Below are positions 1 through 64,000 of a stretch of 64,000 bases of DNA, one piece after another. Origin of the DNA: Enterocloster aldenensis. GTDB taxonomy: Bacteria; Bacillota; Clostridia; Lachnospirales; Lachnospiraceae. The notes beneath the pieces were generated by a model. That model worked only from the letters and a program-made list of their open reading frames with translations, made no database searches and was not told the origin of the DNA. The stretch spans positions 62,001 to 126,000 of the forward strand of contig NZ_QVEX01000012.1 of NCBI RefSeq assembly GCF_003434055.1. The letters run 5' to 3'. Positions within the stretch are counted from its first letter, which is position 1. Each line of letters begins with the position of its first letter. Position numbers and translations under genes: made by a program.

Positions 1-11
1 ACTTTGAGCTT

Positions 12-242
12 ATGGAGCTGCTGGATATCCGTCACCATCAGTTGATTGCGTATTATAGTGATACAGGCAGGGAGTATAAGGCGCGTTATCTGATTGAACG
101 GATAGAGGAACCCATGCGTGGAAGTTGGGCAGCGGAGTGGGACCATGCCAGACTGAAGGTCCTGTGGGATGGTACCAGGCTGAAGGTCCTGAGGCCGGTA
201 CGGAAGAGGAAAGGCCAGGAGCCGGGGTGGTTATGGAGGTGA
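12..242 (+). CDS. Hypothetical small phage protein (76 aa)
   Basis: A 76-residue basic protein at the window edge. I do not recognise a family. A short duplication, ARLKVL then TRLKVL, lies in its C-terminal third and reflects a DNA repeat at about 149-190. The true start could lie before the window. It is followed after 4 nt by another small gene with a good ribosome binding site, consistent with the early/middle operon of the prophage. Confidence 0.5.
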   Translation: MELLDIRHHQLIAYYSDTGREYKARYLIERIEEPMRGSWAAEWDHARLKVLWDGTRLKVLRPVRKRKGQEPGWLWR

Positions 243-246
243 AATC

Positions 247-354
247 ATGGCAATGTTTGAGTATACGACTAAGGTCGAGATTCTGAAGGCGCTAATTGAA
301 ATCCTGAAGGAGTTAAAAGCCATTAGAAAGGCTATGGAGACTAAGAAAAATTAG
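247..354 (+). CDS. Small hypothetical phage protein (35 aa)
   Basis: ATG at 247 is preceded by GGAGGTGAAATC, an excellent ribosome binding site. The 35-residue product is a likely amphipathic helix rich in Lys, Glu, Ile and Leu (roughly residues 8-32). Function unknown. The good start signal and tight fit between neighbouring genes support a real gene. Confidence 0.5.
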   Translation: MAMFEYTTKVEILKALIEILKELKAIRKAMETKKN

Positions 355-385
355 CATTTAACGGCGAAGGCCGGGAAAGGAAATC

Positions 386-565
386 ATGGAAGAATTAAAA
401 CCTTGTCCGTTTTGCGGAGCAATACCAGAATACAGAAAAGGCTTTCCGTCCATACGACAGTATACGGTATCTTGCGAAAATGAACAATGTAAAATACACC
501 CATACGCTTTGGGACATTCAAAGCAGGAAACGTTTGATAAGTGGAATTATAGGACAGAGAATTAA
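386..565 (+). CDS. Lar-like zinc-ribbon protein
   Basis: A 59-residue protein starting MEELKPCPFCG, with a second pair of Cys (residues 30 and 35) and a C-terminal ETFDKWNYR block. This CPFCG...C....C...WN.R pattern is typical of the Lar (restriction alleviation) family of small phage proteins, which bind zinc. Lar of the Rac prophage modulates type I restriction; whether this one does is inference. The coding sequence is AT-rich compared with the structural genes. It sits in the early/middle region. Confidence 0.75.
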   Translation: MEELKPCPFCGAIPEYRKGFPSIRQYTVSCENEQCKIHPYALGHSKQETFDKWNYRTEN

Positions 566-583
566 GATTTTGGAGGTGAAAAA

Positions 584-763
584 ATGGATAGAAGAGACGC
601 CGAGAAGGTAATACAAAATTTGCGAACAAAGCCATTCATATGTTCTGATAATTGTTTGTTACTTGATAATGGTTATGTGATTTTGCGAAAGGAATACTTC
701 CAGGAATTAAAAATGAGCAGAGAATTGATATCCATAGATTCACACATTACATCGGTAAACTGA
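584..763 (+). CDS. Small hypothetical phage protein (59 aa)
   Basis: ATG at 584 follows TGGAGGTGAAAAA, a clear ribosome binding site. The 59-residue product has no motif I recognise; two Cys lie at residues 20 and 24. It is AT-rich like its upstream neighbour. It was found by reading the frame directly. Confidence 0.5.
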   Translation: MDRRDAEKVIQNLRTKPFICSDNCLLLDNGYVILRKEYFQELKMSRELISIDSHITSVN

Positions 764-794
764 AATATAGTTTAGAGAAAGGAAGGAAAAACAG

Positions 795-1025
795 ATGGGA
801 ACGCTACTGGATGCAATCTCAAAAGAGGACCGGGTGGAGGTCACCTTTTCCGATTTCTACCGGCTCATACGGGAAAGCACATCCGCGGAACTGATGAAAA
901 ATGCCGTGGACTGCAACGTGCCGCACCGCTACATAAGGGAGATGGTGACGGGAGTGCCGGAGGAGACCGGCATGGAACCGGATGGTGAAGGGGGGAAGGA
1001 ACATGTGGATACTGACACAGAATAA
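795..1025 (+). CDS. Hypothetical phage protein (76 aa)
   Basis: An acidic 76-residue protein, ATG at 795 after GAAAGGAAGG. No family recognised. Its 3' end overlaps the next gene by 23 nt, suggesting translational coupling in the middle-gene operon. Confidence 0.55.
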   Translation: MGTLLDAISKEDRVEVTFSDFYRLIRESTSAELMKNAVDCNVPHRYIREMVTGVPEETGMEPDGEGGKEHVDTDTE

Positions 1026-1311
1026 GGAGCGGCTGCTGACCACGGAATCCATGGATGAGATACGCATTGCAGCCCCGGGTACCGGCCGGCCGGATTACGT
1101 GCTCCTGCTTAACCGGAAGACGGACCGGAAGGAGTTTGCCTTAGGGTTTTACCGCCGGAAGGAGCGGGCGAAGGAGGTGCTCCAGGCCATCCTGAAGGAA
1201 CAGTCAAATTACATCTCCTGCACGGGAGGGACGGACCTGGTTACCGGACGTCATCAGCCGGCCTTTGTGGCCATCCCACCCAAGACCTATGTCATGCCGA
1301 AGGATGAATAA
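1003..1311 (+). CDS. Hypothetical phage protein (102 aa)
   Basis: I chose ATG 1003 (MWILTQNKERLL) because GGGGGAAGGAAC lies directly before it; an upstream in-frame start at 982 has no such signal. The product is a small basic alpha/beta-looking protein of unknown function. It overlaps the previous gene and is followed 14 nt later by a gene with an AGGAGGG site. Confidence 0.55.
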   Translation: MWILTQNKERLLTTESMDEIRIAAPGTGRPDYVLLLNRKTDRKEFALGFYRRKERAKEVLQAILKEQSNYISCTGGTDLVTGRHQPAFVAIPPKTYVMPKDE

Positions 1312-1325
1312 GGAGGGACGAAGGG

Positions 1326-1919
1326 ATGGAGACAGGAAAGGAAACATCCATGTATACCGTGAGCAACCACGCAAAGGAACGTTATGCCGAGCGGTGCAAG
1401 GACCGGGACAGCCGGCTGGAGATAACCGCCTATGTGGCAGAGCACAGCCAACGGATAGAGGAAGAAATCAACCGGATGCTGCGTTACGGGAAACGGGTCT
1501 ATACGGGCCGGACGGAGGGCGGGAAGGACCGGGTACCCAAGGAGGTATATGTGAACGGCCTGTGGATACTGCTGGCCAATGCCGAGAACCACAACGTCAT
1601 CACCCTGTACCGGGTGGACCTTGGCTGCGGGCCGGACCTGGACAAGCTGTATGTGGAACGGATGGTCCAGCGCCTGGAGGAAGCCCAGGGACGCCTGGAG
1701 GAGACAAGGCGTAAAACGGAGGAGCAGAACCGTGCCTACCAGGCCATCCTGCAGGAGGGGGAAGGACAGATACAGGAATACCAGGAGCGCATCCGTCTGC
1801 TGAAGGAGATGTGTGAAGGGTACCAGGCAGTCATGCGCAGCAGCCGGGCCGGCTTGGCCCGGGCCGCGGACGATGTGGAGGCCATCGTCAACACGCTGAT
1901 AGGAAAAAAGAAGTTTTAA
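1326..1919 (+). CDS. Hypothetical phage protein with DUF4258-like N-terminus and coiled coil
   Basis: 197 residues. The first ~100 contain NHAKERYAER, then VYVNGLWILLA and NVITLYRVDLG. This order resembles the HA..R...R / VITVY pattern of DUF4258/RelE-like small proteins, but the match is by eye and weak. Residues ~110-165 are charged with heptad-like spacing and probably form a coiled coil. The start at 1326 has AGGAGGG eight bases upstream. Its role in the phage is unknown. Confidence 0.5.
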   Translation: METGKETSMYTVSNHAKERYAERCKDRDSRLEITAYVAEHSQRIEEEINRMLRYGKRVYTGRTEGGKDRVPKEVYVNGLWILLANAENHNVITLYRVDLGCGPDLDKLYVERMVQRLEEAQGRLEETRRKTEEQNRAYQAILQEGEGQIQEYQERIRLLKEMCEGYQAVMRSSRAGLARAADDVEAIVNTLIGKKKF

Positions 1920-1929
1920 GGGAGGGCCT

Positions 1930-2190
1930 ATGGAACCAACACAAGCCCGGATAGAGCTGGTCCGGGAGGACGGGACCATCCGGATGGGCGGGACGGACGT
2001 GAGCATGGAGGACATGGCCCGGATGCTGGGGGTGTTCGCCGCCATCGTGGCAGCGGAGGCAGTAAAACGCGGAATGGGCGTGGAGGAAGTCAAGGACGCC
2101 ATGCTGGACATCTTCCTGGCGGCCACGGCCCGCCTGGATGAGGAGCATGCCCAGGACATCCGGGAGGGACATACCTGGGATATGGGATAA
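1930..2190 (+). CDS. Hypothetical phage protein (86 aa)
   Basis: An acidic, Met- and Ala-rich, apparently all-helical 86-residue protein after an AAGGGAGGG site. No family recognised. It sits in the same operon as its neighbours, 10 nt after the previous stop. Confidence 0.5.
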   Translation: MEPTQARIELVREDGTIRMGGTDVSMEDMARMLGVFAAIVAAEAVKRGMGVEEVKDAMLDIFLAATARLDEEHAQDIREGHTWDMG

Positions 2191-2203
2191 GAAGGAGGAA
2201 GCA

Positions 2204-2467
2204 ATGGAATACAAGCGCATTACAAGCAAGGGCGGGGTCAATATCCCCGTGAAACTCAGGCGGTCCATGGGGATGGAACCCAGGGACGCCATTGAGCTGG
2301 AGGTCAATGACAGGAACGAGCTGGTCATCCGGGCCTACCAGGCCCGCTGCATCTACTGCGGCAGCGGGGAAATCCATCTTAAGAAAAATGGCAAAGGGGT
2401 CTGCCGTGCCTGCGCAGACCAGCTGGTGGATGAATACGTGAAGCAGAAACGGAAGGAGCTTGCATGA
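2204..2467 (+). CDS. AbrB/SpoVT-type DNA-binding protein with zinc ribbon
   Basis: 87 residues from ATG 2204 (GAAGGAGGAAGCA upstream). Residues 1-45 (RITSKGGVNIPVKLRRSMGM..GDAIE-like, ending LVIRAY) match the swapped-hairpin AbrB/MazE fold. Residues 49-70 hold CIYCGSG and CRAC, a zinc-ribbon tail seen in clostridial AbrB-like proteins. It is probably a transcriptional regulator acting within the prophage or on the host; the target is unknown. Confidence 0.75.
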   Translation: MEYKRITSKGGVNIPVKLRRSMGMEPRDAIELEVNDRNELVIRAYQARCIYCGSGEIHLKKNGKGVCRACADQLVDEYVKQKRKELA

Positions 2468-3168
2468 TGGATTTGGGACTGGTAAATGATAAGGAGCTGG
2501 TGGACCTGGCCGTGGCGGCCATGAAGGTGGCTGAGGATGCCAAGTCCGCCCTGGAGAAATACAAGGCGGAAATCCAGAACCGGGGACTGTCGGTCTTAAA
2601 GGACCGGAATAACCAGTACTGCCGCATGTACGGGACGGACGGTAGCTATGTGGCCGTGTCGGAGCCGAAGGAGATAGACATCCTCAACATGCCCCGGTTA
2701 AAACAGGCCATCGGTGAGGATGTGTGCACAGGGCTGGTGACGGAGACCACGAAGACCACCTATACCCTGGATAAAAAGCTGCAGAAGGCCCTGAAGGCCA
2801 TTGCCGCCAACGATTACACCTTTGAGTATACTTTGGAGGATTACCTGAAGGAGATGAGCGTACCGGTGAGCGAGGGCCAGAGGGAGGTGCTGGCCCGGAG
2901 GCTGAAGGGGGACTACAAGGAGGATAAGAAGACACTGCTGTCCGTCCTGGGGTATCTGGGCAAGGGGACCACGGAGGAGGCCGCGGAGGCCGCCGCCCCC
3001 AACCTGGACATGGACCTGTACTACATATCAAAGATTAAAAACGCAGAACTGATACAGGCCATCCTGCCGGATGAGGGGATTGACTGGAGCATGGATGAAA
3101 TCAAGCGGTCCCTGATTGTGACATCCAAGCTGAAGCTGGAAATTGCCTATGAAAGGGAGGACAAGTGA
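2464..3168 (+). CDS. Hypothetical phage protein (234 aa)
   Basis: ATGATG at 2464/2467 overlaps the previous stop, indicating coupling. The N-terminal ~45 residues look helical, the middle has a short beta-like segment (YCRMYGTDGSYVAVSEP), and the rest is charged and helical. I do not recognise a family. It lies directly before the endolysin. Confidence 0.5.
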   Translation: MMDLGLVNDKELVDLAVAAMKVAEDAKSALEKYKAEIQNRGLSVLKDRNNQYCRMYGTDGSYVAVSEPKEIDILNMPRLKQAIGEDVCTGLVTETTKTTYTLDKKLQKALKAIAANDYTFEYTLEDYLKEMSVPVSEGQREVLARRLKGDYKEDKKTLLSVLGYLGKGTTEEAAEAAAPNLDMDLYYISKIKNAELIQAILPDEGIDWSMDEIKRSLIVTSKLKLEIAYEREDK

Positions 3169-4022
3169 TGAAAGCAGACGAAAAGAGACAGGCCGTGGCC
3201 AGGAAGTATGACGAGCTCATCGGAAGGAACCACTACAGCCAGCCGCTGCGGGACTACTGCTACCGGAAACACAGTGATGGGAACTATTACAGCGACTGCT
3301 CCAGCTCCATCTGTTATGCATACAAGGAAGCCGGATATGGTTTCGGCATCCTGAACACAGCCGGCATCTACCAGTCCGCGCGGCTGGTGACGGTGGACGT
3401 CCCCATCCGGGACGGCCAGGTGCGGGACATCGGCCTGCTGCGGGTAGGTGACATGCTGGAGTTTGCCGGGACGGACGAGAGCCGGCCGCAGACCATCGGC
3501 CATGTGGAGATGGTGCATACGCTGGACGGGGAGGATACCATCATCTGCGGGCACGGAAGCGGCCGCCCATCCTATAAGAACATGGTATCCTACTGTACCC
3601 AGCGCCAGAACACGAAGACATCCACCAAACGCGGGAACAAGGGCCTGGTGTGCGTCCGGCGCTACCTGCTGGATGACGTGGTCCCGGAGGAGCCGGCCAG
3701 GAAATCCGGCTGGCAGGAAGAGGACGGCGTCTGGCGGTTTTACCTGGGGGATACAGGCCAATGTGTCCGTAACGCCTGGTACCTGGACGTGGATGGCCGC
3801 TGGTACTGGTTTGACGGGGCCGGCCGCATGGTCAGGGACACCTGGTACCAGTACCAGGGGGACTGGTACTATCTGGGAAGTGATGGTGCCATGGTAAAGG
3901 GACAGCAGACCATAGATGGGAAATGGTACCTGATGGACGGAGCCGGCGGCATGGTCACGGAGCCGGTCATACTGACCCCGGATGCGGACGGCGCACTTAA
4001 GTGGGAAGGCCTGGCGGAATAA
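3168..4022 (+). CDS. Endolysin: NlpC/P60-like peptidase with cell-wall binding repeats
   Basis: 284 residues. The start at ATG 3168 has AGGGAGG seven bases upstream. The N-terminal ~165 residues contain YYSDCSSSICYAY (candidate catalytic Cys) and GHVEMVHT (candidate His), with GHGSG further on, matching CHAP/NlpC-P60-type lysins. The C-terminal half has about four aromatic repeats (GVWRFYL..., GRWYWFDGAGRMV, GDWYYLGSDGAMV, GKWYLMDGAGGMV) typical of choline/cell-wall-binding repeats. It probably lyses host peptidoglycan together with the holin-like protein 0.5 kb downstream. Confidence 0.85.
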   Translation: MKADEKRQAVARKYDELIGRNHYSQPLRDYCYRKHSDGNYYSDCSSSICYAYKEAGYGFGILNTAGIYQSARLVTVDVPIRDGQVRDIGLLRVGDMLEFAGTDESRPQTIGHVEMVHTLDGEDTIICGHGSGRPSYKNMVSYCTQRQNTKTSTKRGNKGLVCVRRYLLDDVVPEEPARKSGWQEEDGVWRFYLGDTGQCVRNAWYLDVDGRWYWFDGAGRMVRDTWYQYQGDWYYLGSDGAMVKGQQTIDGKWYLMDGAGGMVTEPVILTPDADGALKWEGLAE

Positions 4023-4037
4023 GAGGAGGGGATACGG

Positions 4038-4382
4038 ATGCGCAGGGAGCTGATGGAGGAGCTGGAAGCGGATACCACCCTGGAGGATATCGCGGAGCCG
4101 TACCGCCTGGTGGTGGAAATGATAGGTTTAAAGAACGTGCTGAAGCTGTCCCGGTATTTCATGGGGGACAAGATATACCTGCCCAAGGCGGAGCGCATCC
4201 TGGCCCCGGCGCGGAACCGCCGGATACGGCGGGAATACAATGGTCGGAACGCCAAGGAACTGGCCAAGGAGTACGACCTGACCACCAACCAGATATTACA
4301 GATTGTACGGGACCTGGACCCGGCACAAATCAGCCTGTTTGAGTTCCTGGACGGGGAATCCGGAGAGGCTGGAAAAAGATGA
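4038..4382 (+). CDS. Mor/C-family transcriptional activator
   Basis: 114 residues. The segment LVVEMIGLKNVLKLSRYFMGDKIYLPKAERIL followed by RNRRIRREYNGRNAKELAKEYDLTTNQI is the Mor dimerisation domain plus helix-turn-helix of the Mu Mor/C family. In Mu these proteins turn on middle (Mor) and late (C) transcription. A perfect intrinsic terminator follows within 60 nt, so this gene ends the early/middle unit and its product probably activates the structural operon that starts just downstream. Confidence 0.9.
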   Translation: MRRELMEELEADTTLEDIAEPYRLVVEMIGLKNVLKLSRYFMGDKIYLPKAERILAPARNRRIRREYNGRNAKELAKEYDLTTNQILQIVRDLDPAQISLFEFLDGESGEAGKR

Positions 4383-4433
4383 GTTGTCCAAAATGCTTGG
4401 GCTAACAATATGTTTCCAGATGGATTATCCTAT

Positions 4434-4465
4434 GGACATGACGAAAGTCATGTCCTGTTTTTTTG
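4434..4465 (+). terminator. Intrinsic terminator after the Mor-type gene
   Basis: Arms GGACATGAC (4434-4442) and GTCATGTCC (4447-4455), 9 bp perfect with a GAAA tetraloop, followed by TGTTTTTTTG. It separates the activator gene from the lysis/head operon beginning at 4503. Confidence 0.9.
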
Positions 4466-4502
4466 TCCCAGGACAGACAGAACGAGCGAGGAGGAATGGG
4501 AA

Positions 4503-4850
4503 ATGGAGAACGTATTACAGACCTTGGCGGGGCAGTATACCCAGCAGCTGGCCCTCATGATGGCAGCCATTGCGGTGGCGGCCTTTACGGTCAGCGTCAT
4601 CACGGAGGTAACCAAGGAAATCGGCTTTTTGGGGAGGATACCCACGGCCGTGCAGGTGATTGTGCTGTCGGTCATCCTATGCCAGCTGGTTTACTGGTGG
4701 TATGTGACCGGCACGGAGGCCGCGGCCGCCTGGTGGGGACCGGTCCTGGCCCTGGTAGTGGCCTTTTATGTGGCCTTCCTGGCCATGTACGGCTGGGAGA
4801 AGCTGGCACAGCTGTGGGCAAGATACAGACATCCGGGAGGAAGCGCATGA
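4503..4850 (+). CDS. Holin-like membrane protein
   Basis: 115 residues with three predicted membrane segments (about residues 14-32, 42-58 and 70-92) and a short charged tail. ATG 4503 is 8 bases after AGGAGG; longer forms start inside the terminator and were not used. Size, topology and position between the endolysin/activator and the head genes suggest a holin, but no family signature is visible. It overlaps the next gene by ATGA. Confidence 0.65.
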   Translation: MENVLQTLAGQYTQQLALMMAAIAVAAFTVSVITEVTKEIGFLGRIPTAVQVIVLSVILCQLVYWWYVTGTEAAAAWWGPVLALVVAFYVAFLAMYGWEKLAQLWARYRHPGGSA

Positions 4851-5200
4851 ACGATGCAGTCACAATCGGCATGGCAGCCACTGCGGTGGGGACGGTCCTC
4901 TGGTTCCTGGTAAAGATGATGATTGATGACTTCAAGCGGTCCGTAAGCGGTGTCGGGAGCAAGCTGGACAGCACCATTGCCAGGTTTGACGAGCGGGTCA
5001 CCAAGCTGGAGGACAAGCAGGAGGCGGACATCAAGGCGGTACAGAAGGAGCTGAGCTCCATCAAGGGGGATTTTGCCACGACCTTCGTGCTGCGGGAGGA
5101 TTTCTTCCGGAGCATGAACGGGGTGGAGGACAAGATGCGGTCCATGGACAGTAAGCTGGACCGGTTACTGGTAAGACAGGGAGGCAAAACGGATGGATGA
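4847..5200 (+). CDS. DUF2730-like phage protein (Mu gp25 position)
   Basis: 117 residues: one N-terminal membrane segment (about 4-20) then a long charged coiled coil. The ATGA overlap with the holin-like gene sets the start at 4847. Mu-like phages carry a membrane-anchored coiled-coil protein (DUF2730) at this position; the assignment rests on layout and position. Confidence 0.65.
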   Translation: MNDAVTIGMAATAVGTVLWFLVKMMIDDFKRSVSGVGSKLDSTIARFDERVTKLEDKQEADIKAVQKELSSIKGDFATTFVLREDFFRSMNGVEDKMRSMDSKLDRLLVRQGGKTDG

Positions 5201-5507
5201 TAGGGAGCTGGCTGAAATCCAGCACAACAAGGCAGTCAGGGGCTATATCATACGGTCCCTGGTAAAGGGATATAACAACACGGCGCTGACCAGGCAGCTG
5301 TCCAACTCCATGATAGCGGCGGGATTAATCGTATCCCCGGACATCACCAAATACCTGGACTACCTGAAGGACGCCGGATACATTGAGTTTACGAACCTGA
5401 AGGTGACCGCCTACAACGCATACGCCAAGGACGCCGTGATACGGCTGACCAAGGCCGGTGTGGACCTGGCGGAGGGCACCATAGAGGACGCGGGAGTGGA
5501 TGTCTGA
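5193..5507 (+). CDS. Small winged-helix-like phage protein (Mu gp26 position)
   Basis: 104 residues with LTRQLSNSMIAAGLIVSPDITKYLDYLKDAGYIEF and AVIRLTKAGVDLAEG, a pattern of a short winged-helix protein (a helix pair, then a recognition segment, then a beta wing). In Mu-like phages a protein of this size lies between gp25 and gp27. It overlaps the previous gene by 8 nt. Confidence 0.65.
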   Translation: MDDRELAEIQHNKAVRGYIIRSLVKGYNNTALTRQLSNSMIAAGLIVSPDITKYLDYLKDAGYIEFTNLKVTAYNAYAKDAVIRLTKAGVDLAEGTIEDAGVDV

Positions 5508-6067
5508 TGGGAAGGACGAGGAAGAAGAACCGCATATCCTCCAAGATTGACGAACTGCCGTCTGAAATCAAAGGACAGGTAGACGTGATGCTTTCCGATA
5601 CATCCAACAGCTACCAGGACGTCAGCGGCTGGCTGAAGGAAAAGGGCTATGAAATCAGCAAAAGCAGCGTGGGGCGGTATGCGGTCCGGAGCAACACGGC
5701 CGCCCAGCGCTTACTGGAGGCCCAGTCCCGGACCGAGGCTCTAGTAAATGTGGTCCGAAAGAACCCGGATGCGGATTATACCGAGGCGGGCCTGATGCTG
5801 ATGATGGATGGTCTGATTAACCGCCTGGCAACAGCGGAGGATGAGTTTGACTACCTGCCATTAGACAAGGTGGGACGGCTGATTGCATCCCTGAGCCGGA
5901 CCAAGGTCTATAAGGATAAGGTCCGCCAGGACATGAAGGATAAGGCGGACCTGGCCTTTAAGGAAATGGAGGAGGAAATCATGAAGACCATCAAGTCAGA
6001 CCCGGAGCTGAAGGTAAGACTGAAGGAAATCCTGACCCGTGCAAAGGAGCTGATGCTGCATGATTGA
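5507..6067 (+). CDS. DUF3486 family protein, probable small terminase (Mu gp27-like)
   Basis: 186 residues. The N-terminus (KIDELPSEIKGQVDVML..SYQDVSGWLKEKGYEISKSSVGRYA) is characteristic of the DUF3486/Mu gp27 family, with a helix-turn-helix-like N-terminal part and a helical remainder. It directly precedes and overlaps the large terminase gene, matching a small-subunit role in DNA packaging. Confidence 0.85.
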   Translation: MGRTRKKNRISSKIDELPSEIKGQVDVMLSDTSNSYQDVSGWLKEKGYEISKSSVGRYAVRSNTAAQRLLEAQSRTEALVNVVRKNPDADYTEAGLMLMMDGLINRLATAEDEFDYLPLDKVGRLIASLSRTKVYKDKVRQDMKDKADLAFKEMEEEIMKTIKSDPELKVRLKEILTRAKELMLHD

Positions 6068-7823
6068 TATCAACGAATACCTGGAGCGCCTGGACGAAGA
6101 GGAAGGCCGGGAGGAACAGGAACGGGAAGCCTATCAGCGGGAGCTGTTTGAGGCCTATGTCCTGCGCCGGACGGACCATGAGCCGGAGCGCCGGGAACTG
6201 ATGCGGTTGTACCAGGACGGGCATCCCCTGACGGGTTCGAGAGGGCTCAGAAAGCGCCTGGCGGCCATCGACCTGGGATATTTTGGGCGGGCCTATTTAA
6301 AACACTACTTTGTCCGCAAATCCCCAGCCTTCCATGAAGAACTGGACACGGTCTGGACTAAGGGTGTGCTGAAGGGGCGCAATCCATACCAGGAAGCAGC
6401 CGTCATCTCGCGGCTGGACGGGAGCCGGAACGTGGTGGCAGCGCCGAGAGGCCATGCAAAGTCCACCAACTTTACATTTAAGGATTCCCTGCACGCGGCT
6501 TTGTACCGGTACAAGCATTACATCATCATCCTGTCCGATTCGTCCGACCAGGCCGAAGGGTTCTTAACGGACATCAAGACAGAGCTGGAGGAAAACCGGG
6601 ACATCCAGGAGGACTTCGGCCGGCAGCAGGGAAAGGTGTGGAAGGGGAATGTCATCCTGACGGCCCAGGACATCAAGATTGAGGCCATCGGCTCCGGAAA
6701 GAAGATACGAGGCCGCCGGCACCGGGCCTGGAGGCCGGACCTGATTGTCCTGGACGATGTGGAGAATGACGAGAACGTCAACACGGCGGAGCAGCGCCGG
6801 AAGCTGGAATCCTGGTTTAAGAAGGCGGTATCCAAAGCAGGGGATACCTATACGGATATCATGTACATCGGTACGGTGCTCCATTACGATTCCCTGCTCA
6901 GCGGGGTACTGAAGAATCCGGAGTATGATTCCCGGACCTATCAGGCCGTGCTGTCCTTTGCAAGGCGGGAGGACCTGTGGGAGCGCTGGACAGAGATTTA
7001 TACCAACCTGTTTGACGATAAGCACAAGGAACACGCCCGGGAATTTTACGAGGCAAACGAGGCGGAAATGCTGATAGGAACCCAGGTCCTGTGGCCGGAG
7101 AAGATGGATTATTACAAGCTGATGGTCATCCGCGTATCAGACGGGGAGGCGGCCTTTAACAGCGAGCTGCAGAACAACCCCATCGACCCGGACAATGCGG
7201 CCTTCAACCCGGAGTGGTTTGATTACTACGAGGAGGAGCTGGTGGACTTTACGGACAGCCGCTACCTCTTTGTCGGGTCCAATGACCCGTCCCTGGGGAA
7301 GAACAAAAAGGCGGACACGTCCTCCATCATCAACCTGGCCCTGGACCAGTACACCGGATACATGTATGTGGAGGCGGCCAGCGTGGAACGCAGGAAGCCG
7401 GATGCCATCATCCAGGACGTGTTTGAGATGTCAAGGCGCCTGAAGCGCGATTACCATAAGGGGTTCTTCCGGTTCGGGGTGGAGACGGTGCAGTTCCAGT
7501 ACTTCTTCAAGGAAGTCATGGCGCAGCTGTCGGCAGAACTGGGGGAGTACATCCCCATCGAGGAAATCCAGTCCACTGCCAACAAGATGCTGCGCATCCA
7601 GTCCCTGCAGCCCTACATTAAAAACGGGTATATCAAGTTTAACCGGAAGCATAAGACGCTGCTTAAGCAGCTGGAGGAGTTCCCGATGGGCAGGAATGAT
7701 GATGCCCCGGACGGCCTTCAGATGGCCGTGGCCCTGGCGGTGGCGGTGAAGTCCATGGCGAAGAAGACAGACTATAAGTCCGTGTTAAGGCGGGCCATGC
7801 GGTTTGGGGAGGGGGCATACTGA
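6060..7823 (+). CDS. Large terminase subunit (Mu gp28-like)
   Basis: 587 residues, cytoplasmic packaging motor. APRGHAKST (about residues 130-138) is the Walker A-like loop and DLIVLDDVEND the Walker B; the C-terminal half has FVGSNDPSLGKNKKAD, the start of the RNase H-like nuclease, and a later DDAPDGLQMA acidic motif. Length and order fit the headful terminase of Mu-like phages. It overlaps the upstream gp27-like gene and abuts the portal gene. Confidence 0.95.
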   Translation: MIDINEYLERLDEEEGREEQEREAYQRELFEAYVLRRTDHEPERRELMRLYQDGHPLTGSRGLRKRLAAIDLGYFGRAYLKHYFVRKSPAFHEELDTVWTKGVLKGRNPYQEAAVISRLDGSRNVVAAPRGHAKSTNFTFKDSLHAALYRYKHYIIILSDSSDQAEGFLTDIKTELEENRDIQEDFGRQQGKVWKGNVILTAQDIKIEAIGSGKKIRGRRHRAWRPDLIVLDDVENDENVNTAEQRRKLESWFKKAVSKAGDTYTDIMYIGTVLHYDSLLSGVLKNPEYDSRTYQAVLSFARREDLWERWTEIYTNLFDDKHKEHAREFYEANEAEMLIGTQVLWPEKMDYYKLMVIRVSDGEAAFNSELQNNPIDPDNAAFNPEWFDYYEEELVDFTDSRYLFVGSNDPSLGKNKKADTSSIINLALDQYTGYMYVEAASVERRKPDAIIQDVFEMSRRLKRDYHKGFFRFGVETVQFQYFFKEVMAQLSAELGEYIPIEEIQSTANKMLRIQSLQPYIKNGYIKFNRKHKTLLKQLEEFPMGRNDDAPDGLQMAVALAVAVKSMAKKTDYKSVLRRAMRFGEGAY

Positions 7824-9397
7824 TGGCAAAGAAGAATAAGAAGGGATTCCCACCGGAAATGGCAAAAGGCGGGGGGCCCATCATGGCAGCGGTTGCCATC
7901 CGGGATGTGAACGATAAATTCAGCAGCTACCCGTCTGACGGCCTGACACCGGTAAAGCTGGCCCGGATATTCAAGGAGGCGGACGCCGGGGACCCCTTCC
8001 GGCAGATGGAGCTGTTCGAGGAGATGGAAAGCAAGGACACCCATCTGTTCTCCCAGCTGCAGACCCGCAAGCTTGCGGTGACGGGCCTGGACTGGGAGGT
8101 GCAGCCCTTTTCGCAGGACGGAACAGACCAGGAGATAGCGGCTTTCGTGGAGGAACAGCTGAAGGAGCTGGACGGGTTCAGCGACAACCTCATGGACATC
8201 CTGGATGCCATCGGAAAGGGCATCAGTTTCCAGGAAATCGAGTGGGAATACCGGGACGGCCATGTGGTGGTGGGGAACATTGAGTACGTCCACCAGAAAA
8301 AGTTTTATTATGATACCCTGACCGATGCGCTCATGCTCCGGACGGAGGCGTTCCCGGGAGGGATACCCCTTCCGGAAAACAAGTTCATCGTCCACCGTTA
8401 CAAGGCGCGTTCGGGCCACCCTTCCCGGTATGGCGTGCTGCGGGTGGTGGCCTGGATGTACCTGTTTAAAAACTATGACCTGAAGGACTGGGTCAGTTTC
8501 TGCGAGGTCTACGGGATGCCCCTGCGGCTGGGGACCTATGACGCAACGGCCAGTGAAAAGGATAAGGCAGCCCTGATGGATGCCATCGTAAGGATGGGGA
8601 CGGATGCCGCGGGTATCGTGCCGTCCGGGACTGACATCAGGTTTATTGAATCCAACAAGCAGTCCAGCGTGGATATCTATGAAAGGCTGGCCCGGTTCTG
8701 TGATGAACAGATGAGCAAGGCCATCGTGGGGCAGACCCTGACATCGGATTCCGGCGGTTCCTACGCCCAGTCCAAGACCCATAACGATGTGAGGAAGGAC
8801 CTGACGGAGGCGGACTGCAAGGCGGTGATGGAGACGGTGCGCCGGGACCTCATCCGGCCGCTGGTGGAGTTCAACTTCGGCGTCCGGGCCCATGTACCGT
8901 ACTTCGTCCTGAACGCCACCGATACGGATGACCTGAAGGAAACCGCGGAAATCGTGAACACCCTGGCGGCCACCGGTCTGGAAATCCCCAAGAGCTGGCT
9001 GTACAAGAAGTTCAATATCCCGGCCCCGGAAAAGGGGGAGGAAACCATTGGGCAGGCCCCGGCAGCTCCCGGGATGCAGGGGATGGGGCAGCCTGGCACC
9101 GGCATGTTCCAGGGCCTCAGACTGAAGGCCGATGGAAAGGAAGCAGACGGCCAGCGGGTGCTGGACCGCCTGGAGGCGGCGGCCGTGAAGCAGTCCGGTG
9201 CCTTTTTCCGTCAGATGATGTCACCGGTCCTGGAGCTGGTGGAGCACTGCGACAGCCTGGAAGGCCTGCAGGAGCAGCTGAAGGACGAGGAGGCCCTGCG
9301 GCAGTTATACAATGCCATGAAGGTGAAGGATTTTGACCAGCTGGTGGAGCAGGTCATGTATGTATCAAACATGTTGGGGCGGATGCAGGATGGATGA
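7823..9397 (+). CDS. Portal protein, DUF935 family (Mu gp29-like)
   Basis: 524 residues. Features typical of DUF935 portals: LQTRKLAVTGLDWEVQP near residue 75, EWEYRDGHVVV, WVSFCEVYGMPLRLGTYD and VGQTLTSDSGGSYAQSKTHNDVR. It forms the portal ring at the head vertex through which DNA is packaged. It starts on the terminase stop codon and its end overlaps the gp30-like gene by 8 nt. Confidence 0.95.
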   Translation: MAKKNKKGFPPEMAKGGGPIMAAVAIRDVNDKFSSYPSDGLTPVKLARIFKEADAGDPFRQMELFEEMESKDTHLFSQLQTRKLAVTGLDWEVQPFSQDGTDQEIAAFVEEQLKELDGFSDNLMDILDAIGKGISFQEIEWEYRDGHVVVGNIEYVHQKKFYYDTLTDALMLRTEAFPGGIPLPENKFIVHRYKARSGHPSRYGVLRVVAWMYLFKNYDLKDWVSFCEVYGMPLRLGTYDATASEKDKAALMDAIVRMGTDAAGIVPSGTDIRFIESNKQSSVDIYERLARFCDEQMSKAIVGQTLTSDSGGSYAQSKTHNDVRKDLTEADCKAVMETVRRDLIRPLVEFNFGVRAHVPYFVLNATDTDDLKETAEIVNTLAATGLEIPKSWLYKKFNIPAPEKGEETIGQAPAAPGMQGMGQPGTGMFQGLRLKADGKEADGQRVLDRLEAAAVKQSGAFFRQMMSPVLELVEHCDSLEGLQEQLKDEEALRQLYNAMKVKDFDQLVEQVMYVSNMLGRMQDG

Positions 9398-10172
9398 GCA
9401 GATATTAAAGGAACTGAAGGAAGGGACGGAGCCGGAGGTGTTCGGTGAAGCCTTAGCGTTCCTGGAACGGAAGGGGGTCATCCGGTATGAGGACTTCAGG
9501 AAACTGAAGGAATGGTACCGCCCCCTGGCATTTTCGGTTGCCGGTTATACGGAGCTTGAGGTCCTGAACCAGTTCCTGGAGGAACTGAAAAGGGCCATAG
9601 AGGAAGGGACCACGAAGGCACGATTCCAGGAAAACATGGACCGTTTCCTGGAGGAGAGGGGCTATGACGGCCTGACGCCTTATCATGCGGACCGTATCTT
9701 CCGTCAGAACATGCTTACAGCCTACAGCGTAGGCCATTACCAGCAGATGACGGACCCGGATGTGATGGGACGGCGGAGGTACTGGCAGTACCAGACGGCC
9801 GGGGACGGGCACGTGAGGGAAAGCCACGCGGCCATGGACGGACGGGTATTCCCAGCGGATTCCCCGGTGTGGGATATCTGGTATCCGCCCAACGGATTCG
9901 GCTGCCGGTGTATGGTTGTCTCCAGGACGGAGGAGCAGGTAAGGCGTATGGGGCTTACCGTGGAGCAGGCCCTGCCGGATACGTCCAATATGGCCACAGG
10001 AGAGACGGAGGCGCTGCTGCCGGACCCGAAGTTCCGGACGAACCCGGCGAAGGCGGAGTGGAAGCCGGACCTGGCTGCATTCCCACCGGTCTTAAGGAGG
10101 CTGTACCAGGAACAGCAGAAGGCGCGTAAGGCCAATCCGGACCGTCCGGCGGGGAATTCCAGCCCCGGATAA
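9390..10172 (+). CDS. Minor head protein, SPP1 gp7/Mu gp30-like
   Basis: 260 residues from ATG 9390, which overlaps the portal stop. The C-terminal half has ADRIFRQNMLTAYSVGHYQQM, HAAMDGRVFP and WYPPNGFGCRCMVV, the signature of phage head morphogenesis proteins (SPP1 gp7 family, Mu gpF). It is needed for head assembly next to the portal. Confidence 0.9.
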   Translation: MDEQILKELKEGTEPEVFGEALAFLERKGVIRYEDFRKLKEWYRPLAFSVAGYTELEVLNQFLEELKRAIEEGTTKARFQENMDRFLEERGYDGLTPYHADRIFRQNMLTAYSVGHYQQMTDPDVMGRRRYWQYQTAGDGHVRESHAAMDGRVFPADSPVWDIWYPPNGFGCRCMVVSRTEEQVRRMGLTVEQALPDTSNMATGETEALLPDPKFRTNPAKAEWKPDLAAFPPVLRRLYQEQQKARKANPDRPAGNSSPG

Positions 10173-10173
10173 A

Positions 10174-10208
10174 TTTAACGCGTCAAAACGCGTCAATGGC
10201 GCGTTAAA
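10174..10208 (+). repeat. Inverted repeat with tandem ACGCGTCA units between gp30-like and protease genes
   Basis: TTTAACGCG (10174-10182) pairs perfectly with CGCGTTAAA (10200-10208). The 17-nt loop contains a second ACGCGTCA copy ten bases after the first, and another TTAAAACGC follows. There is no T-run, so this is not a classic terminator; it could be an mRNA processing or control element. Confidence 0.6.
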
Positions 10209-10232
10209 ACGCAAAACAGAAAGGCGCATGGG

Positions 10233-11288
10233 ATGAAGAAGACAGAATTAACGGTCCGGCCCCTGTCGGGAATCGACCTGAGCGGGGTGCCGGAGGTCAT
10301 CCGGGTGCTGCCCAAAGGGCATGTGAGCAGCACAAAGGGAGACTTTGAGGTGGATGACCGGGATATTGCCGGAATCATCCGGCAGTTCAAGGCACGCCGG
10401 CTGGACCTGGTGATTGATTATGAGCACCAGACCCTGAGTGACGTGCAGGCCCCGGCGGCCGGCTGGATAAAGGACCTGTATCCGGGTGAGGATGCCCTGA
10501 TGGCCCGGGTGGAGTGGACCAAAAAGGGGCGGGAGTATATCGCCAACAAGGAATACCGCTACCTGTCCCCGGTGGTACTGGTTAAAAAGGCAGACCAGCA
10601 CGCGGCGGTGTTCCACAGCGCGGCGCTGACCAATACCCCGGCCATCACCGGTATGTTTGCAATCATAAATTCCGATGCATTGAGCATTGAGGAAGAGGAG
10701 GAACCAAGAATGGAATTAAGTGCACTGATTGAACTTCTGGGGCTGGAGGAAGGGACGGCAGAAGAGGACGTCCTGAAGCGGATTAAGGAGCTTACACAGC
10801 AGGCAGCGGAGGAAGGACAGGGGGGCCAGGAAGGAAAGGAGGGCCCGGCAAAGGAAGGGACACAGCTGGTAGCCAACAAGACCGTGCTGGACCTGTTAGG
10901 CCTTCCGGAAGATGCAAGGACAGAGGATGTGACGGCAAGAATCATGGCGTTCAAGGCCGGTGACTCTGTCCTGCAGCGGCGGGTGGCGGAGCTTGAAAAG
11001 CAGGCGGCCAGCCAGAAAGCGGAGGAACTGGTGGGCCTGGCCATGAAGGATGGGAAGCTGTCCCCGGCCCAGAAGGAATGGGCGGTCGCGTACGCCCTGT
11101 CCGACCCCAAGGGCTTTGCCAAATTTGTGGAGAAGGCCCCGGTGGTGGTCCCCATGGGAAAGACCGCCTTTGCGGCGGATGAACGGAAACAGGACGGGGT
11201 TGACTGGAGGATTTTAAAGAACCAGGGCGTGACCGAGGAGGATTTAAAGAAGTATGGAGGTATGGAAGATGATACGGACGGGGAATGA
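10233..11288 (+). CDS. Phage protease/scaffold precursor (Mu gpI-like)
   Basis: 351 residues. The N-terminal ~150 residues (VIRVLPKGHVSSTKGDFEVDD, LVIDYEHQTL, YRYLSPVVLV, FHSAALTNTPAI) match the Mu I capsid-maturation protease family. The C-terminal part is charged and helical as in scaffold proteins. In Mu the scaffold Z is the in-frame 3' part of I; an internal start with a good ribosome site at 10710 suggests the same here. Confidence 0.92.
   Translation: MKKTELTVRPLSGIDLSGVPEVIRVLPKGHVSSTKGDFEVDDRDIAGIIRQFKARRLDLVIDYEHQTLSDVQAPAAGWIKDLYPGEDALMARVEWTKKGREYIANKEYRYLSPVVLVKKADQHAAVFHSAALTNTPAITGMFAIINSDALSIEEEEEPRMELSALIELLGLEEGTAEEDVLKRIKELTQQAAEEGQGGQEGKEGPAKEGTQLVANKTVLDLLGLPEDARTEDVTARIMAFKAGDSVLQRRVAELEKQAASQKAEELVGLAMKDGKLSPAQKEWAVAYALSDPKGFAKFVEKAPVVVPMGKTAFAADERKQDGVDWRILKNQGVTEEDLKKYGGMEDDTDGE
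10710..11288 (+). CDS. Probable internal-start scaffold protein (Mu gpZ-like)
   Basis: In frame with the protease gene, ATG 10710 (MELSALIELLGLEEG) is preceded by GAGGAGGAACCAAGA, a strong ribosome site in the middle of a coding region. The 192-residue product would be the helical scaffold domain alone. This mirrors the nested I/Z arrangement known in Mu. Separate translation is inferred. Confidence 0.65.
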   Translation: MELSALIELLGLEEGTAEEDVLKRIKELTQQAAEEGQGGQEGKEGPAKEGTQLVANKTVLDLLGLPEDARTEDVTARIMAFKAGDSVLQRRVAELEKQAASQKAEELVGLAMKDGKLSPAQKEWAVAYALSDPKGFAKFVEKAPVVVPMGKTAFAADERKQDGVDWRILKNQGVTEEDLKKYGGMEDDTDGE

Positions 11289-11688
11289 GAAGTTAGACCC
11301 TAATACGCTGGTGCTGCCGGTGGCAGCCGGCGCGGCCATCACGGAGGCCACCATGGTGGCCCTTGGGACGGACGGATATGCGGTGCCGGCCTCGAAGGCG
11401 GCCAACCTCACGGTGGCCGGGGTGGCCCTGGAGCCGGCGGATAACCGGAACGGGGAGGCCGGGGACATCCGGGTGAAGGTGCGCCGCGGGGCATTCGTGA
11501 TGGAGAATTCCGCCACCCCGGGGAGCCAGGCAAAGGCAACGGATATCTTAAGGACCTGCTATCTGGAGGATGCGGTCACCATCAGCATGGCCTCCACGGG
11601 AAGCAGCCCGGCCGGAACGGTGCTGGCGGTAGAAGCGGACGGGGTGACGGTGTGGTTCAACCAGCCGGCCATGCCGGCCGCGGAGTAA
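11269..11688 (+). CDS. Small capsid-associated protein (Mu gp33 position)
   Basis: 139 residues from ATG 11269 (GGAGG eight bases upstream). The product is beta-rich with Ala/Gly/Val repeats (VLPVAAGAAITEATMVAL, LTVAGVALEPADN), the style of capsid decoration or DUF2190-like proteins. It lies between scaffold and capsid genes and overlaps the protease stop by 20 nt. Decoration function is inferred. Confidence 0.65.
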   Translation: MIRTGNEKLDPNTLVLPVAAGAAITEATMVALGTDGYAVPASKAANLTVAGVALEPADNRNGEAGDIRVKVRRGAFVMENSATPGSQAKATDILRTCYLEDAVTISMASTGSSPAGTVLAVEADGVTVWFNQPAMPAAE

Positions 11689-11717
11689 GCAAGCATAAGA
11701 ATGAGGAGGAAACAGCC

Positions 11718-12605
11718 ATGATTATTAACCAGGCGAACATCCGGAGCATGTCCATCGGATACAGCGTGATTTTCAACAAGGCCCTGGCGGAAACGCCAAC
11801 GACCTACCAGCAGATAGCAACCACAGTACCCAGCACCACCCGGGACCAGTCCTATAACTGGCTGGGGCAGATGCCGCAGATGCGGGAATGGATTGGGGAC
11901 CGTGAAATCCAGAACCTGAGTGCCTATGATTATGTCATCAAGAACAAGAAGTTTGAGATGACCATTGCGGTCCCGCGGGATGACATTGAGGATGATACCT
12001 ACGGCGTATACAACCCGATGTTCCAGAACCTTGGCGAGTGTGCAGCACGTCATCCCAATGAACAGTGCTACGGTGCACTCATGGCCGGGTTTAAAAACGC
12101 GTGTTATGATGGTAAGCCCTTTTTCAGTGCGGACCACCCGGTAGAAAAGAAAAAGGTATCCAACCTGGGCACCAGGAAGTTATCCATGGAGGCCTACAAG
12201 GCGGGACGTACCGCCATCATGAGCCTGGTGGGGGACAAGGGCAAGAGCCTGGGCCTGGTGCCGGACCTGTTAGTGGTATCCCCGGCCAATGAGGAGATGG
12301 GACGGCAGATACTGGAAGCGGAGTTCATAAACGGCAGCTCCAATGTGTACAAGGGGACAGCAAAACTTCTGGTGGAGCCGGAACTGGCAGCCCAGGAGGA
12401 CGCGTGGTATCTCCTGTGCACCAGGAGGTCCCTGAAACCCATCATCTACCAGGAGCGCAAGAAGATAAAGCTGGTCAGTAAGACGGCGGATAATGATGAC
12501 AATGTATTCATGCGGGACGAATTTCTGTACGGCGCGGACGGGCGCAATAACGTAGGCTACGGTTTCTGGCAGATGGCTTATGGCAGCACAGGGGAATCAA
12601 GCTAA
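11718..12605 (+). CDS. Major capsid protein (Mu gpT-like)
   Basis: 295 residues from ATG 11718 (AGGAGGAAACAGCC upstream). RSMSIGYSVIFNKALAETPTTYQQIATTVPST, YDYVIKNKKFEMTIAVPRDDIEDDTYG and DGKPFFSADHPV are typical of the Mu gpT major head subunit. It forms the icosahedral shell. Confidence 0.95.
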   Translation: MIINQANIRSMSIGYSVIFNKALAETPTTYQQIATTVPSTTRDQSYNWLGQMPQMREWIGDREIQNLSAYDYVIKNKKFEMTIAVPRDDIEDDTYGVYNPMFQNLGECAARHPNEQCYGALMAGFKNACYDGKPFFSADHPVEKKKVSNLGTRKLSMEAYKAGRTAIMSLVGDKGKSLGLVPDLLVVSPANEEMGRQILEAEFINGSSNVYKGTAKLLVEPELAAQEDAWYLLCTRRSLKPIIYQERKKIKLVSKTADNDDNVFMRDEFLYGADGRNNVGYGFWQMAYGSTGESS

Positions 12606-12625
12606 GGGAAGAGAAGGAGACAGAC

Positions 12626-13081
12626 ATGGCATACTGTGAAGCGGGGGACGTCATGGACATGCTGAAAGAGGATGCCATGAACCCTATTATCGGCGACCGG
12701 TACATTGAGGACCCGGAAAAACGCCGGGAGATGCTGGAACCCCTGGCCCGTGAGGCTATAGGGGATGCAGATGCGGAGATAGACGGGTACCTGATGAAGC
12801 GGTACCCGGTCCCCATGTCCCCCGTGCCGGCGGTCATCCGGAAGTACTCAAAGGACATCGCGGTCTATAACCTGATTTCACGGGCGGGAATCGATGAAGG
12901 GGAACGGGAGAACAACTACCTGACGCGGTATAAGAACGCCATCGCGTTCTTAACAAAGGTGGCAAAAGGTGAGACCGACATCGTGAAGGAAGGCACGGAC
13001 CCGTCAAAAGCAGCAGCGGAGGGATTCCGGATATCATCCAGCCCAAGGCTGTTTTCCAGGGCAACCATGAGGGGGCTTTAA
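12626..13081 (+). CDS. DUF1320 family head-tail protein (Mu gp36-like)
   Basis: 151 residues. The pattern AYCEAGDVMDML..., AREAIGDADAEIDGYLMKRYPVPMSPVPAVIRKYSKDIAVYNL is typical of DUF1320, a head-tail connector family found directly after the capsid gene in Mu-like phages. It starts 20 nt after the capsid stop behind a GAAGGAGA site. Confidence 0.9.
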   Translation: MAYCEAGDVMDMLKEDAMNPIIGDRYIEDPEKRREMLEPLAREAIGDADAEIDGYLMKRYPVPMSPVPAVIRKYSKDIAVYNLISRAGIDEGERENNYLTRYKNAIAFLTKVAKGETDIVKEGTDPSKAAAEGFRISSSPRLFSRATMRGL

Positions 13082-13082
13082 G

Positions 13083-13571
13083 ATGCGGATGACCACAACC
13101 CTGTCCGGGGATTTCCCGGAGCTCCAGAAAAAGCTGGCGGGCCTGTCGGGCATAAACCGGTCCGCACTGATGAAGGACGTGGCGGAGGGGCTGCGGTCCA
13201 CCACCATGGACCGGTTCCGGAGCAGGAAAAGCCCGGAGGGGAAGCCCTGGCCTGTCTCCCTGCGGGAACAGGAGGGACAGGGCATCACGCTGACCCAGAC
13301 CACCCGCCTGAAGCAGTCCATCCGGGCCATCGCGGATTCCACCGGAGCGGCGGTGGGGACCAATACCATTTACGCGGCCACGCACCAGTACGGGGATGAG
13401 AGGACCATCCGGGCCAAGAAGGCAAAGTACCTGAGGTTCCGGTACAAGGGTGTGTGGGTCACGGCAAAGAGGGTGACCATCCATATCCCTGCAAGGCCAT
13501 TTTTAGGGATTTCAGATGAGGACCTGCAGGAAATCCGAAGCGAAGTGGAATACGCAGTCAGGAGGGCCTGA
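13083..13571 (+). CDS. Virion morphogenesis / tail completion protein (Mu gpG-like)
   Basis: 162 residues. KSPEGKPWPVS, LTQTTRLKQSIRAI, NTIYAATHQYGDE and IPARPFLGIS are the signature order of the phage virion morphogenesis (gpG/tail completion S) family. It joins the tail to the head. It abuts the next gene at 13571. Confidence 0.88.
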   Translation: MRMTTTLSGDFPELQKKLAGLSGINRSALMKDVAEGLRSTTMDRFRSRKSPEGKPWPVSLREQEGQGITLTQTTRLKQSIRAIADSTGAAVGTNTIYAATHQYGDERTIRAKKAKYLRFRYKGVWVTAKRVTIHIPARPFLGISDEDLQEIRSEVEYAVRRA

Positions 13572-14050
13572 TGAGACGGGAAAAGGAATACCTGAAGGAA
13601 TGCCTTGAAAAGGCAGGAATCAAAAATGAAGTGATTACCACCTGGAAACGGCTGCAGCTGAAGACGGACAGCCATGTGGGAGCGGTGCTGCGGGAAGGCC
13701 AGACCATCACGCGAGACGGCTCAAAACGCAACTATGAAGACCAAAACGGGGTTCGGTGCGTGCGGACCAAGGTCTATGCCGTGGACACCCGCTTCAAGGT
13801 GGTCATCGGGGAATATTCGGAGGAGGCCTGTGAGGCCATCTTCCTGGCGTTCTTAGAAGCGCTGGGACAAGGAATCCGTCTGGATGGAAACTATGTGGAC
13901 ATTGAACTGGGAGAGGTGGAGTGGGTCGATAAGGAGGACAGCATCCTGAAGGCCAACATCGCATGCCAGATACCGGTCACCTTCCACGGGGGCATTTACC
14001 GGGATGACAAAAAGAAAGCGGCATCGGTCGGAGGAATCCGGCCGGCCTGA
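13571..14050 (+). CDS. Tail terminator-like protein (Mu gp37 position)
   Basis: 159 residues. The alpha/beta layout (KVVIGEYSEEACEAIFLAFLEAL, IDIELGEVEWVDKEDSILKANIACQIPVTF) resembles neck/tail-terminator proteins. Position between gpG-like and sheath genes matches Mu gp37. The specific family is not certain. Confidence 0.65.
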   Translation: MRREKEYLKECLEKAGIKNEVITTWKRLQLKTDSHVGAVLREGQTITRDGSKRNYEDQNGVRCVRTKVYAVDTRFKVVIGEYSEEACEAIFLAFLEALGQGIRLDGNYVDIELGEVEWVDKEDSILKANIACQIPVTFHGGIYRDDKKKAASVGGIRPA

Positions 14051-14071
14051 GAAAGGGAAAGGAAAAAGGCA

Positions 14072-14305
14072 ATGGCAAAGGAAGAAAAGGGGACGGGCGC
14101 GGAGACCGCAGCAGAACCGGCTGTGCCTGTCCATGAGACCATAGAACACTGGTACAACGTGCACGGCACGGGTCCGGCCGTCTACGCCGGCACCCTGTGC
14201 CTGAAGGGCTGGAGGCCCGGGAAACAGGTGACGGAGCAGGAATACCTGGAAGCCGTCACTGCATTTAAGGAGGGACCCATGGCAGGAACGGGAGGAACAA
14301 GATGA
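14072..14305 (+). CDS. DUF2635-like small phage protein (Mu gp38 position)
   Basis: 77 residues directly before the sheath gene, overlapping it by 4 nt. In Mu-like phages a short DUF2635 protein occupies this slot. No motif is decisive. Confidence 0.6.
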   Translation: MAKEEKGTGAETAAEPAVPVHETIEHWYNVHGTGPAVYAGTLCLKGWRPGKQVTEQEYLEAVTAFKEGPMAGTGGTR

Positions 14306-15711
14306 GCTTGAGGGACGTGACATTTGTTGTGGAGGACGGGAGCCTGGGCAATTCCGGAAGCACCGGGACCGGGGTCCACGTAAAGATTGGGGCTTCCCCG
14401 GTTGAGACAACGGTCCCCATCCTGATTACAGGGAGCATGAAACCGGAGCAGATGAAGGAAAAGCTGGGGCTCAGCCCCCTGGCGGACGCCTGCATTGACA
14501 GCGTTGAGAACGGGGCATCCCGGATTTACTGCGTGCCGGTCCGTCCGGAGACCGCAGGTACCAACGGGGAGGTTGCCCACAGCGGGACGGGGGGAGGGAC
14601 CGTAAGCGTAAGCGGGACACCGAACAACGCATATGATATCATCCTGAAGATAACGGAGGACGGACCGCCCAATACGGCAGCCTTCTGCTGCTCCGTCAAT
14701 GGCGGATACAGCTACGAAGCGGAGGAGACCATCCCGCTCAGCGGGAAGAAGGAGCTTGCCGGTACCGGAATCACCCTTACATTTGCGGAAGAATTCAAGG
14801 CAGGGGATACCTACCGGTTTTCAACCACGGCCCCGGCCGTGAGCAACAGCGCGGTCCTAAAGGCGGTGGAAAGCCTGTATAACAGTGACCTGGACTTTGA
14901 GTTCATCCATGTGGCCGGGACATCCGCGAAAGCACTCTGGGCCTCCCTGGCTGCCAGTGCGGAACTGTTCCTGTCCCTGTACAGACGCCCTGTGTTCTTC
15001 CTGTGTGAGGCACGTAATAAAGGGGCGGAGGAAAGCCTGGATGAATATACCGCCGCGCTGAAGGCGGAGGCCAAGGGGATAGACAGCTATTACGTCCAGG
15101 TGTGCAGCGCCTGGTCCCAGTACACACGCTGGGACGGCCGGGAGCAGTGCATCAACAACGCCGGGATTGTGGCGGGGCTGTACGGGATAGCCGGCGTGGC
15201 CCAGTCCATAGGCCGCGTGGATACCTTTTCCATCTCGGAGGCCAAGATGACCCGGCTCATGCCGGAGGGCATTGAGGACCATATCAGCGAGCTGGATGAC
15301 GCCGGCTACCTGACCTGGCGTAAGTACTACGGCATTGACGGATGCTATGTAAACAACGCGCGTGTGCTGTGCCGCGAGGGCAGCGATTACCGGTATGCGG
15401 AGCATGTGCGCGTACTGAACAAGATGATACGGGAAATCTACAAGCGGGCTGTCAACATGGTGCAGATGGATATCAGCGCCTCCGATGACATGGAGACGGA
15501 TATCAACAACATCCTGGAGACCCTGAACATCCCCCTGGAAGACATGGCGGAGGCCGGGGAACTGTCAAGCGGTTCCGTGTCCATTGAGGACCTGGAGCAT
15601 GTGAACATCCTGCAGGATGAGCGCCTGGACCTGGTGATATCCTTTGTGCCGAGGGGGTATGTCCGGGAATTCCGGTTCAGCCTGGCCATGGAGAACCCAT
15701 ACAGGAATTAG
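14302..15711 (+). CDS. Tail sheath protein (Mu gpL-like)
   Basis: 469 residues. The N-terminal segment (VHVKIGASPVETTVPILITGSMKPEQMKEKLGLSPLADACIDSVENGA), a beta-rich insertion, then WSQYTRWDGREQCINNAGIVAGLYG and a C-terminal core (MEDMAEAGEL.., LVISFVPRGYVREFRFSLAMENPY) fit contractile-tail sheath proteins of Mu gpL type. Its presence means the phage has a contractile (myovirus) tail. Confidence 0.92.
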   Translation: MSLRDVTFVVEDGSLGNSGSTGTGVHVKIGASPVETTVPILITGSMKPEQMKEKLGLSPLADACIDSVENGASRIYCVPVRPETAGTNGEVAHSGTGGGTVSVSGTPNNAYDIILKITEDGPPNTAAFCCSVNGGYSYEAEETIPLSGKKELAGTGITLTFAEEFKAGDTYRFSTTAPAVSNSAVLKAVESLYNSDLDFEFIHVAGTSAKALWASLAASAELFLSLYRRPVFFLCEARNKGAEESLDEYTAALKAEAKGIDSYYVQVCSAWSQYTRWDGREQCINNAGIVAGLYGIAGVAQSIGRVDTFSISEAKMTRLMPEGIEDHISELDDAGYLTWRKYYGIDGCYVNNARVLCREGSDYRYAEHVRVLNKMIREIYKRAVNMVQMDISASDDMETDINNILETLNIPLEDMAEAGELSSGSVSIEDLEHVNILQDERLDLVISFVPRGYVREFRFSLAMENPYRN

Positions 15712-15724
15712 GAGGGACTGGGAA

Positions 15725-16153
15725 ATGGTCAACGGAAAGGTATACAGCTGGGAGGACATCACCATCAATGTCCCGGGGCTGGAGGAAATCGCCATCACGG
15801 AGATATCCTATGACTTTGAGCAGGAAGCGGAGCTCATTTACCGCAGGGGAGGCGCACCATGCGGCTATGGGACCGGAAACAAGAAGAATACGGTGAAGGT
15901 GGTCATGGGGCGTGAGGATTACAACGTGCTGTTAGCCTGGTGCAAACGGAAGGGAAAGACCCTGTCCCGCCTGCTGCTTGACAAGATAACCGTATCCTAT
16001 GCCAATGAGGACCAGGATACGGTGACGGATGTCTTAAACAAGGTCATCCTTAACAAGCACAGCTTTTCCGCAAAGCAGGGGGATAAGGAGAACACGGTAT
16101 CCCTGGACGGTTTTGCCTGCCGTGGCGGGAAGTTAAACGGCGTGAATTTCTAA
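15725..16153 (+). CDS. Tail tube protein (Mu gpM-like)
   Basis: 142 residues from ATG 15725 with AGGAGGG upstream. MVNGKVYSWEDITINVPGL and a beta-rich body ending DGFACRGGKLNGVNF resemble contractile-phage tail tube proteins. It directly follows the sheath gene, as in Mu L-M. Confidence 0.87.
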   Translation: MVNGKVYSWEDITINVPGLEEIAITEISYDFEQEAELIYRRGGAPCGYGTGNKKNTVKVVMGREDYNVLLAWCKRKGKTLSRLLLDKITVSYANEDQDTVTDVLNKVILNKHSFSAKQGDKENTVSLDGFACRGGKLNGVNF

Positions 16154-16175
16154 TTATAAGAAAGAGGAGAAAGAA

Positions 16176-16508
16176 ATGGAAGCAAAGGAACTGAGAGAGC
16201 AGCTAAAGGGGACGGATGAGAAGTATTACGAGGTGACCGTCACCCTCCAGGTGGATGACGAGACGGAGGAGGACAAGACCTATTTCTTCCGTAAACCCAA
16301 AACCCCATCCTACGACCGGTACTTAAAGACGGTCCAGACCTCAAACAGCAAGGCCCTGACGGCATTCTGCCTGGATAACATCCATCCGGACCAGCGGGAG
16401 ACGCTGGAGGCGGACTTTAAGGAGTACCCGGCCATGGCATTGTCGGTTGGGGAGAAGCTGCTGGCCATGCTTGGCCTGTCAAAGGCGACCGCAGTAAAAA
16501 AGTTATAG
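16176..16508 (+). CDS. Tail assembly chaperone, short form (Mu gp41-like)
   Basis: 110 residues. FFRKPKTPSYDRYLKT and helical ALSVGEKLLAMLGLS resemble Mu gp41-type tail assembly proteins. The last codons GTA AAA AAG TTA TAG contain the heptamer A AAA AAG, so a fraction of ribosomes is expected to slip to the -1 frame and make the extended form. Confidence 0.85.
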   Translation: MEAKELREQLKGTDEKYYEVTVTLQVDDETEEDKTYFFRKPKTPSYDRYLKTVQTSNSKALTAFCLDNIHPDQRETLEADFKEYPAMALSVGEKLLAMLGLSKATAVKKL

Positions 16509-16726
16509 AGGATGCGCAGGGGGAACTGGAGGCGGACTTCGTGGGGACCAGCCGGCTGCTCATCCATATGTACCTGCCTTCCGGCATGATACCGGGAGAA
16601 CTGGACGGGATGGACGCGGATGACTTCATCCGTCTGGCGGGCCTGGCCAGGTGCGCACGCCGCTGGCGGCAGGATGACCTGGAACAGGGATTCACCCGGG
16701 CACTGGGAAACCTGTTCCAGGAATAA
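16176..16726 (+). CDS. Tail assembly chaperone, -1 frameshift product (gp41/gp42-like)
   Basis: Slippage on A AAA AAG at 16496-16502 puts ribosomes into the -1 frame, which reads VIEDAQGELEADFVGTSRLL and continues to 16726, giving about 183 residues. The -1 frame has no good start of its own: ATG 16541 lacks a ribosome site and lies inside the domain. Frameshifted chaperones directly before the tape measure gene are established in Mu, lambda (G/GT) and others. Confidence 0.85.
16496..16502 (+). promoter_or_regulatory. Programmed -1 frameshift slippery heptamer
   Basis: A AAA AAG in the zero frame (codons AAA at 16497 and AAG at 16500), one of the most efficient bacterial -1 slippery sequences. 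The zero-frame stop follows after one more codon. Confidence 0.85.
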
Positions 16727-16758
16727 AAAAGCCCCAGTCATAGAAAGACCGGGGGCTT
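16724..16758 (-). terminator. Intrinsic terminator of the reverse-strand moron
   Basis: On the minus strand the sequence reads AAGCCCCCGGTC, a loop, GACTGGGGCTT, then a run of T (plus-strand A-run at 16725-16730). The stem overlaps the moron's own stop codon and sits immediately after the chaperone frameshift stop. Confidence 0.8.
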
Positions 16759-16974
16759 GCCTGTCAGCCTGGAGCGGTAAAAACGCCATGCGTTGTGGAA
16801 ATCCCGTCCCATGGAGAAGGGCCGCCTGTCCTTGGGGAGATGGGCACAGGCCCACCACAGATAGGGACCACAGAACAGGAGATATGCGGTGACAAGGACG
16901 GCCATGACCACAAGGTACAGTGACAGGCTGACGGCCAGTATGAGTGCCATTATGAGCCAGAGCCCATGGAACAT
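16738..16974 (-). CDS. Reverse-strand small membrane protein (moron)
   Basis: 78 residues, antisense to the late operon between the chaperone and tape measure genes. On the minus strand AAAGGAGGC lies about seven bases before the ATG, with a promoter-like sequence 38-66 nt upstream and an intrinsic terminator at the 3' end. The protein has a strongly hydrophobic first half (residues 2-40, one or two membrane helices) and a basic tail. No family recognised. Independent signals are typical of phage morons expressed in the lysogen, for example for host benefit or superinfection exclusion (inference). Confidence 0.75.
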   Translation of the reverse strand: MFHGLWLIMALILAVSLSLYLVVMAVLVTAYLLFCGPYLWWACAHLPKDRRPFSMGRDFHNAWRFYRSRLTGKPPVFL

Positions 16975-17011
16975 ACAAGCGCCTCCTTTCCAAACACATC
17001 TTTATACCATC

Positions 17012-17040
17012 ATCATAACATAAGCGAGCCCGTGACACAA
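17012..17040 (-). promoter_or_regulatory. Candidate promoter of the moron
   Basis: Read on the minus strand: -35 TTGTGT (17035-17040), 17-bp spacer, -10 TATGAT (17012-17017), then the AAAGGAGGC ribosome site and ATG at 16974. The -10 matches consensus at 5 of 6, the -35 at 3 of 6. Confidence 0.55.
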
Positions 17041-17053
17041 GGAGGAACGAACC

Positions 17054-19513
17054 ATGGGGATGGAATCTGTTTATAAGCTGAGCGTGGTACTGAACATGGT
17101 GGACCAGCTGACCGCCCCCATGGGGAGGGCGTCCCAGAACCTGGGTTCCCGCCTGTCGGGCCTGCAGTCCGGTTTTGGGATGGCGGCCCTGGCCGGAGGT
17201 GGGATGACGGCGGCGGGCGTGGGAATCACAAACGGGATGATGAAGATTGCCGGTTCCACCTTCGAGACCCAGGATGCCCTGGCAGAGCTTAAGTCGCTGG
17301 GAATCACAGACCTGAAAGCGGTGGAGGATGCGGCCAGACAGTTTTCAGACACCTGGGCCGGGACCACAAAGGCTGATTTCATCACAGCCGCCTATGACAT
17401 CAAATCGGGCATCGCGTCCCTGACGGACGAAGGGGTGGCGCAGTTCACGGAGCTGGCCGGCCTGACGGCCAAGGCCACCAAGTCCACGACCGGGGAGATG
17501 ACCTCCCTGTTTGCGACCGGGTATGGCATTTATAAAGGGTATTACTCAGAACTGTCAGACCTGGAATTCGGGGAGATGTTTGCGGGCGGTATTGCGACCG
17601 CTGTCAAGGCGTATAAGACCAGCGGCTCGGAGATGGCCTCGGCCATCAGCGCCCTGGGAGGGACCGCCACATCGGCCAATGTGCCGTTGGAGGAGCAGCT
17701 GTCCGTGCTGGGCATGCTGCAGGCCACCATGTCGGGCAGCGAGGCAGCCACCAAATATAAGGCGTTATTAAATGCCGCCACCGGGGCGGGTGAGAAGCTG
17801 GGGCTCAACTTCCTGGACGCTGACAAGCAGCTCAGGAGCCTGCCGGAAATCCTGGGAATCCTGAAAAGCAAGTATGGGGATACCATTGATGCGGTGGAGA
17901 AGAAAAAGATAAAAGAGGCCTTCGGCTCGGACGAGGCGGTGGCCGTCATCGACCTCCTGTACGGGAAGACAGGCGAACTGCAGACGGGCATCCTGGATAT
18001 GTATGATGCACTGGGAGGAGGAAGCAGCGCCGCCCAGGAGATGGCAACGGCCATCAACGCAACGGAATCCCAGAAGTATACGGTGTTAAAACAGCGGTTA
18101 CACAACGTGACGGAGGAGCTGGGGGTGAACCTGCTGCCGACCGTGAATGACTGGATTGGGAAGGCAGGGCAGGCCGTGGGGAAGGCGTCCGAATGGATTG
18201 CGGAGAACCAGGGGCTTGCATCCGGCATCCTGAACGCGGTCCTGTTCCTCGGGATGTTCCTGACCGTGACGGGGAGCGTGACCTCCATCATCGGCATCTT
18301 CGGGACGGCGATAACACGGACCATCGGCATGGTGGGCGGCTTAAAAAGCGGCTTTGAGACCCTGCGGATTTACGGGATGTACGCCGCGGATGGAATCAAG
18401 GCCATGGGGGCCGGCCTGCTCAACATGGTCCGGCAGGGGATTGCTTCGGCAGCTGCGGCCCTTCCGGGCCTGATATCCAGTGTGTGGGGCTTCACAACAG
18501 CCCTGTTAGCCAATCCGGTGACCTGGATTGTCATCGGGATTGCGGCCCTGACGGCCGGGCTTATCCTGCTCTGGAAGAACTGGGATAAGGTATCCGCCTT
18601 CATCCAGAACGTCTGGAATGCCTGTGTGGAGAAAGTACGGGCGGGCCTGCAGGCCATGAAGGACTTCTTCTTCAACATTGGCGGCGCGATTGTCTCCACG
18701 GTATCAAATGTGTTCAACCGGGTCCGCGGGGCTGTCAGCAGCCGGATGGAGGCGGTCCGGAACGTGATGGGCAACGTGATGGGGGCTGCGGTCGGGACTG
18801 TCAGACAGAAGCTGGACAACATGAAAAATGCCTATGAACAGAATGGCGGGGGCATACGTGGGATTGCGGCTGCTGCGGTAGAGGGCGTCAAGGGCTACTA
18901 TACGGCAGGTTTTGATTTCCTGAATACATTGACGGGAGGAAAGATGAACGGCATCAAGGAGCTGTGGAGCCAGGGCCTGGCAAAGGTCCGTGGTGTGGTG
19001 GACGGGGCAGTAGGTCTGTTCAAACAGTCCGGCACCAAGATAATGGAGACCTTTACCGAAGGAATCCGTTCCGCCGTGAACAAGCCGGTGGAGGCGGTGA
19101 AGGGGGCCCTGTCCAGAATCCGGCAGATGCTGCCCTTTTCCGATGCGAAGGAGGGACCCCTGTCCCAGCTTACCCTGTCCGGCCGGCGTGTGTTTGAGAC
19201 CATCCATACCGGCATGAGCCAGACGGCCTCCCTGCCGGCGGATACGGCGAGGGACGCATTCCAGGCACTGAGTGATGAAAACCAGGAAGGAGGCGCGGCT
19301 TTTGCCAGGCTGTTGACCGGAGGGAAGGAAGAAAGGAAACCGTCCGGCCAGGGAAACATATGGAGCCAGAGGCAGCAGGGAGGCGGGACCGTCATCCAAC
19401 GCCTGGAGCTGCATGTGTCCCTGGAACGGCTGAAGGACCTGCCGCTCTTATTCAAGCTGATTGACGACATCAAGGAAAAGACCAACGGGAACGTATCGGT
19501 CACGCCTGCATAG
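17054..19513 (+). CDS. Tail tape measure protein
   Basis: 819 residues. The N-terminus (LSVVLNMVDQLTAPMGRASQNLGSRL) and the long Ala/Gly-rich helical body (SGFGMAALAGGGMTAAGVGI, LAELKSLGITDLKAVEDAARQFSDTWAG) are typical of TP901/Mu gp42-type tape measures. Hydrophobic segments occur near residues 390-420 and 480-500. It sets tail length and may pass through the host envelope on injection. ATG 17054 follows AAGGAGGAACG. Confidence 0.93.
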   Translation: MGMESVYKLSVVLNMVDQLTAPMGRASQNLGSRLSGLQSGFGMAALAGGGMTAAGVGITNGMMKIAGSTFETQDALAELKSLGITDLKAVEDAARQFSDTWAGTTKADFITAAYDIKSGIASLTDEGVAQFTELAGLTAKATKSTTGEMTSLFATGYGIYKGYYSELSDLEFGEMFAGGIATAVKAYKTSGSEMASAISALGGTATSANVPLEEQLSVLGMLQATMSGSEAATKYKALLNAATGAGEKLGLNFLDADKQLRSLPEILGILKSKYGDTIDAVEKKKIKEAFGSDEAVAVIDLLYGKTGELQTGILDMYDALGGGSSAAQEMATAINATESQKYTVLKQRLHNVTEELGVNLLPTVNDWIGKAGQAVGKASEWIAENQGLASGILNAVLFLGMFLTVTGSVTSIIGIFGTAITRTIGMVGGLKSGFETLRIYGMYAADGIKAMGAGLLNMVRQGIASAAAALPGLISSVWGFTTALLANPVTWIVIGIAALTAGLILLWKNWDKVSAFIQNVWNACVEKVRAGLQAMKDFFFNIGGAIVSTVSNVFNRVRGAVSSRMEAVRNVMGNVMGAAVGTVRQKLDNMKNAYEQNGGGIRGIAAAAVEGVKGYYTAGFDFLNTLTGGKMNGIKELWSQGLAKVRGVVDGAVGLFKQSGTKIMETFTEGIRSAVNKPVEAVKGALSRIRQMLPFSDAKEGPLSQLTLSGRRVFETIHTGMSQTASLPADTARDAFQALSDENQEGGAAFARLLTGGKEERKPSGQGNIWSQRQQGGGTVIQRLELHVSLERLKDLPLLFKLIDDIKEKTNGNVSVTPA

Positions 19514-19536
19514 AAAGCGGCTGGGAGGAAGGAAGA

Positions 19537-20109
19537 ATGCTGTACATAAAGGATACATCCATGCTGGTGGCGGGGGTGGCCGTCCCGGGCCTCGTAAAGA
19601 AGCTGGAGATAACCGGGGCCGCCGTGATTGACGCGGTGACGGATGACAATAACGTGACCCTGGGCTACCAGCCCAATGGGTACGAACCGCTGAAGATGAA
19701 TGTGGACCTGCTGCTGGAACCCAGTGCCGGGGAAAGCGTTGAGGGCATGGTGCAGACCATCCAGCTGCTGTTCAAGCCGCCGGGGCAGACGGCTGCCATA
19801 CCGCTGCCGGTGGTGAACAGCCAGGCCGCAGCCTGCGGTCTGAACCTGGTGTATTTTAAAGGAATCGACCTGTCCAAGAAGACGGAAAACAGTTATGGGG
19901 AGGCAGCGCTGGAATTCTGGGAGTGCCTGCCGGTCACCGTGCAGACCAAGGCGGCGGGAAGCGGGAAAAACGCATCCTCCGGCAGCAAGGCAGGGACGTC
20001 ACAGGCCCAGGGAATCAGTACCGGCTACCAGGAATACCTGAACACACAGAGAGGCCAGGCCCCCAGGATTAAGGATAAGACATCGGAGAGCCCGGCCCGG
20101 GATACATAG
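19537..20109 (+). CDS. Tail/baseplate protein (Mu gpN position)
   Basis: 190 residues; the first ~130 are beta-rich (LVAGVAVPGLVKKLEITGAAVID...), then a Gly/Ser/Lys linker-like tail. It lies between the tape measure and the hub gene, where Mu encodes gpN (DNA circularisation/baseplate). Mu gpN is much longer, so homology is uncertain. Confidence 0.55.
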   Translation: MLYIKDTSMLVAGVAVPGLVKKLEITGAAVIDAVTDDNNVTLGYQPNGYEPLKMNVDLLLEPSAGESVEGMVQTIQLLFKPPGQTAAIPLPVVNSQAAACGLNLVYFKGIDLSKKTENSYGEAALEFWECLPVTVQTKAAGSGKNASSGSKAGTSQAQGISTGYQEYLNTQRGQAPRIKDKTSESPARDT

Positions 20110-20117
20110 GAGGTAGC

Positions 20118-20861
20118 ATGGCAGAACGGAAACTGATTACGCCACGGTTCCGGATAACCGTTGGGGACCAGGTATTCACGCAGGGAATCCGTGTGGAATG
20201 CCATTCCAGCCGGAGGGAGCAGTGCAGCTGGGCCACCTTGGAATATGACCCCGGTTATGCCGGGCTCCTGGACCTTGCATCCATGGCCCCGGCCCAGGTG
20301 GAACTGGGCTATGACGGGGATTATGACACGCTCTTAACCGGATACATGGCGGACGGCCAGGCATTGGGGCCTTACCGGATACTGGACGATACACTGTTCC
20401 TGAAACGGACCTACGTAAAGGAGACCTTCCTGGACTGCTGTCCGCAGGATATCATCCGGTTCGGCCTTGGAAGGGCCGGGATTGCGGATTACCGCCTGTC
20501 CGATACCATGTACCCCAAAAAGGATGTGGTCCCGGTCCCGCGCATGAATGTGGCGGAGCTTATCCAGGAGGTGGGCCGGGTCTGGGGTCTGGAGGCATCC
20601 TTTTATTTCCGGTCCGGCCGGTTTTTCTGGGGGACCGGGGAAGAGCAGACGCTTATCTATGTACTGGAGGAAGGGAAGAACATCCTTTCCTTCAACCAAT
20701 GGAACGGCGGTAACGAAATCAAGACCATCGGGGTCCCGTGGATTCACCAGGGAGAGCGTATCCGGATAAGACACCGGAAGTTTGACGGGGAGGCCCTTGT
20801 GACCTCGGTCCGGGTGAAGGCGGATGAAACGGGAAGCGTGAGGATGTATGTATCATTTTAG
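20118..20861 (+). CDS. Baseplate hub protein (Mu gpP / late control D-like)
   Basis: 247 residues. ITPRFRITVGDQVFTQGIRVECHSSRREQCSWATLEYD, LFLKRTYVKETFLDCCPQDIIRFGL and FNQWNGGNEIKTIGVPWIHQGERIRI resemble the hub family of contractile phages (Mu gp44, P2 gpD-like). It is expected to cap the tube at the baseplate centre. Confidence 0.75.
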   Translation: MAERKLITPRFRITVGDQVFTQGIRVECHSSRREQCSWATLEYDPGYAGLLDLASMAPAQVELGYDGDYDTLLTGYMADGQALGPYRILDDTLFLKRTYVKETFLDCCPQDIIRFGLGRAGIADYRLSDTMYPKKDVVPVPRMNVAELIQEVGRVWGLEASFYFRSGRFFWGTGEEQTLIYVLEEGKNILSFNQWNGGNEIKTIGVPWIHQGERIRIRHRKFDGEALVTSVRVKADETGSVRMYVSF

Positions 20862-20882
20862 CTGGAAGGAAGGGGATTCAAA

Positions 20883-21176
20883 ATGGCCGGTTTTCTTGAC
20901 GAATTTGTCAAACTGACGGTGAATGAGACCATAGGGACAGACTATCCGCATATACGCCATCCGGCCCTGTACCAGGCAAAGGTGATGGAAGGGACCGTGA
21001 AGGATGGGGCATCGTATGTGACGCTGCGGCTGCTGAAGGAAAACGGGGAGACGGATGAAGCCTTTCCCGCGATTCCTTATATAAGGACGGAGCAGGTCCT
21101 GAAGAAAGGGGATGTAGTGGCAGTCGGGCTTTTATATGGGCAGTGCCGGCCGTACATCCTGGGGAGATGCTTATGA
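20883..21176 (+). CDS. Baseplate spike-associated OB-fold-like protein
   Basis: 97 residues with a compact beta-barrel-like pattern (PALYQAKVMEGTVKDGASYVTLRLLKENGE, VLKKGDVVAVGLLYGQCRPYILGR). Location between hub and gp25-like wedge corresponds to the spike (gpV-like) slot, but the gene is shorter than usual and lacks an obvious apex domain. Confidence 0.6.
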   Translation: MAGFLDEFVKLTVNETIGTDYPHIRHPALYQAKVMEGTVKDGASYVTLRLLKENGETDEAFPAIPYIRTEQVLKKGDVVAVGLLYGQCRPYILGRCL

Positions 21177-21580
21177 TACTGACGGAAACGGACCTGATGT
21201 TAGACGATACCGGGCAGCCGGTCCCCCTGGCATCGGGAGAGGAAGCACTGGCGGGCGGCCTGGACTGTTTCCTGCAGGACATCCGCCTGGAGGCCCTGAC
21301 CATGGAGGGGGAATGTTTTTTTGATTCCGATTACGGATGGTCGCTGTTGGATTTCTGCCACCGGGAGATAGGCGAACTGGAGGAGCTGCAGATAAAGAAC
21401 CGGGTCACGGAAAAGTTAAGGAAGCGGGATGAAATCAACCCGCACAGCATTGGGGTTGGCGTGTCCCGGATGGGGGATGACATAGTGAACATCCATGTGG
21501 GATTTAAGATTGCAAATGAGGATGTGTCCTATCAGATGGACCTGGAACTGGACGGGGCGGAGGTGAAACTCGTTGATTGA
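21173..21580 (+). CDS. Baseplate wedge protein, gp25/GPW-like (Mu gp46 position)
   Basis: 135 residues. The order LEALTMEGECFFDSDYGWSLLDF, then EIGELEELQIKNRVTEKLRKRDEINPHSIGVGV and a beta hairpin, fits the gp25/gpW lysozyme-like wedge family. ATG 21173 overlaps the previous stop (ATGA). Confidence 0.75.
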   Translation: MILTETDLMLDDTGQPVPLASGEEALAGGLDCFLQDIRLEALTMEGECFFDSDYGWSLLDFCHREIGELEELQIKNRVTEKLRKRDEINPHSIGVGVSRMGDDIVNIHVGFKIANEDVSYQMDLELDGAEVKLVD

Positions 21581-22703
21581 TGAAAGCATTCTGGATGAAA
21601 TCATACCGGTCCCTGATGCCGATACAAAGATGCAGGAGCTGAAGGAGGAGCTGGCGGCGGAAGGGTTTACCATCACCAAGTGGGGCAGCGGAGGCGTCTT
21701 TTACTGGCTGACACGTATCTGCGTGCAGATACACATCGAGCTGCTCCGTCTGGCGCGGACCATCCTGAACAACCAGTTCCTGCGGCATGCGGAAGGCAGG
21801 TGGCTGGAACTGAAGGCGGCGGACTTTTCCAAGTTCCGGAAGGCGGCGACCCGGACCCAGGGATATGTGACCCTTGTCAGGTCCGATTACGGGCAGGCCC
21901 TGACCGTGACGAAGGGACATATGTTCAAGACGGCCCCGGACATCAACGGGGATGAGCTGGTCTACTACACGTTAGAGGATACGGTGATACAGGCCGGCCA
22001 GGCGGAGGGCAGCGTGCTGGTGGAGGCGGAAGCGGCCGGAGCGCGCTACAATGTGAGTGAGGACCAGATAAGGGTAAGCATGATATACCTGGAGGGCGTG
22101 TCGCAGGTCACGAACCGGCAGGGATGGATATATTCCGAGGGGGCAGATGAAGAGAGCGAAGCCGGCTTACGCAGCCGGACCCTGTCCAGCTGGGAGGAAC
22201 TGTCCACCAATACCACATCGGCCAAGCTGAAGGCAGCCGTGGAGGCCATCCCGGGTGTGATGTGCGCCTACATTGATGACCAGCATCCAAGGGGGCAGGG
22301 AACGGTGGATGTGATTGTGGTGGGGACGGCGGGGGAAGCCAGCGAGGAGCTGGTGCGCAAGGCCCAGGCGGCGGCGGACCAGCTGAAGGATAATTACGAG
22401 GACTACCTGGCAAAGTCCGGAACCATCACCTATCAGGATGTGGACATCACCCTGTACCTCAAACAGGGGGCAGGGGTGACGGATGTGGAGGAAACGGCCC
22501 GGTCCCTGATAGCGGGGGCCATGTCCCTGTCCAACCGGACGGACTTCAACTTATTCTTACAGGATGATATCCGGTATGTGCTCCGCCAGAGCATACCGGA
22601 CTACCGTAAGACCGTATTCACGGCCCCCGCAGTGGATGTGGAGCTGCCGGCCGGGAATGTGGTCATGCTGGGGAGTATCACGGTCAAGGTAAGGAACACA
22701 TAG
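21573..22703 (+). CDS. Baseplate J-like protein (Mu gp47-like)
   Basis: 376 residues. RWLELKAADFSKFRKAATRTQGYVTLVRSD, GARYNVSEDQIRV, AVEAIPGVMCAYIDDQHPRGQGTVDVIVVG and LYLKQGAGVTDVEE are typical of baseplate J. The start is TTG 21573: GGAGGTG is seven bases upstream and no in-frame ATG is nearby. It overlaps the wedge gene by 8 nt. Confidence 0.9.
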   Translation: MIDESILDEIIPVPDADTKMQELKEELAAEGFTITKWGSGGVFYWLTRICVQIHIELLRLARTILNNQFLRHAEGRWLELKAADFSKFRKAATRTQGYVTLVRSDYGQALTVTKGHMFKTAPDINGDELVYYTLEDTVIQAGQAEGSVLVEAEAAGARYNVSEDQIRVSMIYLEGVSQVTNRQGWIYSEGADEESEAGLRSRTLSSWEELSTNTTSAKLKAAVEAIPGVMCAYIDDQHPRGQGTVDVIVVGTAGEASEELVRKAQAAADQLKDNYEDYLAKSGTITYQDVDITLYLKQGAGVTDVEETARSLIAGAMSLSNRTDFNLFLQDDIRYVLRQSIPDYRKTVFTAPAVDVELPAGNVVMLGSITVKVRNT

Positions 22704-22713
22704 GAGGGACGCC

Positions 22714-23526
22714 ATGCTGGAGACATTCGGGGAATATATGTATTATCTGCTGTCCACGCCCTTCAAACAGGCAAGGAAGGCCAGGAACCAGTGGTATATC
22801 TATTTCAAAGTGACCGGGCGGCTGTTCGATGAAAACAAGACCATGCTCCGGCGGGCACGGGAGGAAGGCATGGTAAGGACAGCCAGCCCACGGATGCTTC
22901 CGGAGCATGGCCTGGACCGGAAACTGACGCGCTATGAGGGCGAAACCTGGGAAAACTTCCGGGTACGGCTGATGATGTATGCAGACACCTGCCGGCTTGG
23001 CGGGACGGAGGTGGGCACGCTCCAGGCGGTGCGGTCCCTGGGCTTTACCGATGTGGAGATGGTGCCGGCGTATGAACTGGAGGGCAGCCGGGAGCACTGG
23101 GCGGAATTTTATGTCATCCTGTCCCGGGATATAGATGATTCCTTTGACCTCGGCCATGATATCATCCGCCGGGAGGTACGGCGGGTAAAGAAGGTAAGCG
23201 GGCTGGACCGTTACCGTTTCCTGTACCGGATTCAGGACGCAGGACTGGAAGAATGCATCCGCCCCCATGACATCCTGATACGGGCGGAGATGCGCTGGTA
23301 TAACAATAACATCCTGAACGGGGAGCACGACAACGATGGAAGCATCCATCATGACAATGTGATTGGAAACCACCTGCCCTACCTGCACATACGCAGCCGG
23401 ATGGAGGAGGATGAGGAGGGAAGGCTGACATGTACAACCTGGCATCACTGGAGAATCCATGATGGGAGCACGTACAATGATGGAGCCAAACATATGGATG
23501 CACAAGTCATAGAGGAGGAAATCTGA
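22714..23526 (+). CDS. Tail protein I-like baseplate protein (Mu gp48-like)
   Basis: 270 residues. RKLTRYEGETWENFRVRLMMYADTCRLGGTEVGTLQAVRSLGF resembles the DUF2313/tail protein I group that links baseplate and fibres. The C-terminal part is charged. It shares its stop region with the following fibre gene. Confidence 0.72.
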   Translation: MLETFGEYMYYLLSTPFKQARKARNQWYIYFKVTGRLFDENKTMLRRAREEGMVRTASPRMLPEHGLDRKLTRYEGETWENFRVRLMMYADTCRLGGTEVGTLQAVRSLGFTDVEMVPAYELEGSREHWAEFYVILSRDIDDSFDLGHDIIRREVRRVKKVSGLDRYRFLYRIQDAGLEECIRPHDILIRAEMRWYNNNILNGEHDNDGSIHHDNVIGNHLPYLHIRSRMEEDEEGRLTCTTWHHWRIHDGSTYNDGAKHMDAQVIEEEI

Positions 23527-23888
23527 TGGCAAGTACAACGATAACCAAGTTGAGTAAGAATAAGATACTGAAGGCCAGGGCGGGCATCAAGGCATTGCCG
23601 GCAGTCACACAGATGGCATTTGGGAACGGCGCGGACGGGACGCCATCAGAGGATGATAACACCTTGAAAAACGAGCTGTTACGGAAGGACCTGAGCAGCA
23701 TCGAGCAGGTGACGGACACCAACTTCCGGTATATCTGTACCTTATCCAGGGAGGAACTGGCCAACACGTCCATCAATGAGATGGCATTGTGTGATGCGGA
23801 GGGTGACCTGGTGATGATACGCACCTGTTCGGACAAGAACAAGGATGATGACGAGGAGATGACCTTTGCGTTTGACGATATCTTTTAG
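23526..23888 (+). CDS. Tail-collar-like fibre base protein
   Basis: 120 residues. MASTTITKLSKNKILKARAGIKALPAVTQMAFGNGADGTPS resembles the N-terminal attachment part of phage tail-collar fibre proteins (PBSX/P2 gpH-like N-terminus), here as a separate short protein. It precedes the variable fibre gene by 12 nt, so it may be the attachment base for it (inference). Confidence 0.65.
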   Translation: MASTTITKLSKNKILKARAGIKALPAVTQMAFGNGADGTPSEDDNTLKNELLRKDLSSIEQVTDTNFRYICTLSREELANTSINEMALCDAEGDLVMIRTCSDKNKDDDEEMTFAFDDIF

Positions 23889-23900
23889 GAGGCAGGGAAG

Positions 23901-24410
23901 ATGGCGAATTTTGAGATAAATGAAGAACAGGCGGCGCTCATCCGGGAGTTGAGAAAGCTGGAAACCTCAGACCCGGTCCACGCGGATGTATACAATGCCC
24001 TGTTCGGGAAGCTGATTAACAATGATGCATTCCTGGAGCGGCTGGCAAACAAGATGATAGAAAAAAGCATGTTGTGCCATGTGCTGGACAGCGTCAACAC
24101 ACAGCAGGTCCTGGCAGCGGATGTGGGACCCAAAATCACGAAGATAACAGACGGGCTGCAAAAAAGTATTAGTGGGCTCAATACGGATTTAAAATTACTT
24201 GCTTCATGTTTTAACTTTGAAAAAGTAGCTATAATACAGCCTTTTTTCGATGATGCAGACCAATCATTCGGTTTTCGCTCCTATTACAATATGTCGATGG
24301 CAGCAGGCTACGCAATACATTTCTACTACAGTGGCGAGAAACGTATTACATTGCGATTTTTAGATACTGATGGTACCTGGAAAGATTCATGGACTGGAAA
24401 GTTGCAATAG
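23901..24410 (+). CDS. Tail fibre: constant N-terminus joined to expressed variable cassette A
   Basis: 169 residues. Residues 1-93 are helical and GC-rich like the rest of the phage. Residues 94-97 (NTDL) are encoded by the recombination core at 24180-24191. Residues 98-169 come from an AT-rich cassette unlike the upstream DNA. The same core recurs five times downstream, each with a different in-frame continuation, so this gene is the expression site of a shufflon-like system. The C-terminus probably contacts the host surface (inference). Confidence 0.85.
   Translation: MANFEINEEQAALIRELRKLETSDPVHADVYNALFGKLINNDAFLERLANKMIEKSMLCHVLDSVNTQQVLAADVGPKITKITDGLQKSISGLNTDLKLLASCFNFEKVAIIQPFFDDADQSFGFRSYYNMSMAAGYAIHFYYSGEKRITLRFLDTDGTWKDSWTGKLQ
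24180..24191 (+). repeat. Recombination site A (in expressed fibre gene)
   Basis: AATACGGATTTA, read in frame as Asn-Thr-Asp-Leu (fibre residues 94-97). The DNA changes from GC-rich constant to AT-rich variable at this point. Confidence 0.85.
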
Positions 24411-24423
24411 CTTAAATGATTAT

Positions 24424-24753
24424 TCACCACCATTTTTTCATGAACAGCGCATCTGCCGAAATACCCTGCGGGATTATTTTCTGCTCATTTCGGTCATTGC
24501 CCACGAAACAAGTCAGGATGTTTGAAGATGACGCTATGTAACATGCGTATGCAACGTTCCCATTGCTTTTTACATTGGTAACACATAGAAACATATATCC
24601 ATCTGGTACAGTAATCGGTATACGTATCTCCTGTCCACCATTAGGCGCAAGAGTTATGGATTGTGAATATGTAAATGTTTTTATAAGCAATGGGTTAATT
24701 AAATCCGTATTGCGCACAGTAAAGCAGTCTGGTGCTGCCAAGCCTCCTATCAT
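24424..24753 (-). CDS. Silent tail-fibre C-terminal cassette B
   Basis: Minus-strand open frame whose residues 15-18 are NTDL (site B). It runs convergently towards cassette A, ending 13 nt from it. The ~90 residues after the core (INPLLIKTF... ending ALFMKKWW) look beta-rich. There is no ribosome site before the frame, so it is probably expressed only after A-B inversion brings it behind the constant N-terminus. Confidence 0.8.
   Translation of the reverse strand: MIGGLAAPDCFTVRNTDLINPLLIKTFTYSQSITLAPNGGQEIRIPITVPDGYMFLCVTNVKSNGNVAYACYIASSSNILTCFVGNDRNEQKIIPQGISADALFMKKWW
24701..24712 (-). repeat. Recombination site B (inverted)
   Basis: The reverse complement reads CAATACGGATTT; the core is preceded by GCG as at site E. 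Confidence 0.85.
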
Positions 24754-24781
24754 ACAATAAAGATACCAAATTTATTGTATG
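24751..24781. repeat. Inverted repeat overlapping the recombinase ribosome site
   Basis: CATACAATAAA (24751-24761) and TTTATTGTATG (24771-24781), 11 bp perfect with a 9-nt loop. The right arm ends on the first G of the GGAGG ribosome site for the recombinase. It could be a protein-binding dyad or an mRNA hairpin limiting recombinase translation. Confidence 0.7.
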
Positions 24782-24793
24782 GAGGTAGAACAA

Positions 24794-25789
24794 ATGGATG
24801 AAGTAAGGTTAAAAGATGAGCTTATGGCCAGGTTGTCCAATGAACTGGACCGGCCTGCGCTGCAGGTGATTGACGGGGCACTATCGTCAGTGTTGCGAAA
24901 CTACGAAATATCCAAAAGGGAAACCGGGTTGAGTACCAACATAATCAGCTTTCCAGAATTGGATATTTTCATCGGGAAAATCAGGTTTGAAAATTATTCG
25001 GTTAGTACAGTCAATCAATACCAGCGTTTTTTGACGGACTTACTGATTTATGTAGGTAAGCCAGTACAGGAAATCGCGGGAGAGGATGTGGTGGAATGCC
25101 TTAATTATTATGAGCAGGCTAGAAAGATTAGCTCCAGCACCAAAGACCACAAACGGCGCATTGCAAGCTCCTTCTTTACTTTTCTACATGAACGAGGCTA
25201 CATCTCAAAAAATCCTATGTCCACCGTGGACCCAATCAAGTATGTAGCAGAAATACGGGAGGCATTGACCAGCCGTGAAGTAGAGAAACTGCGTATTGCC
25301 TGTGGAACCAATATCCGTGACAATGCAGTTCTGGAGCTGTTCCTGGCAAGTGGTTGTCGTGTCAGCGAAGTGGTCAGTATGCGGGTAGAAGATATGGACC
25401 TTCAGGCGGGATGTGGGAAAGTATTAGGAAAGGGAAAGAAGGAGCGCATGGTGTTCTTTAATGACCGTGCGATGGAATATTTGGAACGATATTTGGGGGA
25501 CCGTAGGAGCGGGGCTGTGATACTATCAAAAAGGGCACCTTATCAAGGATTAAAGAAGAATGCCCTGGAGAACATTATCCGGAAGATTGCAAAAAAGGCA
25601 GGGCTGGGTAAGCGGGTATTTCCGCATTTGCTGAGGCACACATTTGCCACGCGTGCATTGAACAAAGGTATGCCGCTTCCAACATTATGTGATTTGATGG
25701 GGCATTCGAGTGTAGAAACCACCAGGATATATGCAAAAAATGGTGCCGGAAAGATTAGATATGAGTACGACATGTATGCTGCATCCTAA
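24794..25789 (+). CDS. Tyrosine recombinase (DNA invertase of the tail-fibre array)
   Basis: 331 residues. ATG 24794 is eight bases after GGAGG; the upstream in-frame ATG 24779 overlaps the ribosome site. An N-terminal SAM-like core-binding domain (about 50-150) is followed by the catalytic domain with R189 (SGCRVSEV), K213 (LGKGKKER), H278 and R281 (HLLRHTFAT), H304 (LMGHSS) and Y313 (TRIYAK), the full tyrosine-recombinase set. It sits between sites B and C and so would itself be flipped by some inversions. A Mu-like phage does not need an integrase, so inversion of the flanking sites is the likely job. Confidence 0.92.
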   Translation: MDEVRLKDELMARLSNELDRPALQVIDGALSSVLRNYEISKRETGLSTNIISFPELDIFIGKIRFENYSVSTVNQYQRFLTDLLIYVGKPVQEIAGEDVVECLNYYEQARKISSSTKDHKRRIASSFFTFLHERGYISKNPMSTVDPIKYVAEIREALTSREVEKLRIACGTNIRDNAVLELFLASGCRVSEVVSMRVEDMDLQAGCGKVLGKGKKERMVFFNDRAMEYLERYLGDRRSGAVILSKRAPYQGLKKNALENIIRKIAKKAGLGKRVFPHLLRHTFATRALNKGMPLPTLCDLMGHSSVETTRIYAKNGAGKIRYEYDMYAAS

Positions 25790-25797
25790 CTCTTAAA

Positions 25798-25827
25798 ATC
25801 TGACAGGATTTTTTTGGCCTGCCAGAT
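25798..25827 (+). repeat. Hairpin-forming inverted repeat after the recombinase
   Basis: ATCTGACAGG and CCTGCCAGAT with one mismatch, enclosing a T-rich loop (ATTTTTTTGG). It lies 9 nt after the recombinase stop. It may stabilise the mRNA end or act as a weak terminator. Confidence 0.5.
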
Positions 25828-25851
25828 GGGAGGCTTACTTAAAGTACGCTT

Positions 25852-26202
25852 ATGGGGGATGTTGAGCACAGTTATAATTATATAGAATTGTTATGCGTGC
25901 TATATTTTTGCATTTCCGGGCATAATACGGATTTAAGTAACAGGTTTGCGAGCAGAGTTGCTGACTGCAATTTCCTTACTGAGGGTAAAAGCGAGACGGT
26001 AGTAATGGCAATTTGGGATAATAATACACTCAATACACCATATAAGCAGGGAGTCAGTGGATTTGGTAATGGCTTTGTTATCGGTATGTCTCTTGAGCTT
26101 GCCTGGGCTATTCAGGTTGCTTTTGCAGTGTCAGATACTAACTTGTTTGTCCGAAGTTATACTCTTGCTGGAATCGGTTGGACCGGTTGGCGAACTATAT
26201 AA
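25852..26202 (+). CDS. Silent tail-fibre C-terminal cassette C (pyocin-knob-like end)
   Basis: Residues 25-28 of this frame are NTDL (site C). The part upstream of the core is hydrophobic and without a ribosome site, so it is probably not translated in this orientation. After the core, the ~90 residues end with AIQVAFAVSDTNLFVRSYTLAGIGWTGWRTI, a close match by eye to the pyocin-knob repeat seen at receptor-binding tips of phage fibres. It overlaps cassette D by 8 nt at the 3' ends. Confidence 0.78.
   Translation: MGDVEHSYNYIELLCVLYFCISGHNTDLSNRFASRVADCNFLTEGKSETVVMAIWDNNTLNTPYKQGVSGFGNGFVIGMSLELAWAIQVAFAVSDTNLFVRSYTLAGIGWTGWRTI
25924..25935 (+). repeat. Recombination site C
   Basis: AATACGGATTTA in direct orientation relative to site A, in frame as NTDL. 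Confidence 0.85.
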
Positions 26203-26530
26203 TTGAAAAGGAAAGACATCCTGCATACCTCCCTGCACCACAGGGATTTGCAATGATATCCTTTTTATTTAAGTAAAACGGCATAGAAATGTCGCCGTTT
26301 TCCCAGCCTGTAATGCGCCCGTGCCTGACGATTGTTGATTCAGGCAGTCCGCTTACAATCAGCGTGTTTATTGCTGTAATCTGCTTTACAGTGATATCAA
26401 AATCCACAAAACACGTACCGTTAAGGACTTTGTATACCACGGTTCCAGCACTTACCCAATCCGAATTAATGACGGCATCCCCAGAATATGCCTTAACAAT
26501 TCCATGGTCTGATAAATCCGTATTGTACAC
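26195..26530 (-). CDS. Silent tail-fibre C-terminal cassette D
   Basis: The minus-strand frame begins (GTG) TAC AAT ACG GAT TTA, giving YNTDL (site D), then ~106 residues with YKVLNGTCFVDFDITV and LIVSGLPES. This resembles cassette F (YRVKSGICYIRCRII, LICSGMPKS), suggesting the two ends are diverged duplicates. No ribosome site precedes it. Confidence 0.78.
   Translation of the reverse strand: MYNTDLSDHGIVKAYSGDAVINSDWVSAGTVVYKVLNGTCFVDFDITVKQITAINTLIVSGLPESTIVRHGRITGWENGDISMPFYLNKKDIIANPCGAGRYAGCLSFSII
26513..26525 (-). repeat. Recombination site D (inverted)
   Basis: The reverse complement reads CAATACGGATTTA. Confidence 0.85.
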
Positions 26531-26579
26531 AGCAACTAAAATGAATAAAAATGAGTTTTTGATGAATTAACATACTGAT

Positions 26580-26918
26580 GTGCGCAATACGGATTTGAAT
26601 TATAAAAGAGAATTTCCTAGTGCATCTTGGTTTGAAGATACAGATTATGCAAAAATACATACTGATTTTGGCGCTATCTGTACTTATGGACTATTGGTAC
26701 ACAGTTATGTAGTAGTTGATATTTTAAAAGATGCTAGTCCATACACATGTTTACTCAAATTCAAAAGGCAGGTAGCAGAACATACTATAGCATGGGATAT
26801 AAAGCATAATGAAAAGGCTGTTTACATAGCCGTGAACGGGAATGTTAACACTAATCAAACATTAGCAGCAAATAGTCAAATCACTATGATTGGAACTTTC
26901 ATGATAACATCAAAATAA
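26580..26918 (+). CDS. Silent tail-fibre C-terminal cassette E
   Basis: The frame opens GTG CGC AAT ACG GAT TTG, i.e. RNTDL at site E, followed by ~108 residues ending AANSQITMIGTFMITSK. Beta-rich, AT-rich, no ribosome site. It ends 4 nt from the convergent cassette F. Confidence 0.78.
   Translation: MRNTDLNYKREFPSASWFEDTDYAKIHTDFGAICTYGLLVHSYVVVDILKDASPYTCLLKFKRQVAEHTIAWDIKHNEKAVYIAVNGNVNTNQTLAANSQITMIGTFMITSK
26585..26596 (+). repeat. Recombination site E
   Basis: CAATACGGATTT followed by G instead of A; still in frame as NTDL (TTG Leu). Confidence 0.85.
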
Positions 26919-26922
26919 TCAT

Positions 26923-27253
26923 TTATTGATTAATGGGATATGAAAAGGAAACATATCCATTCCCCGCCTGGCCTGACAAATTAATCTTCAGTTCGGTCGA
27001 ATTATTATCAATGTAAACCACACCTATAGCAGCAGTTCCTATACCGTTCGAGCAGTAGCGGCTTTGTCCTATGGCAGATTTAGGCATCCCACTACAAATA
27101 AGCACGTTTTCCCTTGCAGAAGCAGATGGCGTAATAATCCGGCACCTTATGTAGCATATGCCTGATTTTACACGATAGTATATTTCACCCGTTATTTCAG
27201 AATCTATGATATCTTCAATCAGTGTGACTGCACTCATTGTTAAATCCGTATTG
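26923..27253 (-). CDS. Silent tail-fibre C-terminal cassette F
   Basis: Read from site F on the minus strand: NTDLTMSAVTLIEDII... ending NGYVSFSYPINQ, about 103 residues after the core. Related by eye to cassette D in the YRVKSG and SGMPKS segments. No start signal of its own near the core. Confidence 0.78.
27241..27253 (-). repeat. Recombination site F (inverted, outermost)
   Basis: The reverse complement reads CAATACGGATTTA. It is the right boundary of the array; no further copy was seen downstream. Confidence 0.85.
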
Positions 27254-27333
27254 CGTGATACTATGCACTGATTTTTATCATTTATATAACCACAAAGTCT
27301 AAATATTTATTCAAAAACAAGGAGGACAAGATT

Positions 27334-27510
27334 ATGTCAAAACAGAAGAAAGAAATAGGACCGGATTTTGCAGAAAAGCAGCCAACTCCATATCTGTATG
27401 ATGCGCCGGCAAATGTACCATTTCCGGGAAAACATCAAAGTGGTAAAGGGGGACCATCTGATTGCAATAACAACGGTATAGATGATTCAGAAGAAGAGGA
27501 GGAAATGTGA
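27334..27510 (+). CDS. Small hypothetical phage protein (58 aa)
   Basis: ATG 27334 follows AAGGAGGACAAGATT, a strong site. The 58-residue product is Pro/Gly/Asp-rich with an acidic EEEEE tail and looks disordered. Function unknown. The stop overlaps the next start. Confidence 0.6.
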   Translation: MSKQKKEIGPDFAEKQPTPYLYDAPANVPFPGKHQSGKGGPSDCNNNGIDDSEEEEEM

Positions 27511-27962
27511 TGTCAAGATTGGTCACTATGACAGGAATATCCGTTCCAGTTTTTAATGTAATAAGGAACCAAAATGTTCCATCCCTAGAAGTTCAAATAT
27601 TACAGTCTCAGGCCCAGGAAATTGACCTGTTGAAACTTTTCAAGACAGAGAGTGAGCTTTCTACACTTACTTTGATGTCAGACCAGGGAATCCTCGAAAA
27701 TCAGTACATGAATTATTCTAAGTTAGATACATATAACATTCAGAATGATTATATTGTTAAAGAAGCTATAGGGGGCTGGTCAGCTATTGTGGATGAAGAA
27801 GGCCATACCGTTTCAGAAGAGGTGACGGCAGAGCCAGCTCTAATTGATAATCTGATTACAATAAGGCTGTTGAAAAAAAGTGATTTAGAACGTAAGGTAG
27901 ATAATAACGTGCAGTTGATTGATGCCATGTCAGTAGCACTTGCTCAAATAATGGGAGGTTGA
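27510..27962 (+). CDS. Hypothetical phage tail-region protein (150 aa)
   Basis: Start at ATG 27510 (TGATG overlap with the previous stop; AGAGGAGGAA upstream). Mixed alpha/beta protein ending in a helical IDAMSVALAQIMGG. It resembles the small proteins often found after fibre genes in clostridial phages, but I cannot name a family. It could assist fibre assembly (inference from position only). Confidence 0.55.
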   Translation: MSRLVTMTGISVPVFNVIRNQNVPSLEVQILQSQAQEIDLLKLFKTESELSTLTLMSDQGILENQYMNYSKLDTYNIQNDYIVKEAIGGWSAIVDEEGHTVSEEVTAEPALIDNLITIRLLKKSDLERKVDNNVQLIDAMSVALAQIMGG

Positions 27963-27966
27963 CTTT

Positions 27967-28113
27967 ATGGAAGCATGGAAGAAAGTAATATTCGTTAATT
28001 CAATAAAAGTAAGACTTCAAAATGGAGAGGGAAGTGCGGAAGAGATAATTAACTCCTATGCGAAATTGACGGATAGCGAGAAGGAAATTCTTAAAGCAGA
28101 ATTCTCAAAATAA
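27967..28113 (+). CDS. Small phage protein (48 aa)
   Basis: ATG 27967 after TGGGAGGTTGACTTT. A 48-residue helical, charged protein (EEIINSYAKLTDSEKEILKAEF). Similar in size and position to XkdX-type proteins but without their signature. Last phage gene before the terminator. Confidence 0.55.
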   Translation: MEAWKKVIFVNSIKVRLQNGEGSAEEIINSYAKLTDSEKEILKAEFSK

Positions 28114-28119
28114 GTGACA

Positions 28120-28160
28120 AAAACGGGAGCTTGAAGAGAACTATTTCAGGCTCCCGTTTT
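28120..28160 (+). terminator. Intrinsic terminator at the end of the prophage late operon
   Basis: Arms AAAACGGGAGC (28120-28130) and GCTCCCGTTTT (28150-28160), 11 bp perfect, with extra pairing of TTGAA and TTCA inside the loop. It is placed 6 nt after the last phage stop. Confidence 0.85.
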
Positions 28161-28170
28161 CCCAAAATAT

Positions 28171-28208
28171 TTTGCCAAAAATGTTGAGAATTTTTGCCAA
28201 AAATGTTG
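28171..28208. repeat. Tandem 22-bp-spaced repeats at the prophage right end (candidate transposase sites R1/R2)
   Basis: TTTGCCAAAAATGTTG occurs at 28171-28186 and again at 28193-28208, exactly 22 bp apart. Mu's R1 and R2 transposase sites are also adjacent 22-bp units. The inner repeat runs towards the phage and the outer one is followed by GGCGCGCA/CA, so the phage end read inward starts with TG, as Mu ends do. Confidence 0.7.
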
Positions 28209-28216
28209 GGCGCGCA

Positions 28217-28422
28217 CAATCACCAAAAAGAATCAGGACGAAATAAATGAAATACTGAATGAGACCATTCGAAAAGCATCGTATCATTTTGGGGACCCAC
28301 ATCTCAATATCGCCACATTGGCCGGAATATACCGGATGGCAATCAAGGAATATGATTTGCGGCATGGCCTGGAAACAGAAAAGAAAATACGTCCGTGTAT
28401 TAATATGTCGGAGTTCCTTTAA
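28217..28422 (+). pseudogene. 3' remnant of a gene apparently interrupted by the prophage
   Basis: From the phage end an open frame without a start runs TITKKNQDEINEILNETIRKAS... to CINMSEFL and a stop at 28420-28422. It looks like a genuine, soluble, helical C-terminus of about 68 residues. No family recognised. Its 5' part would be on the far side of the prophage, outside the window. Confidence 0.5.
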
Positions 28423-28661
28423 CATATGACCCGGGTTAGAAAACACGTAAATAAAGGCGCCTCATGCCTGGATTTAAAGCAGACGGAAATACTTTAACAC
28501 GTAAAATCAAGGGGCAATGCAGGAGAAGGGGAAGCCCTGTTCATGCAGCTGTCTGAAAGAATGGGCTTATAAAAATACGTTTGACAGGCACTGATGGTCC
28601 GGGACAGACAGTTATTTAAAATCAGGTAAGGAAAACCAAAGATTCATTTGGGTGGTGGTTG
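28423..28661. other. Non-coding stretch after the prophage
   Basis: I see no convincing gene, RNA or terminator here. A TTGACA at 28581-28586 has no good -10 at the right distance. Confidence 0.5.
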
Positions 28662-29252
28662 ATGAAAATCTGTACATACTGCAAAAGTGAGATAGAGGAC
28701 AGCTGTTTACAGTGTCCTAACTGCGGGGCATCTGAGTTCGAACATAAATGCCCTGTATGTGGATGCAGCCATAAGGGAGGCGCCTGCCCGGAGTGTACCA
28801 TACAAACGGCTAGTGAAGTGGTGGGGTCCGTGGCTGTATTAACAGGGCGTATGAAGGACATGTTAAGTAAGGTAGAAACAAACGGGGGAGTAGAAAACAG
28901 TAAAGCGGAAAACAGCAAATCGGAAAACGGAGAAGCGGATCTGGAAATGAAAGGGAACGGCCATGTAATGATTGGCGGCACCCGGCCATTCAACCCCCGG
29001 CCATATACCCCCCCAGCCATCAACCCTCGGTCATCCAACCCTCGGTCATCCACCCCCCAGCCATCCAATCCCCACCCATCCGGTATACGGCCAGAACCCA
29101 AGAAGATATCCCTGTTTGCCAGAATCATCCGGTATATTCTTCTTGGCATATTTTTTTATCTGCTGGCCCTTGTCATAATCACAATTCTGATTGCCGTTTA
29201 TATAGCCATAACCGGTAATGTACCGGGATTTGTTATGGGATTGTCAGGCTGA
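28662..29252 (+). CDS. Zinc-ribbon protein with proline-rich linker and C-terminal membrane segment
   Basis: 196 residues. Residues 1-45 have four CxxC pairs (CTYC, CPNC, CPVCGC, CPEC), a double zinc ribbon. A charged linker and a Pro/Ser/Asn-rich repetitive stretch (about 105-145, PRSSNPRSSTP type) lead to one strong membrane helix (about 153-182). The protein is probably anchored with the ribbon in the cytoplasm. Function unknown. ATG 28662 is preferred over TTG 28659. Confidence 0.65.
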   Translation: MKICTYCKSEIEDSCLQCPNCGASEFEHKCPVCGCSHKGGACPECTIQTASEVVGSVAVLTGRMKDMLSKVETNGGVENSKAENSKSENGEADLEMKGNGHVMIGGTRPFNPRPYTPPAINPRSSNPRSSTPQPSNPHPSGIRPEPKKISLFARIIRYILLGIFFYLLALVIITILIAVYIAITGNVPGFVMGLSG

Positions 29253-29269
29253 ATCAGGCGGACGGGGGG

Positions 29270-30433
29270 ATGATGAGGAAAATAAATTATATATATTATA
29301 TTGTCATGCTGGCGCTTTGGCCGGCGGTGGACCGTCTGCTTAGTATCGGAACCAGGATCAGTCCCCTGTTTTTCTGGCTGCTTCCACTGTATGCCGGGTG
29401 GTTTATCGGTTCCCCGTTCCTGCTGTATTGGCTCAGGCAGAGGCTTCCCCTTCGAACGTCCTTTCATGCCAGCCGGGAATGTAAAATGGAATGGAGTACA
29501 TTCTGGCTTGATGAGGAAGGCGGGGAACTGGCCGCGCTTTTTATCCTGAACCCTTTTCATGTACAGTATATTGCGGTGCCGCGGATTGACAGTATGGATG
29601 TAAGGCTGGATGGACTGACTGCGGACAGGAAATATGCACGGCAGATCAGTGTGCATCTTGTAGTTGATGGAAAAGCGTATAAAATGCAGGCGTGTTCCAT
29701 GGGCCGCTTTGGAACGGTAGTCACTCATCCCACAGTCTCAAAAAGACATGGAATCATGTTTAGCCGGCAGGGCTGCCGGGCAATACATAACAAAATGGGA
29801 GAAATGGATATGAAACGTTTATTAATTTGGGGAGCCGGGGACCAGGGGACTGTGACTTTGGACTGTGCCCTGGCAATGAGGCAATACGATGGGATTGATT
29901 TTCTGGATATGAAGGAGAAAGGCCATCGGGAGATTCCGGGATATCATATTCATGAAGAGGCAAAGGTTGATTTAAAGCATTTCCTTCAATCCTATGATGA
30001 GGTTATTGCTGCAGTTGGCAGTAATGAACTGCGCGAGAAGAAGATTAACCAGGTGAAGGCATGGGGGATTCCGTTGGCGGCAATCGTCCATCCCACTGCC
30101 ATCATCAGCCCGTCCGCCAGTATTTCCCAGGGGTGTACCGTGCTGGCCCGCGCGGTAATTAACCCCAATGCGCGGATTGGGATTGGATGTATCATAAATA
30201 CCGGTGCGATTGTGGAACATGACTGTGTGGTGGAGGATTTTGTGAATATCTGTCCGGGAGTGTCCATGGCCGGACATACACGGATTGGAAGAAAGTCGTT
30301 TATAGGAATCGGGAGTACGGTTATTGATGATATTAGGGTGGGAAAAGAAGTGGTGATTGGAGCCGGAGCCGCCGTAATCCGGGACATACCGGATTACGCG
30401 GTTGCGGTGGGGGTTCCGGCTAAGGTCAGGTAG
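29270..30433 (+). CDS. Membrane-domain / PglD-like acyltransferase fusion
   Basis: 387 residues. Residues 1-180: two membrane helices (about 8-27 and 32-52) plus a beta-rich soluble domain I do not recognise. Residues 181-387: MKRLLIWGAGDQG, a Rossmann start, then hexapeptide repeats (HPTAIISPSASISQGCTVLARAVI..., GVSMAGHTRIG, VIGAGAAVIRDIPDYAVAVGVPAKV), as in PglD/NeuD sugar acetyltransferases using acetyl-CoA. An internal ATG at 29810 with GGGAGA upstream could also give the enzyme alone. No sugar-nucleotide partner gene is nearby. Confidence 0.75.
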   Translation: MMRKINYIYYIVMLALWPAVDRLLSIGTRISPLFFWLLPLYAGWFIGSPFLLYWLRQRLPLRTSFHASRECKMEWSTFWLDEEGGELAALFILNPFHVQYIAVPRIDSMDVRLDGLTADRKYARQISVHLVVDGKAYKMQACSMGRFGTVVTHPTVSKRHGIMFSRQGCRAIHNKMGEMDMKRLLIWGAGDQGTVTLDCALAMRQYDGIDFLDMKEKGHREIPGYHIHEEAKVDLKHFLQSYDEVIAAVGSNELREKKINQVKAWGIPLAAIVHPTAIISPSASISQGCTVLARAVINPNARIGIGCIINTGAIVEHDCVVEDFVNICPGVSMAGHTRIGRKSFIGIGSTVIDDIRVGKEVVIGAGAAVIRDIPDYAVAVGVPAKVR

Positions 30434-30511
30434 CAGCTGTATTTTGAGGGCTGAGGGAAAGCCGCTTCCGTATTGCCGGATCACATGGATGACAGCGGTA
30501 TGGAGACTGGG

Positions 30512-31324
30512 TCATGAAATCCCGGCCTGCCCGACCTCTACCTTCAGCTGCAGTTCCGTCACCTGTTCCTCCACATGCTTGGTGGTATGGATGTCAATCC
30601 ACAAAAGCTCCAGCAGGGGACCCCGGATTGCCATGCCATTGTCCCTGGCATACTGGAGAAGCTGGGGCACATAGGTGCGCGTCTGCCTGAAGCTGCCGCA
30701 GTAGCATACCGACAGGTAGGATCCTGCCTCAATGTGATGCTCCCCGTCCGGATGAAGGATGAACACTGCGTCATATTGCTGGCAGCGCCCGTCCAGGGCA
30801 TCGGACAGGTTGACAAAGGAGCCCATCTGGTTGTTGCCGATGATATACTGTCGGTCCGGTCCAAAGGATACCAGCTGCTTAATCAGGATATCCATTTCCT
30901 CGTCCGTCTCGTAGCTCTGCATGATCCGGTGGCAGGGCCTGGGCGGCATTTCTTTTAAAACAATCCGGCCAAGGACAAGCTTCCCGGCCTGGGTTATGGT
31001 TTCCCGTCTTGTTATGATATTATCCCGCAGGGAGTTGAGCCTTGCAATCTGCTGGTCTATTACATGCATTTCCTTTTGGAACAGCTCCAGGGTTGAGCCG
31101 ATGCTTCTGTTTTCAATATAGGAACGTATCTGGTCCATGGAAAAGCCCAGCTCCCTTAAGTCGCGGATGACATTGAGGCACCACAGGTCCTCGGTGCGGT
31201 ACACGCGGTAGCCGTTGGGCGCCCGGCGGGGAACCAGGATGCCAAGTTCCTCGTAATAGCGCAGGATGTCCGTGCTGATGCCGTATAATGCTGCAATCTC
31301 CCCAATCTTATAAAATGTTGACAT
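30512..31324 (-). CDS. MerR-family regulator with effector-binding domain
   Basis: 270 residues. YKIGEIAALYGISTDILRYYEELGILVPRRAPNGYRVY is the MerR winged helix; a coiled coil (about 75-115) follows, then a GyrI/BmrR-like ligand domain. It is divergent from a MATE transporter, with a perfect dyad in the shared promoter, so it most likely activates that transporter when it binds a drug-like ligand (inference). Confidence 0.88.
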   Translation of the reverse strand: MSTFYKIGEIAALYGISTDILRYYEELGILVPRRAPNGYRVYRTEDLWCLNVIRDLRELGFSMDQIRSYIENRSIGSTLELFQKEMHVIDQQIARLNSLRDNIITRRETITQAGKLVLGRIVLKEMPPRPCHRIMQSYETDEEMDILIKQLVSFGPDRQYIIGNNQMGSFVNLSDALDGRCQQYDAVFILHPDGEHHIEAGSYLSVCYCGSFRQTRTYVPQLLQYARDNGMAIRGPLLELLWIDIHTTKHVEEQVTELQLKVEVGQAGIS

Positions 31325-31356
31325 GTCATCTCTCCTAAATATGGCAAAAATTGCTG

Positions 31357-31387
31357 TTTACCTTGGTATTATACCAAGGTTTATACT
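31357..31387 (+). promoter_or_regulatory. MerR-type promoter with operator dyad for the MATE gene
   Basis: -35 TTTACC (31357-31362), a 19-bp spacer and -10 TATACT (31382-31387). The dyad ACCTTGG...CCAAGGT (31360-31380) lies between and over the elements. The overlong 19-bp spacer with an operator inside is the hallmark of MerR-activated promoters. Confidence 0.85.
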
Positions 31388-31429
31388 TTATTTGCAAGAT
31401 TAGCTGTGTGAATAAAAAGGAGAAGGATC

Positions 31430-32782
31430 ATGAATTTCGAAGGAGTGTCACTGAAGAAATCATTTTGGAGGTTTGTCTGGCCGTCTGTTCTGGCCCAATG
31501 GATATTTGCGCTGTATACCATGGTGGATGGGATGTTTGTGGCCAGGGGTGTGTCGGAGGTGGCTTTATCAGCTGTTAACATTGCGTCGCCCTTTGTGAAT
31601 TTCCTGTTTTCCGTGTCCATTCTTTTTGCAGTGGGCACATCCACCATTGTGGCTATTTTCCTGGGACAGGGAAAGCACAGGGAAGCCAACCAGGCCAATA
31701 CGCAGAACCTGGCGGTCTCAGGCCTGATTGCATTGATGATCATGGCAGCCGTATGGCTGTGCCTGGACCCGCTGGTGATGTTTTTGGGGGCAACTGAATC
31801 CACGGTTGGATACGTGCGGCAGTATATCCTGTCCATCCTGCCGTTTACCTGGTTTTTTATAAGCTCCTACACCTTTGAGACACTGGTTAAGACCGATGGG
31901 TACCCGCGCTTTGCCGCCATTGCGGTGACAACGGGCGCGCTGACAAACTGCGTCCTGGATTACCTGTTTGTCATGGTGTTCCACTGGGGCATAGGGGGCG
32001 CCGGTGTGGCAACCGGGATTTCACAGATGCTGACCGTATTTTTATACTTGAGGCATTTCCTTAGTGAAAAGGCAACCATAAGGTTTGCAAAACCTGACTG
32101 GAATTTCGCACAGTTCTGCCGGGTGGTGAAGATCGGGCTTTCCTCAGGACTTACGGAACTGTCGGCCGGTTTCACGGTGTTTATGTTTAACCACGCCATC
32201 TTACGCTGTATTGGGGAACAGGGGATTGTCAGCTATACCATCATTGCATATGTGAATACCATCGTGGTCATGTCCATGGTGGGGATTGCCCAGGGCATCC
32301 AGCCGTTAATCAGCTTTTATTATGGAAAAGGGCAGCAGGAGGCGTGCAACAGGCTGCTCAGGTATGCGGTTACAACCGCTGTGGGTATGGCAGGAACCGC
32401 ATTCCTGGCATCCATGGCAGGCGCGGATGGGATGGTTTCCCTGTTTATTTCCAAAAACCTGGAAAGCCTGAGGGAGTACTCCGCGGCCGTGTTCCGGATT
32501 TTCAGCCTATCGTTCCTGGTGCTGGGATTTAATATTGTGGGCGCCGGATATTTTACAGCCATTGAGCGGCCTAAGGAGTCCCTGGTGATTTCCCTGGGAA
32601 GGGGAATGGTCATCATGGCCGGGGCCCTGGCCGGCTGTATCGCCCTGGCGGCCGGCCGGGGAATCTGGTGGGCGCCGACGGTTTCGGAGACAGTGTGTCT
32701 GGGTATTACGCTTATATTGGTGTGCCGTCATATCAGGCGGGAAACTGCAATGACAGGCGCGCCGGTCATGGAGGAATCATGA
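31430..32782 (+). CDS. MATE-family multidrug efflux transporter
   Basis: 450 residues with about 12 membrane helices. The N-terminus (SFWRFVWPSVLAQWIFALYTMVDGMFVARGV) and the half-way repeat (GLSSGLTELSAGFTVFMFNHAI) are typical of clostridial MATE exporters, which use Na+ or H+ gradients. Ribosome site AAAAGGAGAAGG before the ATG. Confidence 0.9.
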   Translation: MNFEGVSLKKSFWRFVWPSVLAQWIFALYTMVDGMFVARGVSEVALSAVNIASPFVNFLFSVSILFAVGTSTIVAIFLGQGKHREANQANTQNLAVSGLIALMIMAAVWLCLDPLVMFLGATESTVGYVRQYILSILPFTWFFISSYTFETLVKTDGYPRFAAIAVTTGALTNCVLDYLFVMVFHWGIGGAGVATGISQMLTVFLYLRHFLSEKATIRFAKPDWNFAQFCRVVKIGLSSGLTELSAGFTVFMFNHAILRCIGEQGIVSYTIIAYVNTIVVMSMVGIAQGIQPLISFYYGKGQQEACNRLLRYAVTTAVGMAGTAFLASMAGADGMVSLFISKNLESLREYSAAVFRIFSLSFLVLGFNIVGAGYFTAIERPKESLVISLGRGMVIMAGALAGCIALAAGRGIWWAPTVSETVCLGITLILVCRHIRRETAMTGAPVMEES

Positions 32783-32859
32783 TTCCCGGCCCTGAAATAC
32801 ATGGCAGACCCCGTATAAGACATCTATAAAAGATATCGCAGCTAACTCCGATGAAGTCT

Positions 32860-32911
32860 GATCTGGCCGCCGCCGCGGCCAGATCCGTGGGATAGATAAT
32901 CTGACTATCCC
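32860..32911 (+). terminator. Two adjacent hairpins after the MATE gene
   Basis: GATCTGGCCGC / GCGGCCAGATC (32860-32885, 11 bp perfect, 4-nt loop) and GGGATAG / CTATCCC (32889-32911). A short T-run (ATTTTTAG) follows 8 nt later. Probably transcription end structures; a TATAAT at 32929 may start the next transcript. Confidence 0.5.
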
Positions 32912-32983
32912 GGACTGGATTTTTAGTGTATAATAGATGCTGTCAGCAGTGCGCAGAATAGACCAAAAGAGGAGAAGAATGAG

Positions 32984-34072
32984 ATGCCGCCGTTAAATCT
33001 TTTAATAAAGCCGTCTTCCGGCATGTGCAGCCTGAACTGCACCTATTGCTTTTACCATGACCTGATGAGTAAGAGGGAGGTCCCGTCTTACGGCTTCATG
33101 TCGGAAGAGACAAGCCGGGCGCTGATCCGCAAGGCGCTTGCATATGCCACGGGCCAGTGTTCGTTTGGGTTCCAGGGAGGGGAACCGACCATGATCGGTC
33201 TGGATTTCTACCAAACGTTCGTGGAGCTGGTAAAGGAATACAACCACAAGAACCTGGAAATCAGCTACTTCATACAGACCAACGGATACCTTCTGTCTGA
33301 GGAATGGGTGCGTTTCCTGGCAGATAACCATTTCCTCATCGGAATTTCCCTGGATGGGACCATACATACCCACAACCGCTACCGAAAGAATTATGATGGA
33401 AAGGGATCCTTTGACCAGGTCATGGATACCATTGGGCTCTGTAACCGATATAAGGCAGAATATAATATCCTGACCGTGGTCAATAAGGCCACGGCCATGA
33501 GCGTACGGAAAGTATACCAGTTCTACCGCAGGCAGGATTTCCGTTATCTGCAGTTCATCCCCTGCCTGGACCCCTTGGGCAGTGAAAAGGGAAAGGAGGA
33601 ATATTCCCTTCTACCCGAGGAATACGGGCGTTTTCTCTGTGAACTGTTCGATTTGTGGTATGATGATTACTGCCATGGACACCTGATATCCATCCGCAAC
33701 TTTGATAACTATCTGGGCATGCTTAAGGGGTATCCGCCCGAGGCATGTGACATGCGGGGACAATGCAGTATCCAGCATGTGGTGGAGGCTGACGGAAGCA
33801 TATATCCCTGTGACTTCTATGTGCTGGACCAATGGAAGCTGGGCAATATACGGGAAGAGGAGTTTGGGGGTTTTGCCGCAAAAGAACAGGCGGTGAAGTT
33901 CATGGAACTGTCCCGGAACCAGGACGGGGAATGCAGAAGCTGCCGGTATTTTAAGCTTTGCAGGGGAGGCTGCCGCAGGGTCCGGGAAGAAAACGGACAA
34001 GGGCGCAATTACTTCTGCAGGTCCTACAAAATGTTCTTTGATCATGCCTTAGGACGGCTGATGAAAATGTGA
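32984..34072 (+). CDS. Radical SAM enzyme, anaerobic sulfatase-maturase-like (SPASM)
   Basis: 362 residues. SGMCSLNCTYCFY holds the CX3CX2C [4Fe-4S]/SAM motif; FGFQGGEPTM and FIQTNGYLL follow as in anSME. The C-terminus has SPASM cysteines (CDMRGQCSIQHVVEADGSIYPCDFY, CRSCRYFKLCRGGC). anSMEs convert a Cys or Ser of sulfatases to formylglycine. No sulfatase is in this window, so the partner is elsewhere or the substrate is a different peptide. Confidence 0.87.
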   Translation: MPPLNLLIKPSSGMCSLNCTYCFYHDLMSKREVPSYGFMSEETSRALIRKALAYATGQCSFGFQGGEPTMIGLDFYQTFVELVKEYNHKNLEISYFIQTNGYLLSEEWVRFLADNHFLIGISLDGTIHTHNRYRKNYDGKGSFDQVMDTIGLCNRYKAEYNILTVVNKATAMSVRKVYQFYRRQDFRYLQFIPCLDPLGSEKGKEEYSLLPEEYGRFLCELFDLWYDDYCHGHLISIRNFDNYLGMLKGYPPEACDMRGQCSIQHVVEADGSIYPCDFYVLDQWKLGNIREEEFGGFAAKEQAVKFMELSRNQDGECRSCRYFKLCRGGCRRVREENGQGRNYFCRSYKMFFDHALGRLMKM

Positions 34073-34155
34073 GGTATGGAAAAATCTGCCTGAACCGCGG
34101 CCAACCAGCGGGAAAAAGAAAGGTTTAAGGCAGGAAATATAGTTGAAGGATGTAA

Positions 34156-34191
34156 ACAAAAGCCGTGGCAGCAGACTGCCCCGGCTTTTGT
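34156..34191. terminator. Bidirectional terminator between radical SAM and HPr-like genes
   Basis: ACAAAAGCCG (34156-34165) and CGGCTTTTGT (34182-34191) with further TGGCAG/CTGCC pairing inside. A-run and T-run flank both sides, serving both convergent genes. Confidence 0.8.
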
Positions 34192-34222
34192 CCGTCTCAG
34201 GATTCCAAGCGGAACAACATTC

Positions 34223-34456
34223 CTATACAATAAACTTTGCGATTTTCTTCCTCAAATCCCTGCATCCGTCCTCGTCAATATGAAGGACCAATTCCACGGT
34301 GCGTGAAATTGCGAGATAGAGAACACCCAGTATGGACTTGGCATCCACAATCTGGCGGCCATATTTGATATCAGCGTCATAATCAAAGAGGCTGATGGTA
34401 TTGACAAAATCAACCACCTGATTTGGCTGTTCGAACCTGACTAACATGCTTGTCAT
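34223..34456 (-). CDS. HPr-like protein lacking the active-site histidine
   Basis: 77 residues. The C-terminal part (ADIKYGRQIVDAKSILGVLYLAISRTVELVLHIDEDG) matches the PTS HPr fold including the Ser of KSILG (Ser46 position). The usual GLHARPA loop with His15 is replaced by PNQVVDF. It therefore cannot accept phosphate from enzyme I by the normal route and may be regulatory (inference). Minus-strand ribosome site AAAGGAGTG. Confidence 0.8.
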   Translation of the reverse strand: MTSMLVRFEQPNQVVDFVNTISLFDYDADIKYGRQIVDAKSILGVLYLAISRTVELVLHIDEDGCRDLRKKIAKFIV

Positions 34457-34474
34457 AAGTATTCACTCCTTTGT

Positions 34475-34495
34475 AGAACATTCAATTCATGTTCT
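34475..34495. promoter_or_regulatory. Dyad upstream of the HPr-like gene
   Basis: AGAACAT, 7-bp spacer, ATGTTCT, a perfect 7-bp dyad 19-39 bp before the HPr-like start. A candidate operator; the binding protein is unknown. Confidence 0.45.
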
Positions 34496-34672
34496 TATAA
34501 GTATAGGAGGTATGGTCCGGTTTTTCCATGGTAAGATTTTTGGATTTCATGCAAAATTTAACGAAGAGCCCGGCAGCCGCTGCCCCACCAGGCCTCTTTT
34601 TGGGGGGCGGGGGACTATCTGGGCCATGGGGGCTATTAAAATATTAAAAAAATATAAAGTCAGCAGGGTATA

Positions 34673-34701
34673 TTGACAACATAGAAAATGCGTGTTATAT
34701 T
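34673..34701 (+). promoter_or_regulatory. Consensus sigma-A promoter for hsp20
   Basis: -35 TTGACA (34673-34678), 17-bp spacer, -10 TATATT (34696-34701), 55 bp before the Hsp20 start. No CIRCE dyad is visible. The 34457-34672 stretch otherwise holds no convincing gene. Confidence 0.8.
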
Positions 34702-34756
34702 ACATATAGAACAAAACAAACAACAACTTTATTTCATAGAAAAGGAGAGATGATTT

Positions 34757-35176
34757 ATGTTGATGCCTAGTATTTTTGGAGAAAACTTATTGGATGACTT
34801 TTTTGACTACCCATTTGGCAGAAGCAGCACCTTTGATATGATGAATACAGATATCAAGGATACGGATGCAGGTTATGAGATTACCATGAACATGCCTGGA
34901 GTAAAAAAGGAAGATGTAAAGGCTGAATTAAAGGACGGTTATCTTACCATCCGGGCCACGGCCAATACCAGCAAGGACGAGAAGGGGTCTGACGGCAGAT
35001 ACATCCGCAGGGAGCGCTATTCAGGTTCCTGCAGCAGAAGCTTCTATGTGGGGGATGCAGTGACCGAGCAGGACATCAAGGCTAAGTTTGAGGACGGCAC
35101 CCTGAAGATGCTGGTTCCGAAAGCAGAGAACAGGCCCGCGGTGGAGGATAAGAAGTATATCCCCATTGAAGGATGA
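34757..35176 (+). CDS. Small heat shock protein, Hsp20/alpha-crystallin family
   Basis: 139 residues. MLMPSIFGENLLDDFFD, then the alpha-crystallin domain (IKDTDAGYEITMNMPGVKKEDVKAELKDGYLTI) and the C-terminal VPKAENR / PIEG region. It is an ATP-independent holdase that forms oligomers. AAAGGAGAGATG precedes the start. Confidence 0.95.
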   Translation: MLMPSIFGENLLDDFFDYPFGRSSTFDMMNTDIKDTDAGYEITMNMPGVKKEDVKAELKDGYLTIRATANTSKDEKGSDGRYIRRERYSGSCSRSFYVGDAVTEQDIKAKFEDGTLKMLVPKAENRPAVEDKKYIPIEG

Positions 35177-35285
35177 AGCTGTGGATCCCGTCAAGGTAAG
35201 GGCATAAAATAAAGGAAAGGAATAAAAAGACAGAGGGTGATGACAGGAAGATGAAATTAAGATAAGACAGGATAAAATAAGATAA

Positions 35286-35330
35286 GATTAAGATAAGGTA
35301 AGATTAAGATAAGGTAAGATTAAGATAAAA
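35286..35330. repeat. Short AT-rich tandem repeat (16-bp unit)
   Basis: GATTAAGATAAGGTAA is repeated at 35286 and 35302 and partly at 35318, in a wider GATAAGA-rich stretch from about 35255. It lies between hsp20 and the terminator. Confidence 0.75.
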
Positions 35331-35372
35331 AAAGATGGCGTGCCGGCCTCAGTTAACCGGCACGCCATCTTT
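35331..35372. terminator. Bidirectional terminator between hsp20 and the FUSC gene
   Basis: 16-bp perfect stem: AAAGATGGCGTGCCGG (35331-35346) and CCGGCACGCCATCTTT (35357-35372), 10-nt loop, with A-run before and T-run after. Confidence 0.92.
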
Positions 35373-35402
35373 TTTCCGCTGCAGGAACCAATGCACCGTG
35401 TG

Positions 35403-37157
35403 TCAAACCAGGTGCCCGGCCTCGAATACCGGGGCATCCATCCGCTCCTCAATCCGCATCCGGTGGGCATTATGTACCTTTTCCCTGCACTTTGCCAGAA
35501 TGTCCGGAACCTCCGCCCAATCCTCCAGATACGCGTTGCTGGCCAGCTTTTCCTCCTGAAGATGGGCCTGGATGACCAGGCTGTAATACAGCTGGGTATC
35601 CACATAATCGGCGCTGCATATACGGGTCAGGAGTTCTGTCAGGGTCTGGTATTTGGTCAGCAGATGTCTGGTGGCCATGGAGCGGCTGTAGGGGATGATA
35701 TAGCAGTTGGCAATCAGTCCAAGGGCTGCGCCGGCCAGGATATAACCCAGGCGGATGATGAATATATTTCCCACCTGCCAAAAGCCGAATGCATTCATGA
35801 ACACAGCGCCTCCCAGGGCGCCGATGGTGGAACAGGCAAATGTCTCGGCGTAATCGGTAAAATAAAATGAGAGGTAACCGGAGAGCATCATGGCGGCGGT
35901 GCGTCCGGCGGCCGAGGGAACCAGGGAATAAATCACAACAGAGGCCAGGCCGCCGGTTATAGTTGCCAGAATCCGCTTCTTTGTCTTGGCAGGCACATCA
36001 TCTGCATAGGGCAGGGATACGGAGGCCAGGGTGAACAGGAGCCATCTGCCGTGGGGCATCCCAAGGGCCTGCACCAGGCAGGCGGCTGCGGACAGCACCA
36101 GGGCCGTGCGCAGCGCGTAAACAGCCCGCACCGGGCTTAGGTCCAGGGCTGCCATGAGGCGGAACCGGAAGGACAGGGAGGTTTCGCGGTAGCGGGACCT
36201 GTTCTGGGGGTCTGTCATGTGCAGTAGCCTGTCGCGGATATAATTCAGGCTGTTCTGGAACAGGACAGAGGTCTTGCTGCTTTCAGGGGCAGCAGGGACA
36301 GAGGAATCAATAAGGGGGATGCCACCTGTTTCCTGCTGGAGAAAGGAATGAAAAGCAGCCAGCCGGGAGCGTACATTTATTAGCAGGTCACGGTCATTGC
36401 GGCACAGGGGGGCAGGCAGTTCATTGATAAGGACCAGCAGGTGTTCCAGGCCGCGGCCCGCGTCTACCATGTAGAAACTGGCGTCGGAGATACAGAGGAT
36501 CCGTTTCCTGCGCTCATATACGGTCCGGCTTAGCTGATACAGCCGGCTGCGCATATAAGGGAAATCCGGCGCATCCACACTGCCCTCCAGACGGCTGCCA
36601 ATATAATGGCTGATCATATCAATCATCCCGCATAAGACATCCTTTGCTGTCTCAACCACCCGTTTCCTTCCCATGAACCACTGGTACAGCATGATGGACA
36701 CGGCCCCGGCCAGCATGGCCATAAGCCTTCTGGGAAGCTGCGCCCCGCTGACAGGGGAAATGTATATCAGGAACAGATAGGATAAGATGTAAGGGAAATA
36801 CAGATGGCTGGAGTACTCATAAGTAAATGCATACAGGATCCCCAACAGTGTGACGAAATTAATCATAAACGACATGGGCATGGGAAGGGCATTTACCCAG
36901 TAGGCGGCCAGCGCCATCCAGACCAGCACCAGGGACTGGGCAATCAGGTGGCGGACAGGAGCAGCGGTCAGGTCACGGGCCATGGAGGCGGACATCATGA
37001 TTGTGAAAATGACGCCCACAATGGAATTTTCCGGGCCGAAAATGAGCTGGAAGACATTGATGTATGCAACAATAAAAATAAAACTGAGTGTGCCGAAGCG
37101 GAATTTGTCCCGTACCGGCGCGGGAATCTTAAACCGGATGTTCATGAATGTATGCAT
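35403..37157 (-). CDS. FUSC-family membrane protein (aromatic acid exporter-like)
   Basis: 584 residues with two membrane blocks of several helices (about 20-160 and 350-490), separated by a soluble segment, and a helical C-terminus. This layout, with YFTDYAETFACSTIGALGGAVF and an earlier GRKRVVET, is typical of FUSC/YccS/AaeB-type proteins. It is divergent from a MarR regulator with a dyad operator, suggesting ligand-induced efflux (inference). Confidence 0.82.
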   Translation of the reverse strand: MHTFMNIRFKIPAPVRDKFRFGTLSFIFIVAYINVFQLIFGPENSIVGVIFTIMMSASMARDLTAAPVRHLIAQSLVLVWMALAAYWVNALPMPMSFMINFVTLLGILYAFTYEYSSHLYFPYILSYLFLIYISPVSGAQLPRRLMAMLAGAVSIMLYQWFMGRKRVVETAKDVLCGMIDMISHYIGSRLEGSVDAPDFPYMRSRLYQLSRTVYERRKRILCISDASFYMVDAGRGLEHLLVLINELPAPLCRNDRDLLINVRSRLAAFHSFLQQETGGIPLIDSSVPAAPESSKTSVLFQNSLNYIRDRLLHMTDPQNRSRYRETSLSFRFRLMAALDLSPVRAVYALRTALVLSAAACLVQALGMPHGRWLLFTLASVSLPYADDVPAKTKKRILATITGGLASVVIYSLVPSAAGRTAAMMLSGYLSFYFTDYAETFACSTIGALGGAVFMNAFGFWQVGNIFIIRLGYILAGAALGLIANCYIIPYSRSMATRHLLTKYQTLTELLTRICSADYVDTQLYYSLVIQAHLQEEKLASNAYLEDWAEVPDILAKCREKVHNAHRMRIEERMDAPVFEAGHLV

Positions 37158-37189
37158 CTCCTTTGTTCTGGCTGATAATTGGATAGTGG

Positions 37190-37222
37190 TTGACTTTGAT
37201 TACATTTCATATATAATCAAAG
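37190..37222 (+). promoter_or_regulatory. MarR-type operator over a sigma-A promoter
   Basis: -35 TTGACT (37190-37195), 16-bp spacer, -10 TATAAT (37212-37217). CTTTGATTA (37194-37202) and TAATCAAAG (37214-37222) form a 9-bp perfect dyad covering both elements, as expected for repression by the adjacent MarR protein. Confidence 0.8.
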
Positions 37223-37312
37223 AGAAAAAGTCATAGAAGTATGATAGTCATATTTTATTTACTAATTAACAAGGATAGCATTTTAATGGGAATTTGTCAA
37301 TGGGAGAAGAAT

Positions 37313-37759
37313 ATGAAGAATGCAAAAGCATCAGAACGGTTTGTCCAAAACCTGCTGCTGGTAATGCCGGACTGGCATTCCAAACTGGTAAAGCCTTTTC
37401 GGGACACGCTGGACAATGAGATGAGCCTGGAGACATACTACTGCCTGGAGACGCTGCGGGCATGCGGTACAGCCACCATGTCGGAACTGGCCCATCAGAT
37501 GAAGGTACCCAAGCAGCAGATGACAAAATTGGTGGACAGGCTGAGCCAAAGCAGGTTTGTGGAACGGGTGCAGGGCACGGATGACCGCAGGGTCACATGG
37601 ATACGGCTGACGCCGGGGGCAGTCTCCTATCTGGATGAATATTACCTTAAGAATACGGCATTCATCCAGATGCTGGAGGAAAAGCTGACCCAGGATGAGC
37701 TTGAGAGGTTAAATGATGCGGTGGAGGCACTGGAGGAAATCCTGCCTAAGCTGACGTGA
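37313..37759 (+). CDS. MarR-family transcriptional regulator
   Basis: 148 residues from ATG 37313 (GGGAGAAG upstream); longer in-frame starts at 37241/37286 lie in the promoter leader. TMSELAHQMKVPKQQMTKLVDRLSQSRFVERVQGTDDRRVTWIRLT is the winged helix with the DRR wing. It probably represses itself and the divergent FUSC gene. Confidence 0.9.
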   Translation: MKNAKASERFVQNLLLVMPDWHSKLVKPFRDTLDNEMSLETYYCLETLRACGTATMSELAHQMKVPKQQMTKLVDRLSQSRFVERVQGTDDRRVTWIRLTPGAVSYLDEYYLKNTAFIQMLEEKLTQDELERLNDAVEALEEILPKLT

Positions 37760-38762
37760 CCTCCCAGCTGTCCGTGACCGCCGGACTGCTAAGTTTTCCA
37801 AGGGATACCATATTGCTGCCATAATCCCGGCCCGGCTCCAGGCAGGCGGAAACAATCTGGCTGTTGTCATAGGTGCGGAAAGAGTACTTCCTTGCGGACA
37901 GGTCGATCATTGCGGTGTACTGGGTGTAATCAGCCGTATGGCGGTCCGTCATCACCGCGCCTTTGGGGATGCTGACATTTTCCAGAATATGGAATCCTGT
38001 GTTAAGGGCTTCCTTCTGGCTGGCCGGAATGGGGGAATGGCTTTTCAGGTAGGCGGCCCTTACGAATCTGGAGGGAGGTGTAAAATCCCCGGGCAGGCCC
38101 AGTGTGCCCGCGCCCTGGCCCAAGGGCGCCATTTTCACGCGGCCCCATTCAGCCTCCTGGGGCTGGTAAGGCGACAGGTTCATATAGTTGCAGAGATTTG
38201 TCATATGCCATTGAAAATCAGGGCTGTTGGACAGCACGCCCATTGGATTATCCATGAGCCGCAGTCCACCCTCCGTGCGCTCGGCAACCATGCAGGCCCC
38301 GTCCTGGTCTGCCAGGATCCAGTGCAGGGGAGCCACCGTATTGGTAATGCTGTCCTTCCGCCCCACGATCCGTATGGTGTCAAGCATGGAGGCTGCCTGT
38401 CTTACGGACGCGCAGAGCCCCAGCAGGAAGCTGACCAGCTCAATGGCTGCAATGGGAGGTCTTGGATCTTCAGGGATATCCCCGGATCCACTGTCATCGT
38501 ACTTCGCATAACCGGGAAAATAAAGGACAGCTGCCGCAAAACCCATCTCATTGACGCCGTCCGCGAAAATCACAGGGGGAAGATCCTGGGCAGCGCCTAT
38601 GAAACTGTAGCGGCTGCGGATTCTGTGGGTAGCTGTCAGGTTGTTCCATTCATAACCTCTTGGCGATATGTAAAGTTCTGGGTCAAGGGGATAGGAAAAG
38701 TCCATGGTACGGCCAAAACAGGTATTGCCCTGGGAAGTCCGTATGGTGATTGCTGTACACAT
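37746..38762 (-). CDS. Choloylglycine hydrolase-family amidase (Ntn hydrolase)
   Basis: 338 residues. The start at 38762 gives MCTAITI, exposing Cys2 as the N-terminal nucleophile after Met removal; AAGGAGG lies seven bases upstream on the minus strand. GRTMDF, FADGVNEMGFAAAVLYFPGYA and GVLSNSPDFQWHMTNL carry the conserved Arg, Asp and Asn positions. The family includes bile salt hydrolases and penicillin V acylases; I cannot choose between them from sequence alone. It ends within the MarR gene's last 14 nt. Confidence 0.85.
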   Translation of the reverse strand: MCTAITIRTSQGNTCFGRTMDFSYPLDPELYISPRGYEWNNLTATHRIRSRYSFIGAAQDLPPVIFADGVNEMGFAAAVLYFPGYAKYDDSGSGDIPEDPRPPIAAIELVSFLLGLCASVRQAASMLDTIRIVGRKDSITNTVAPLHWILADQDGACMVAERTEGGLRLMDNPMGVLSNSPDFQWHMTNLCNYMNLSPYQPQEAEWGRVKMAPLGQGAGTLGLPGDFTPPSRFVRAAYLKSHSPIPASQKEALNTGFHILENVSIPKGAVMTDRHTADYTQYTAMIDLSARKYSFRTYDNSQIVSACLEPGRDYGSNMVSLGKLSSPAVTDSWEVTSA

Positions 38763-38962
38763 TTGCACCCCTCCTTATTTGGATGATTGGATTTCCGTTC
38801 CGTTATGTCATATATATTCCGCGGTGGATGAAACATTCCGTTTATGTGGCTTGCTACGGAAATATAAATGCGATAGAATATACTTGTGGCTTATAAGGAG
38901 GCACCTGTTCCAGGGATTGACCATGGACGGCCATGGAATACCAATATCGGAGGAAGTGTGAC

Positions 38963-39598
38963 ATGACAAAAGAAGAACTGGCATTGGAAATCATACAACG
39001 CCTGAAAAAAGAATATCCGGACGCAGGATGTACCCTGGATTATAACCAGGCATGGAAGCTGCTCGTCAGTGTCCGCCTGGCTGCCCAGTGTACGGATGCC
39101 AGGGTTAATGTGGTGGTTAAGGACCTGTATGACAGATATCCGGATGTACGGTCCCTGGCGGATGCCAAGGTTGAGGATATTGAAAGGATTGTAAAACCCT
39201 GCGGCCTGGGGCACAGCAAGGCCAGGGACATAAGCGCCTGCATGAAAATCCTTCAGGAAGAATACGGGGGCAGGGTCCCGGATGACTTTGACGCCCTTCT
39301 CAAGCTGCCCGGAGTGGGACGCAAGAGCGCTAACCTGATCATGGGGGATGTGTTCGGCAAGCCGGCCATTGTCACGGATACCCACTGTATCCGCCTGGTG
39401 AACCGCATGGGCCTTGTGGATGGGATTAAGGACCCGAAGAAGGTGGAGATGGCGTTGTGGAAGCTGGTTCCGGCCAAGGAGGGAAGCGACTTTTGCCACA
39501 GGCTGGTCTACCATGGAAGGGATGTGTGCACGGCCAGGACCAGGCCCCATTGTGATGCATGCTGTCTGGGCGATATATGCGCCCGCAGCGGAATCTGA
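38963..39598 (+). CDS. nth: Endonuclease III, DNA glycosylase/AP lyase
   Basis: 211 residues from ATG 38963 (GGAGGAAGTG upstream). Helix-hairpin-helix LPGVGRKSAN with the catalytic Lys, VTDTHCIRLVNRMG with the catalytic Asp, and a C-terminal [4Fe-4S] cluster CTARTRPHCDACCLGDIC. It removes oxidised pyrimidines in base excision repair. The first Cys spacer is seven residues, one more than in the E. coli enzyme. Confidence 0.95.
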   Translation: MTKEELALEIIQRLKKEYPDAGCTLDYNQAWKLLVSVRLAAQCTDARVNVVVKDLYDRYPDVRSLADAKVEDIERIVKPCGLGHSKARDISACMKILQEEYGGRVPDDFDALLKLPGVGRKSANLIMGDVFGKPAIVTDTHCIRLVNRMGLVDGIKDPKKVEMALWKLVPAKEGSDFCHRLVYHGRDVCTARTRPHCDACCLGDICARSGI

Positions 39599-39617
39599 GA
39601 GGCGGACATAAAGTAAG

Positions 39618-39661
39618 GGACTGCCGCAAAATGACCCGCACAAGTCATTTTGCGGCAGTTC
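39618..39661 (+). terminator. Long hairpin after nth
   Basis: ACTGCCGCAAAATGAC (39620-39635) and GTCATTTTGCGGCAGT (39644-39659), 16 bp perfect and extendable, 8-nt loop. No T-run follows, but the stem is long. It overlaps the -35 of the next promoter. Confidence 0.6.
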
Positions 39662-39678
39662 CTAAGACCTGATATAAT
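39650..39678 (+). promoter_or_regulatory. Candidate promoter of the hybrid kinase gene
   Basis: -35 TTGCGG (39650-39655), 17-bp spacer, -10 TATAAT (39673-39678), 31 bp before the GTG start. The -35 is inside the right arm of the nth hairpin. Confidence 0.55.
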
Positions 39679-39708
39679 GTCCACGCAACAGAGAAGGCGG
39701 TTTTTATT

Positions 39709-42700
39709 GTGAATAAATGGGATGGAAGAACAGATTACAGGCGTCTGGAAGAGGCAAAAGAGACTGCCGGCCGGATGATGCATATGCATTATTGTGAAAA
39801 TGACGTGGAAGGGATTGTTTCCCTGTTTGCCCCGGACATATTGTGGATGGGGGCAGGGGAGGATGAATATATTGTGGGCCGGGAAGCGTGCGTGAAGGCG
39901 TTTGCGCAGATGAAAGGCAGCATCCCGCGGTGCAATATATGGGATGAGGAATATGACGCCATACAGCCTTCAGAGGGAATCTATCTTGTTACAGGACGGA
40001 TGTGGATTGCCACAGATCCCAGCACCCGGATGTACCTGAAGGCGCATCAGCGGGTGTCCTTTGTATTTCAGGAGGAAGGGGACAGGCTCTTATGCGCGCA
40101 CATCCACTGCTCCAATCCATACCAGGAGATGATGGAGGGAGAAAGATTTCCTGAAAAGATAGGCCGCCAGTCTTTTGACTATGTGGAGGAGCGCATGAAA
40201 ATCCTGGAGGAGGAGATGCGCCAGAAGAACCGGCAGATGGAGGTAATCATGTCCTCCATTGCAGGCGGGTTGAAAATCAGCAATGATGATGATACCTATT
40301 CCTATGCATTTGTCAGCAGGGAAGCAGCGGCCCTGTTTGGATATACGGTGGATGAATTCATGGAAGCCACCGGGGGGACAGCGGTGGGCAACGTGTACCC
40401 GCCTGATCTGCCGGGCGCATTGGCTGACTGTGAGGCGGCCTTTAAAAACGGCGGCCTTACCTATTCTACCCGTTACAGGGTGCGCTGCAGGGACGGTAGC
40501 CTTAAGTGGATTATTGACAGCGGCAAGAAGGCCCAGGATGCGGACGGCAGATGGATGGTGAACAGCATATATCTGGATATTACCCAGTCAGAGGAAAATG
40601 CCCAGCGTCTGCGGGAACAGACAGAGCTGCTTGCCAGTATTTATGATACCGTGCCCTGCGGCATTGTCCGTTTTTCCCACGGCAGGGACGGAAGCTACAG
40701 GCTGATTTCCACGAACCGGACAGCCATCCTGCTGCAGGGTTATGACAGTATGGAGGAGGGACTTGCTGACTGGCATGACGGTGTGCTGGGAAATGTGCTT
40801 CCCCAGGACCAGGATCTGCTGCGCAGCTGCTACGCCATGCTGAAACAGCCCGGTGGCAGGCAGGATAAGGAGTACCGGGCCAGGTGGAAGGACGGTTCCG
40901 TCCATTGGATGGAAGGGACCAACATGGTGGTTGGGACCACGCCGGAGGGAGACCATATCATCCAGCGGACCATAGTGGATATTACACAGCGCAAGGCGCT
41001 TCAGGTGCAGCTGGAACGTGAGCAGGAGATGTACCGGGTGTCCATGGAAGCCAGCGCCGCCGTGATGTTTGAATACCTTATGGATGAGGATGTGTTCATC
41101 AGCTATGAGCCGCGGTCCGGCATGGGGGTCTGGAGGAATGAACTCCACAATTATTCCAACATCCTTCTGGAACAGGAAATCATCCATCCGGAGGATATCC
41201 CCCTTGTGCTTGATAATATCTGCGGGGGGCGGGCGGAATGCTTTGAAGTGCGCTGCGCCACGCCTGAAGGGCAGCGCGGCGTTTATACATGGTACAGGGT
41301 GAACTGCCGTCTGATTGTGGAGGAAGGGAAGCCGGACCGCGTGGTGGGCGCCATCTATAATATCCATGAGATGAAATCCCTTTTATCTGAAAACAGCGAA
41401 CACCTGTATATGAACCAGTCGGCCCTGCAGGCAATCAATGGCGTGTATGTCAGCATGTTTTATGTAAATCTTATCCAGGACAGTTATTACGCCGTGCGGT
41501 TACCGGATGCCGGCAGGAAGAAACCATTGCCCAGGACAGGGCGGTTTTCGGAAAGCCTGAACCGGTATATCCTGGAACAGACGGACGAGGCTGACCGGGA
41601 GCGGGTGGGGGACATGTGCGCCAGGGACTGGCTGCTTCAGGAAATCACCCAGGAAAATGAACATATGGAGGCCGAGTTCCGTCTGGCCGGACAGGAGGAC
41701 GGGGGATCCTGGTACCGGCTGGAGATCCACCTGGTGGCGATGGAGCAGAGCCGTCCCAAGACCATTATTATTGCAATCCGCAACATCAGTTCTGAGAAAC
41801 AGAAGGAACTGGAGCACAGGGAAGAGGAAAAGAAGGCCAAACAGGCCCTTGAGGAGGCCTATGCAGCTGCTAACCGGGCCAACCAGGCCAAATCCGAATT
41901 CCTGTCCAGGATGAGCCATGATATCCGTACCCCCATGAATGCCATCCTGGGAATGGCCGCTGTTGCGGAACATAATCTGGATAACAGGGATAAGCTCAAG
42001 GACTGCCTTCTGAAGATACATACGTCAGGGGACCATCTCCTGGAGCTGATTAATGCGGTGCTGGATATGTCAAAGATAGAATCCGGCAGCGTCTGCCTGG
42101 TGGAAAATCCCTTCAGCCTGTCCGGTATGATGGAGGAGGTGGCACAAATCATCCAGACGGATATCGGGCAGAAAGGGCAGCATCTGTTTGTGCGCCTGGA
42201 AGGGCTGGTGCATGACGCCGTGCACGGGGACATGGTCCGTGTCAAGGAAATCCTTCTCAACCTCCTGTCCAACGCGGTCAAATACACCCCTGAAAATGGG
42301 ACAATCAAGGTTTCACTGGAAGAAAAGCTGTCCAGCCGGAGCGGTGTGGGCTGCTTTGAGTTCATTGTGGAGGATGACGGGATCGGCATGACTCAGGCAT
42401 TTCAGGAAAAGATGTTCACTCCCTTTGAGCGGGCGGAGGATGAGCGGGTCAGTCAGACCCAGGGAACAGGGCTGGGCCTGCCCATTACCCTTAACCTGGT
42501 GCAGATGATGAACGGGACCATCCAGGTGGAGAGCCATCTGAATAAGGGGACACGGTTCGTGGTAACCATATATCTGAAGCTGGTCATGGACCAGGACAAA
42601 ACCCACAGCCAGGACCGGGAACCCCCTGTTAAGGCGCCAAGGACATTCCGGCCCGGCACCAGGATCCTCCTGGCAGAAGATAATGAGCTGAACCGGGAAA

Positions 42701-43044
42701 TCGTAAAAGAACTTCTGTCCCTGTGCGGACTGGAGATAACATGCGCTGCAAATGGCCGGGAGGCAGTGGAATTATTTGAGGAAAATCCTCCGGGCACTTT
42801 TGGGCTTATCCTTATGGATATCCAGATGCCGGTCCTTGACGGATACGGCGCGACCATGGCCATCCGCCGGATGGGCGCGGACCAGAGGCGCCCGGACGGG
42901 GCCGGGATTCCCATTATCGCCCTGACAGCCAACGCCTTTGCAGATGATGCATATAAGGCGAAACAGGCAGGGATGAATGAACATGTCACCAAGCCCCTGG
43001 ACCTGGACCGCCTGCTGGAGACAATGCACCGGTGGATGGATTGA
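39709..43044 (+). CDS. Multi-sensor hybrid histidine kinase
   Basis: 1111 residues, GTG start. Order: SnoaL/NTF2-like domain (about 10-145), coiled coil (about 160-180), three PAS/PAC-type domains (about 183-305, 310-430, 440-560), a further sensor segment, HisKA with H737 (MSHDIRTPMN), HATPase_c (NLLSNAVKYTPENG, DDGIGM, GTGLGLP) and a receiver domain with D1037 (ILMDIQMPVLDG) and Lys of VTKP. No membrane helix is visible, so it is a cytoplasmic sensor. No output regulator is adjacent. Confidence 0.9.
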   Translation: MNKWDGRTDYRRLEEAKETAGRMMHMHYCENDVEGIVSLFAPDILWMGAGEDEYIVGREACVKAFAQMKGSIPRCNIWDEEYDAIQPSEGIYLVTGRMWIATDPSTRMYLKAHQRVSFVFQEEGDRLLCAHIHCSNPYQEMMEGERFPEKIGRQSFDYVEERMKILEEEMRQKNRQMEVIMSSIAGGLKISNDDDTYSYAFVSREAAALFGYTVDEFMEATGGTAVGNVYPPDLPGALADCEAAFKNGGLTYSTRYRVRCRDGSLKWIIDSGKKAQDADGRWMVNSIYLDITQSEENAQRLREQTELLASIYDTVPCGIVRFSHGRDGSYRLISTNRTAILLQGYDSMEEGLADWHDGVLGNVLPQDQDLLRSCYAMLKQPGGRQDKEYRARWKDGSVHWMEGTNMVVGTTPEGDHIIQRTIVDITQRKALQVQLEREQEMYRVSMEASAAVMFEYLMDEDVFISYEPRSGMGVWRNELHNYSNILLEQEIIHPEDIPLVLDNICGGRAECFEVRCATPEGQRGVYTWYRVNCRLIVEEGKPDRVVGAIYNIHEMKSLLSENSEHLYMNQSALQAINGVYVSMFYVNLIQDSYYAVRLPDAGRKKPLPRTGRFSESLNRYILEQTDEADRERVGDMCARDWLLQEITQENEHMEAEFRLAGQEDGGSWYRLEIHLVAMEQSRPKTIIIAIRNISSEKQKELEHREEEKKAKQALEEAYAAANRANQAKSEFLSRMSHDIRTPMNAILGMAAVAEHNLDNRDKLKDCLLKIHTSGDHLLELINAVLDMSKIESGSVCLVENPFSLSGMMEEVAQIIQTDIGQKGQHLFVRLEGLVHDAVHGDMVRVKEILLNLLSNAVKYTPENGTIKVSLEEKLSSRSGVGCFEFIVEDDGIGMTQAFQEKMFTPFERAEDERVSQTQGTGLGLPITLNLVQMMNGTIQVESHLNKGTRFVVTIYLKLVMDQDKTHSQDREPPVKAPRTFRPGTRILLAEDNELNREIVKELLSLCGLEITCAANGREAVELFEENPPGTFGLILMDIQMPVLDGYGATMAIRRMGADQRRPDGAGIPIIALTANAFADDAYKAKQAGMNEHVTKPLDLDRLLETMHRWMD

Positions 43045-43107
43045 GTAATGACACAATAAAGCAATTATAGAATAAAGTAATGACGGAATGAAGCAAGAGG
43101 TGAAGGA

Positions 43108-43959
43108 ATGAAAACAGGAATCGTTGTAGAAGGCGGAGGGATGCGCGGTATATACGGCGCCGGTGTCCTGGACGTGCTTTTGGAGAATGACATAAAGGCG
43201 GACGGCCTTATCGGCGTGTCTGCCGGGGCAATACACGGATGCAGCTTTGTCTCAGGACAGAAGGGACGTTCCATCCGGTATAACCTGAAGTACAGCCGCG
43301 ACCCGAGATACATGAGCATGCGGTCCCTGATAAGGACAGGGGATATGTTTGGGATAGATTTCTGTTACCGTGAACTGCCGGAAACGTTAGACCCATTTGA
43401 TAATGAGACATTTGAGTCGTCTTCCACGGAATACTATGTCACATGCACGGATGTGGAGACAGGACAGCCGGTGTACCACCGCTGTCCCAGCCTGAGAGGC
43501 GACCGGATTGACTGGGTGCGGGCGTCCGCTTCCATGCCGCTGGCCTCCCGGATCGTGGAACTGGATGGGAAGAAGCTGCTGGACGGGGGCGTGGCTGATT
43601 CCATCCCGGTCATGGCGTTCCGGAAGATGGGGTTTAAGAAGGACCTGGTGATACTGACCCGGCCTGAGGGATACCGCAAGAAACAGAACCCCATGCTGCC
43701 CCTGATACGCAGGGCCTACAGGGAATATCCTGAATTTGTGGAGACAGCGGCCAGCCGCCACCTGGTATATAACCGGGAACTGGATGAAATCAGCCGCCTG
43801 GAACGGGAAGGGGAGATACTGGTCATACGCCCAAGCAGGCGCATTAAGATCAGCCGTACCGAGCGCAGGCCGGAGCGGATTGAGCAGATGTACAGGCTGG
43901 GAAGGGAAGATGCCATGAAGGCGTTTTCAGGGATAAAGGCGTTCATGGGGGCTTCATAA
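43108..43959 (+). CDS. Patatin-like phospholipase
   Basis: 283 residues. EGGGMRGIYGAGVLD is the oxyanion loop, GVSAG carries S38 and LLDGGVADS carries D158, the Ser-Asp dyad of patatin-like acyl hydrolases (RssA/YjjU group). Probably acts on membrane lipids inside the cell. Starts 63 nt after the kinase gene with AAGAGGTGAAGG. Confidence 0.92.
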   Translation: MKTGIVVEGGGMRGIYGAGVLDVLLENDIKADGLIGVSAGAIHGCSFVSGQKGRSIRYNLKYSRDPRYMSMRSLIRTGDMFGIDFCYRELPETLDPFDNETFESSSTEYYVTCTDVETGQPVYHRCPSLRGDRIDWVRASASMPLASRIVELDGKKLLDGGVADSIPVMAFRKMGFKKDLVILTRPEGYRKKQNPMLPLIRRAYREYPEFVETAASRHLVYNRELDEISRLEREGEILVIRPSRRIKISRTERRPERIEQMYRLGREDAMKAFSGIKAFMGAS

Positions 43960-43979
43960 AAGCGGAAAGGAGACTTGTG

Positions 43980-44414
43980 ATGGAATACAGGAGGTTTGGA
44001 CATAAGCTGGTACTCAGGCTGGATCCGGAGGAAGAAGTGGTGCAGTGCCTGACAAAGCTTTGTGAGCAGGAGGATATCAGCCTGGCAGAGGTATCAGGGC
44101 TTGGGGCCGCCTCTGAGGTGGAACTGGGCCTGTTTGATACGGATACAAAGGCGTTTCAGGGAAAATGCCTTAAGGGGGCTTATGAAATCGCATCCCTGAC
44201 AGGCAGCATAACGAGAAAGGACGGGGAACCATACCTGCACCTCCATGGGGTGATAGGAAACCCGGTCAAGGGAGAATGCCACGGCGGCCATCTGGTGCGG
44301 GCTGTGATCAGCGCCACCGCTGAAATTTTCGTGGACATCCTGCCCGGGGAAGTGGGCCGCAGGATGAGCAGGGAAATCGGACTGAACCTGTTTGACTTCC
44401 CGGAATCCCGGTAG
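43980..44414 (+). CDS. PPC/DUF296 domain protein
   Basis: 144 residues from ATG 43980 (GGAAAGGAGACTTG upstream). FGHKLVLRLDPEEEVVQCLTKLCEQEDISLAEVSGLGAASEVELGLFD and HLHGVIGNPVKGECHGGHLV are the bacterial PPC (DUF296) domain with conserved His residues, a fold shared with plant AT-hook proteins but without the AT hook. Cellular role unknown. Confidence 0.88.
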   Translation: MEYRRFGHKLVLRLDPEEEVVQCLTKLCEQEDISLAEVSGLGAASEVELGLFDTDTKAFQGKCLKGAYEIASLTGSITRKDGEPYLHLHGVIGNPVKGECHGGHLVRAVISATAEIFVDILPGEVGRRMSREIGLNLFDFPESR

Positions 44415-44427
44415 AGGGGAGGTACAG

Positions 44428-45162
44428 ATGGCTGGAATGGATTCCCGTACAGACCCCGGCGTCCCGGATTCTGTACGAAAGATGGAAAAGGTAAACCAGA
44501 AATCCCTGCCGGAACGGACCGCGGACGCGGTCATGTCCATGCTCCACCATGAAAATTACGGGGTAGGACAGAAGCTTCCCAATGAAATCAAGATGGCGGA
44601 GCGTTTCGAGGTCAGCCGTTCCACCATCCGCCAGGCGGAGAAAATCCTTGAACAGAGGGGAATCCTGGTCATTGAGCGGGGGGCGGGCACGTTCGTATCC
44701 GGCAGCATGGGGGTCAATGAGGATCCCCTGGGATTTTCCCTGATTTATGATAAAACCAAGCTGGCCAGGGACCTTCTGGAGCTGCGCCTGCTCATTGAAC
44801 CAAAATCCGCTTCCCTGGCAGCCCAGAACGCGAAGCGGCAGGACAGGGAACTGCTGTTCCGGCTGTGCGATGAGCTGGAGGCCATGGTGGCGGCAGGGGA
44901 GAATTATGTGAGGAAAGACATGGAATTCCACCAGGCAGTGGCCAACTGCAGCCAGAACGCGGCAATCCACAACCTGATTCCCTATATCCATCAGATGCTG
45001 GTGCTTCATGACAGCATTTCCGCCACCCGCCATATGGAGGAAACCGTGAAGGAGCACAGGCGTATTGCCAGGGCCATTGCGCTAAAGCGCGGGGCGGATG
45101 CATATGATGCCATGGAGTACCATCTGATGGTCATACGCAGCCGGTTGATGGAAGACTGGTGA
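44428..45162 (+). CDS. GntR/FadR-family transcriptional regulator
   Basis: 244 residues from ATG 44428 (GGGGAGGTACAG upstream). The N-terminal winged helix is LPNEIKMAERFEVSRSTIRQAEKILEQRGILVIERGAGTFV. The C-terminal FCD domain has LLELRLLIEPKSASLAA, DMEFHQAVANCSQN and EHRRIARAI with His/Asp ligand-binding residues. Likely controls the downstream dehydrogenase gene and senses a small carboxylate (inference). Confidence 0.9.
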   Translation: MAGMDSRTDPGVPDSVRKMEKVNQKSLPERTADAVMSMLHHENYGVGQKLPNEIKMAERFEVSRSTIRQAEKILEQRGILVIERGAGTFVSGSMGVNEDPLGFSLIYDKTKLARDLLELRLLIEPKSASLAAQNAKRQDRELLFRLCDELEAMVAAGENYVRKDMEFHQAVANCSQNAAIHNLIPYIHQMLVLHDSISATRHMEETVKEHRRIARAIALKRGADAYDAMEYHLMVIRSRLMEDW

Positions 45163-45163
45163 C

Positions 45164-45227
45164 GGCATACGGGAAGAAGCTGGCATACGGGAAGAAGCTG
45201 GCATATGGGAAGCAGCTGGCATACGGG
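45164..45227. repeat. 18-bp tandem repeat (VNTR-like)
   Basis: GGCATACGGGAAGAAGCT at 45164 and 45182, a variant at 45200 and a partial copy at 45218. It begins two bases after the GntR stop. Confidence 0.85.
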
Positions 45228-45393
45228 CGGAAATCCCATGGGAGGCATTGGACCTAAACAGACAAATTTGTATAAAATAGTGTTACAATGACCGAAAGCG
45301 ATTAGAAAAACAGAGGTCCTGTTGAAGCGCGGGATTTGAGATGGTATGATGCATCCAGAATCAATTTCAGAAAAAGGAAGGGATGCAGATACC

Positions 45394-46491
45394 ATGGAGA
45401 AGATTGTGTTGGACAGCGCCATAAAATTCGGGGCGGGCCGTTACCGCCAGGACAGGAACATCCTGAAGGAGTGCGGGCAGGAGATACGCAGGTTTGGCAA
45501 AAAGGCCTTTGTGATAGCAGGACCCCGGGCCTTTGACGCGGTTAAGGGGCAGCTGATTCCGGGATTTGAGGCAGCGGGCCTGGACTATGTGGTAGAGATT
45601 TACAGCGGTCCCTGCAGCTTTGAGGCGGCAGGGGAATATGCGGGGAAATGCCTGGCAGCCGGCTGTGATGAAGTAGTGGGGGTGGGAGGAGGAAGGATCA
45701 TGGATTTCTCCAAGGCCCTGGCTGAGACGGCAGGGCTTGGGACGGTAAATATCCCCACCTCCATAGCCACATGCGCCGCATTTACAACCATGAGTGTCAT
45801 GTACACACCGCAGGGCGCCAAGAAGACCTGCTGGAGGTTTGAACATGAGGTGGACGCTGTTCTGGTGGACATGGACGTGATTGCCAGCTGTCCCATCCGT
45901 TACGCGGCCGCAGGCATACTGGACGCCATGGCCAAGCGGATTGAAATCCAGAACGGTAAGCCGGTGATGACGCTGGAGGACAACCGTTTTGACCTGTTCA
46001 CCGCATTTAAGATGTCGGAATACACCTACGACGTATTGGAGAAATACGGTCCCCAGGCCATCGAGGACATCCGCTGCCGCAAGGTTACCAAGGCAGTGGA
46101 GGACATAACCTTCATCAACATAGCGGTAACAGGTGTCATAGCCAACATAACCAAGAGCTTCAGCCAGTCCGCCCTGGGCCATATGATGTATGACGGGGTG
46201 CGCACCTTCTTCACAAAGGAGGCAGAGGCAGCCCTGCACGGTGAAATCGTGGCCGTGGCGCTGTTTGCCCAGCTCTACTACAACCAGCTGGAGGGTGAGA
46301 TGGAGCAGCTTAAGCGGTTCATGGAACGTATGGACATGCCCCTTACCCTGGATGACCTGGGCGTGGAGGGCAATGAGGAAAACCTTAGGATTCTGGAAGA
46401 ATATCTCATTGATTCACCTTATGTGGGGCAGGATGAGGAAAGCCTCAGGCGCCTGCACGGGGCCATGGGGAAGATGGGGGCGCGGATATGA
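45394..46491 (+). CDS. Iron-type alcohol dehydrogenase, glycerol dehydrogenase-like
   Basis: 365 residues from ATG 45394; an upstream in-frame ATG at 45346 is also possible. VVGVGGGRIMDFSKALAE binds NAD; the metal ligands lie in AAGILDAMAKRIE, SALGHMMYDG and AALHGEIVAVA, as in GldA-type enzymes. It oxidises or reduces a small polyol. The GntR gene upstream probably regulates it. Substrate not determinable here. Confidence 0.82.
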   Translation: MEKIVLDSAIKFGAGRYRQDRNILKECGQEIRRFGKKAFVIAGPRAFDAVKGQLIPGFEAAGLDYVVEIYSGPCSFEAAGEYAGKCLAAGCDEVVGVGGGRIMDFSKALAETAGLGTVNIPTSIATCAAFTTMSVMYTPQGAKKTCWRFEHEVDAVLVDMDVIASCPIRYAAAGILDAMAKRIEIQNGKPVMTLEDNRFDLFTAFKMSEYTYDVLEKYGPQAIEDIRCRKVTKAVEDITFINIAVTGVIANITKSFSQSALGHMMYDGVRTFFTKEAEAALHGEIVAVALFAQLYYNQLEGEMEQLKRFMERMDMPLTLDDLGVEGNEENLRILEEYLIDSPYVGQDEESLRRLHGAMGKMGARI

Positions 46492-46523
46492 TCTGCTGAT
46501 AATTGAAAAGACGGGGCTGTTCC

Positions 46524-46556
46524 GGGCCGGGAAACTTCCAAAAGGTTTCCCGGCCC
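46524..46556 (+). terminator. Terminator after the dehydrogenase
   Basis: GGGCCGGGAAAC (46524-46535) and GTTTCCCGGCCC (46545-46556), 12 bp perfect, then TTAATACTTT. Confidence 0.8.
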
Positions 46557-46690
46557 TTAATACTTTGGATTCTTATTCCAAATCACCGGCATTTCTGATA
46601 GAATGAAAAGAGCAAGAAAGAGTTGTGTCAGGAGCAGTGTCATACGTTGTGTCAGGCCCTGCTTCAGGGTTTCTATGTGCAGGAGGGGGG

Positions 46691-47527
46691 ATGGATATGG
46701 ATTATAAGCACGAACTGGTAATGCCCAATGAGGATCTGCCGTTCAGGCTGTTCCTGTTTGAGGGCAGGGACGGCAATTACAGGGTGGCTAAGCACTGGCA
46801 CCGTTCGGTTGAGGTTTTCCTGGTGCTGGACGGGCAGATTGAATTTTTCATCAACAATAAGAGGCTTCTGTTGAAGGCCGCTGATTTTGTGATTGTCAAT
46901 TCCAATGAGATACATTCCATTGAGGTCCCGGACCCCAATTTCACCGTCGTGGTGCAGATACCGGTTTCCTGTTTTGCAGGGTATCTTGAGGACGGGGACT
47001 ATGCGCTGTTCACCAAACAGGAAGAGGAGGATAACCTGAACCTGGTGCAGCTGATCGTACGGATGTACCGGACTTATGAAGAAAAGGGGTTTGGGTATGA
47101 GCTGAAGGTCAGGAGCCTGTTCCTGGAGCTGCTTTACCTGCTGGTCACCCGGTTCATGAAAAAGGAGGACGACCAGGGCAGCATCCGGCAGAAGCGCCAT
47201 CTGGATAAGCTGTCCAATATAACCGCGTATCTGAAGAATAATTACGATAAGGATATAACGCTGGAAAGCGTGGCAGCCACCTTTGGCTTTTCACCCACCT
47301 ATCTCTCAAGGATGTTCAAACGGTATGCCAGCGTCAGCTACAAGACCTATCTCCTGGACCTGAGGACGGAGTACGGGCTGCGGGAAATGATGAATACCAG
47401 CCACAGCTTAAGCGAAGTGGCGCTGAACAACGGATTTCCCAACGGACGGGCGTTTTCCAAGGCATTTGTGAAGCGGTACGGGTGCCTGCCCAGCGAATAC
47501 AGGAAGGTGATGGACGGGGAAAATTAA
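46691..47527 (+). CDS. AraC-family regulator with cupin sensor domain
   Basis: About 278 residues. ATG 46691 and ATG 46697 both follow AGGAGG (spacers 4 and 10). The N-terminal cupin (HWHRSVEVFLVLDGQIEFFINNKRLLLKAADFVIVNSNEIHSIE) is followed by the C-terminal double helix-turn-helix (ITLESVAATFGFSPTYLSRMFKRY, SLSEVALNNGFPNGRAFSKAFVKRYGCLPSEYR). It lies just upstream of the pentose genes and probably controls them (inference). Confidence 0.88.
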   Translation: MDMDYKHELVMPNEDLPFRLFLFEGRDGNYRVAKHWHRSVEVFLVLDGQIEFFINNKRLLLKAADFVIVNSNEIHSIEVPDPNFTVVVQIPVSCFAGYLEDGDYALFTKQEEEDNLNLVQLIVRMYRTYEEKGFGYELKVRSLFLELLYLLVTRFMKKEDDQGSIRQKRHLDKLSNITAYLKNNYDKDITLESVAATFGFSPTYLSRMFKRYASVSYKTYLLDLRTEYGLREMMNTSHSLSEVALNNGFPNGRAFSKAFVKRYGCLPSEYRKVMDGEN

Positions 47528-47699
47528 AATGTCCGCCCATCCCGGCGGGGAAGGCTGAAAAGGGCAAAAAAGTGCTGTCATGAAGTCAAGTTTGAATCTG
47601 GAAAGACAATCCTGTTCTGGTATAATCGTAGATAGGATGCGTTTACAGCAGGTTCCGGTTACTGGAATCATACGCTGCCAAAGAAAGGGGAATGGCAAG

Positions 47700-49229
47700 A
47701 TGAATTATCTGATTGGGGTTGATGTGGGGACGTCTGCAACCAAGACCGTCCTGTTTGATGAGGATGGAGCCGTGGCAGCATCTGCTTCCAGGGAATACCC
47801 GCTGTATCAGCCGGAGAACGGATGGGCGGAGCAGAGGCCGGAGGACTGGAGGGATGCGGTGCTTGCAACCCTCAAGGCAGTGACGGAGCAGTCCGGCGTG
47901 CCGGCAGAAGACATTAAAGGAATCGGTATATCCGGGCAGATGCACGGACTTGTGATGCTGGACGGAGAGGGTGAGGTCATCCGCCCCTCCATCATCTGGT
48001 GCGACCAGAGGACCGGCAGGGAAGTGGAGGATATGCTTGAAATCATGCCCAGGGAGCGGTGGATTGAGATTACGGCCAACCCGCCCCTTACCGGATGGAC
48101 GGCAGCCAAGATACTGTGGGTCAGGAAGCATGAGCCGGAGAATTACAGCAGATGCCGCCATATCCTTCTTCCAAAGGATTATATACGATATGTGCTGACC
48201 GGGGAGTTTGCCACCGAGGTGTCGGATGCCAGCGGCATGCAGCTTCTGGATGTGCCGGCCAGGCGCTGGTCCAAGGAAGTGTTAAAGGCCCTTGATATTG
48301 ATGAATCCATGCTGGGCAGGGTCTACGAGTCCTGTGAGGTCACAGGGACCGTGCTTGCCCAGGTGGCGGAACAGACTGGGCTGACCGGGGATGTGAAGGT
48401 GGTTGGGGGCGCAGGGGATAATGCGGCCGCCGCAGTGGGGACCGGGATCGTGAAGGACGGCACTGCATTTACCACCATCGGGACCTCCGGCGTGGTGTTT
48501 GCGCACAGCAGCAAGGTATCCATTGACCCCAAGGGCCGGGTGCACACATGCTGCTGTGCGGTGCCGGGCGCATGGCATATCATGGGCGTGACCCAGGGCG
48601 CAGGTCTTTCCCTTAAGTGGTTCAAGGACCAGTTCTGCCAGGATTATGTGTCCGAGGCCAGGGCCAGGGGCTGCGATGTCTACGACCTGATTAATAAGGA
48701 TGTGGCGGAAATCGGACCAGGGAGCAGCCGGCTGATTTATCTGCCCTACCTGATGGGGGAGCGGACCCCCCATCTGGATCCGGACTGCCGGGGCGTATTT
48801 TTCGGGCTTTCCGCCATCCACACCAAGAAGCACCTGTTAAGGGCTGTGATGGAGGGCGTTTCCTACTCCCTGTGCGACTGCAATGAGATACTGAAGGAGA
48901 TGGGAGTGGAGGTAACGCAGATGATGGCCTGCGGAGGCGGCGGCAAGAGCCCTGTCTGGAGGCAGATGCTGGCCGATCTGTACAACTGCACGGTCAGGAC
49001 CGTGGCGATGGATGAGGGACCTGCCCTTGGGGCAGCCATACTGGCCGGCGTGGGCTGCGGCATTTATCCGGATGTGGAGACAGCCTGCGGCCGGATCATC
49101 CGTGAAAAGAGCAGCACGGAACCGGTGGAGGAGGAAGCCGCTGTTTATGCAGGTTACCACAGGATATACCAGAACCTGTACCGCAGCCTGAAGGACGGCT
49201 TTAAGGACCTGGCCGGGATGAAGGGGTAA
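47700..49229 (+). CDS. xylB: Xylulokinase-like FGGY carbohydrate kinase
   Basis: 509 residues from ATG 47700 (AAAGGGG upstream). YLIGVDVGTSATKTVLFD is the first phosphate loop, GIGISGQMHGLVMLD the xylulokinase-type substrate segment, GGAGDNAAAAVGTG and FTTIGTSGVVFA the ATP site, and MACGGGGKSPVWRQMLADL the second. It phosphorylates a ketopentose such as D-xylulose. An extended -10 (TGGTATAAT, 47618-47626) lies 74 nt upstream. Confidence 0.88.
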   Translation: MNYLIGVDVGTSATKTVLFDEDGAVAASASREYPLYQPENGWAEQRPEDWRDAVLATLKAVTEQSGVPAEDIKGIGISGQMHGLVMLDGEGEVIRPSIIWCDQRTGREVEDMLEIMPRERWIEITANPPLTGWTAAKILWVRKHEPENYSRCRHILLPKDYIRYVLTGEFATEVSDASGMQLLDVPARRWSKEVLKALDIDESMLGRVYESCEVTGTVLAQVAEQTGLTGDVKVVGGAGDNAAAAVGTGIVKDGTAFTTIGTSGVVFAHSSKVSIDPKGRVHTCCCAVPGAWHIMGVTQGAGLSLKWFKDQFCQDYVSEARARGCDVYDLINKDVAEIGPGSSRLIYLPYLMGERTPHLDPDCRGVFFGLSAIHTKKHLLRAVMEGVSYSLCDCNEILKEMGVEVTQMMACGGGGKSPVWRQMLADLYNCTVRTVAMDEGPALGAAILAGVGCGIYPDVETACGRIIREKSSTEPVEEEAAVYAGYHRIYQNLYRSLKDGFKDLAGMKG

Positions 49230-49242
49230 AACCAAAACAGCC

Positions 49243-49274
49243 GCGGACCCGGCGCTGCCCGGCGCCGGGCCCGC
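49243..49274 (+). repeat. GC-rich hairpin between xylB-like and DUF4867 genes
   Basis: GCGGACCCGGCGC (49243-49255) and GCGCCGGGCCCGC (49262-49274), one mismatch, 6-nt loop, no T-run. Could protect or attenuate the operon mRNA. Confidence 0.65.
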
Positions 49275-49313
49275 CAAAGGGCTTACCTATGCCCATGATG
49301 AGGAGGAAATGAT

Positions 49314-49934
49314 ATGGAGTTATTGAATGTGTCCAGCCCGGAGTTCAGGCCATATGGGCGCGTAATCAGCGGATACGATGTAAGCGGTCTTATGAAGGCC
49401 ATGGAATCCACGCCCCTTCCTGAGGGTGTGGTCTATGTGGCTTCCGTACCCGGGCTGGAGGCGCTGCCCATAGGCAGGGAACTGTCTGACGGGATTTATG
49501 GGCAGATGGGAATCCAGCTGGGATACTGCAACGGCCATAATAAAAAACTGAATGCCCTGGAGTACCACAGGGATTCCGAGGTGAACCTGGCTGTGACGGA
49601 CCTGGTACTGCTGTTAGGAAGGCAGCAGGATATAGAAGAGGATTTTACATATGACACATCCAAGGTAAAGGCCTTCCTGGTCCCGGCAGGCACCCTGGTG
49701 GAAGTGTATGCCACCACCCTCCACTACGCGCCGTGCCAGACAGCGGACAGTGGGTTCCGGTGCGTGGTGGTGCTTCCAAGAGGAACCAACACAGACCTTG
49801 ACCACAAGCCGCAGGTGAGGTGCGGCGAGGAAAAGCTGATAACGGCAAGGAATAAATGGCTGATTGGCCATGAAGAGGGCGGACTGGACGAAGGCGCGTG
49901 GATTGGCCTTAAGGGGGAGAACATTTCCCTGTAG
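49314..49934 (+). CDS. DUF4867-like protein of the sugar operon
   Basis: 206 residues. A beta-rich cupin-like pattern (VKAFLVPAGTLVEVYATTLHYAPCQ, GFRCVVVLPRGTNTDLDHKP) matches the DUF4867 proteins that accompany sugar isomerase/kinase genes in Firmicutes. The HYAPC segment could bind metal. AGGAGGAAATG precedes the start. Exact function unknown. Confidence 0.72.
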   Translation: MELLNVSSPEFRPYGRVISGYDVSGLMKAMESTPLPEGVVYVASVPGLEALPIGRELSDGIYGQMGIQLGYCNGHNKKLNALEYHRDSEVNLAVTDLVLLLGRQQDIEEDFTYDTSKVKAFLVPAGTLVEVYATTLHYAPCQTADSGFRCVVVLPRGTNTDLDHKPQVRCGEEKLITARNKWLIGHEEGGLDEGAWIGLKGENISL

Positions 49935-50011
49935 GATAGAACGTTTCGCAAGGACACGCCTGTCCCAATGACAGTGGAACATTAAAATAATCAAACGGAG
50001 GATACATAACT

Positions 50012-51496
50012 ATGATTAACATGCCGGAAGTAAAGATAGGTATTGTGGCTGTAAGCCGCGACTGTTTCCCTGAAAGCCTTTCTGTAAACAGGAGGAAGGC
50101 CCTGACAGAGGCGTATAAGAAGAAATATGATGCATCCAATCTATACGAATGTCCAATCTGTATCGTGGAAAGCGAACTCCACATGGTGCAGGCCCTGGAG
50201 GATGTGAAGAAGGCGGGCTGCAACGCCCTGGTGGTTTATCTTGGCAACTTTGGCCCTGAGATATCTGAAACATTACTGGCAAAGCATTTTGACGGACCGT
50301 CCATGTTCATTGCAGCGGCAGAGGAATCCGGGAACAACCTGGTCCAGGGCAGGGGCGATGCGTACTGCGGCATGCTCAATGCCAGCTATAACCTGAAGCT
50401 GCGCAATATTAAAGCATATATCCCTGAGTATCCGGTGGGCACGGCAGAGGAATGCGCGGACATGATTGCGGAATTCGTGCCCATTGCAAGGGCAGTGATT
50501 GGACTTAGCAGCCTTAAGATCATCAGCTTTGGTCCAAGACCCCTTAACTTCCTTGCATGCAATGCGCCGATTAAGCAGCTTTACAATCTGGGGGTTGAGA
50601 TTGAGGAAAACTCGGAATTGGATCTGTTCGAGGCATTTAACCGCCATGCAGGGGATCCCCGCATCCCGGATGTGGTAAAAGATATGGAAGCAGAGCTTGG
50701 TACAGGCAATAAAAAGCCGGAAATCCTGGAGAAGCTGGCACAGTATGAGCTGACCCTCCTTGACTGGATAGACGGACACAGGGGATACCGCAAGTACGTT
50801 GCCATTGCAGGCAAATGCTGGCCCGCATTCCAGACCCAGTTCGGCTTTGTGCCCTGTTACGTCAACAGCCGTCTGACCGGACGCGGGATTCCTGTGTCCT
50901 GCGAGGTGGATATCTACGGCGCGCTCAGCGAATTCATCGGCACATGCGTGAGCCAGGATGCGGTCACCCTGCTGGATATCAACAACTCGGTTCCGGCCGA
51001 CCTTTATGAAGAGGATATCAAGGGCAGGTACGGTTATACCCAGAAGGAAACCTTCATGGGCTTCCACTGCGGCAACACCAATTCAGGGAAGCTGTCCTTC
51101 TGTGAGATGAAGTACCAGTTAATCATGGCCAGGGCCCTTCCTGAGGAAGTGACCCAGGGCACGCTGGAAGGCGACATCATCCCTGGCGACATTACCTTCT
51201 ACCGTCTCCAGAGCACGGCTGATAACAAGCTGCGGGCCTACATTGCCCAGGGAGAGGTGCTGCCGGTTGCCACCCGTTCCTTTGGCGCCATCGGTATCTT
51301 TGCAATCCCGCAGATGGGCAGGTTCTACCGCCATGTGCTGATTGAAAAGAACTTCCCGCACCACGGCGCGGTTGCATTCGGACATTATGGGAAGGCAATT
51401 TACGAGATATTCAAATTCATCGGCGTGGATGTGGAGGAAATTGGATTTAACCAGCCTGCGGGCATGCTTTATAAGACGGAGAATCCGTTTGCGTAA
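50012..51496 (+). CDS. L-fucose/L-arabinose isomerase-family protein
   Basis: 494 residues. KIGIVAVSRDCFPESLSVNRRKAL, ALVVYLGNFGPEISETLLAKHFDGP, FGPRPLNFLACNAPIKQLYNLGVEIEENSELDLFEAF and the C-terminal IPGDITFYRLQSTADNKLRAYIAQGEVL fit the FucI/AraA-like isomerase superfamily, which interconverts aldoses and ketoses with a divalent metal. With the kinase upstream it should feed a pentulose phosphate route. Substrate undetermined. Confidence 0.82.
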   Translation: MINMPEVKIGIVAVSRDCFPESLSVNRRKALTEAYKKKYDASNLYECPICIVESELHMVQALEDVKKAGCNALVVYLGNFGPEISETLLAKHFDGPSMFIAAAEESGNNLVQGRGDAYCGMLNASYNLKLRNIKAYIPEYPVGTAEECADMIAEFVPIARAVIGLSSLKIISFGPRPLNFLACNAPIKQLYNLGVEIEENSELDLFEAFNRHAGDPRIPDVVKDMEAELGTGNKKPEILEKLAQYELTLLDWIDGHRGYRKYVAIAGKCWPAFQTQFGFVPCYVNSRLTGRGIPVSCEVDIYGALSEFIGTCVSQDAVTLLDINNSVPADLYEEDIKGRYGYTQKETFMGFHCGNTNSGKLSFCEMKYQLIMARALPEEVTQGTLEGDIIPGDITFYRLQSTADNKLRAYIAQGEVLPVATRSFGAIGIFAIPQMGRFYRHVLIEKNFPHHGAVAFGHYGKAIYEIFKFIGVDVEEIGFNQPAGMLYKTENPFA

Positions 51497-51573
51497 ATAA
51501 ATGCTTTAGCAGGATTAAGTGGACTGTAAAAGGGACGTCCGCCATACGGCCCCGGACAGACTGCCGGTAAACC

Positions 51574-51606
51574 AGGCGGGAAAGCCTTATATGGGCTCTC
51601 CCGCCT
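51574..51606 (+). terminator. Terminator-like hairpin after the isomerase
   Basis: AGGCGGGA.AGCC pairs with GGCT.TCCCGCCT around a TTATAT-containing loop, followed by TGCTTGTTTG. Confidence 0.65.
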
Positions 51607-51609
51607 TGC

Positions 51610-51638
51610 TTGTTTGTGAGGCATATTTTCTGTATGAT
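51610..51638 (+). promoter_or_regulatory. Candidate promoter of the sugar-sensing operon
   Basis: -35 TTGTTT (51610-51615), 17-bp spacer, -10 TATGAT (51633-51638), 69 bp before the sensor gene start. Confidence 0.5.
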
Positions 51639-51706
51639 GACAGAAGATAAGTATTGCCCGGTGCCTGGACCGGGACCCGGGATTTAAAAGGAGAGGAGGT
51701 GGGGAG

Positions 51707-52732
51707 ATGGACCGGAATAAAAAAAAACTGTTTTGGCTGGTACTGGCTGGTTTGTTCTGTATTGTATTCCTCACCCTGCTGACCATTTCCTTTTATGGTT
51801 ACGTGCTGGAGAAGATAGGGGTGGAGTACGCGGAGAATTCCAGGACCTATGACCGCTACTTTGTGATGATTGTAGGCAATACGGAGTCGCAGTTCTGGAA
51901 GGATACATATACCTGTGTCAGGGAAGAGGCGGCTGCCCAGAATGCTTATGTGGAACTTAAAGGAACCAGCCAGTCATCCTCCTATACCATGACGGACTTT
52001 ATGGATATGAGTATTGCCGCCAAGGTGGACGGCATTCTGCTGGAGTGCACGGCGGAGGAGGCCCTGGAAGGGAAAATCAATGAAGCCAATGAAAAAGGAA
52101 TACCGGTTGTTACCATTTTGAATGATGCGCCAAAGACCGGGCGTAAGAGTTATGTGGGAATTAATCCATACCAGCTGGGCCAGGAGTATGCGGCCCAGAT
52201 ATGGAATATACTTCCAAAAGAGAAAGAGAACCTGAGGATTACGGTCCTTCTTCATGATAATGCCATTGACAGTAACCAGTCGCAGATTTTCAGCCAGATC
52301 AACAACCTGATGGTTACCTCCGAGGAGACCCAGGGAAGGGTAAGGGTAGAGGAAATCAGGATTTCCTCTGAACGGGCCTTTGAATCCGAGGAGATTGTCT
52401 GGAACCTGTTCCAGAATGACCAGGGGGCCCCGGATATCATTGTATGCATGGATGAGGTGGATACCGAGGCAGTGTACCAGGCCGTGATTGATTATAACCG
52501 GGTGGGGGAAACCCAGGTAATCGGATATTACAAATCTCCTGCCACACTGGATGCCGTGCGGAGGGGAACCATGGCCATGTCCCTTTATATTGATACGGAA
52601 CAGATGGGAAAGTACAGCGTCCAGGCCATGATGGAGTGCATCCGGGACGGCCGGACCAATTCATTTTATAGTGTGGACCTGCAGTTTGTGGACAGTGAAA
52701 ATGTATCCGGCTTTATGCGCAGGGGACGCTGA
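51707..52732 (+). CDS. Membrane-anchored sugar-binding sensor (XylFII-like)
   Basis: 341 residues. A single N-terminal membrane helix (about 8-30) without lipobox Cys, then a two-lobed LacI/ribose-binding-type periplasmic domain (FVMIVGNTESQFWKDTYTCVREEAAAQNAYVELKGTS, KVDGILLECTAEEAL, GIPVVTILNDAPKTGRKSYVGINPYQLG). It precedes a YesM-type kinase. In Clostridium beijerinckii an anchored XylFII binds xylose outside the cell and activates LytS; the same role is inferred here. Confidence 0.82.
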   Translation: MDRNKKKLFWLVLAGLFCIVFLTLLTISFYGYVLEKIGVEYAENSRTYDRYFVMIVGNTESQFWKDTYTCVREEAAAQNAYVELKGTSQSSSYTMTDFMDMSIAAKVDGILLECTAEEALEGKINEANEKGIPVVTILNDAPKTGRKSYVGINPYQLGQEYAAQIWNILPKEKENLRITVLLHDNAIDSNQSQIFSQINNLMVTSEETQGRVRVEEIRISSERAFESEEIVWNLFQNDQGAPDIIVCMDEVDTEAVYQAVIDYNRVGETQVIGYYKSPATLDAVRRGTMAMSLYIDTEQMGKYSVQAMMECIRDGRTNSFYSVDLQFVDSENVSGFMRRGR

Positions 52733-52850
52733 GTCTCAGACAGGCCGGTGCCCGTATGGGACCGGTACGGTGATTGGATGGACATGCGATGGATGTACAT
52801 GGGCATGGATGTATACGGGCATGGATGGATACAAGGATAGGTGGGCGTGT

Positions 52851-54362
52851 ATGGGGAGATATTGGGACAGGATCTGGGGAAATATCCCGATTGCACATAA
52901 ACTGTTTCTGGAAATCGCATTGACGGCTGCTGCGCTTTTTGCCAGCAACCTGTTAATCTATGCCCAAATCAACCGTATGGTGGTGCGGATGGATTCCGTG
53001 TACTCCAGCAATGTGAACCTGAATGAACTGTCTGACTGTCTGGCAGAGGTACAGAACTACATGTACAAATATCTGGAGGTCAAGGATTCGGATTCCCTGA
53101 CCGCCTATTATAAAGCAGAACAGGAATACCGGGACCTTCTGGATGGACTTAGCAGGAAGATTACAGACAATCCCATCCAGATTCTGGAAAAGAATATACG
53201 CAGCATGTCTGAATCCTATCTTTCCATCACGGATGAGACCGTGCAGGCCAAGCGGGGACTGAACGTGGAGAAATACAAAAGCTCCTATGAGTCCGCCCTG
53301 CGCCTTTACAAATTCATCAATGATGATATCTCCGTACTGAACGGCCGTCAGTTCAAGAATAACTCAGCCAGCTACAAGACGCTTCAGTCCGCCCTGCGCT
53401 ACCTGGAAATCATCAGTCTTGTGATCCTCTGCATCGTGATGGTAATCAGCCTTGCGGTCATGATGATGATGACAAGGGATATTGTGACCCCGTTAACCAA
53501 TCTGGCGCACACGGCCAAGCTGGTTGGCCAGGGGAATTTCCATGTTAAGGTGACACCCATAAAAACAAGGGATGAACTGGGGATTGTTACGGGAACCTTC
53601 AATCAGATGGTGGACAGCCTGGACGAATATGTGAATAAGATTAAGGAAAGCGCTGAAAAAGAGCAGGAGATGAAGGCCCGGGAGCTTTTGATGGCAAACC
53701 ACCTGAAGGAAGCGCGTCTTAAATACCTTCAGTCCCAAATCAACCCCCATTTCCTTTTTAATTCCCTGAACGCAGGGGTGCAGCTGGCAGTGATGGAGGA
53801 TGCGGAGAAAACCTCGGTGTTTATAGAAAAAATGGCTGACTTTTTCCGGTACAATGTAAAAAAGGGGTCGGGGGACGCCACCATACGGGAGGAAGTGGAA
53901 ACCGTGGACAACTATATCTACATCCTCAATGTGCGGTTTGCAGGGGATATCCTCTATGACTCTGATCTGGATGGGACGGTCCTGGATTATAAGATACCCA
54001 GTATGATTCTTCAGCCGCTGGTTGAAAATGCAGTGAACCATGGCATACGCGGCGTTGAGTGGCAGGGAGAAATACATCTTAAGGTGCAGGACAAGGGGGA
54101 GCGGATTGAGATACGGGTGGAGGACAATGGAAAAGGTATGACCCGGGAACAGGTTGGGATGATCCTGTCGGGGAGCCATACAACCGTGGACAGTGATTCC
54201 ACCGGCATCGGGCTGGGGAATGTAATTGCCAGGCTAAGGCTTTATTACAGTACGGATCAGATTTTCAGTATTAACAGCAAGGGTACGGATCAGGGCACGT
54301 CGGTTATCCTGACCATCCCGAAGAAGGAGGAAGATGGAGATGTTCCGGATATTAGTGGCTGA
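52851..54362 (+). CDS. Sensor histidine kinase, YesM/LytS-type
   Basis: 503 residues from ATG 52851; the frame is open upstream to 52671 but inside the sensor gene. Membrane helix 1 about 15-38, extracellular helical domain 39-180, helix 2 about 182-206, HAMP 207-260, H300 in SQINPHFLFNSLN, then HATPase_c (QPLVENAVNHGIRG, VEDNGKGM, GIGLGNVIARL). Paired with the response regulator it overlaps. The helical outer domain probably contacts the anchored sugar sensor. Confidence 0.9.
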   Translation: MGRYWDRIWGNIPIAHKLFLEIALTAAALFASNLLIYAQINRMVVRMDSVYSSNVNLNELSDCLAEVQNYMYKYLEVKDSDSLTAYYKAEQEYRDLLDGLSRKITDNPIQILEKNIRSMSESYLSITDETVQAKRGLNVEKYKSSYESALRLYKFINDDISVLNGRQFKNNSASYKTLQSALRYLEIISLVILCIVMVISLAVMMMMTRDIVTPLTNLAHTAKLVGQGNFHVKVTPIKTRDELGIVTGTFNQMVDSLDEYVNKIKESAEKEQEMKARELLMANHLKEARLKYLQSQINPHFLFNSLNAGVQLAVMEDAEKTSVFIEKMADFFRYNVKKGSGDATIREEVETVDNYIYILNVRFAGDILYDSDLDGTVLDYKIPSMILQPLVENAVNHGIRGVEWQGEIHLKVQDKGERIEIRVEDNGKGMTREQVGMILSGSHTTVDSDSTGIGLGNVIARLRLYYSTDQIFSINSKGTDQGTSVILTIPKKEEDGDVPDISG

Positions 54363-55926
54363 CGATGAAGGGATCATGCTGGAATCCATTAAAAGTATTA
54401 TCCTGTCCAACTTTGGAAGCGAATGCCAGGTGGCCTGTGTGAAAACCGGGCGGGCCGTCATTGAGCAGGCAGAGGCATTCCGGCCGGATATTGCCATTGT
54501 GGATATCCAGATGCCTGGTTTAAGCGGCATACAGGCCATCCGCGAGGTGCGCAGGTTCAACTCCTCCATGGTGTTCATCATCATTACTGCTTATGACAAA
54601 TTTTCCTATGCCCAGGAAGCAGTCAACCTGGGGGTGATGGAGTTCATCACAAAACCAGTGAACAAAAAGAAGATACTGGATGTGTGCATCCGCGCCATGC
54701 ACCAGGTGGAGGAGGCCAGGAAGAAACTTAGCGATGACCTGAAAATCCGGGAAAAGCTGGAACTGGTGGTCCCCATGATTGAGAGTGGATTTATCTATAA
54801 TCTGCTCCGGGATGACACGGATATATACCGGAAGGATTATCTGGAGATGCTGGATATAAAAGTCCGGTATGGCTTTGCCATTGTCCTGGAATTTGGCGAT
54901 GGTGTGGTGGACGGACTGATGACCAACGCAGTGGGGGCAAACGTCAGGCTGAATAAGTATTACACCCAGCTCCGGGAACTGGTAAAGGACTACTTTGACT
55001 GTATCACAGGGCCTGTCATGGGGAACAGGATTGTGCTGTTCGTGCCCTTTGAGAGGGAGAAAACCCGGTATGAAGAGCGGGTGGAAATCATTACCAGGAC
55101 CAGGAACATGATTTACAGGCTGGAAGCTGGCATTGACATGCAGTTTCGGGGAGGCATCGGCATGGTGACTCCTGTGGAGGAGGCTATGGATTCCTACAAG
55201 GGGGCGTTAAGGGCCTTGAGGGAGAGCGACAGCCATGTGGTACATATAACAGATATACCGGCCATTGCGAATTATGACGGGGAGTATCCCTTAAAACTGG
55301 AGAACCAGTATTTTCAGAGAGGGGCAAAGGCGGACAAGGAAGGTGCCGCAGCCTGTGCCAACGAGTTCTTTGACTGGATGCTGGAACATGACGGGAATGT
55401 GAGGGCCAATATCGAGGTAAAGGTGCTGGAACTGATCATACGCCTGGAAATGATGGCATTTGAGGAGGGAAGCGTCCGTTATGGGTTCCGTTACAGGGAA
55501 AATTATCTGGAGGAAATCCAGGGCGCTGCCGACATGGCCGCATTGCGCTGCTGGTTCGTCAGGAAAACAAGGGAAGTCTGTGATAACATCAGTACATCCA
55601 GGGAACGGGAATCTGAAAACGTGGTATTCAGGGTAAAGAGTTATATCAATGATAATTATGCCCAGGATATTTCGCTGGATGATGTGTCACGGCTGGTGGA
55701 CATCAGTCCCTATTATTTCAGCAAGCTGTTTAAGCAGGAAGTAGGGGAGAACTTCATCGAGTATCTGACACGTACCAGGATAACCCATGCCATGCGCCTG
55801 CTGGAGGATTCCAGGTACAGCATAAAGGAGGTGTGCCTGATGTGCGGTTACAGCGACCCCAATTATTTCAGCCGCATTTTCAAAAAGTATGAGGGCATGA
55901 CACCAAGCGAGTACAGGGAGAGGTGA
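54340..55926 (+). CDS. Response regulator, YesN-type (receiver plus AraC HTH)
   Basis: 528 residues from ATG 54340 (AAGGAGG nine bases upstream; ATG 54334 is too close). Receiver 1-120 with D55 (IVDIQMPG) and Lys of ITKPVN; a long middle domain; C-terminal AraC helix-turn-helix pair (ISLDDVSRLVDISPYYFSKLFKQEVGENFIEYLTRTR, YSIKEVCLMCGYSDPNYFSRIFKKYEGMTPSEYR). Likely activates the transporter genes downstream. Confidence 0.92.
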   Translation: MFRILVADDEGIMLESIKSIILSNFGSECQVACVKTGRAVIEQAEAFRPDIAIVDIQMPGLSGIQAIREVRRFNSSMVFIIITAYDKFSYAQEAVNLGVMEFITKPVNKKKILDVCIRAMHQVEEARKKLSDDLKIREKLELVVPMIESGFIYNLLRDDTDIYRKDYLEMLDIKVRYGFAIVLEFGDGVVDGLMTNAVGANVRLNKYYTQLRELVKDYFDCITGPVMGNRIVLFVPFEREKTRYEERVEIITRTRNMIYRLEAGIDMQFRGGIGMVTPVEEAMDSYKGALRALRESDSHVVHITDIPAIANYDGEYPLKLENQYFQRGAKADKEGAAACANEFFDWMLEHDGNVRANIEVKVLELIIRLEMMAFEEGSVRYGFRYRENYLEEIQGAADMAALRCWFVRKTREVCDNISTSRERESENVVFRVKSYINDNYAQDISLDDVSRLVDISPYYFSKLFKQEVGENFIEYLTRTRITHAMRLLEDSRYSIKEVCLMCGYSDPNYFSRIFKKYEGMTPSEYRER

Positions 55927-55930
55927 TGGG

Positions 55931-57031
55931 ATGGAGAAGGGAAAACGGGGCAGGAAGATGGCGGATAAGACCGCTGGGGCGGGAAAAAGAATGATTACTG
56001 CCGTACTTGCCGTTATTCTGGCCATATACACATGTATGGCCTTGGGCGGATGCCGGAAGACAGAGGAGGTGCCTGAAACCAGCCAGGAGGAGACAGGGGA
56101 CCGTCTGCAGATTGGCCTGAGTTTTGAATCCTATGTGATTGAGCGCTGGATCCGGGAACGTGATGTGTTTGTCTCCGCGGCCAAGGAACTGGGGGCGGAT
56201 GTGAACGTGCAGAACGCCAACGGAGACGTGCAGGAGCAGATTGCGCAGATTGAATATTTCATCAGGAAACAGATGGATGTGATTGCGGTGGTGGCCGGGG
56301 ACTGCGACGCCCTGTCCGATGTGATGAAGAAGGCCAAGGACGCAGGCATTAAGACGGTCAGCTATGATAGGCTGATTAACAATTCAGACTGCGACCTGTA
56401 CATATCCTTTAATAATGAACTGGTGGGGCGGCTGATGGCGGAATGTTTCCTGGAATACGCGCCGGATGGCGGGGACATTTTCATGATTCAGGGGCCCCAG
56501 ACCGATGGCAATGTCCATCAGATTAGGAAAGGGTTTGACGACGTCATAAGAGGCAGCAGGCTGAATGTTGTATACGAGGCCAACTGTGAGGGATGGCTGG
56601 CAGAGCATGCATTTACCTATGTAAAAGAAGGGCTTTCCCGGCACAAAGATATCGTGGGGGTCATGTGCGGCAACGATGACCTGGCAACCCAGGCATTCCG
56701 GGCGCTATCCGAGGAACGGCTGGCAGGTAAGGTAATCCTTACCGGACAGGACGGGGATTTGATGGCATGTCAGCGGATTGTGGAAGGGACGCAGAACATG
56801 ACTGCCTTCAAGTCAGTGGAGGAAGAGGCCAGGTTGGCAGCGGAGTATGCGGTCATGCTGGGCAGGGGCGAGGAACTTACCGGTATTACCAAGACCATTC
56901 ATGACGGCACTTATGATGTCCCATACCGGGAACTGCTTCCGGTTGCGGTCACAAAGGAGAACATGGATGATGTAATCATAAAGGGCGGGTTCCACGCTGA
57001 GGAGGATGTTTATCTGAATGTAAAGAAGTAA
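55931..57031 (+). CDS. Sugar ABC transporter substrate-binding lipoprotein (XylF-like, first copy)
   Basis: 366 residues. A basic N-terminus, membrane segment and lipobox LGGC (Cys about 41) then a periplasmic-binding fold (LQIGLSFESYVIERWIRERDVFVSAAKELGADVNVQNANGD, DVIAVVAGDCDALSDVMKKAKDAGIKTVSYDRLI, GVMCGNDDLATQAFRALSE, VILTGQDGDL). It follows the response regulator by 4 nt and ends before a terminator, so it belongs to the sensing unit more than to the transporter. Confidence 0.88.
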   Translation: MEKGKRGRKMADKTAGAGKRMITAVLAVILAIYTCMALGGCRKTEEVPETSQEETGDRLQIGLSFESYVIERWIRERDVFVSAAKELGADVNVQNANGDVQEQIAQIEYFIRKQMDVIAVVAGDCDALSDVMKKAKDAGIKTVSYDRLINNSDCDLYISFNNELVGRLMAECFLEYAPDGGDIFMIQGPQTDGNVHQIRKGFDDVIRGSRLNVVYEANCEGWLAEHAFTYVKEGLSRHKDIVGVMCGNDDLATQAFRALSEERLAGKVILTGQDGDLMACQRIVEGTQNMTAFKSVEEEARLAAEYAVMLGRGEELTGITKTIHDGTYDVPYRELLPVAVTKENMDDVIIKGGFHAEEDVYLNVKK

Positions 57032-57053
57032 GCCCCATACTGCAGATTGTCCA

Positions 57054-57090
57054 GGCAGCATATATCAGATTCTGATATGGCTGCTTTTTT
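57054..57090 (+). terminator. Intrinsic terminator after the sensing operon
   Basis: GGCAGCATATATCAGA pairs with TCTGATATGGCTGC (one bulge), followed by TTTTTT. Confidence 0.85.
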
Positions 57091-57175
57091 CATGTTTTTA
57101 CCGGAACAAAATACAGCCATATAGCATTTTTTTGCTGTCAGGCTGTCCAGCTGTCCAGGTCCCCATTGGCAAACC

Positions 57176-57238
57176 GATAGTTTTGTGCTAATGGTTCACA
57201 AGCAAGTCCAGTCCGTCCTGTGATAGGATAAAACTATC
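57176..57238. promoter_or_regulatory. Spaced inverted repeat upstream of the transporter operon
   Basis: GATAGTTTT (57176-57184) and AAAACTATC (57230-57238), 9 bp perfect, 54 bp centre to centre, 31-93 bp before the binding-protein start. No good sigma-A -35 is visible. Position suits binding of the AraC-type response regulator; this is inferred. Confidence 0.55.
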
Positions 57239-57268
57239 AAAAATAAGTGTCTGGAGGAGGATTTTATA

Positions 57269-58444
57269 ATGAAAAAGAGATTGATTGCAGCGGCACTGAC
57301 AATGGCCATGGCAGCTGGTATGATGACCGGATGCGGCGGTTCCGGCAAACCGGCGGAGAGCGTGGCGGCAACAGCCGCAGCGGATGCGGGAAACACGGAG
57401 GCGGCAAAGGCAGAGGAGGCAAAGACAGAGGCGTCCCAGGACGGCGCTCCGGCGGCAGGCGGCGCAGGCGCGCTCATCGGCGTTGCAATGCCTACCAAGG
57501 ACCTTCAGAGATGGAACCAGGACGGCGCCAACATGAAGGCAGAGCTGGAGGCAGCTGGATACGAGGTGGATTTACAGTATGCGAGCAATGATGTCCAGAC
57601 CCAGGTATCACAGATTGAAAACATGATTTCCAATGGCTGCCAGATGCTGGTAATTGCGTCCATTGACGGAAGTTCCCTGGGCGAGCCTCTTTCCCAGGCC
57701 AAGGAGGCAGGCATACCGGTTATTTCCTATGACCGTCTGATCATGAACTCAGACGCGGTCAGCTATTATGCAACCTTTGATAACTATAAGGTAGGCCAGA
57801 AGCAGGGAGAATACCTGGTGGAGGCGCTGGGACTGGAAAATGCAGCCGAACCAAAGAACATCGAGCTTTTTACAGGCGACCCGGCTGATAACAACTGTGT
57901 GTTCTTCTTTGGCGGGGCAATGGATGTGATACAGAAGTATATTGATGAAGGAAAGCTGGTTGTGAAATCAGGACAGACCGCATTTGAGCAGGTAGCTACT
58001 GCCAACTGGGATTCTGAAAAAGCGCAGAACCGTATGGACACCATTATTGCAGGCAACTATTCTGACGGGACGGTCCTGGATGCAGTGCTCTGTTCCAATG
58101 ACTCCACTGCCCTTGGGGTTGAGAACGCCCTGGCAGCTTCCTACACAGGCCCATATCCTGTCATTACCGGACAGGACTGTGACATTGCTAATGTGAAGAA
58201 CATGTTAAATGGCAAGCAGGCCATGTCCGTGTTTAAGGATACCCGTACCCTTGCAACCCAGGTGGTTAAGATGGTTGACGCTGTCATGCAGGGCGGCGAG
58301 GCGGCAATCAATGATACCTCATCTTATGACAACGGAACAGGAATCATCCCCACCTACCTATGTGAGCCGGTAGTTGTAACCATTGACAATTATAAGGAAA
58401 TGCTGATTGAGTCCGGTTATTACACGGAGGACCAGGTAAAGTAA
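57269..58444 (+). CDS. Multiple-sugar/xylose ABC transporter binding lipoprotein (ChvE/XylF-like)
   Basis: 391 residues. Lipobox MTGC (Cys about 22), an Ala/Glu-rich linker to about 65, then the binding domain (LIGVAMPTKDLQRWNQDGANMKAELEAAGYEVDLQYASND, ISYDRLIMNSDAVSYYATFDNYKVG, VLCSNDSTALGVENALAA, VITGQDCDIANVKNML). This matches ChvE-type pentose/hexose-binding proteins. First gene of the transport operon; GGAGGAGG precedes the start. Confidence 0.93.
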   Translation: MKKRLIAAALTMAMAAGMMTGCGGSGKPAESVAATAAADAGNTEAAKAEEAKTEASQDGAPAAGGAGALIGVAMPTKDLQRWNQDGANMKAELEAAGYEVDLQYASNDVQTQVSQIENMISNGCQMLVIASIDGSSLGEPLSQAKEAGIPVISYDRLIMNSDAVSYYATFDNYKVGQKQGEYLVEALGLENAAEPKNIELFTGDPADNNCVFFFGGAMDVIQKYIDEGKLVVKSGQTAFEQVATANWDSEKAQNRMDTIIAGNYSDGTVLDAVLCSNDSTALGVENALAASYTGPYPVITGQDCDIANVKNMLNGKQAMSVFKDTRTLATQVVKMVDAVMQGGEAAINDTSSYDNGTGIIPTYLCEPVVVTIDNYKEMLIESGYYTEDQVK

Positions 58445-58458
58445 GACAAAGACAATAG

Positions 58459-58519
58459 AGGGACGGTTGGTACATGAAGCGGAGGGATTCTCCTGAAATG
58501 CTTCAGGACAGCCGTCCCT
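58459..58519 (+). repeat. Hairpin between binding-protein and ATPase genes
   Basis: AGGGACGGTTG (58459-58469) pairs with CAGCCGTCCCT (58509-58519) with one G-U pair; an inner CCTGAAATGCTTCAGG hairpin lies near 58492-58507. Such structures often raise binding-protein mRNA over the downstream ATPase mRNA. Confidence 0.7.
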
Positions 58520-58548
58520 GACTGAAATAGGCTTAGGGAGGGAGAACG

Positions 58549-60087
58549 TTGGCAAAAATATTATTGGAAATGAAAAATATCACCAAGACATTTCCGGGCG
58601 TGAAGGCTCTTGATGATGTGAACCTGCGGGTGGACGAGGGGGAAATCCATGCCCTGGTAGGGGAAAATGGTGCAGGGAAGTCCACGCTGATGAATGTGCT
58701 CAGCGGTATTTATCCCTATGGAAGCTATGAGGGAGATATCATCTATGACGGGGAAGTGTGTAAGTTCAGCCATATCAATGACAGCGAGAGGAAAGGCATT
58801 GTAATCATTCACCAGGAACTGGCCCTGGTGCCGTATATGTCCATTGCTGAAAACATGTATCTGGGCAATGAAAAAGGGAAAAAATATGCAATTAACTGGA
58901 ATGAAACGTATGGTGAGGCCGACGAATACCTGAAGACAGTAGGGCTTTCTGAATCCTCCCATACTTTAATAAAGGATATCGGTGTGGGAAAACAGCAGCT
59001 GGTGGAGATAGCCAAAGCCCTTGCAAAGCATGCCAGGCTTCTTATCCTGGACGAACCCACGGCTTCTCTCAATGAGGACGACTCAAAGGCATTGCTGGAG
59101 CTGCTTTTGAAGTTCAAATCAGAAGGCATGACAAGCATCATCATTTCCCATAAATTGAATGAAATAGCCTATGTTGCGGATAAGATTACGGTTATCCGCG
59201 ACGGATCTACCATAGAGACCTTGGATAAGGAAACAGATGCCATCACAGAGGACCGGATCATCAAAGGCATGGTTGGCCGCGAATTGGTGGACCGTTTCCC
59301 AAAGCGTAAAGGCATCGCGGTGGGGGATATTGCCATTAAGGTGCAGGACTGGAGCGTATACCATCCCCTGTATCCGGACCGGAAGGTGGTGGACCGTGTT
59401 TCCTTCCAGGTGGGAAAGGGAGAGGTAGTTGGAATCTGCGGCCTTATGGGGGCAGGGAGGACGGAGCTGGCCATGAGCATTTTCGGCAGAAGTTACGGAA
59501 CCAATATTACAGGCAGGCTTTTTCTCCATGGAAAGGAAGTGACCCTCCATTCGGTCCGGGACGCCATCCGCCATAAGCTGGCTTATGTGACAGAGGACAG
59601 GAAGGGGAATGGGCTGATTCTTTCTAATTCAGTCAGGACGAATACAACCCTTGCCAACATGGATGCGGTGAGCAGTAAGACCATCATTGATAAAGATAAG
59701 GAATATCTGGTTGCCGAGGAGTACAGGGATAAGCTGAAGACCAAATGTCCTTCGGTGGAACAGAACGTGGGAAACCTCAGCGGAGGGAACCAGCAGAAGG
59801 TGCTGCTGGCCAAGTGGATGTTTGCGGAGCCGGATATCCTGATTCTGGATGAACCAACCAGGGGAATTGATGTGGGAGCCAAGTATGAGATATACTGCAT
59901 CATCAACCAGCTGGCAGCGGAGGGGAAATCCGTTATCATGATATCCTCAGAACTCCCGGAGGTCCTGGGGATGTCTGACCGTATCTATATCATGAATGAG
60001 GGCAGGATGGCGGGCGAGGTAAATGCAGGGGAAGCCACCCAGGAATATATCATGTCCTGTATCCTGAAATCAGATAAAGGAGAGTAG
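58549..60087 (+). CDS. Sugar ABC transporter ATPase (MmsA/XylG/GguA-like)
   Basis: 512 residues with two ABC domains. First: Walker [35 protein letters not shown]. Second: degenerate Walker [39 protein letters not shown]. The TTG start at 58549 has GGGAGGGAG six bases upstream. It powers the permease encoded next. Confidence 0.93.
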
Positions 60088-60090
60088 AGT

Positions 60091-61266
60091 ATGGAAAACA
60101 AGTTGAAATTATCCGAGGTGCTGAAGAAATATACAATGGTAATTGTGCTGGCCGTGGTGGTTATCCTGTTTACTGCCAACACAGGCGGGAAAATGCTCCT
60201 GCCCCAGAATGTAAACAACCTGATTGCCCAGAACGCCTACGTATTCATTCTGGCAACCGGCATGCTGTTCTGCATACTGACAGGAGGCAACATTGATCTG
60301 TCGGTTGGATCCGTGGTATGCTTTGTGGGCGCCATCGGCGGAAGCATGATGATTAAGATGGGAATCAACCCCTACCTTTCCCTTTTGTCCATGGCGCTGA
60401 TCGGCATGCTTGTGGGGGCGTGGCAGGGATTCTGGATTGCCTATGTGAGGATTCCGCCTTTTATCGTAACCCTGGCCGGTATGCTGATGTTCAGGGGACT
60501 TTCCAACGTGGTGCTTCAGGGTATGACCTTGTCGCCGATTCCGGACCGGTTCTTAAACCTGTTTAATACATACGTACCGGATTTCTTTGGCGGTAAGGGA
60601 CTTAACATTACCTGTATGCTGGCAGGGATTGCCGTGTGCATGGTTTACGCCGCCAGCGTGCTGCGCGGACGCATGAAGAAAATGCAGAAGGGCTATCGGG
60701 TGGACCCATTTGGCGGGGTAGTTGCAAAGATTGTGGTTATCAGCGTGGTTGTACTGTTTTTCATGTTCAAGCTTGCGCAATATAAAGGAATCCCCAACGC
60801 CCTTCTCTGGGTGAGCGTAATCATTGGCATCTACAGTTACATCTCATCAAAAACAACCACCGGGCGTTATTTTTACGCGGTGGGCGGCAACGAGAAAGCC
60901 ACCAGGCTTTCCGGTATTGACACCAACCGGGTGTATTTCCTGGCGTATCTTAACATGGGGCTTCTGGCAGCAGTGGCTGGCATGATTACCGTGGCAAGGC
61001 TTAATTCCGCCAATCCCACTGCGGGCAACAACTATGAGATGGATGCCATCGGCGCCTGTTTCATAGGCGGCGCCTCTGCATACGGCGGTACAGGCACGGT
61101 TCCGGGAGTCATCATCGGGGCCACCCTGATGGGCGTGCTGAACCTGGGCATGAGTATCATGGGTGTGGACCAGAACCTGCAGAAGGTGGTCAAGGGCGCG
61201 GTGCTGCTGGCGGCAGTTATATTTGATGTTGTCAGCAAGCGGAAGTCATTTATCGTGAAGCAGTAG
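60091..61266 (+). CDS. Sugar ABC transporter permease (MmsB/XylH/GguB-like)
   Basis: 391 residues with about 10 membrane helices. NVNNLIAQNAYVFILATGMLFCILTGGNIDLSVGSVV, PPFIVTLAGMLMFRGLSNVV and ACFIGGASAYGGTGTVPGVIIGATLMGVLNLGMSIMG are the BPD_transp_2 signature of ribose/xylose-type permeases. It starts 3 nt after the ATPase stop. Confidence 0.95.
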   Translation: MENKLKLSEVLKKYTMVIVLAVVVILFTANTGGKMLLPQNVNNLIAQNAYVFILATGMLFCILTGGNIDLSVGSVVCFVGAIGGSMMIKMGINPYLSLLSMALIGMLVGAWQGFWIAYVRIPPFIVTLAGMLMFRGLSNVVLQGMTLSPIPDRFLNLFNTYVPDFFGGKGLNITCMLAGIAVCMVYAASVLRGRMKKMQKGYRVDPFGGVVAKIVVISVVVLFFMFKLAQYKGIPNALLWVSVIIGIYSYISSKTTTGRYFYAVGGNEKATRLSGIDTNRVYFLAYLNMGLLAAVAGMITVARLNSANPTAGNNYEMDAIGACFIGGASAYGGTGTVPGVIIGATLMGVLNLGMSIMGVDQNLQKVVKGAVLLAAVIFDVVSKRKSFIVKQ

Positions 61267-61298
61267 CCGTCATCAGATGCGGAGCAAAGGGGGCGAAC

Positions 61299-61997
61299 CT
61301 ATATCCGGCCGGTCACAGCCGCCATGGCAGTCTTCCTGGCATGAATGACCGTGGTATCAAAAAGAGGAATCTCCGTATCCTCCTGTCTGATCAGAAGGCC
61401 GATTTCCGTGCAGCCCAGGATGACGCCCTGGGCCCCCTTCTGTGCCAGCTCCCGGATGATGGAAAGAAACCCGGACCTGGATTCAGGGGAAATGGTGCCA
61501 AGGCAGAGTTCATCAAAGATAACACGGTTAATCAGCTCCCTTTGGGGTGTTTCGGGAATCAGGACCTTAAGCCCGCTTTGGATCAGGCGCTCTTTATAGA
61601 AATCCTGTTCCATGGTGTAACGGGTGCCTAACAGGGCCACGGTCCTGATTCCCCTGGACTTCAGGCACTCCGTTGTTACATCTGCAATGTGGAGCAGGGG
61701 GATGGAAATATAGGATTGGACCCGGGGAGCGACTTTGTGCATGGTGTTGGTACAGATGACAATAAAGTCCGCCCCGGCTTTTTCCAGGGAACGGGCGGCC
61801 TGCCCCAGTATGTCCCCGCTCCTGTCCCAGTCCCCGCAGGACTGGCATTTTTCTATTTCATCAAAGTCAACACTGTAGAGGATGCACTTGGAGGAGTGGA
61901 GGCCGCCAAGCTCTTTTTTAACGGTTTCGTTGATAATCTTATAGTAGGTGACGGTGCTTTCCCAGCTCATGCCGCCGATTAATCCGATTGTTTTCAT
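61299..61997 (-). CDS. Aspartate/glutamate racemase-family protein
   Basis: 232 residues. GLIGGMSWESTVTYYKIIN is the family start; ICTNTMHK and ILGCTEIGLL carry the two catalytic Cys of cofactor-independent racemases (RacX/YgeA group). Convergent with the sugar permease gene. It may make a D-amino acid for the cell wall or signalling; substrate unknown. Confidence 0.9.
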   Translation of the reverse strand: MKTIGLIGGMSWESTVTYYKIINETVKKELGGLHSSKCILYSVDFDEIEKCQSCGDWDRSGDILGQAARSLEKAGADFIVICTNTMHKVAPRVQSYISIPLLHIADVTTECLKSRGIRTVALLGTRYTMEQDFYKERLIQSGLKVLIPETPQRELINRVIFDELCLGTISPESRSGFLSIIRELAQKGAQGVILGCTEIGLLIRQEDTEIPLFDTTVIHARKTAMAAVTGRI

Positions 61998-62078
61998 ATT
62001 GTGTTCCTCCTTGGGATTTACCCATAGTATAGCATTTTACCGGCGAAGGTTCAAGAAATCCATTTCCCCGGTTCATCC

Positions 62079-62178
62079 CAAGGTTATCCTCCCAGGCTAT
62101 CCTCCCAGGCCATCCTCTTATGGATATTCGCCCAAGGCCATACGCCCAAGGCCATACGCCCCAAGACCATCCTCCCCA
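62079..62178. repeat. Degenerate short repeats upstream of the deformylase gene
   Basis: TATCCTCCCAGGC occurs twice (about 62084-62110) and CGCCCAAGGCCATA twice (about 62129-62157), with looser copies around. No gene in 61998-62277 is convincing; TATAAT at 62228-62233 may be the -10 for the next gene. Confidence 0.6.
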
Positions 62179-62277
62179 AATAATCTTCTGGGTTAAAATT
62201 CCGGAGGATTTTTTTGCGTTAACGTGTTATAATGGCGTCATGCATTATGATTGAAAATAGTACAAGGGGATGATGGA

Positions 62278-62760
62278 ATGGAGAAATCGATTTTACTGCT
62301 GGGTAATCCTGAATTATACCAGGTGTGCGGTGAGGTGACCAGGGAAGAGCTGCCTTGGATGGAGGAAGTGAAGGAGGACCTTAAGGACACGCTTCTGGCA
62401 TTCCGGAAGCGTTATGGCGTGGGACGGGCCATTGCCGCGCCTCAGATTGGCGTGAAAAAGCGTGTTATATACAGGCATCTGGACACGCCGGTGCTGTTCA
62501 TCAATCCTAGGCTTGAGTTTCCGGATGAGGAGGAGATGGATGTCATGGATGATTGCATGTCATTTCCTGACCTGCTGGTACGGGTAAGGCGGCATAAACG
62601 GTGCGTCATCCATTACAGGGACGGGCAGTGGAAAGAGTGTTCGCTGGCACTGGAAGGTGATATGGCGGAACTGATACAGCATGAATACGACCATCTTGAC
62701 GGCATTTTGGCAACCATGAGGGCAATTGATGACAGGGCATTTGTGATGAAGGAACACTAA
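62278..62760 (+). CDS. Peptide deformylase-family protein, atypical motif 2
   Basis: 160 residues from ATG 62278 (AAGGGGATGATGG upstream). QHEYDHLDG is motif 3 (HEXXH-type metal site). Motif 1 reads GVGRAIAAPQ, two residues longer than the usual GVGLAAPQ. Motif 2 reads DDCMSFPD in place of EGCLS, keeping the metal-binding Cys. Such variants occur as second, divergent deformylases in clostridia; whether it removes formyl groups is uncertain. Confidence 0.85.
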   Translation: MEKSILLLGNPELYQVCGEVTREELPWMEEVKEDLKDTLLAFRKRYGVGRAIAAPQIGVKKRVIYRHLDTPVLFINPRLEFPDEEEMDVMDDCMSFPDLLVRVRRHKRCVIHYRDGQWKECSLALEGDMAELIQHEYDHLDGILATMRAIDDRAFVMKEH

Positions 62761-62827
62761 AGCAGTATCAGGGATGCTTTAGGAAAATGCCCCTTCCGTA
62801 TAAATTTATAGAAGGGACCACAGGTTT

Positions 62828-63733
62828 ATGATGATTGACAGGGACGAGTTTTTAAAAAGCTATAATATAGAACAGGAAGATTTTGAGGCAGCGGACATGC
62901 CGTGGGAGGAACTGGCTGCCATTTATGAGGATTACCAGGCAATGGAGGGGAAGCTGCGCAATATCGGCAAGGATTTCGTCTACGATTATCTGTATGATAT
63001 CGAGCGGGCCGGAATCCATTCCTACCGCTACAGAACAAAGGACCCGGGGCATCTTCTGGAAAAAATCATCCGGAAGAGGGTGGAGCATTTTGAACGGTTT
63101 AAGGATATCAACCGGACCAATTACCATAAATATGTGACAGACCTTATCGGCATCCGCGTTTTTTTCCTGTACCGTGAGGACTGGATCCATTTCCATAACT
63201 ATATTACCAGTGTGTTTGAGAATGACCCCAGGCTTTATGTACGGGACAGGATCCAGGATTTTGACGGGGATTCCAGGCATTATTATATTGCAGAGCGGCC
63301 CAAGGTCTACAGGCGTAACGGGGATTCCAGGATATACGATGAGGACCTGATTGAAATCCGGTCGGACGGCATTTACCGTTCCCTCCATTATATCATCAAG
63401 TATAAGGGGTATTACGTGGAGATTCAGGGCAGGACCCTGTTTGAGGAAGGCTGGAGCGAGATTGACCACGATATCGTGTATCCTTATTTTAAGGATGATG
63501 AGATGCTTAAGGATTTCTCCACCCTGCTGAACCGGCTGTCCGGCATGGCGGATGAAATGAGCTCTTACTTCCGCAGGATGAAAGGGACGAAGGAAGCCTG
63601 GGAGAGGAAGATTGAGGAGGCCAGGGACCGGGAGGAGTCCAGGAAGCAGGAGGAGTCCAGGGACCGGGAGGAGGCCAGGGCCAGAATACCGGACAGGGCC
63701 GGGGAGGATTTAAGTGGAGAGAAAATTAACTGA
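62828..63733 (+). CDS. RelA/SpoT-domain (p)ppGpp synthetase-like protein
   Basis: 301 residues. YHKYVTDLIGIRVFFLYREDW and IYRSLHYIIKYKGYYVEIQGRTLFEEGWSEIDH are the nucleotidyltransferase core found in small alarmone synthetases. No HD hydrolase or TGS domain. The C-terminus (about 255-290) is a highly charged REE/ARDRE repeat. It may make (p)ppGpp from GTP/GDP and ATP; catalytic completeness was not verified residue by residue. Confidence 0.82.
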   Translation: MMIDRDEFLKSYNIEQEDFEAADMPWEELAAIYEDYQAMEGKLRNIGKDFVYDYLYDIERAGIHSYRYRTKDPGHLLEKIIRKRVEHFERFKDINRTNYHKYVTDLIGIRVFFLYREDWIHFHNYITSVFENDPRLYVRDRIQDFDGDSRHYYIAERPKVYRRNGDSRIYDEDLIEIRSDGIYRSLHYIIKYKGYYVEIQGRTLFEEGWSEIDHDIVYPYFKDDEMLKDFSTLLNRLSGMADEMSSYFRRMKGTKEAWERKIEEARDREESRKQEESRDREEARARIPDRAGEDLSGEKIN

Positions 63734-64000
63734 ACTGCCGCTGGAAGAATTGTGGGAGCTGTTTCCGATTTTCCTGACAGGTCACAGTGAGGATTGGGCC
63801 GGATGGTTTGAGGAGGAGGCCCATTGCCTGGAATGCATGCTGCCCATGGACCGTATCGGCAGGGTGGAACATGTGGGCAGCACATCCATGGAAACCATAT
63901 GGGCTAAGCCGATTATTGATATCCTTGTGGAAATGAAGCCAGGGGAAGACATGGGGGGCGTGAGGGACATACTGGAACAGAACGGGTATGTCTGCATGTC
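63714..64000 (+). CDS. GrpB-family (UPF0157) nucleotidyltransferase-like protein, 5' part
   Basis: GTG 63714 follows GGGGAGGATTTAA and overlaps the previous gene by 20 nt. The visible ~95 residues include WAGWFEEEAHCLECML, RIGRVEHVGSTSMETIWAKPIIDILVEM, the GrpB/UPF0157 signature (HVGSTS..G..AKPIIDI). The gene runs past the window end. Confidence 0.85.
   Translation, partial: MERKLTELPLEELWELFPIFLTGHSEDWAGWFEEEAHCLECMLPMDRIGRVEHVGSTSMETIWAKPIIDILVEMKPGEDMGGVRDILEQNGYVCM

Follow-up and report, generated by a model that had tools for sequence, protein, structure and literature searches.

Probable recombinase-driven switching of six alternative ends behind one tail gene in a Mu-like prophage of Enterocloster aldenensis

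Main finding

In a Mu-like prophage of Enterocloster aldenensis, a tail gene is followed by an array of short inverted sites and alternative 3' ends, for which recombinase-driven switching of six ends behind one tail gene is, taken as a whole account, very probably the best explanation. The array lies in a stretch of 64,000 nucleotides that was analysed in full and is referred to here as the window. According to this account, a prophage-encoded tyrosine recombinase of the XerA/XerD-like type would recombine the six short sites flanking three two-ended cassettes, which follow the first 93 codons, the constant part, of a late tail gene. In each event the exchange would take place within the 7-bp core ATACGGA and link a left arm peculiar to the slot with a right side peculiar to the cassette; any of the six C-termini could then be read in frame after N-T-D.

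With this array, tail-fibre switching in Mu-like phages of gut Clostridia can be tested directly, and natural rearranged copies of it are already present in public genomes. Comparison across the family displays the logic of the sites (one arm, an array-specific core and static spacers) at single-base level without experiment, and turns the control of recombination direction in arm-less tyrosine recombinases into a testable question.

Sites and layout of the array

A site scan of the window located the following core sites and spacers.

24180..24190, + strand: core site 1 (N slot), exact AATACGGATTT
24701..24711, - strand: core site 2 (bL slot), exact AATACGGATTT
24712..25923, + strand: spacer b, place and orientation kept in 10 of 10 related loci judged
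25924..25934, + strand: core site 3 (bR slot), exact AATACGGATTT
26514..26524, - strand: core site 4 (dL slot), exact AATACGGATTT
26525..26585, no strand: spacer d, 61 bp, place and orientation likewise kept in 10 of 10
26586..26596, + strand: core site 5 (dR slot), exact AATACGGATTT
27242..27252, - strand: core site 6 (T slot), exact AATACGGATTT

The six exact copies alternate in orientation (+-+-+-), as an earlier note on this DNA had claimed. Together with a near-copy at 41890, which carries one mismatch and lies outside the array, they make seven matches in the window; with at most one mismatch, 0.85 are expected per window, and seven were reached in 0 of 100 shuffles. The same note had described six AT-rich 3' cassettes, of which the six ends and the low GC stand (0.38, 0.43 and 0.36 in the cassettes versus 0.57 at 15000-24170), whereas the six single segments give way to three two-ended cassettes and two spacers.

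The switched protein and its alternative ends

23526..23888, + strand: short gene for a tail-collar fibre N-terminus, immediately before the switched gene (PF12571, 2.8e-8; phrog_1780, 6e-17)
23901..24179, + strand: constant N-terminal part, 93 codons, probably of a tail fibre; with end a1 it forms ORF 23901-24410
24191..24410, + strand: cassette a, end a1, expressed in the window arrangement (in-frame reading)
24424..24700, - strand: cassette a, end a2, antiparallel to a1 (in-frame reading)
25935..26202, + strand: cassette c, end c1, joined to the N-terminus in L024 and L089
26195..26513, - strand: cassette c, end c2, joined to the N-terminus in P0141
26597..26918, + strand: cassette e, end e1, joined to the N-terminus in L007 (1_7_47_FAA)
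26923..27241, - strand: cassette e, end e2, joined to the N-terminus in P0137 (98% identical end)

All six sites read N-T-D-L in frame and are then open for 76, 95, 92, 109, 110 and 109 aa, giving six different C-termini of 76-110 aa that are arranged as three antiparallel pairs. In the window the N-terminus is joined to the first end alone, in agreement with the earlier description. Among the database proteins listed, the 93-aa constant part (at least 89 of 93 residues identical) is found joined to all six ends, the combination with e1 being represented there by the partial protein P0136 and in its complete version by L007; the constant part is also joined, among the same proteins, to ends absent from the window.

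We infer that the switched protein is a receptor-binding tail fibre, the benefit of which would be adsorption to varying Enterocloster surfaces. The switched gene directly follows genes for Baseplate J, a tail protein and the collar fibre, and the ends are nearly unrelated to one another (best full-length pair 32% identical), as expected of binding tips; both observations argue against the improbable alternative that the system works on some other product, such as a decorating protein or a component of the baseplate. That alternative would be consistent with the short length of the full product, 169-203 aa from constant part to end, and with the comparison of the constant part with Pfam and PHROG, which returned no family at 1e-3 and, in PHROG, only weak matches of unknown function (best E 0.012). 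The switched protein had no match in NCBIfam at 0.01, and AlphaFold models of two fibre versions, with helices in the N-terminal part and strands in the tips, are unreliable (pLDDT 50.8 and 49.6).

The recombinase and its leader

24742..24786, + strand: predicted RNA hairpin pairing with the recombinase ribosome-binding site, its upper stem formed by 24751-24761 and 24771-24781
24794..25789, + strand: tyrosine recombinase of 331 aa, counted from the conserved start (the listed ORF begins at 24779)

The recombinase gene sits on spacer b, between core sites 2 and 3, and its product matches PF00589 (8e-39) and PF13495, resembles XerA/XerD in a PDB comparison, and does not reach the curated cut-off for any of the NCBIfam models listed. 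Residues R194, K218, H283, R286, H309 and Y318, which we take to be the expected catalytic residues, are invariant in seven of seven aligned recombinases (that of the window and six relatives), and the presence of a complete tyrosine recombinase inside the array, as proposed earlier, is thereby confirmed. Translation is likely to start at 24794 rather than 24779, because 331 aa is the commonest length among database relatives. Judged from the place of its gene within the array and from its set of catalytic residues, this recombinase would itself carry out the switching.

The predicted hairpin over the ribosome-binding site probably holds the recombinase down. Its folding z is -3.1 in the window and ranges from -1.5 to -5.3 across eight folded sequences, and changes on both sides occur in 9 of 17 consensus pairs, with a slightly unfavourable covariation term. 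Searches of the region for promoters and terminators remained at chance level (8 found versus 12.8 expected; 2 versus 3.7).

Identity of the prophage

28170..28218, + strand: right end of the Mu-like prophage, where TTTTGCCAAAAATGTTG occurs twice; 28218 is the last prophage position

The assignment to a Mu-like phage made in the earlier note is well founded: a MuA-type transposase and a MuB-like ATPase (PF02914, PF09299, AAA_22) are encoded in the matching prophage of G001, outside the window, the head genes are of Mu type (Portal_Mu, Phage_Mu_F, Mu-like_gpT, Phage_Mu_Gp27), and three different host flanks follow one common right end, in the window, L007 and L009. Two hosts whose DNA is about 90% alike over the 19 kb compared carry nearly identical versions of the prophage, which suggests its recent movement between related species, the fibre end differing. 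A related prophage, Villandry of E. clostridioformis YL32, is packaged into particles (PMC10197239); no array was seen for it in this analysis. As a candidate for a 5-bp target duplication, the letters GCAAG follow the right end in G001 and precede TG once in L074 (one copy only, a 7-letter match being expected by chance); the L074 match falls at the break of an interrupted sugar-binding reading frame.

Rearranged copies of the prophage

The segment order of the window is N-a-b-c-d-e-T, that of L007, the almost unchanged copy of the prophage found in Clostridiales bacterium 1_7_47_FAA, is N-e-b-c-d-a'-T, and that of L024, a 7.4-kb IMG/VR contig, is N-c-b-a-d-e'-T, the segments being 99.1-100% identical among the matches listed. 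Both L007 and L024 retain all six left flanks and have the right flanks in another order, each break lying inside the 11-bp core; segments have been turned round in addition to changing place, with none gained or lost. The earlier note had counted an identical cassette order in all relatives against the idea; three near-identical copies carry three orders, and the switch therefore really works. Since the prophage backbone differs from that of G001 by only 7 mismatches in 19,901 bases, the shuffling is recent.

Homologous recombination of whole modules between phages, with no site-specific enzyme involved, is a very unlikely cause of these orders. It could draw on cassettes common to phages with different cores, such as the window's c2, which resembles an end in L028 (97% identical) and another in L026 (78%), but it does not account for inverted and moved segments in three near-identical copies that have gained and lost nothing, nor for breaks that all fall in an 11-bp sequence, which is too short for homologous recombination.

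These orders were read from consensus assemblies, which show the majority state only; the Enterocloster citroniae arrays L009/L090, L010 and L089 are interrupted by runs of N, as expected if cell populations are mixed. A search of viral contigs found the exact-site pattern in 18 stretches, one of which (L040) is the contig of L024.

Related arrays and the logic of the sites

Related arrays with the same slots have the cores ATACCAA and ATACTAA, and a four-site array has ATAACGA; the 7-bp core is identical at every site seen within one array and differs between arrays. Over 33 unique contexts, a set that left out a stray L008 match (4306) and sites too close to contig ends, the left arm T..TGTGYNYA is conserved and the right sides are unconserved past position +3. 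Evidence against the main account comes from the arrays L088 and L030, in which sites are present but spacer b found no counterpart; either the enzyme acts in trans or decay has set in.

The 16-mer of the bL arm was found in 10 viral stretches, six of them in known contigs, and L092, L094, L095 and L097 showed no own-core array. Among loci with distant recombinases (24-37% identity; L011, L012, L016, L051, L057, L068, L069, L070, L071 and L072, with L051 and L072 overlapping), a clear alternating array was seen only at L070, and the script scan, which left out the distant loci L013-L015, L017-L023, L058-L060 and L062-L067, found none at the partial match L061. The phage collection yielded no DNA match to window positions 1-25000 and none to the constant part, and of its 838 protein records matching the recombinase none reached 60% identity.

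Movement of the segments

The multi-cassette tyrosine-recombinase array proposed earlier is present, with six sites, three two-ended cassettes and the recombinase within. The proposed combinatorial extension of host range goes too far: one end is joined at a time, giving six fibre versions whatever the remaining order. Because neither spacer has changed place or orientation in any array judged, the working moves are probably in-place flips of cassettes and exchange of cassettes between slots. The constant spacers are not explained by inversions of the A-B, A-D and A-F type alone; flips combined with swaps give a better fit, unless arrays with a flipped spacer are eliminated.

Free inversion between any opposed sites, as in R64, with the spacers constant by chance or through selection against spacer-flipped states, has a little less than an even chance of being right. 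Both known rearrangements are within its reach, as three inversions lead from the window to L007 and five to L024; Rci is described as inverting segments between any inverted repeats on IncI2 plasmids, and the title of a reference there, that site asymmetry inhibits direct-repeat recombination, would speak against swaps (PMC5430464). Nevertheless, a uniform inversion-only walk keeps both spacers in only 48 of 384 states, and five further complete arrays all keep them, (1/8)^5 = 3e-5, which is not a strict probability, the arrays being related and representing majority states.

It is possible, though doubtful, that the whole is a machine of slots and cassettes rather than a free-inversion shufflon. 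The fixed spacers and array ends would then be the sole carriers of conserved recombinase arms, forming the slots, and the armless two-ended cassettes would flip in place and swap slots by paired recombination, a swap that would resemble recombinase-mediated cassette exchange and might take place between replicating Mu copies. A core peculiar to each phage lineage would limit exchange to compatible cassettes, and the predicted hairpin would keep read-through of the late operon from unleashing the recombinase.

Comparison with known systems

The array has the features of a tyrosine-recombinase shufflon, namely an R-K-H-R-H-Y enzyme, alternative ends at inverted sites and rearrangements that break at the sites. 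Systems of this kind are already known, among them the R64 shufflon, Rin of Bifidobacterium (PMC6109161) and Int1 of haloviruses (PMC6471424).

Rin, as described for Bifidobacterium (PMC6109161) and Eggerthella lenta (PMC8778435), shares with the window a phage-borne tyrosine recombinase, several variable ends, the constant N-terminus of a receptor-binding protein and a short asymmetric site. The Bifidobacterium enzyme is XerD-like without an arm-binding domain and its site has 11 bp (PMC6109161); the E. lenta site has 8 bp, ttccgtat, which is ATACGGAA on the other strand and has ATACGGA in common with the window core (PMC8778435). Rin differs in its phage types and its Actinobacteria hosts (PMC6109161, PMC8778435), and it flanks the variable ends (PMC6109161), whereas the recombinase of the window lies inside, on a static spacer. 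Compared by the papers' descriptions and site cores alone, the window, unlike Rin, has two-ended cassettes with slot-specific arms.

The IncI shufflon with Rci (PMC5430464) likewise combines a tyrosine recombinase, a constant N-terminus, segments with two partial ORFs each and, by its reference titles, asymmetric sites. It differs in its plasmid pilus adhesin, rci at the array end and repeats of 19-23 bp, and the available part of its description makes no mention of static spacers (PMC5430464). An R64/IncI shufflon acting on plasmid pilV is ruled out by the prophage tail operon, the common right end and the varied host flanks. In the Int1 module of haloviruses phiCh1, phiH1 and ChaoS9, a tyrosine recombinase also lies amid an invertible tail-fibre region, but it serves two inversely oriented fibre genes in archaeal hosts (PMC6471424).

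Gin, Cin and Min of Mu, P1 and p15B also switch phage tail fibres, with multiple inversions by Min, yet they are serine recombinases, as summarised in PMC6109161. The Mu Gin switch, with one invertible segment, was rejected in view of the three two-ended cassettes and the tyrosine recombinase. L070 resembles the window in having a recombinase (32% identical) between cassettes and four alternating sites, but its site is TAAACGATAATTTA and, in a reading of its ORFs by eye, it appears to switch type I restriction specificity (hsdS) and no phage protein. What is new in the window is thus the detail: one conserved arm, an array-specific 7-bp core, static spacers amid moving cassettes and a predicted hairpin over the ribosome-binding site.

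Layout of the array

Six sites of alternating orientation at cassette junctions had been described in an earlier note; this pattern, with the cassettes in frame, proved real and far above chance. The cassettes are AT-rich as claimed, with GC contents of 0.38 (a), 0.43 (c), and 0.36 (e) against 0.57 in the tail region. The six proposed cassettes correspond to six distinct ends, but these are arranged as three two-ended cassettes (ends a1/a2, c1/c2, and e1/e2) plus two spacers. The ends are almost without mutual similarity, the single detectable local match being that of c2 and e2 (32%, E 5e-5).

Segments of the array and genes separating it from the prophage end (window coordinates)
24191-24700, cassette a, two-ended, between sites
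24712-25923, spacer b, carrying the recombinase
25935-26513, cassette c, two-ended, between sites
26525-26585, spacer d
26597-27241, cassette e, two-ended, between sites
27334-27510, small gene
27507-27962, small gene
27967-28113, small gene

Rearranged copies

Cassette order, compared in related prophages as had been proposed, differs in near-identical copies. With N as the constant 93-codon start of the switched protein, T as the far array end, and a prime marking inversion, locus L007 of Clostridiales bacterium 1_7_47_FAA (G001, the closest genome among those compared) reads N-e-b-c-d-a'-T, and L024 (IMG/VR contig IMGVR_UViG_2534682207_000013, 7,402 bases) reads N-c-b-a-d-e'-T. Array segments are 99.1-100% identical between the window and these two loci, both mismatches in segment e of L007 falling where the alignment overruns the core into the next arm, and runs of the base letter N are absent from both. 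The same six left flanks are retained in each, while the right flanks are permuted. The prophage backbone of the window differs from that of G001 by 7 mismatches in 19,901 bases, the leftmost window part being more divergent (24/3,288 and 22/359).

Protein database relatives of the window reading frame numbered 359, of which 120 were among the matches listed. Among these 120, with N counted as the same at an identity of at least 89/93, N is joined to a1 (P0121, core reading N-T-N), a2 (P0147, P0149), c1 (P0145), c2 (P0141 and others), e2 (P0137, 98%), and e1 (P0136, a partial protein, the complete junction being found in L007), as well as to ends absent from the window (P0138, P0140, P0143, P0150). 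The same listed matches include P0168, named Clostridium phage Villandry, whose N has 83/93 identity. Array switching has been recently active, and the finding is real and well explained; the switched protein is a probable tail fibre.

Movement of segments

Shuffling by inversion only gives 384 reachable states, including 48 with both spacers as in the window. The orientation of spacer b relative to N or T is kept in every one of the 10 related loci where it was judged (L007, L008, L009, L010, L024-L029), with which the four-site array L056, read by eye, agrees, and that of spacer d in 10 of 10 (L007, L008, L010, L024-L028, L088, L089); the judged arrays, five of them complete six-site arrays (L007, L024, L025, L026, L027), are non-independent, some coming from one genome and all being related. 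Cassettes in near-identical copies both move and flip. Crossovers between same-direction sites, 1x3 plus 2x4, would swap a and c with b untouched; if this swap is taken as a single step, L007 and L024 each lie two steps away, against three and five by inversion. Alternatively, the spacers may be held constant through selection against flipped-spacer states.

Among related prophages, L088 (6250-7700) retains slots N, d, and T (slots being the fixed left flanks of the core sites), and L030 (11470-11999) only N and T, neither matching spacer b; these reduced arrays reflect either decay or dependence on a recombinase in trans. Scaffold gaps lie inside each of the E. citroniae loci L009/L090, L010, and L089. 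In L010, N and bR (the left flank on the right of b) both lead into the same end c1, which suggests either a mixture of states or duplication of the cassette.

Anatomy of the sites

Site contexts were compared over 14 loci, the window counted. The conserved pattern of the left contexts (33 unique ones) is T(-11)..T(-8)G T G Y N Y A(-1), position -1 being A 25 times and T 8 times; in the 38 unique right contexts, conservation stops after +3. One 7-bp core is common to the sites seen within an array, and cores differ among arrays.

Cores by locus
ATACGGA: window, L007, L024, L009, L010, L089
ATACCAA: L025, L026, L028, L008, L030, L088
ATACTAA: L027, L029
ATAACGA: L056 (four-site)

The letters after the core (TTT or GA) vary among sites in L008, L028, and L088, and the letter preceding it depends on the slot in L025-L027; strand exchange therefore probably takes place within the 7 bp, a length in keeping with tyrosine recombinases, whose overlap is 6-8 bp. 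Genome 2534682207 carries different cores on two contigs (L024 and L028). One core recurs at more than one E. citroniae locus (L009, L010, L089), which counts against a simple rule of a private core for each array.

Recombinase control and relatives

A predicted hairpin (window 24742-24786), upstream of the conserved recombinase start, pairs with the Shine-Dalgarno region, and such a hairpin is predicted over the Shine-Dalgarno in all eight sequences folded (window, L008, L025-L029, L056; z -1.48 to -5.29). RNAalifold gave 17 pairs, of which 9 show changes in both partners, with a slightly unfavourable covariation term (+0.49) and several pairs broken in some alignment rows. The predicted hairpin is a probable translational brake on the recombinase, and read-through transcripts would likely be poorly translated owing to it, for which transposases serve as a model.

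The recombinase has few close relatives: of 397 genomes sampled in the family, 2 gave a match at E 1e-60, one just 37% identical, and of 17 genomes in the genus, 5 gave a match at 1e-40, three being 88-100% identical. In another genome of the genus, L070 (5085-8282) holds a 32% identical recombinase within four TAAACGATAATTTA sites, an array that reads as an hsdS-type restriction switch.

The phage and its hosts

The Mu-like nature of the phage, asserted in the earlier note, is upheld because of its genes and host flanks: Mu-type head genes (Portal_Mu, Phage_Mu_F, gpT, Gp27), tail sheath and baseplate J genes were found, together with MuA and a MuB-like ATPase in G001, and the host flanks are unlike in the window, L007, and L009. 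The right end of the window copy is at 28218; the left one lies beyond the window. The G001 prophage interrupts a gene reading as a sugar-binding ABC protein (L074 ~11781; L007 11305); GCAAG, a candidate 5-bp target duplication, follows its right end, and the sole GCAAG-TG of L074 lies at the sugar-binding frame break, a 7-letter match that alone is no evidence. At 37-56 kb the window and G001 share 89-90% identity in host DNA, while the prophage is nearly identical, which points to recent prophage movement between related species.

Comparison with known systems

A 2023 survey of programmed inversions reportedly exists. In the open-licence literature, as far as its available text extends, no description was found of such an array in Mu-like phages of Enterocloster or other Clostridia. 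The available text on C. clostridioforme prophages, a Mu-like one included (PMC11318856), lacks the words 'invert' and 'inversion', that on invertons (PMC11892184) the word 'prophage', and that on Villandry, detected in particles under in vitro as well as in vivo conditions (PMC10197239), the word 'tail'. Known systems comprise the IncI2 shufflon (PMC5430464), haloviruses with Int1 (PMC6471424), the Bifidobacterium prophage shufflon Rin (PMC6109161), and a Rin-like locus in E. lenta (PMC8778435), whose site, in the accessible part of that source, contains ATACGGA, the window core, on its other strand.
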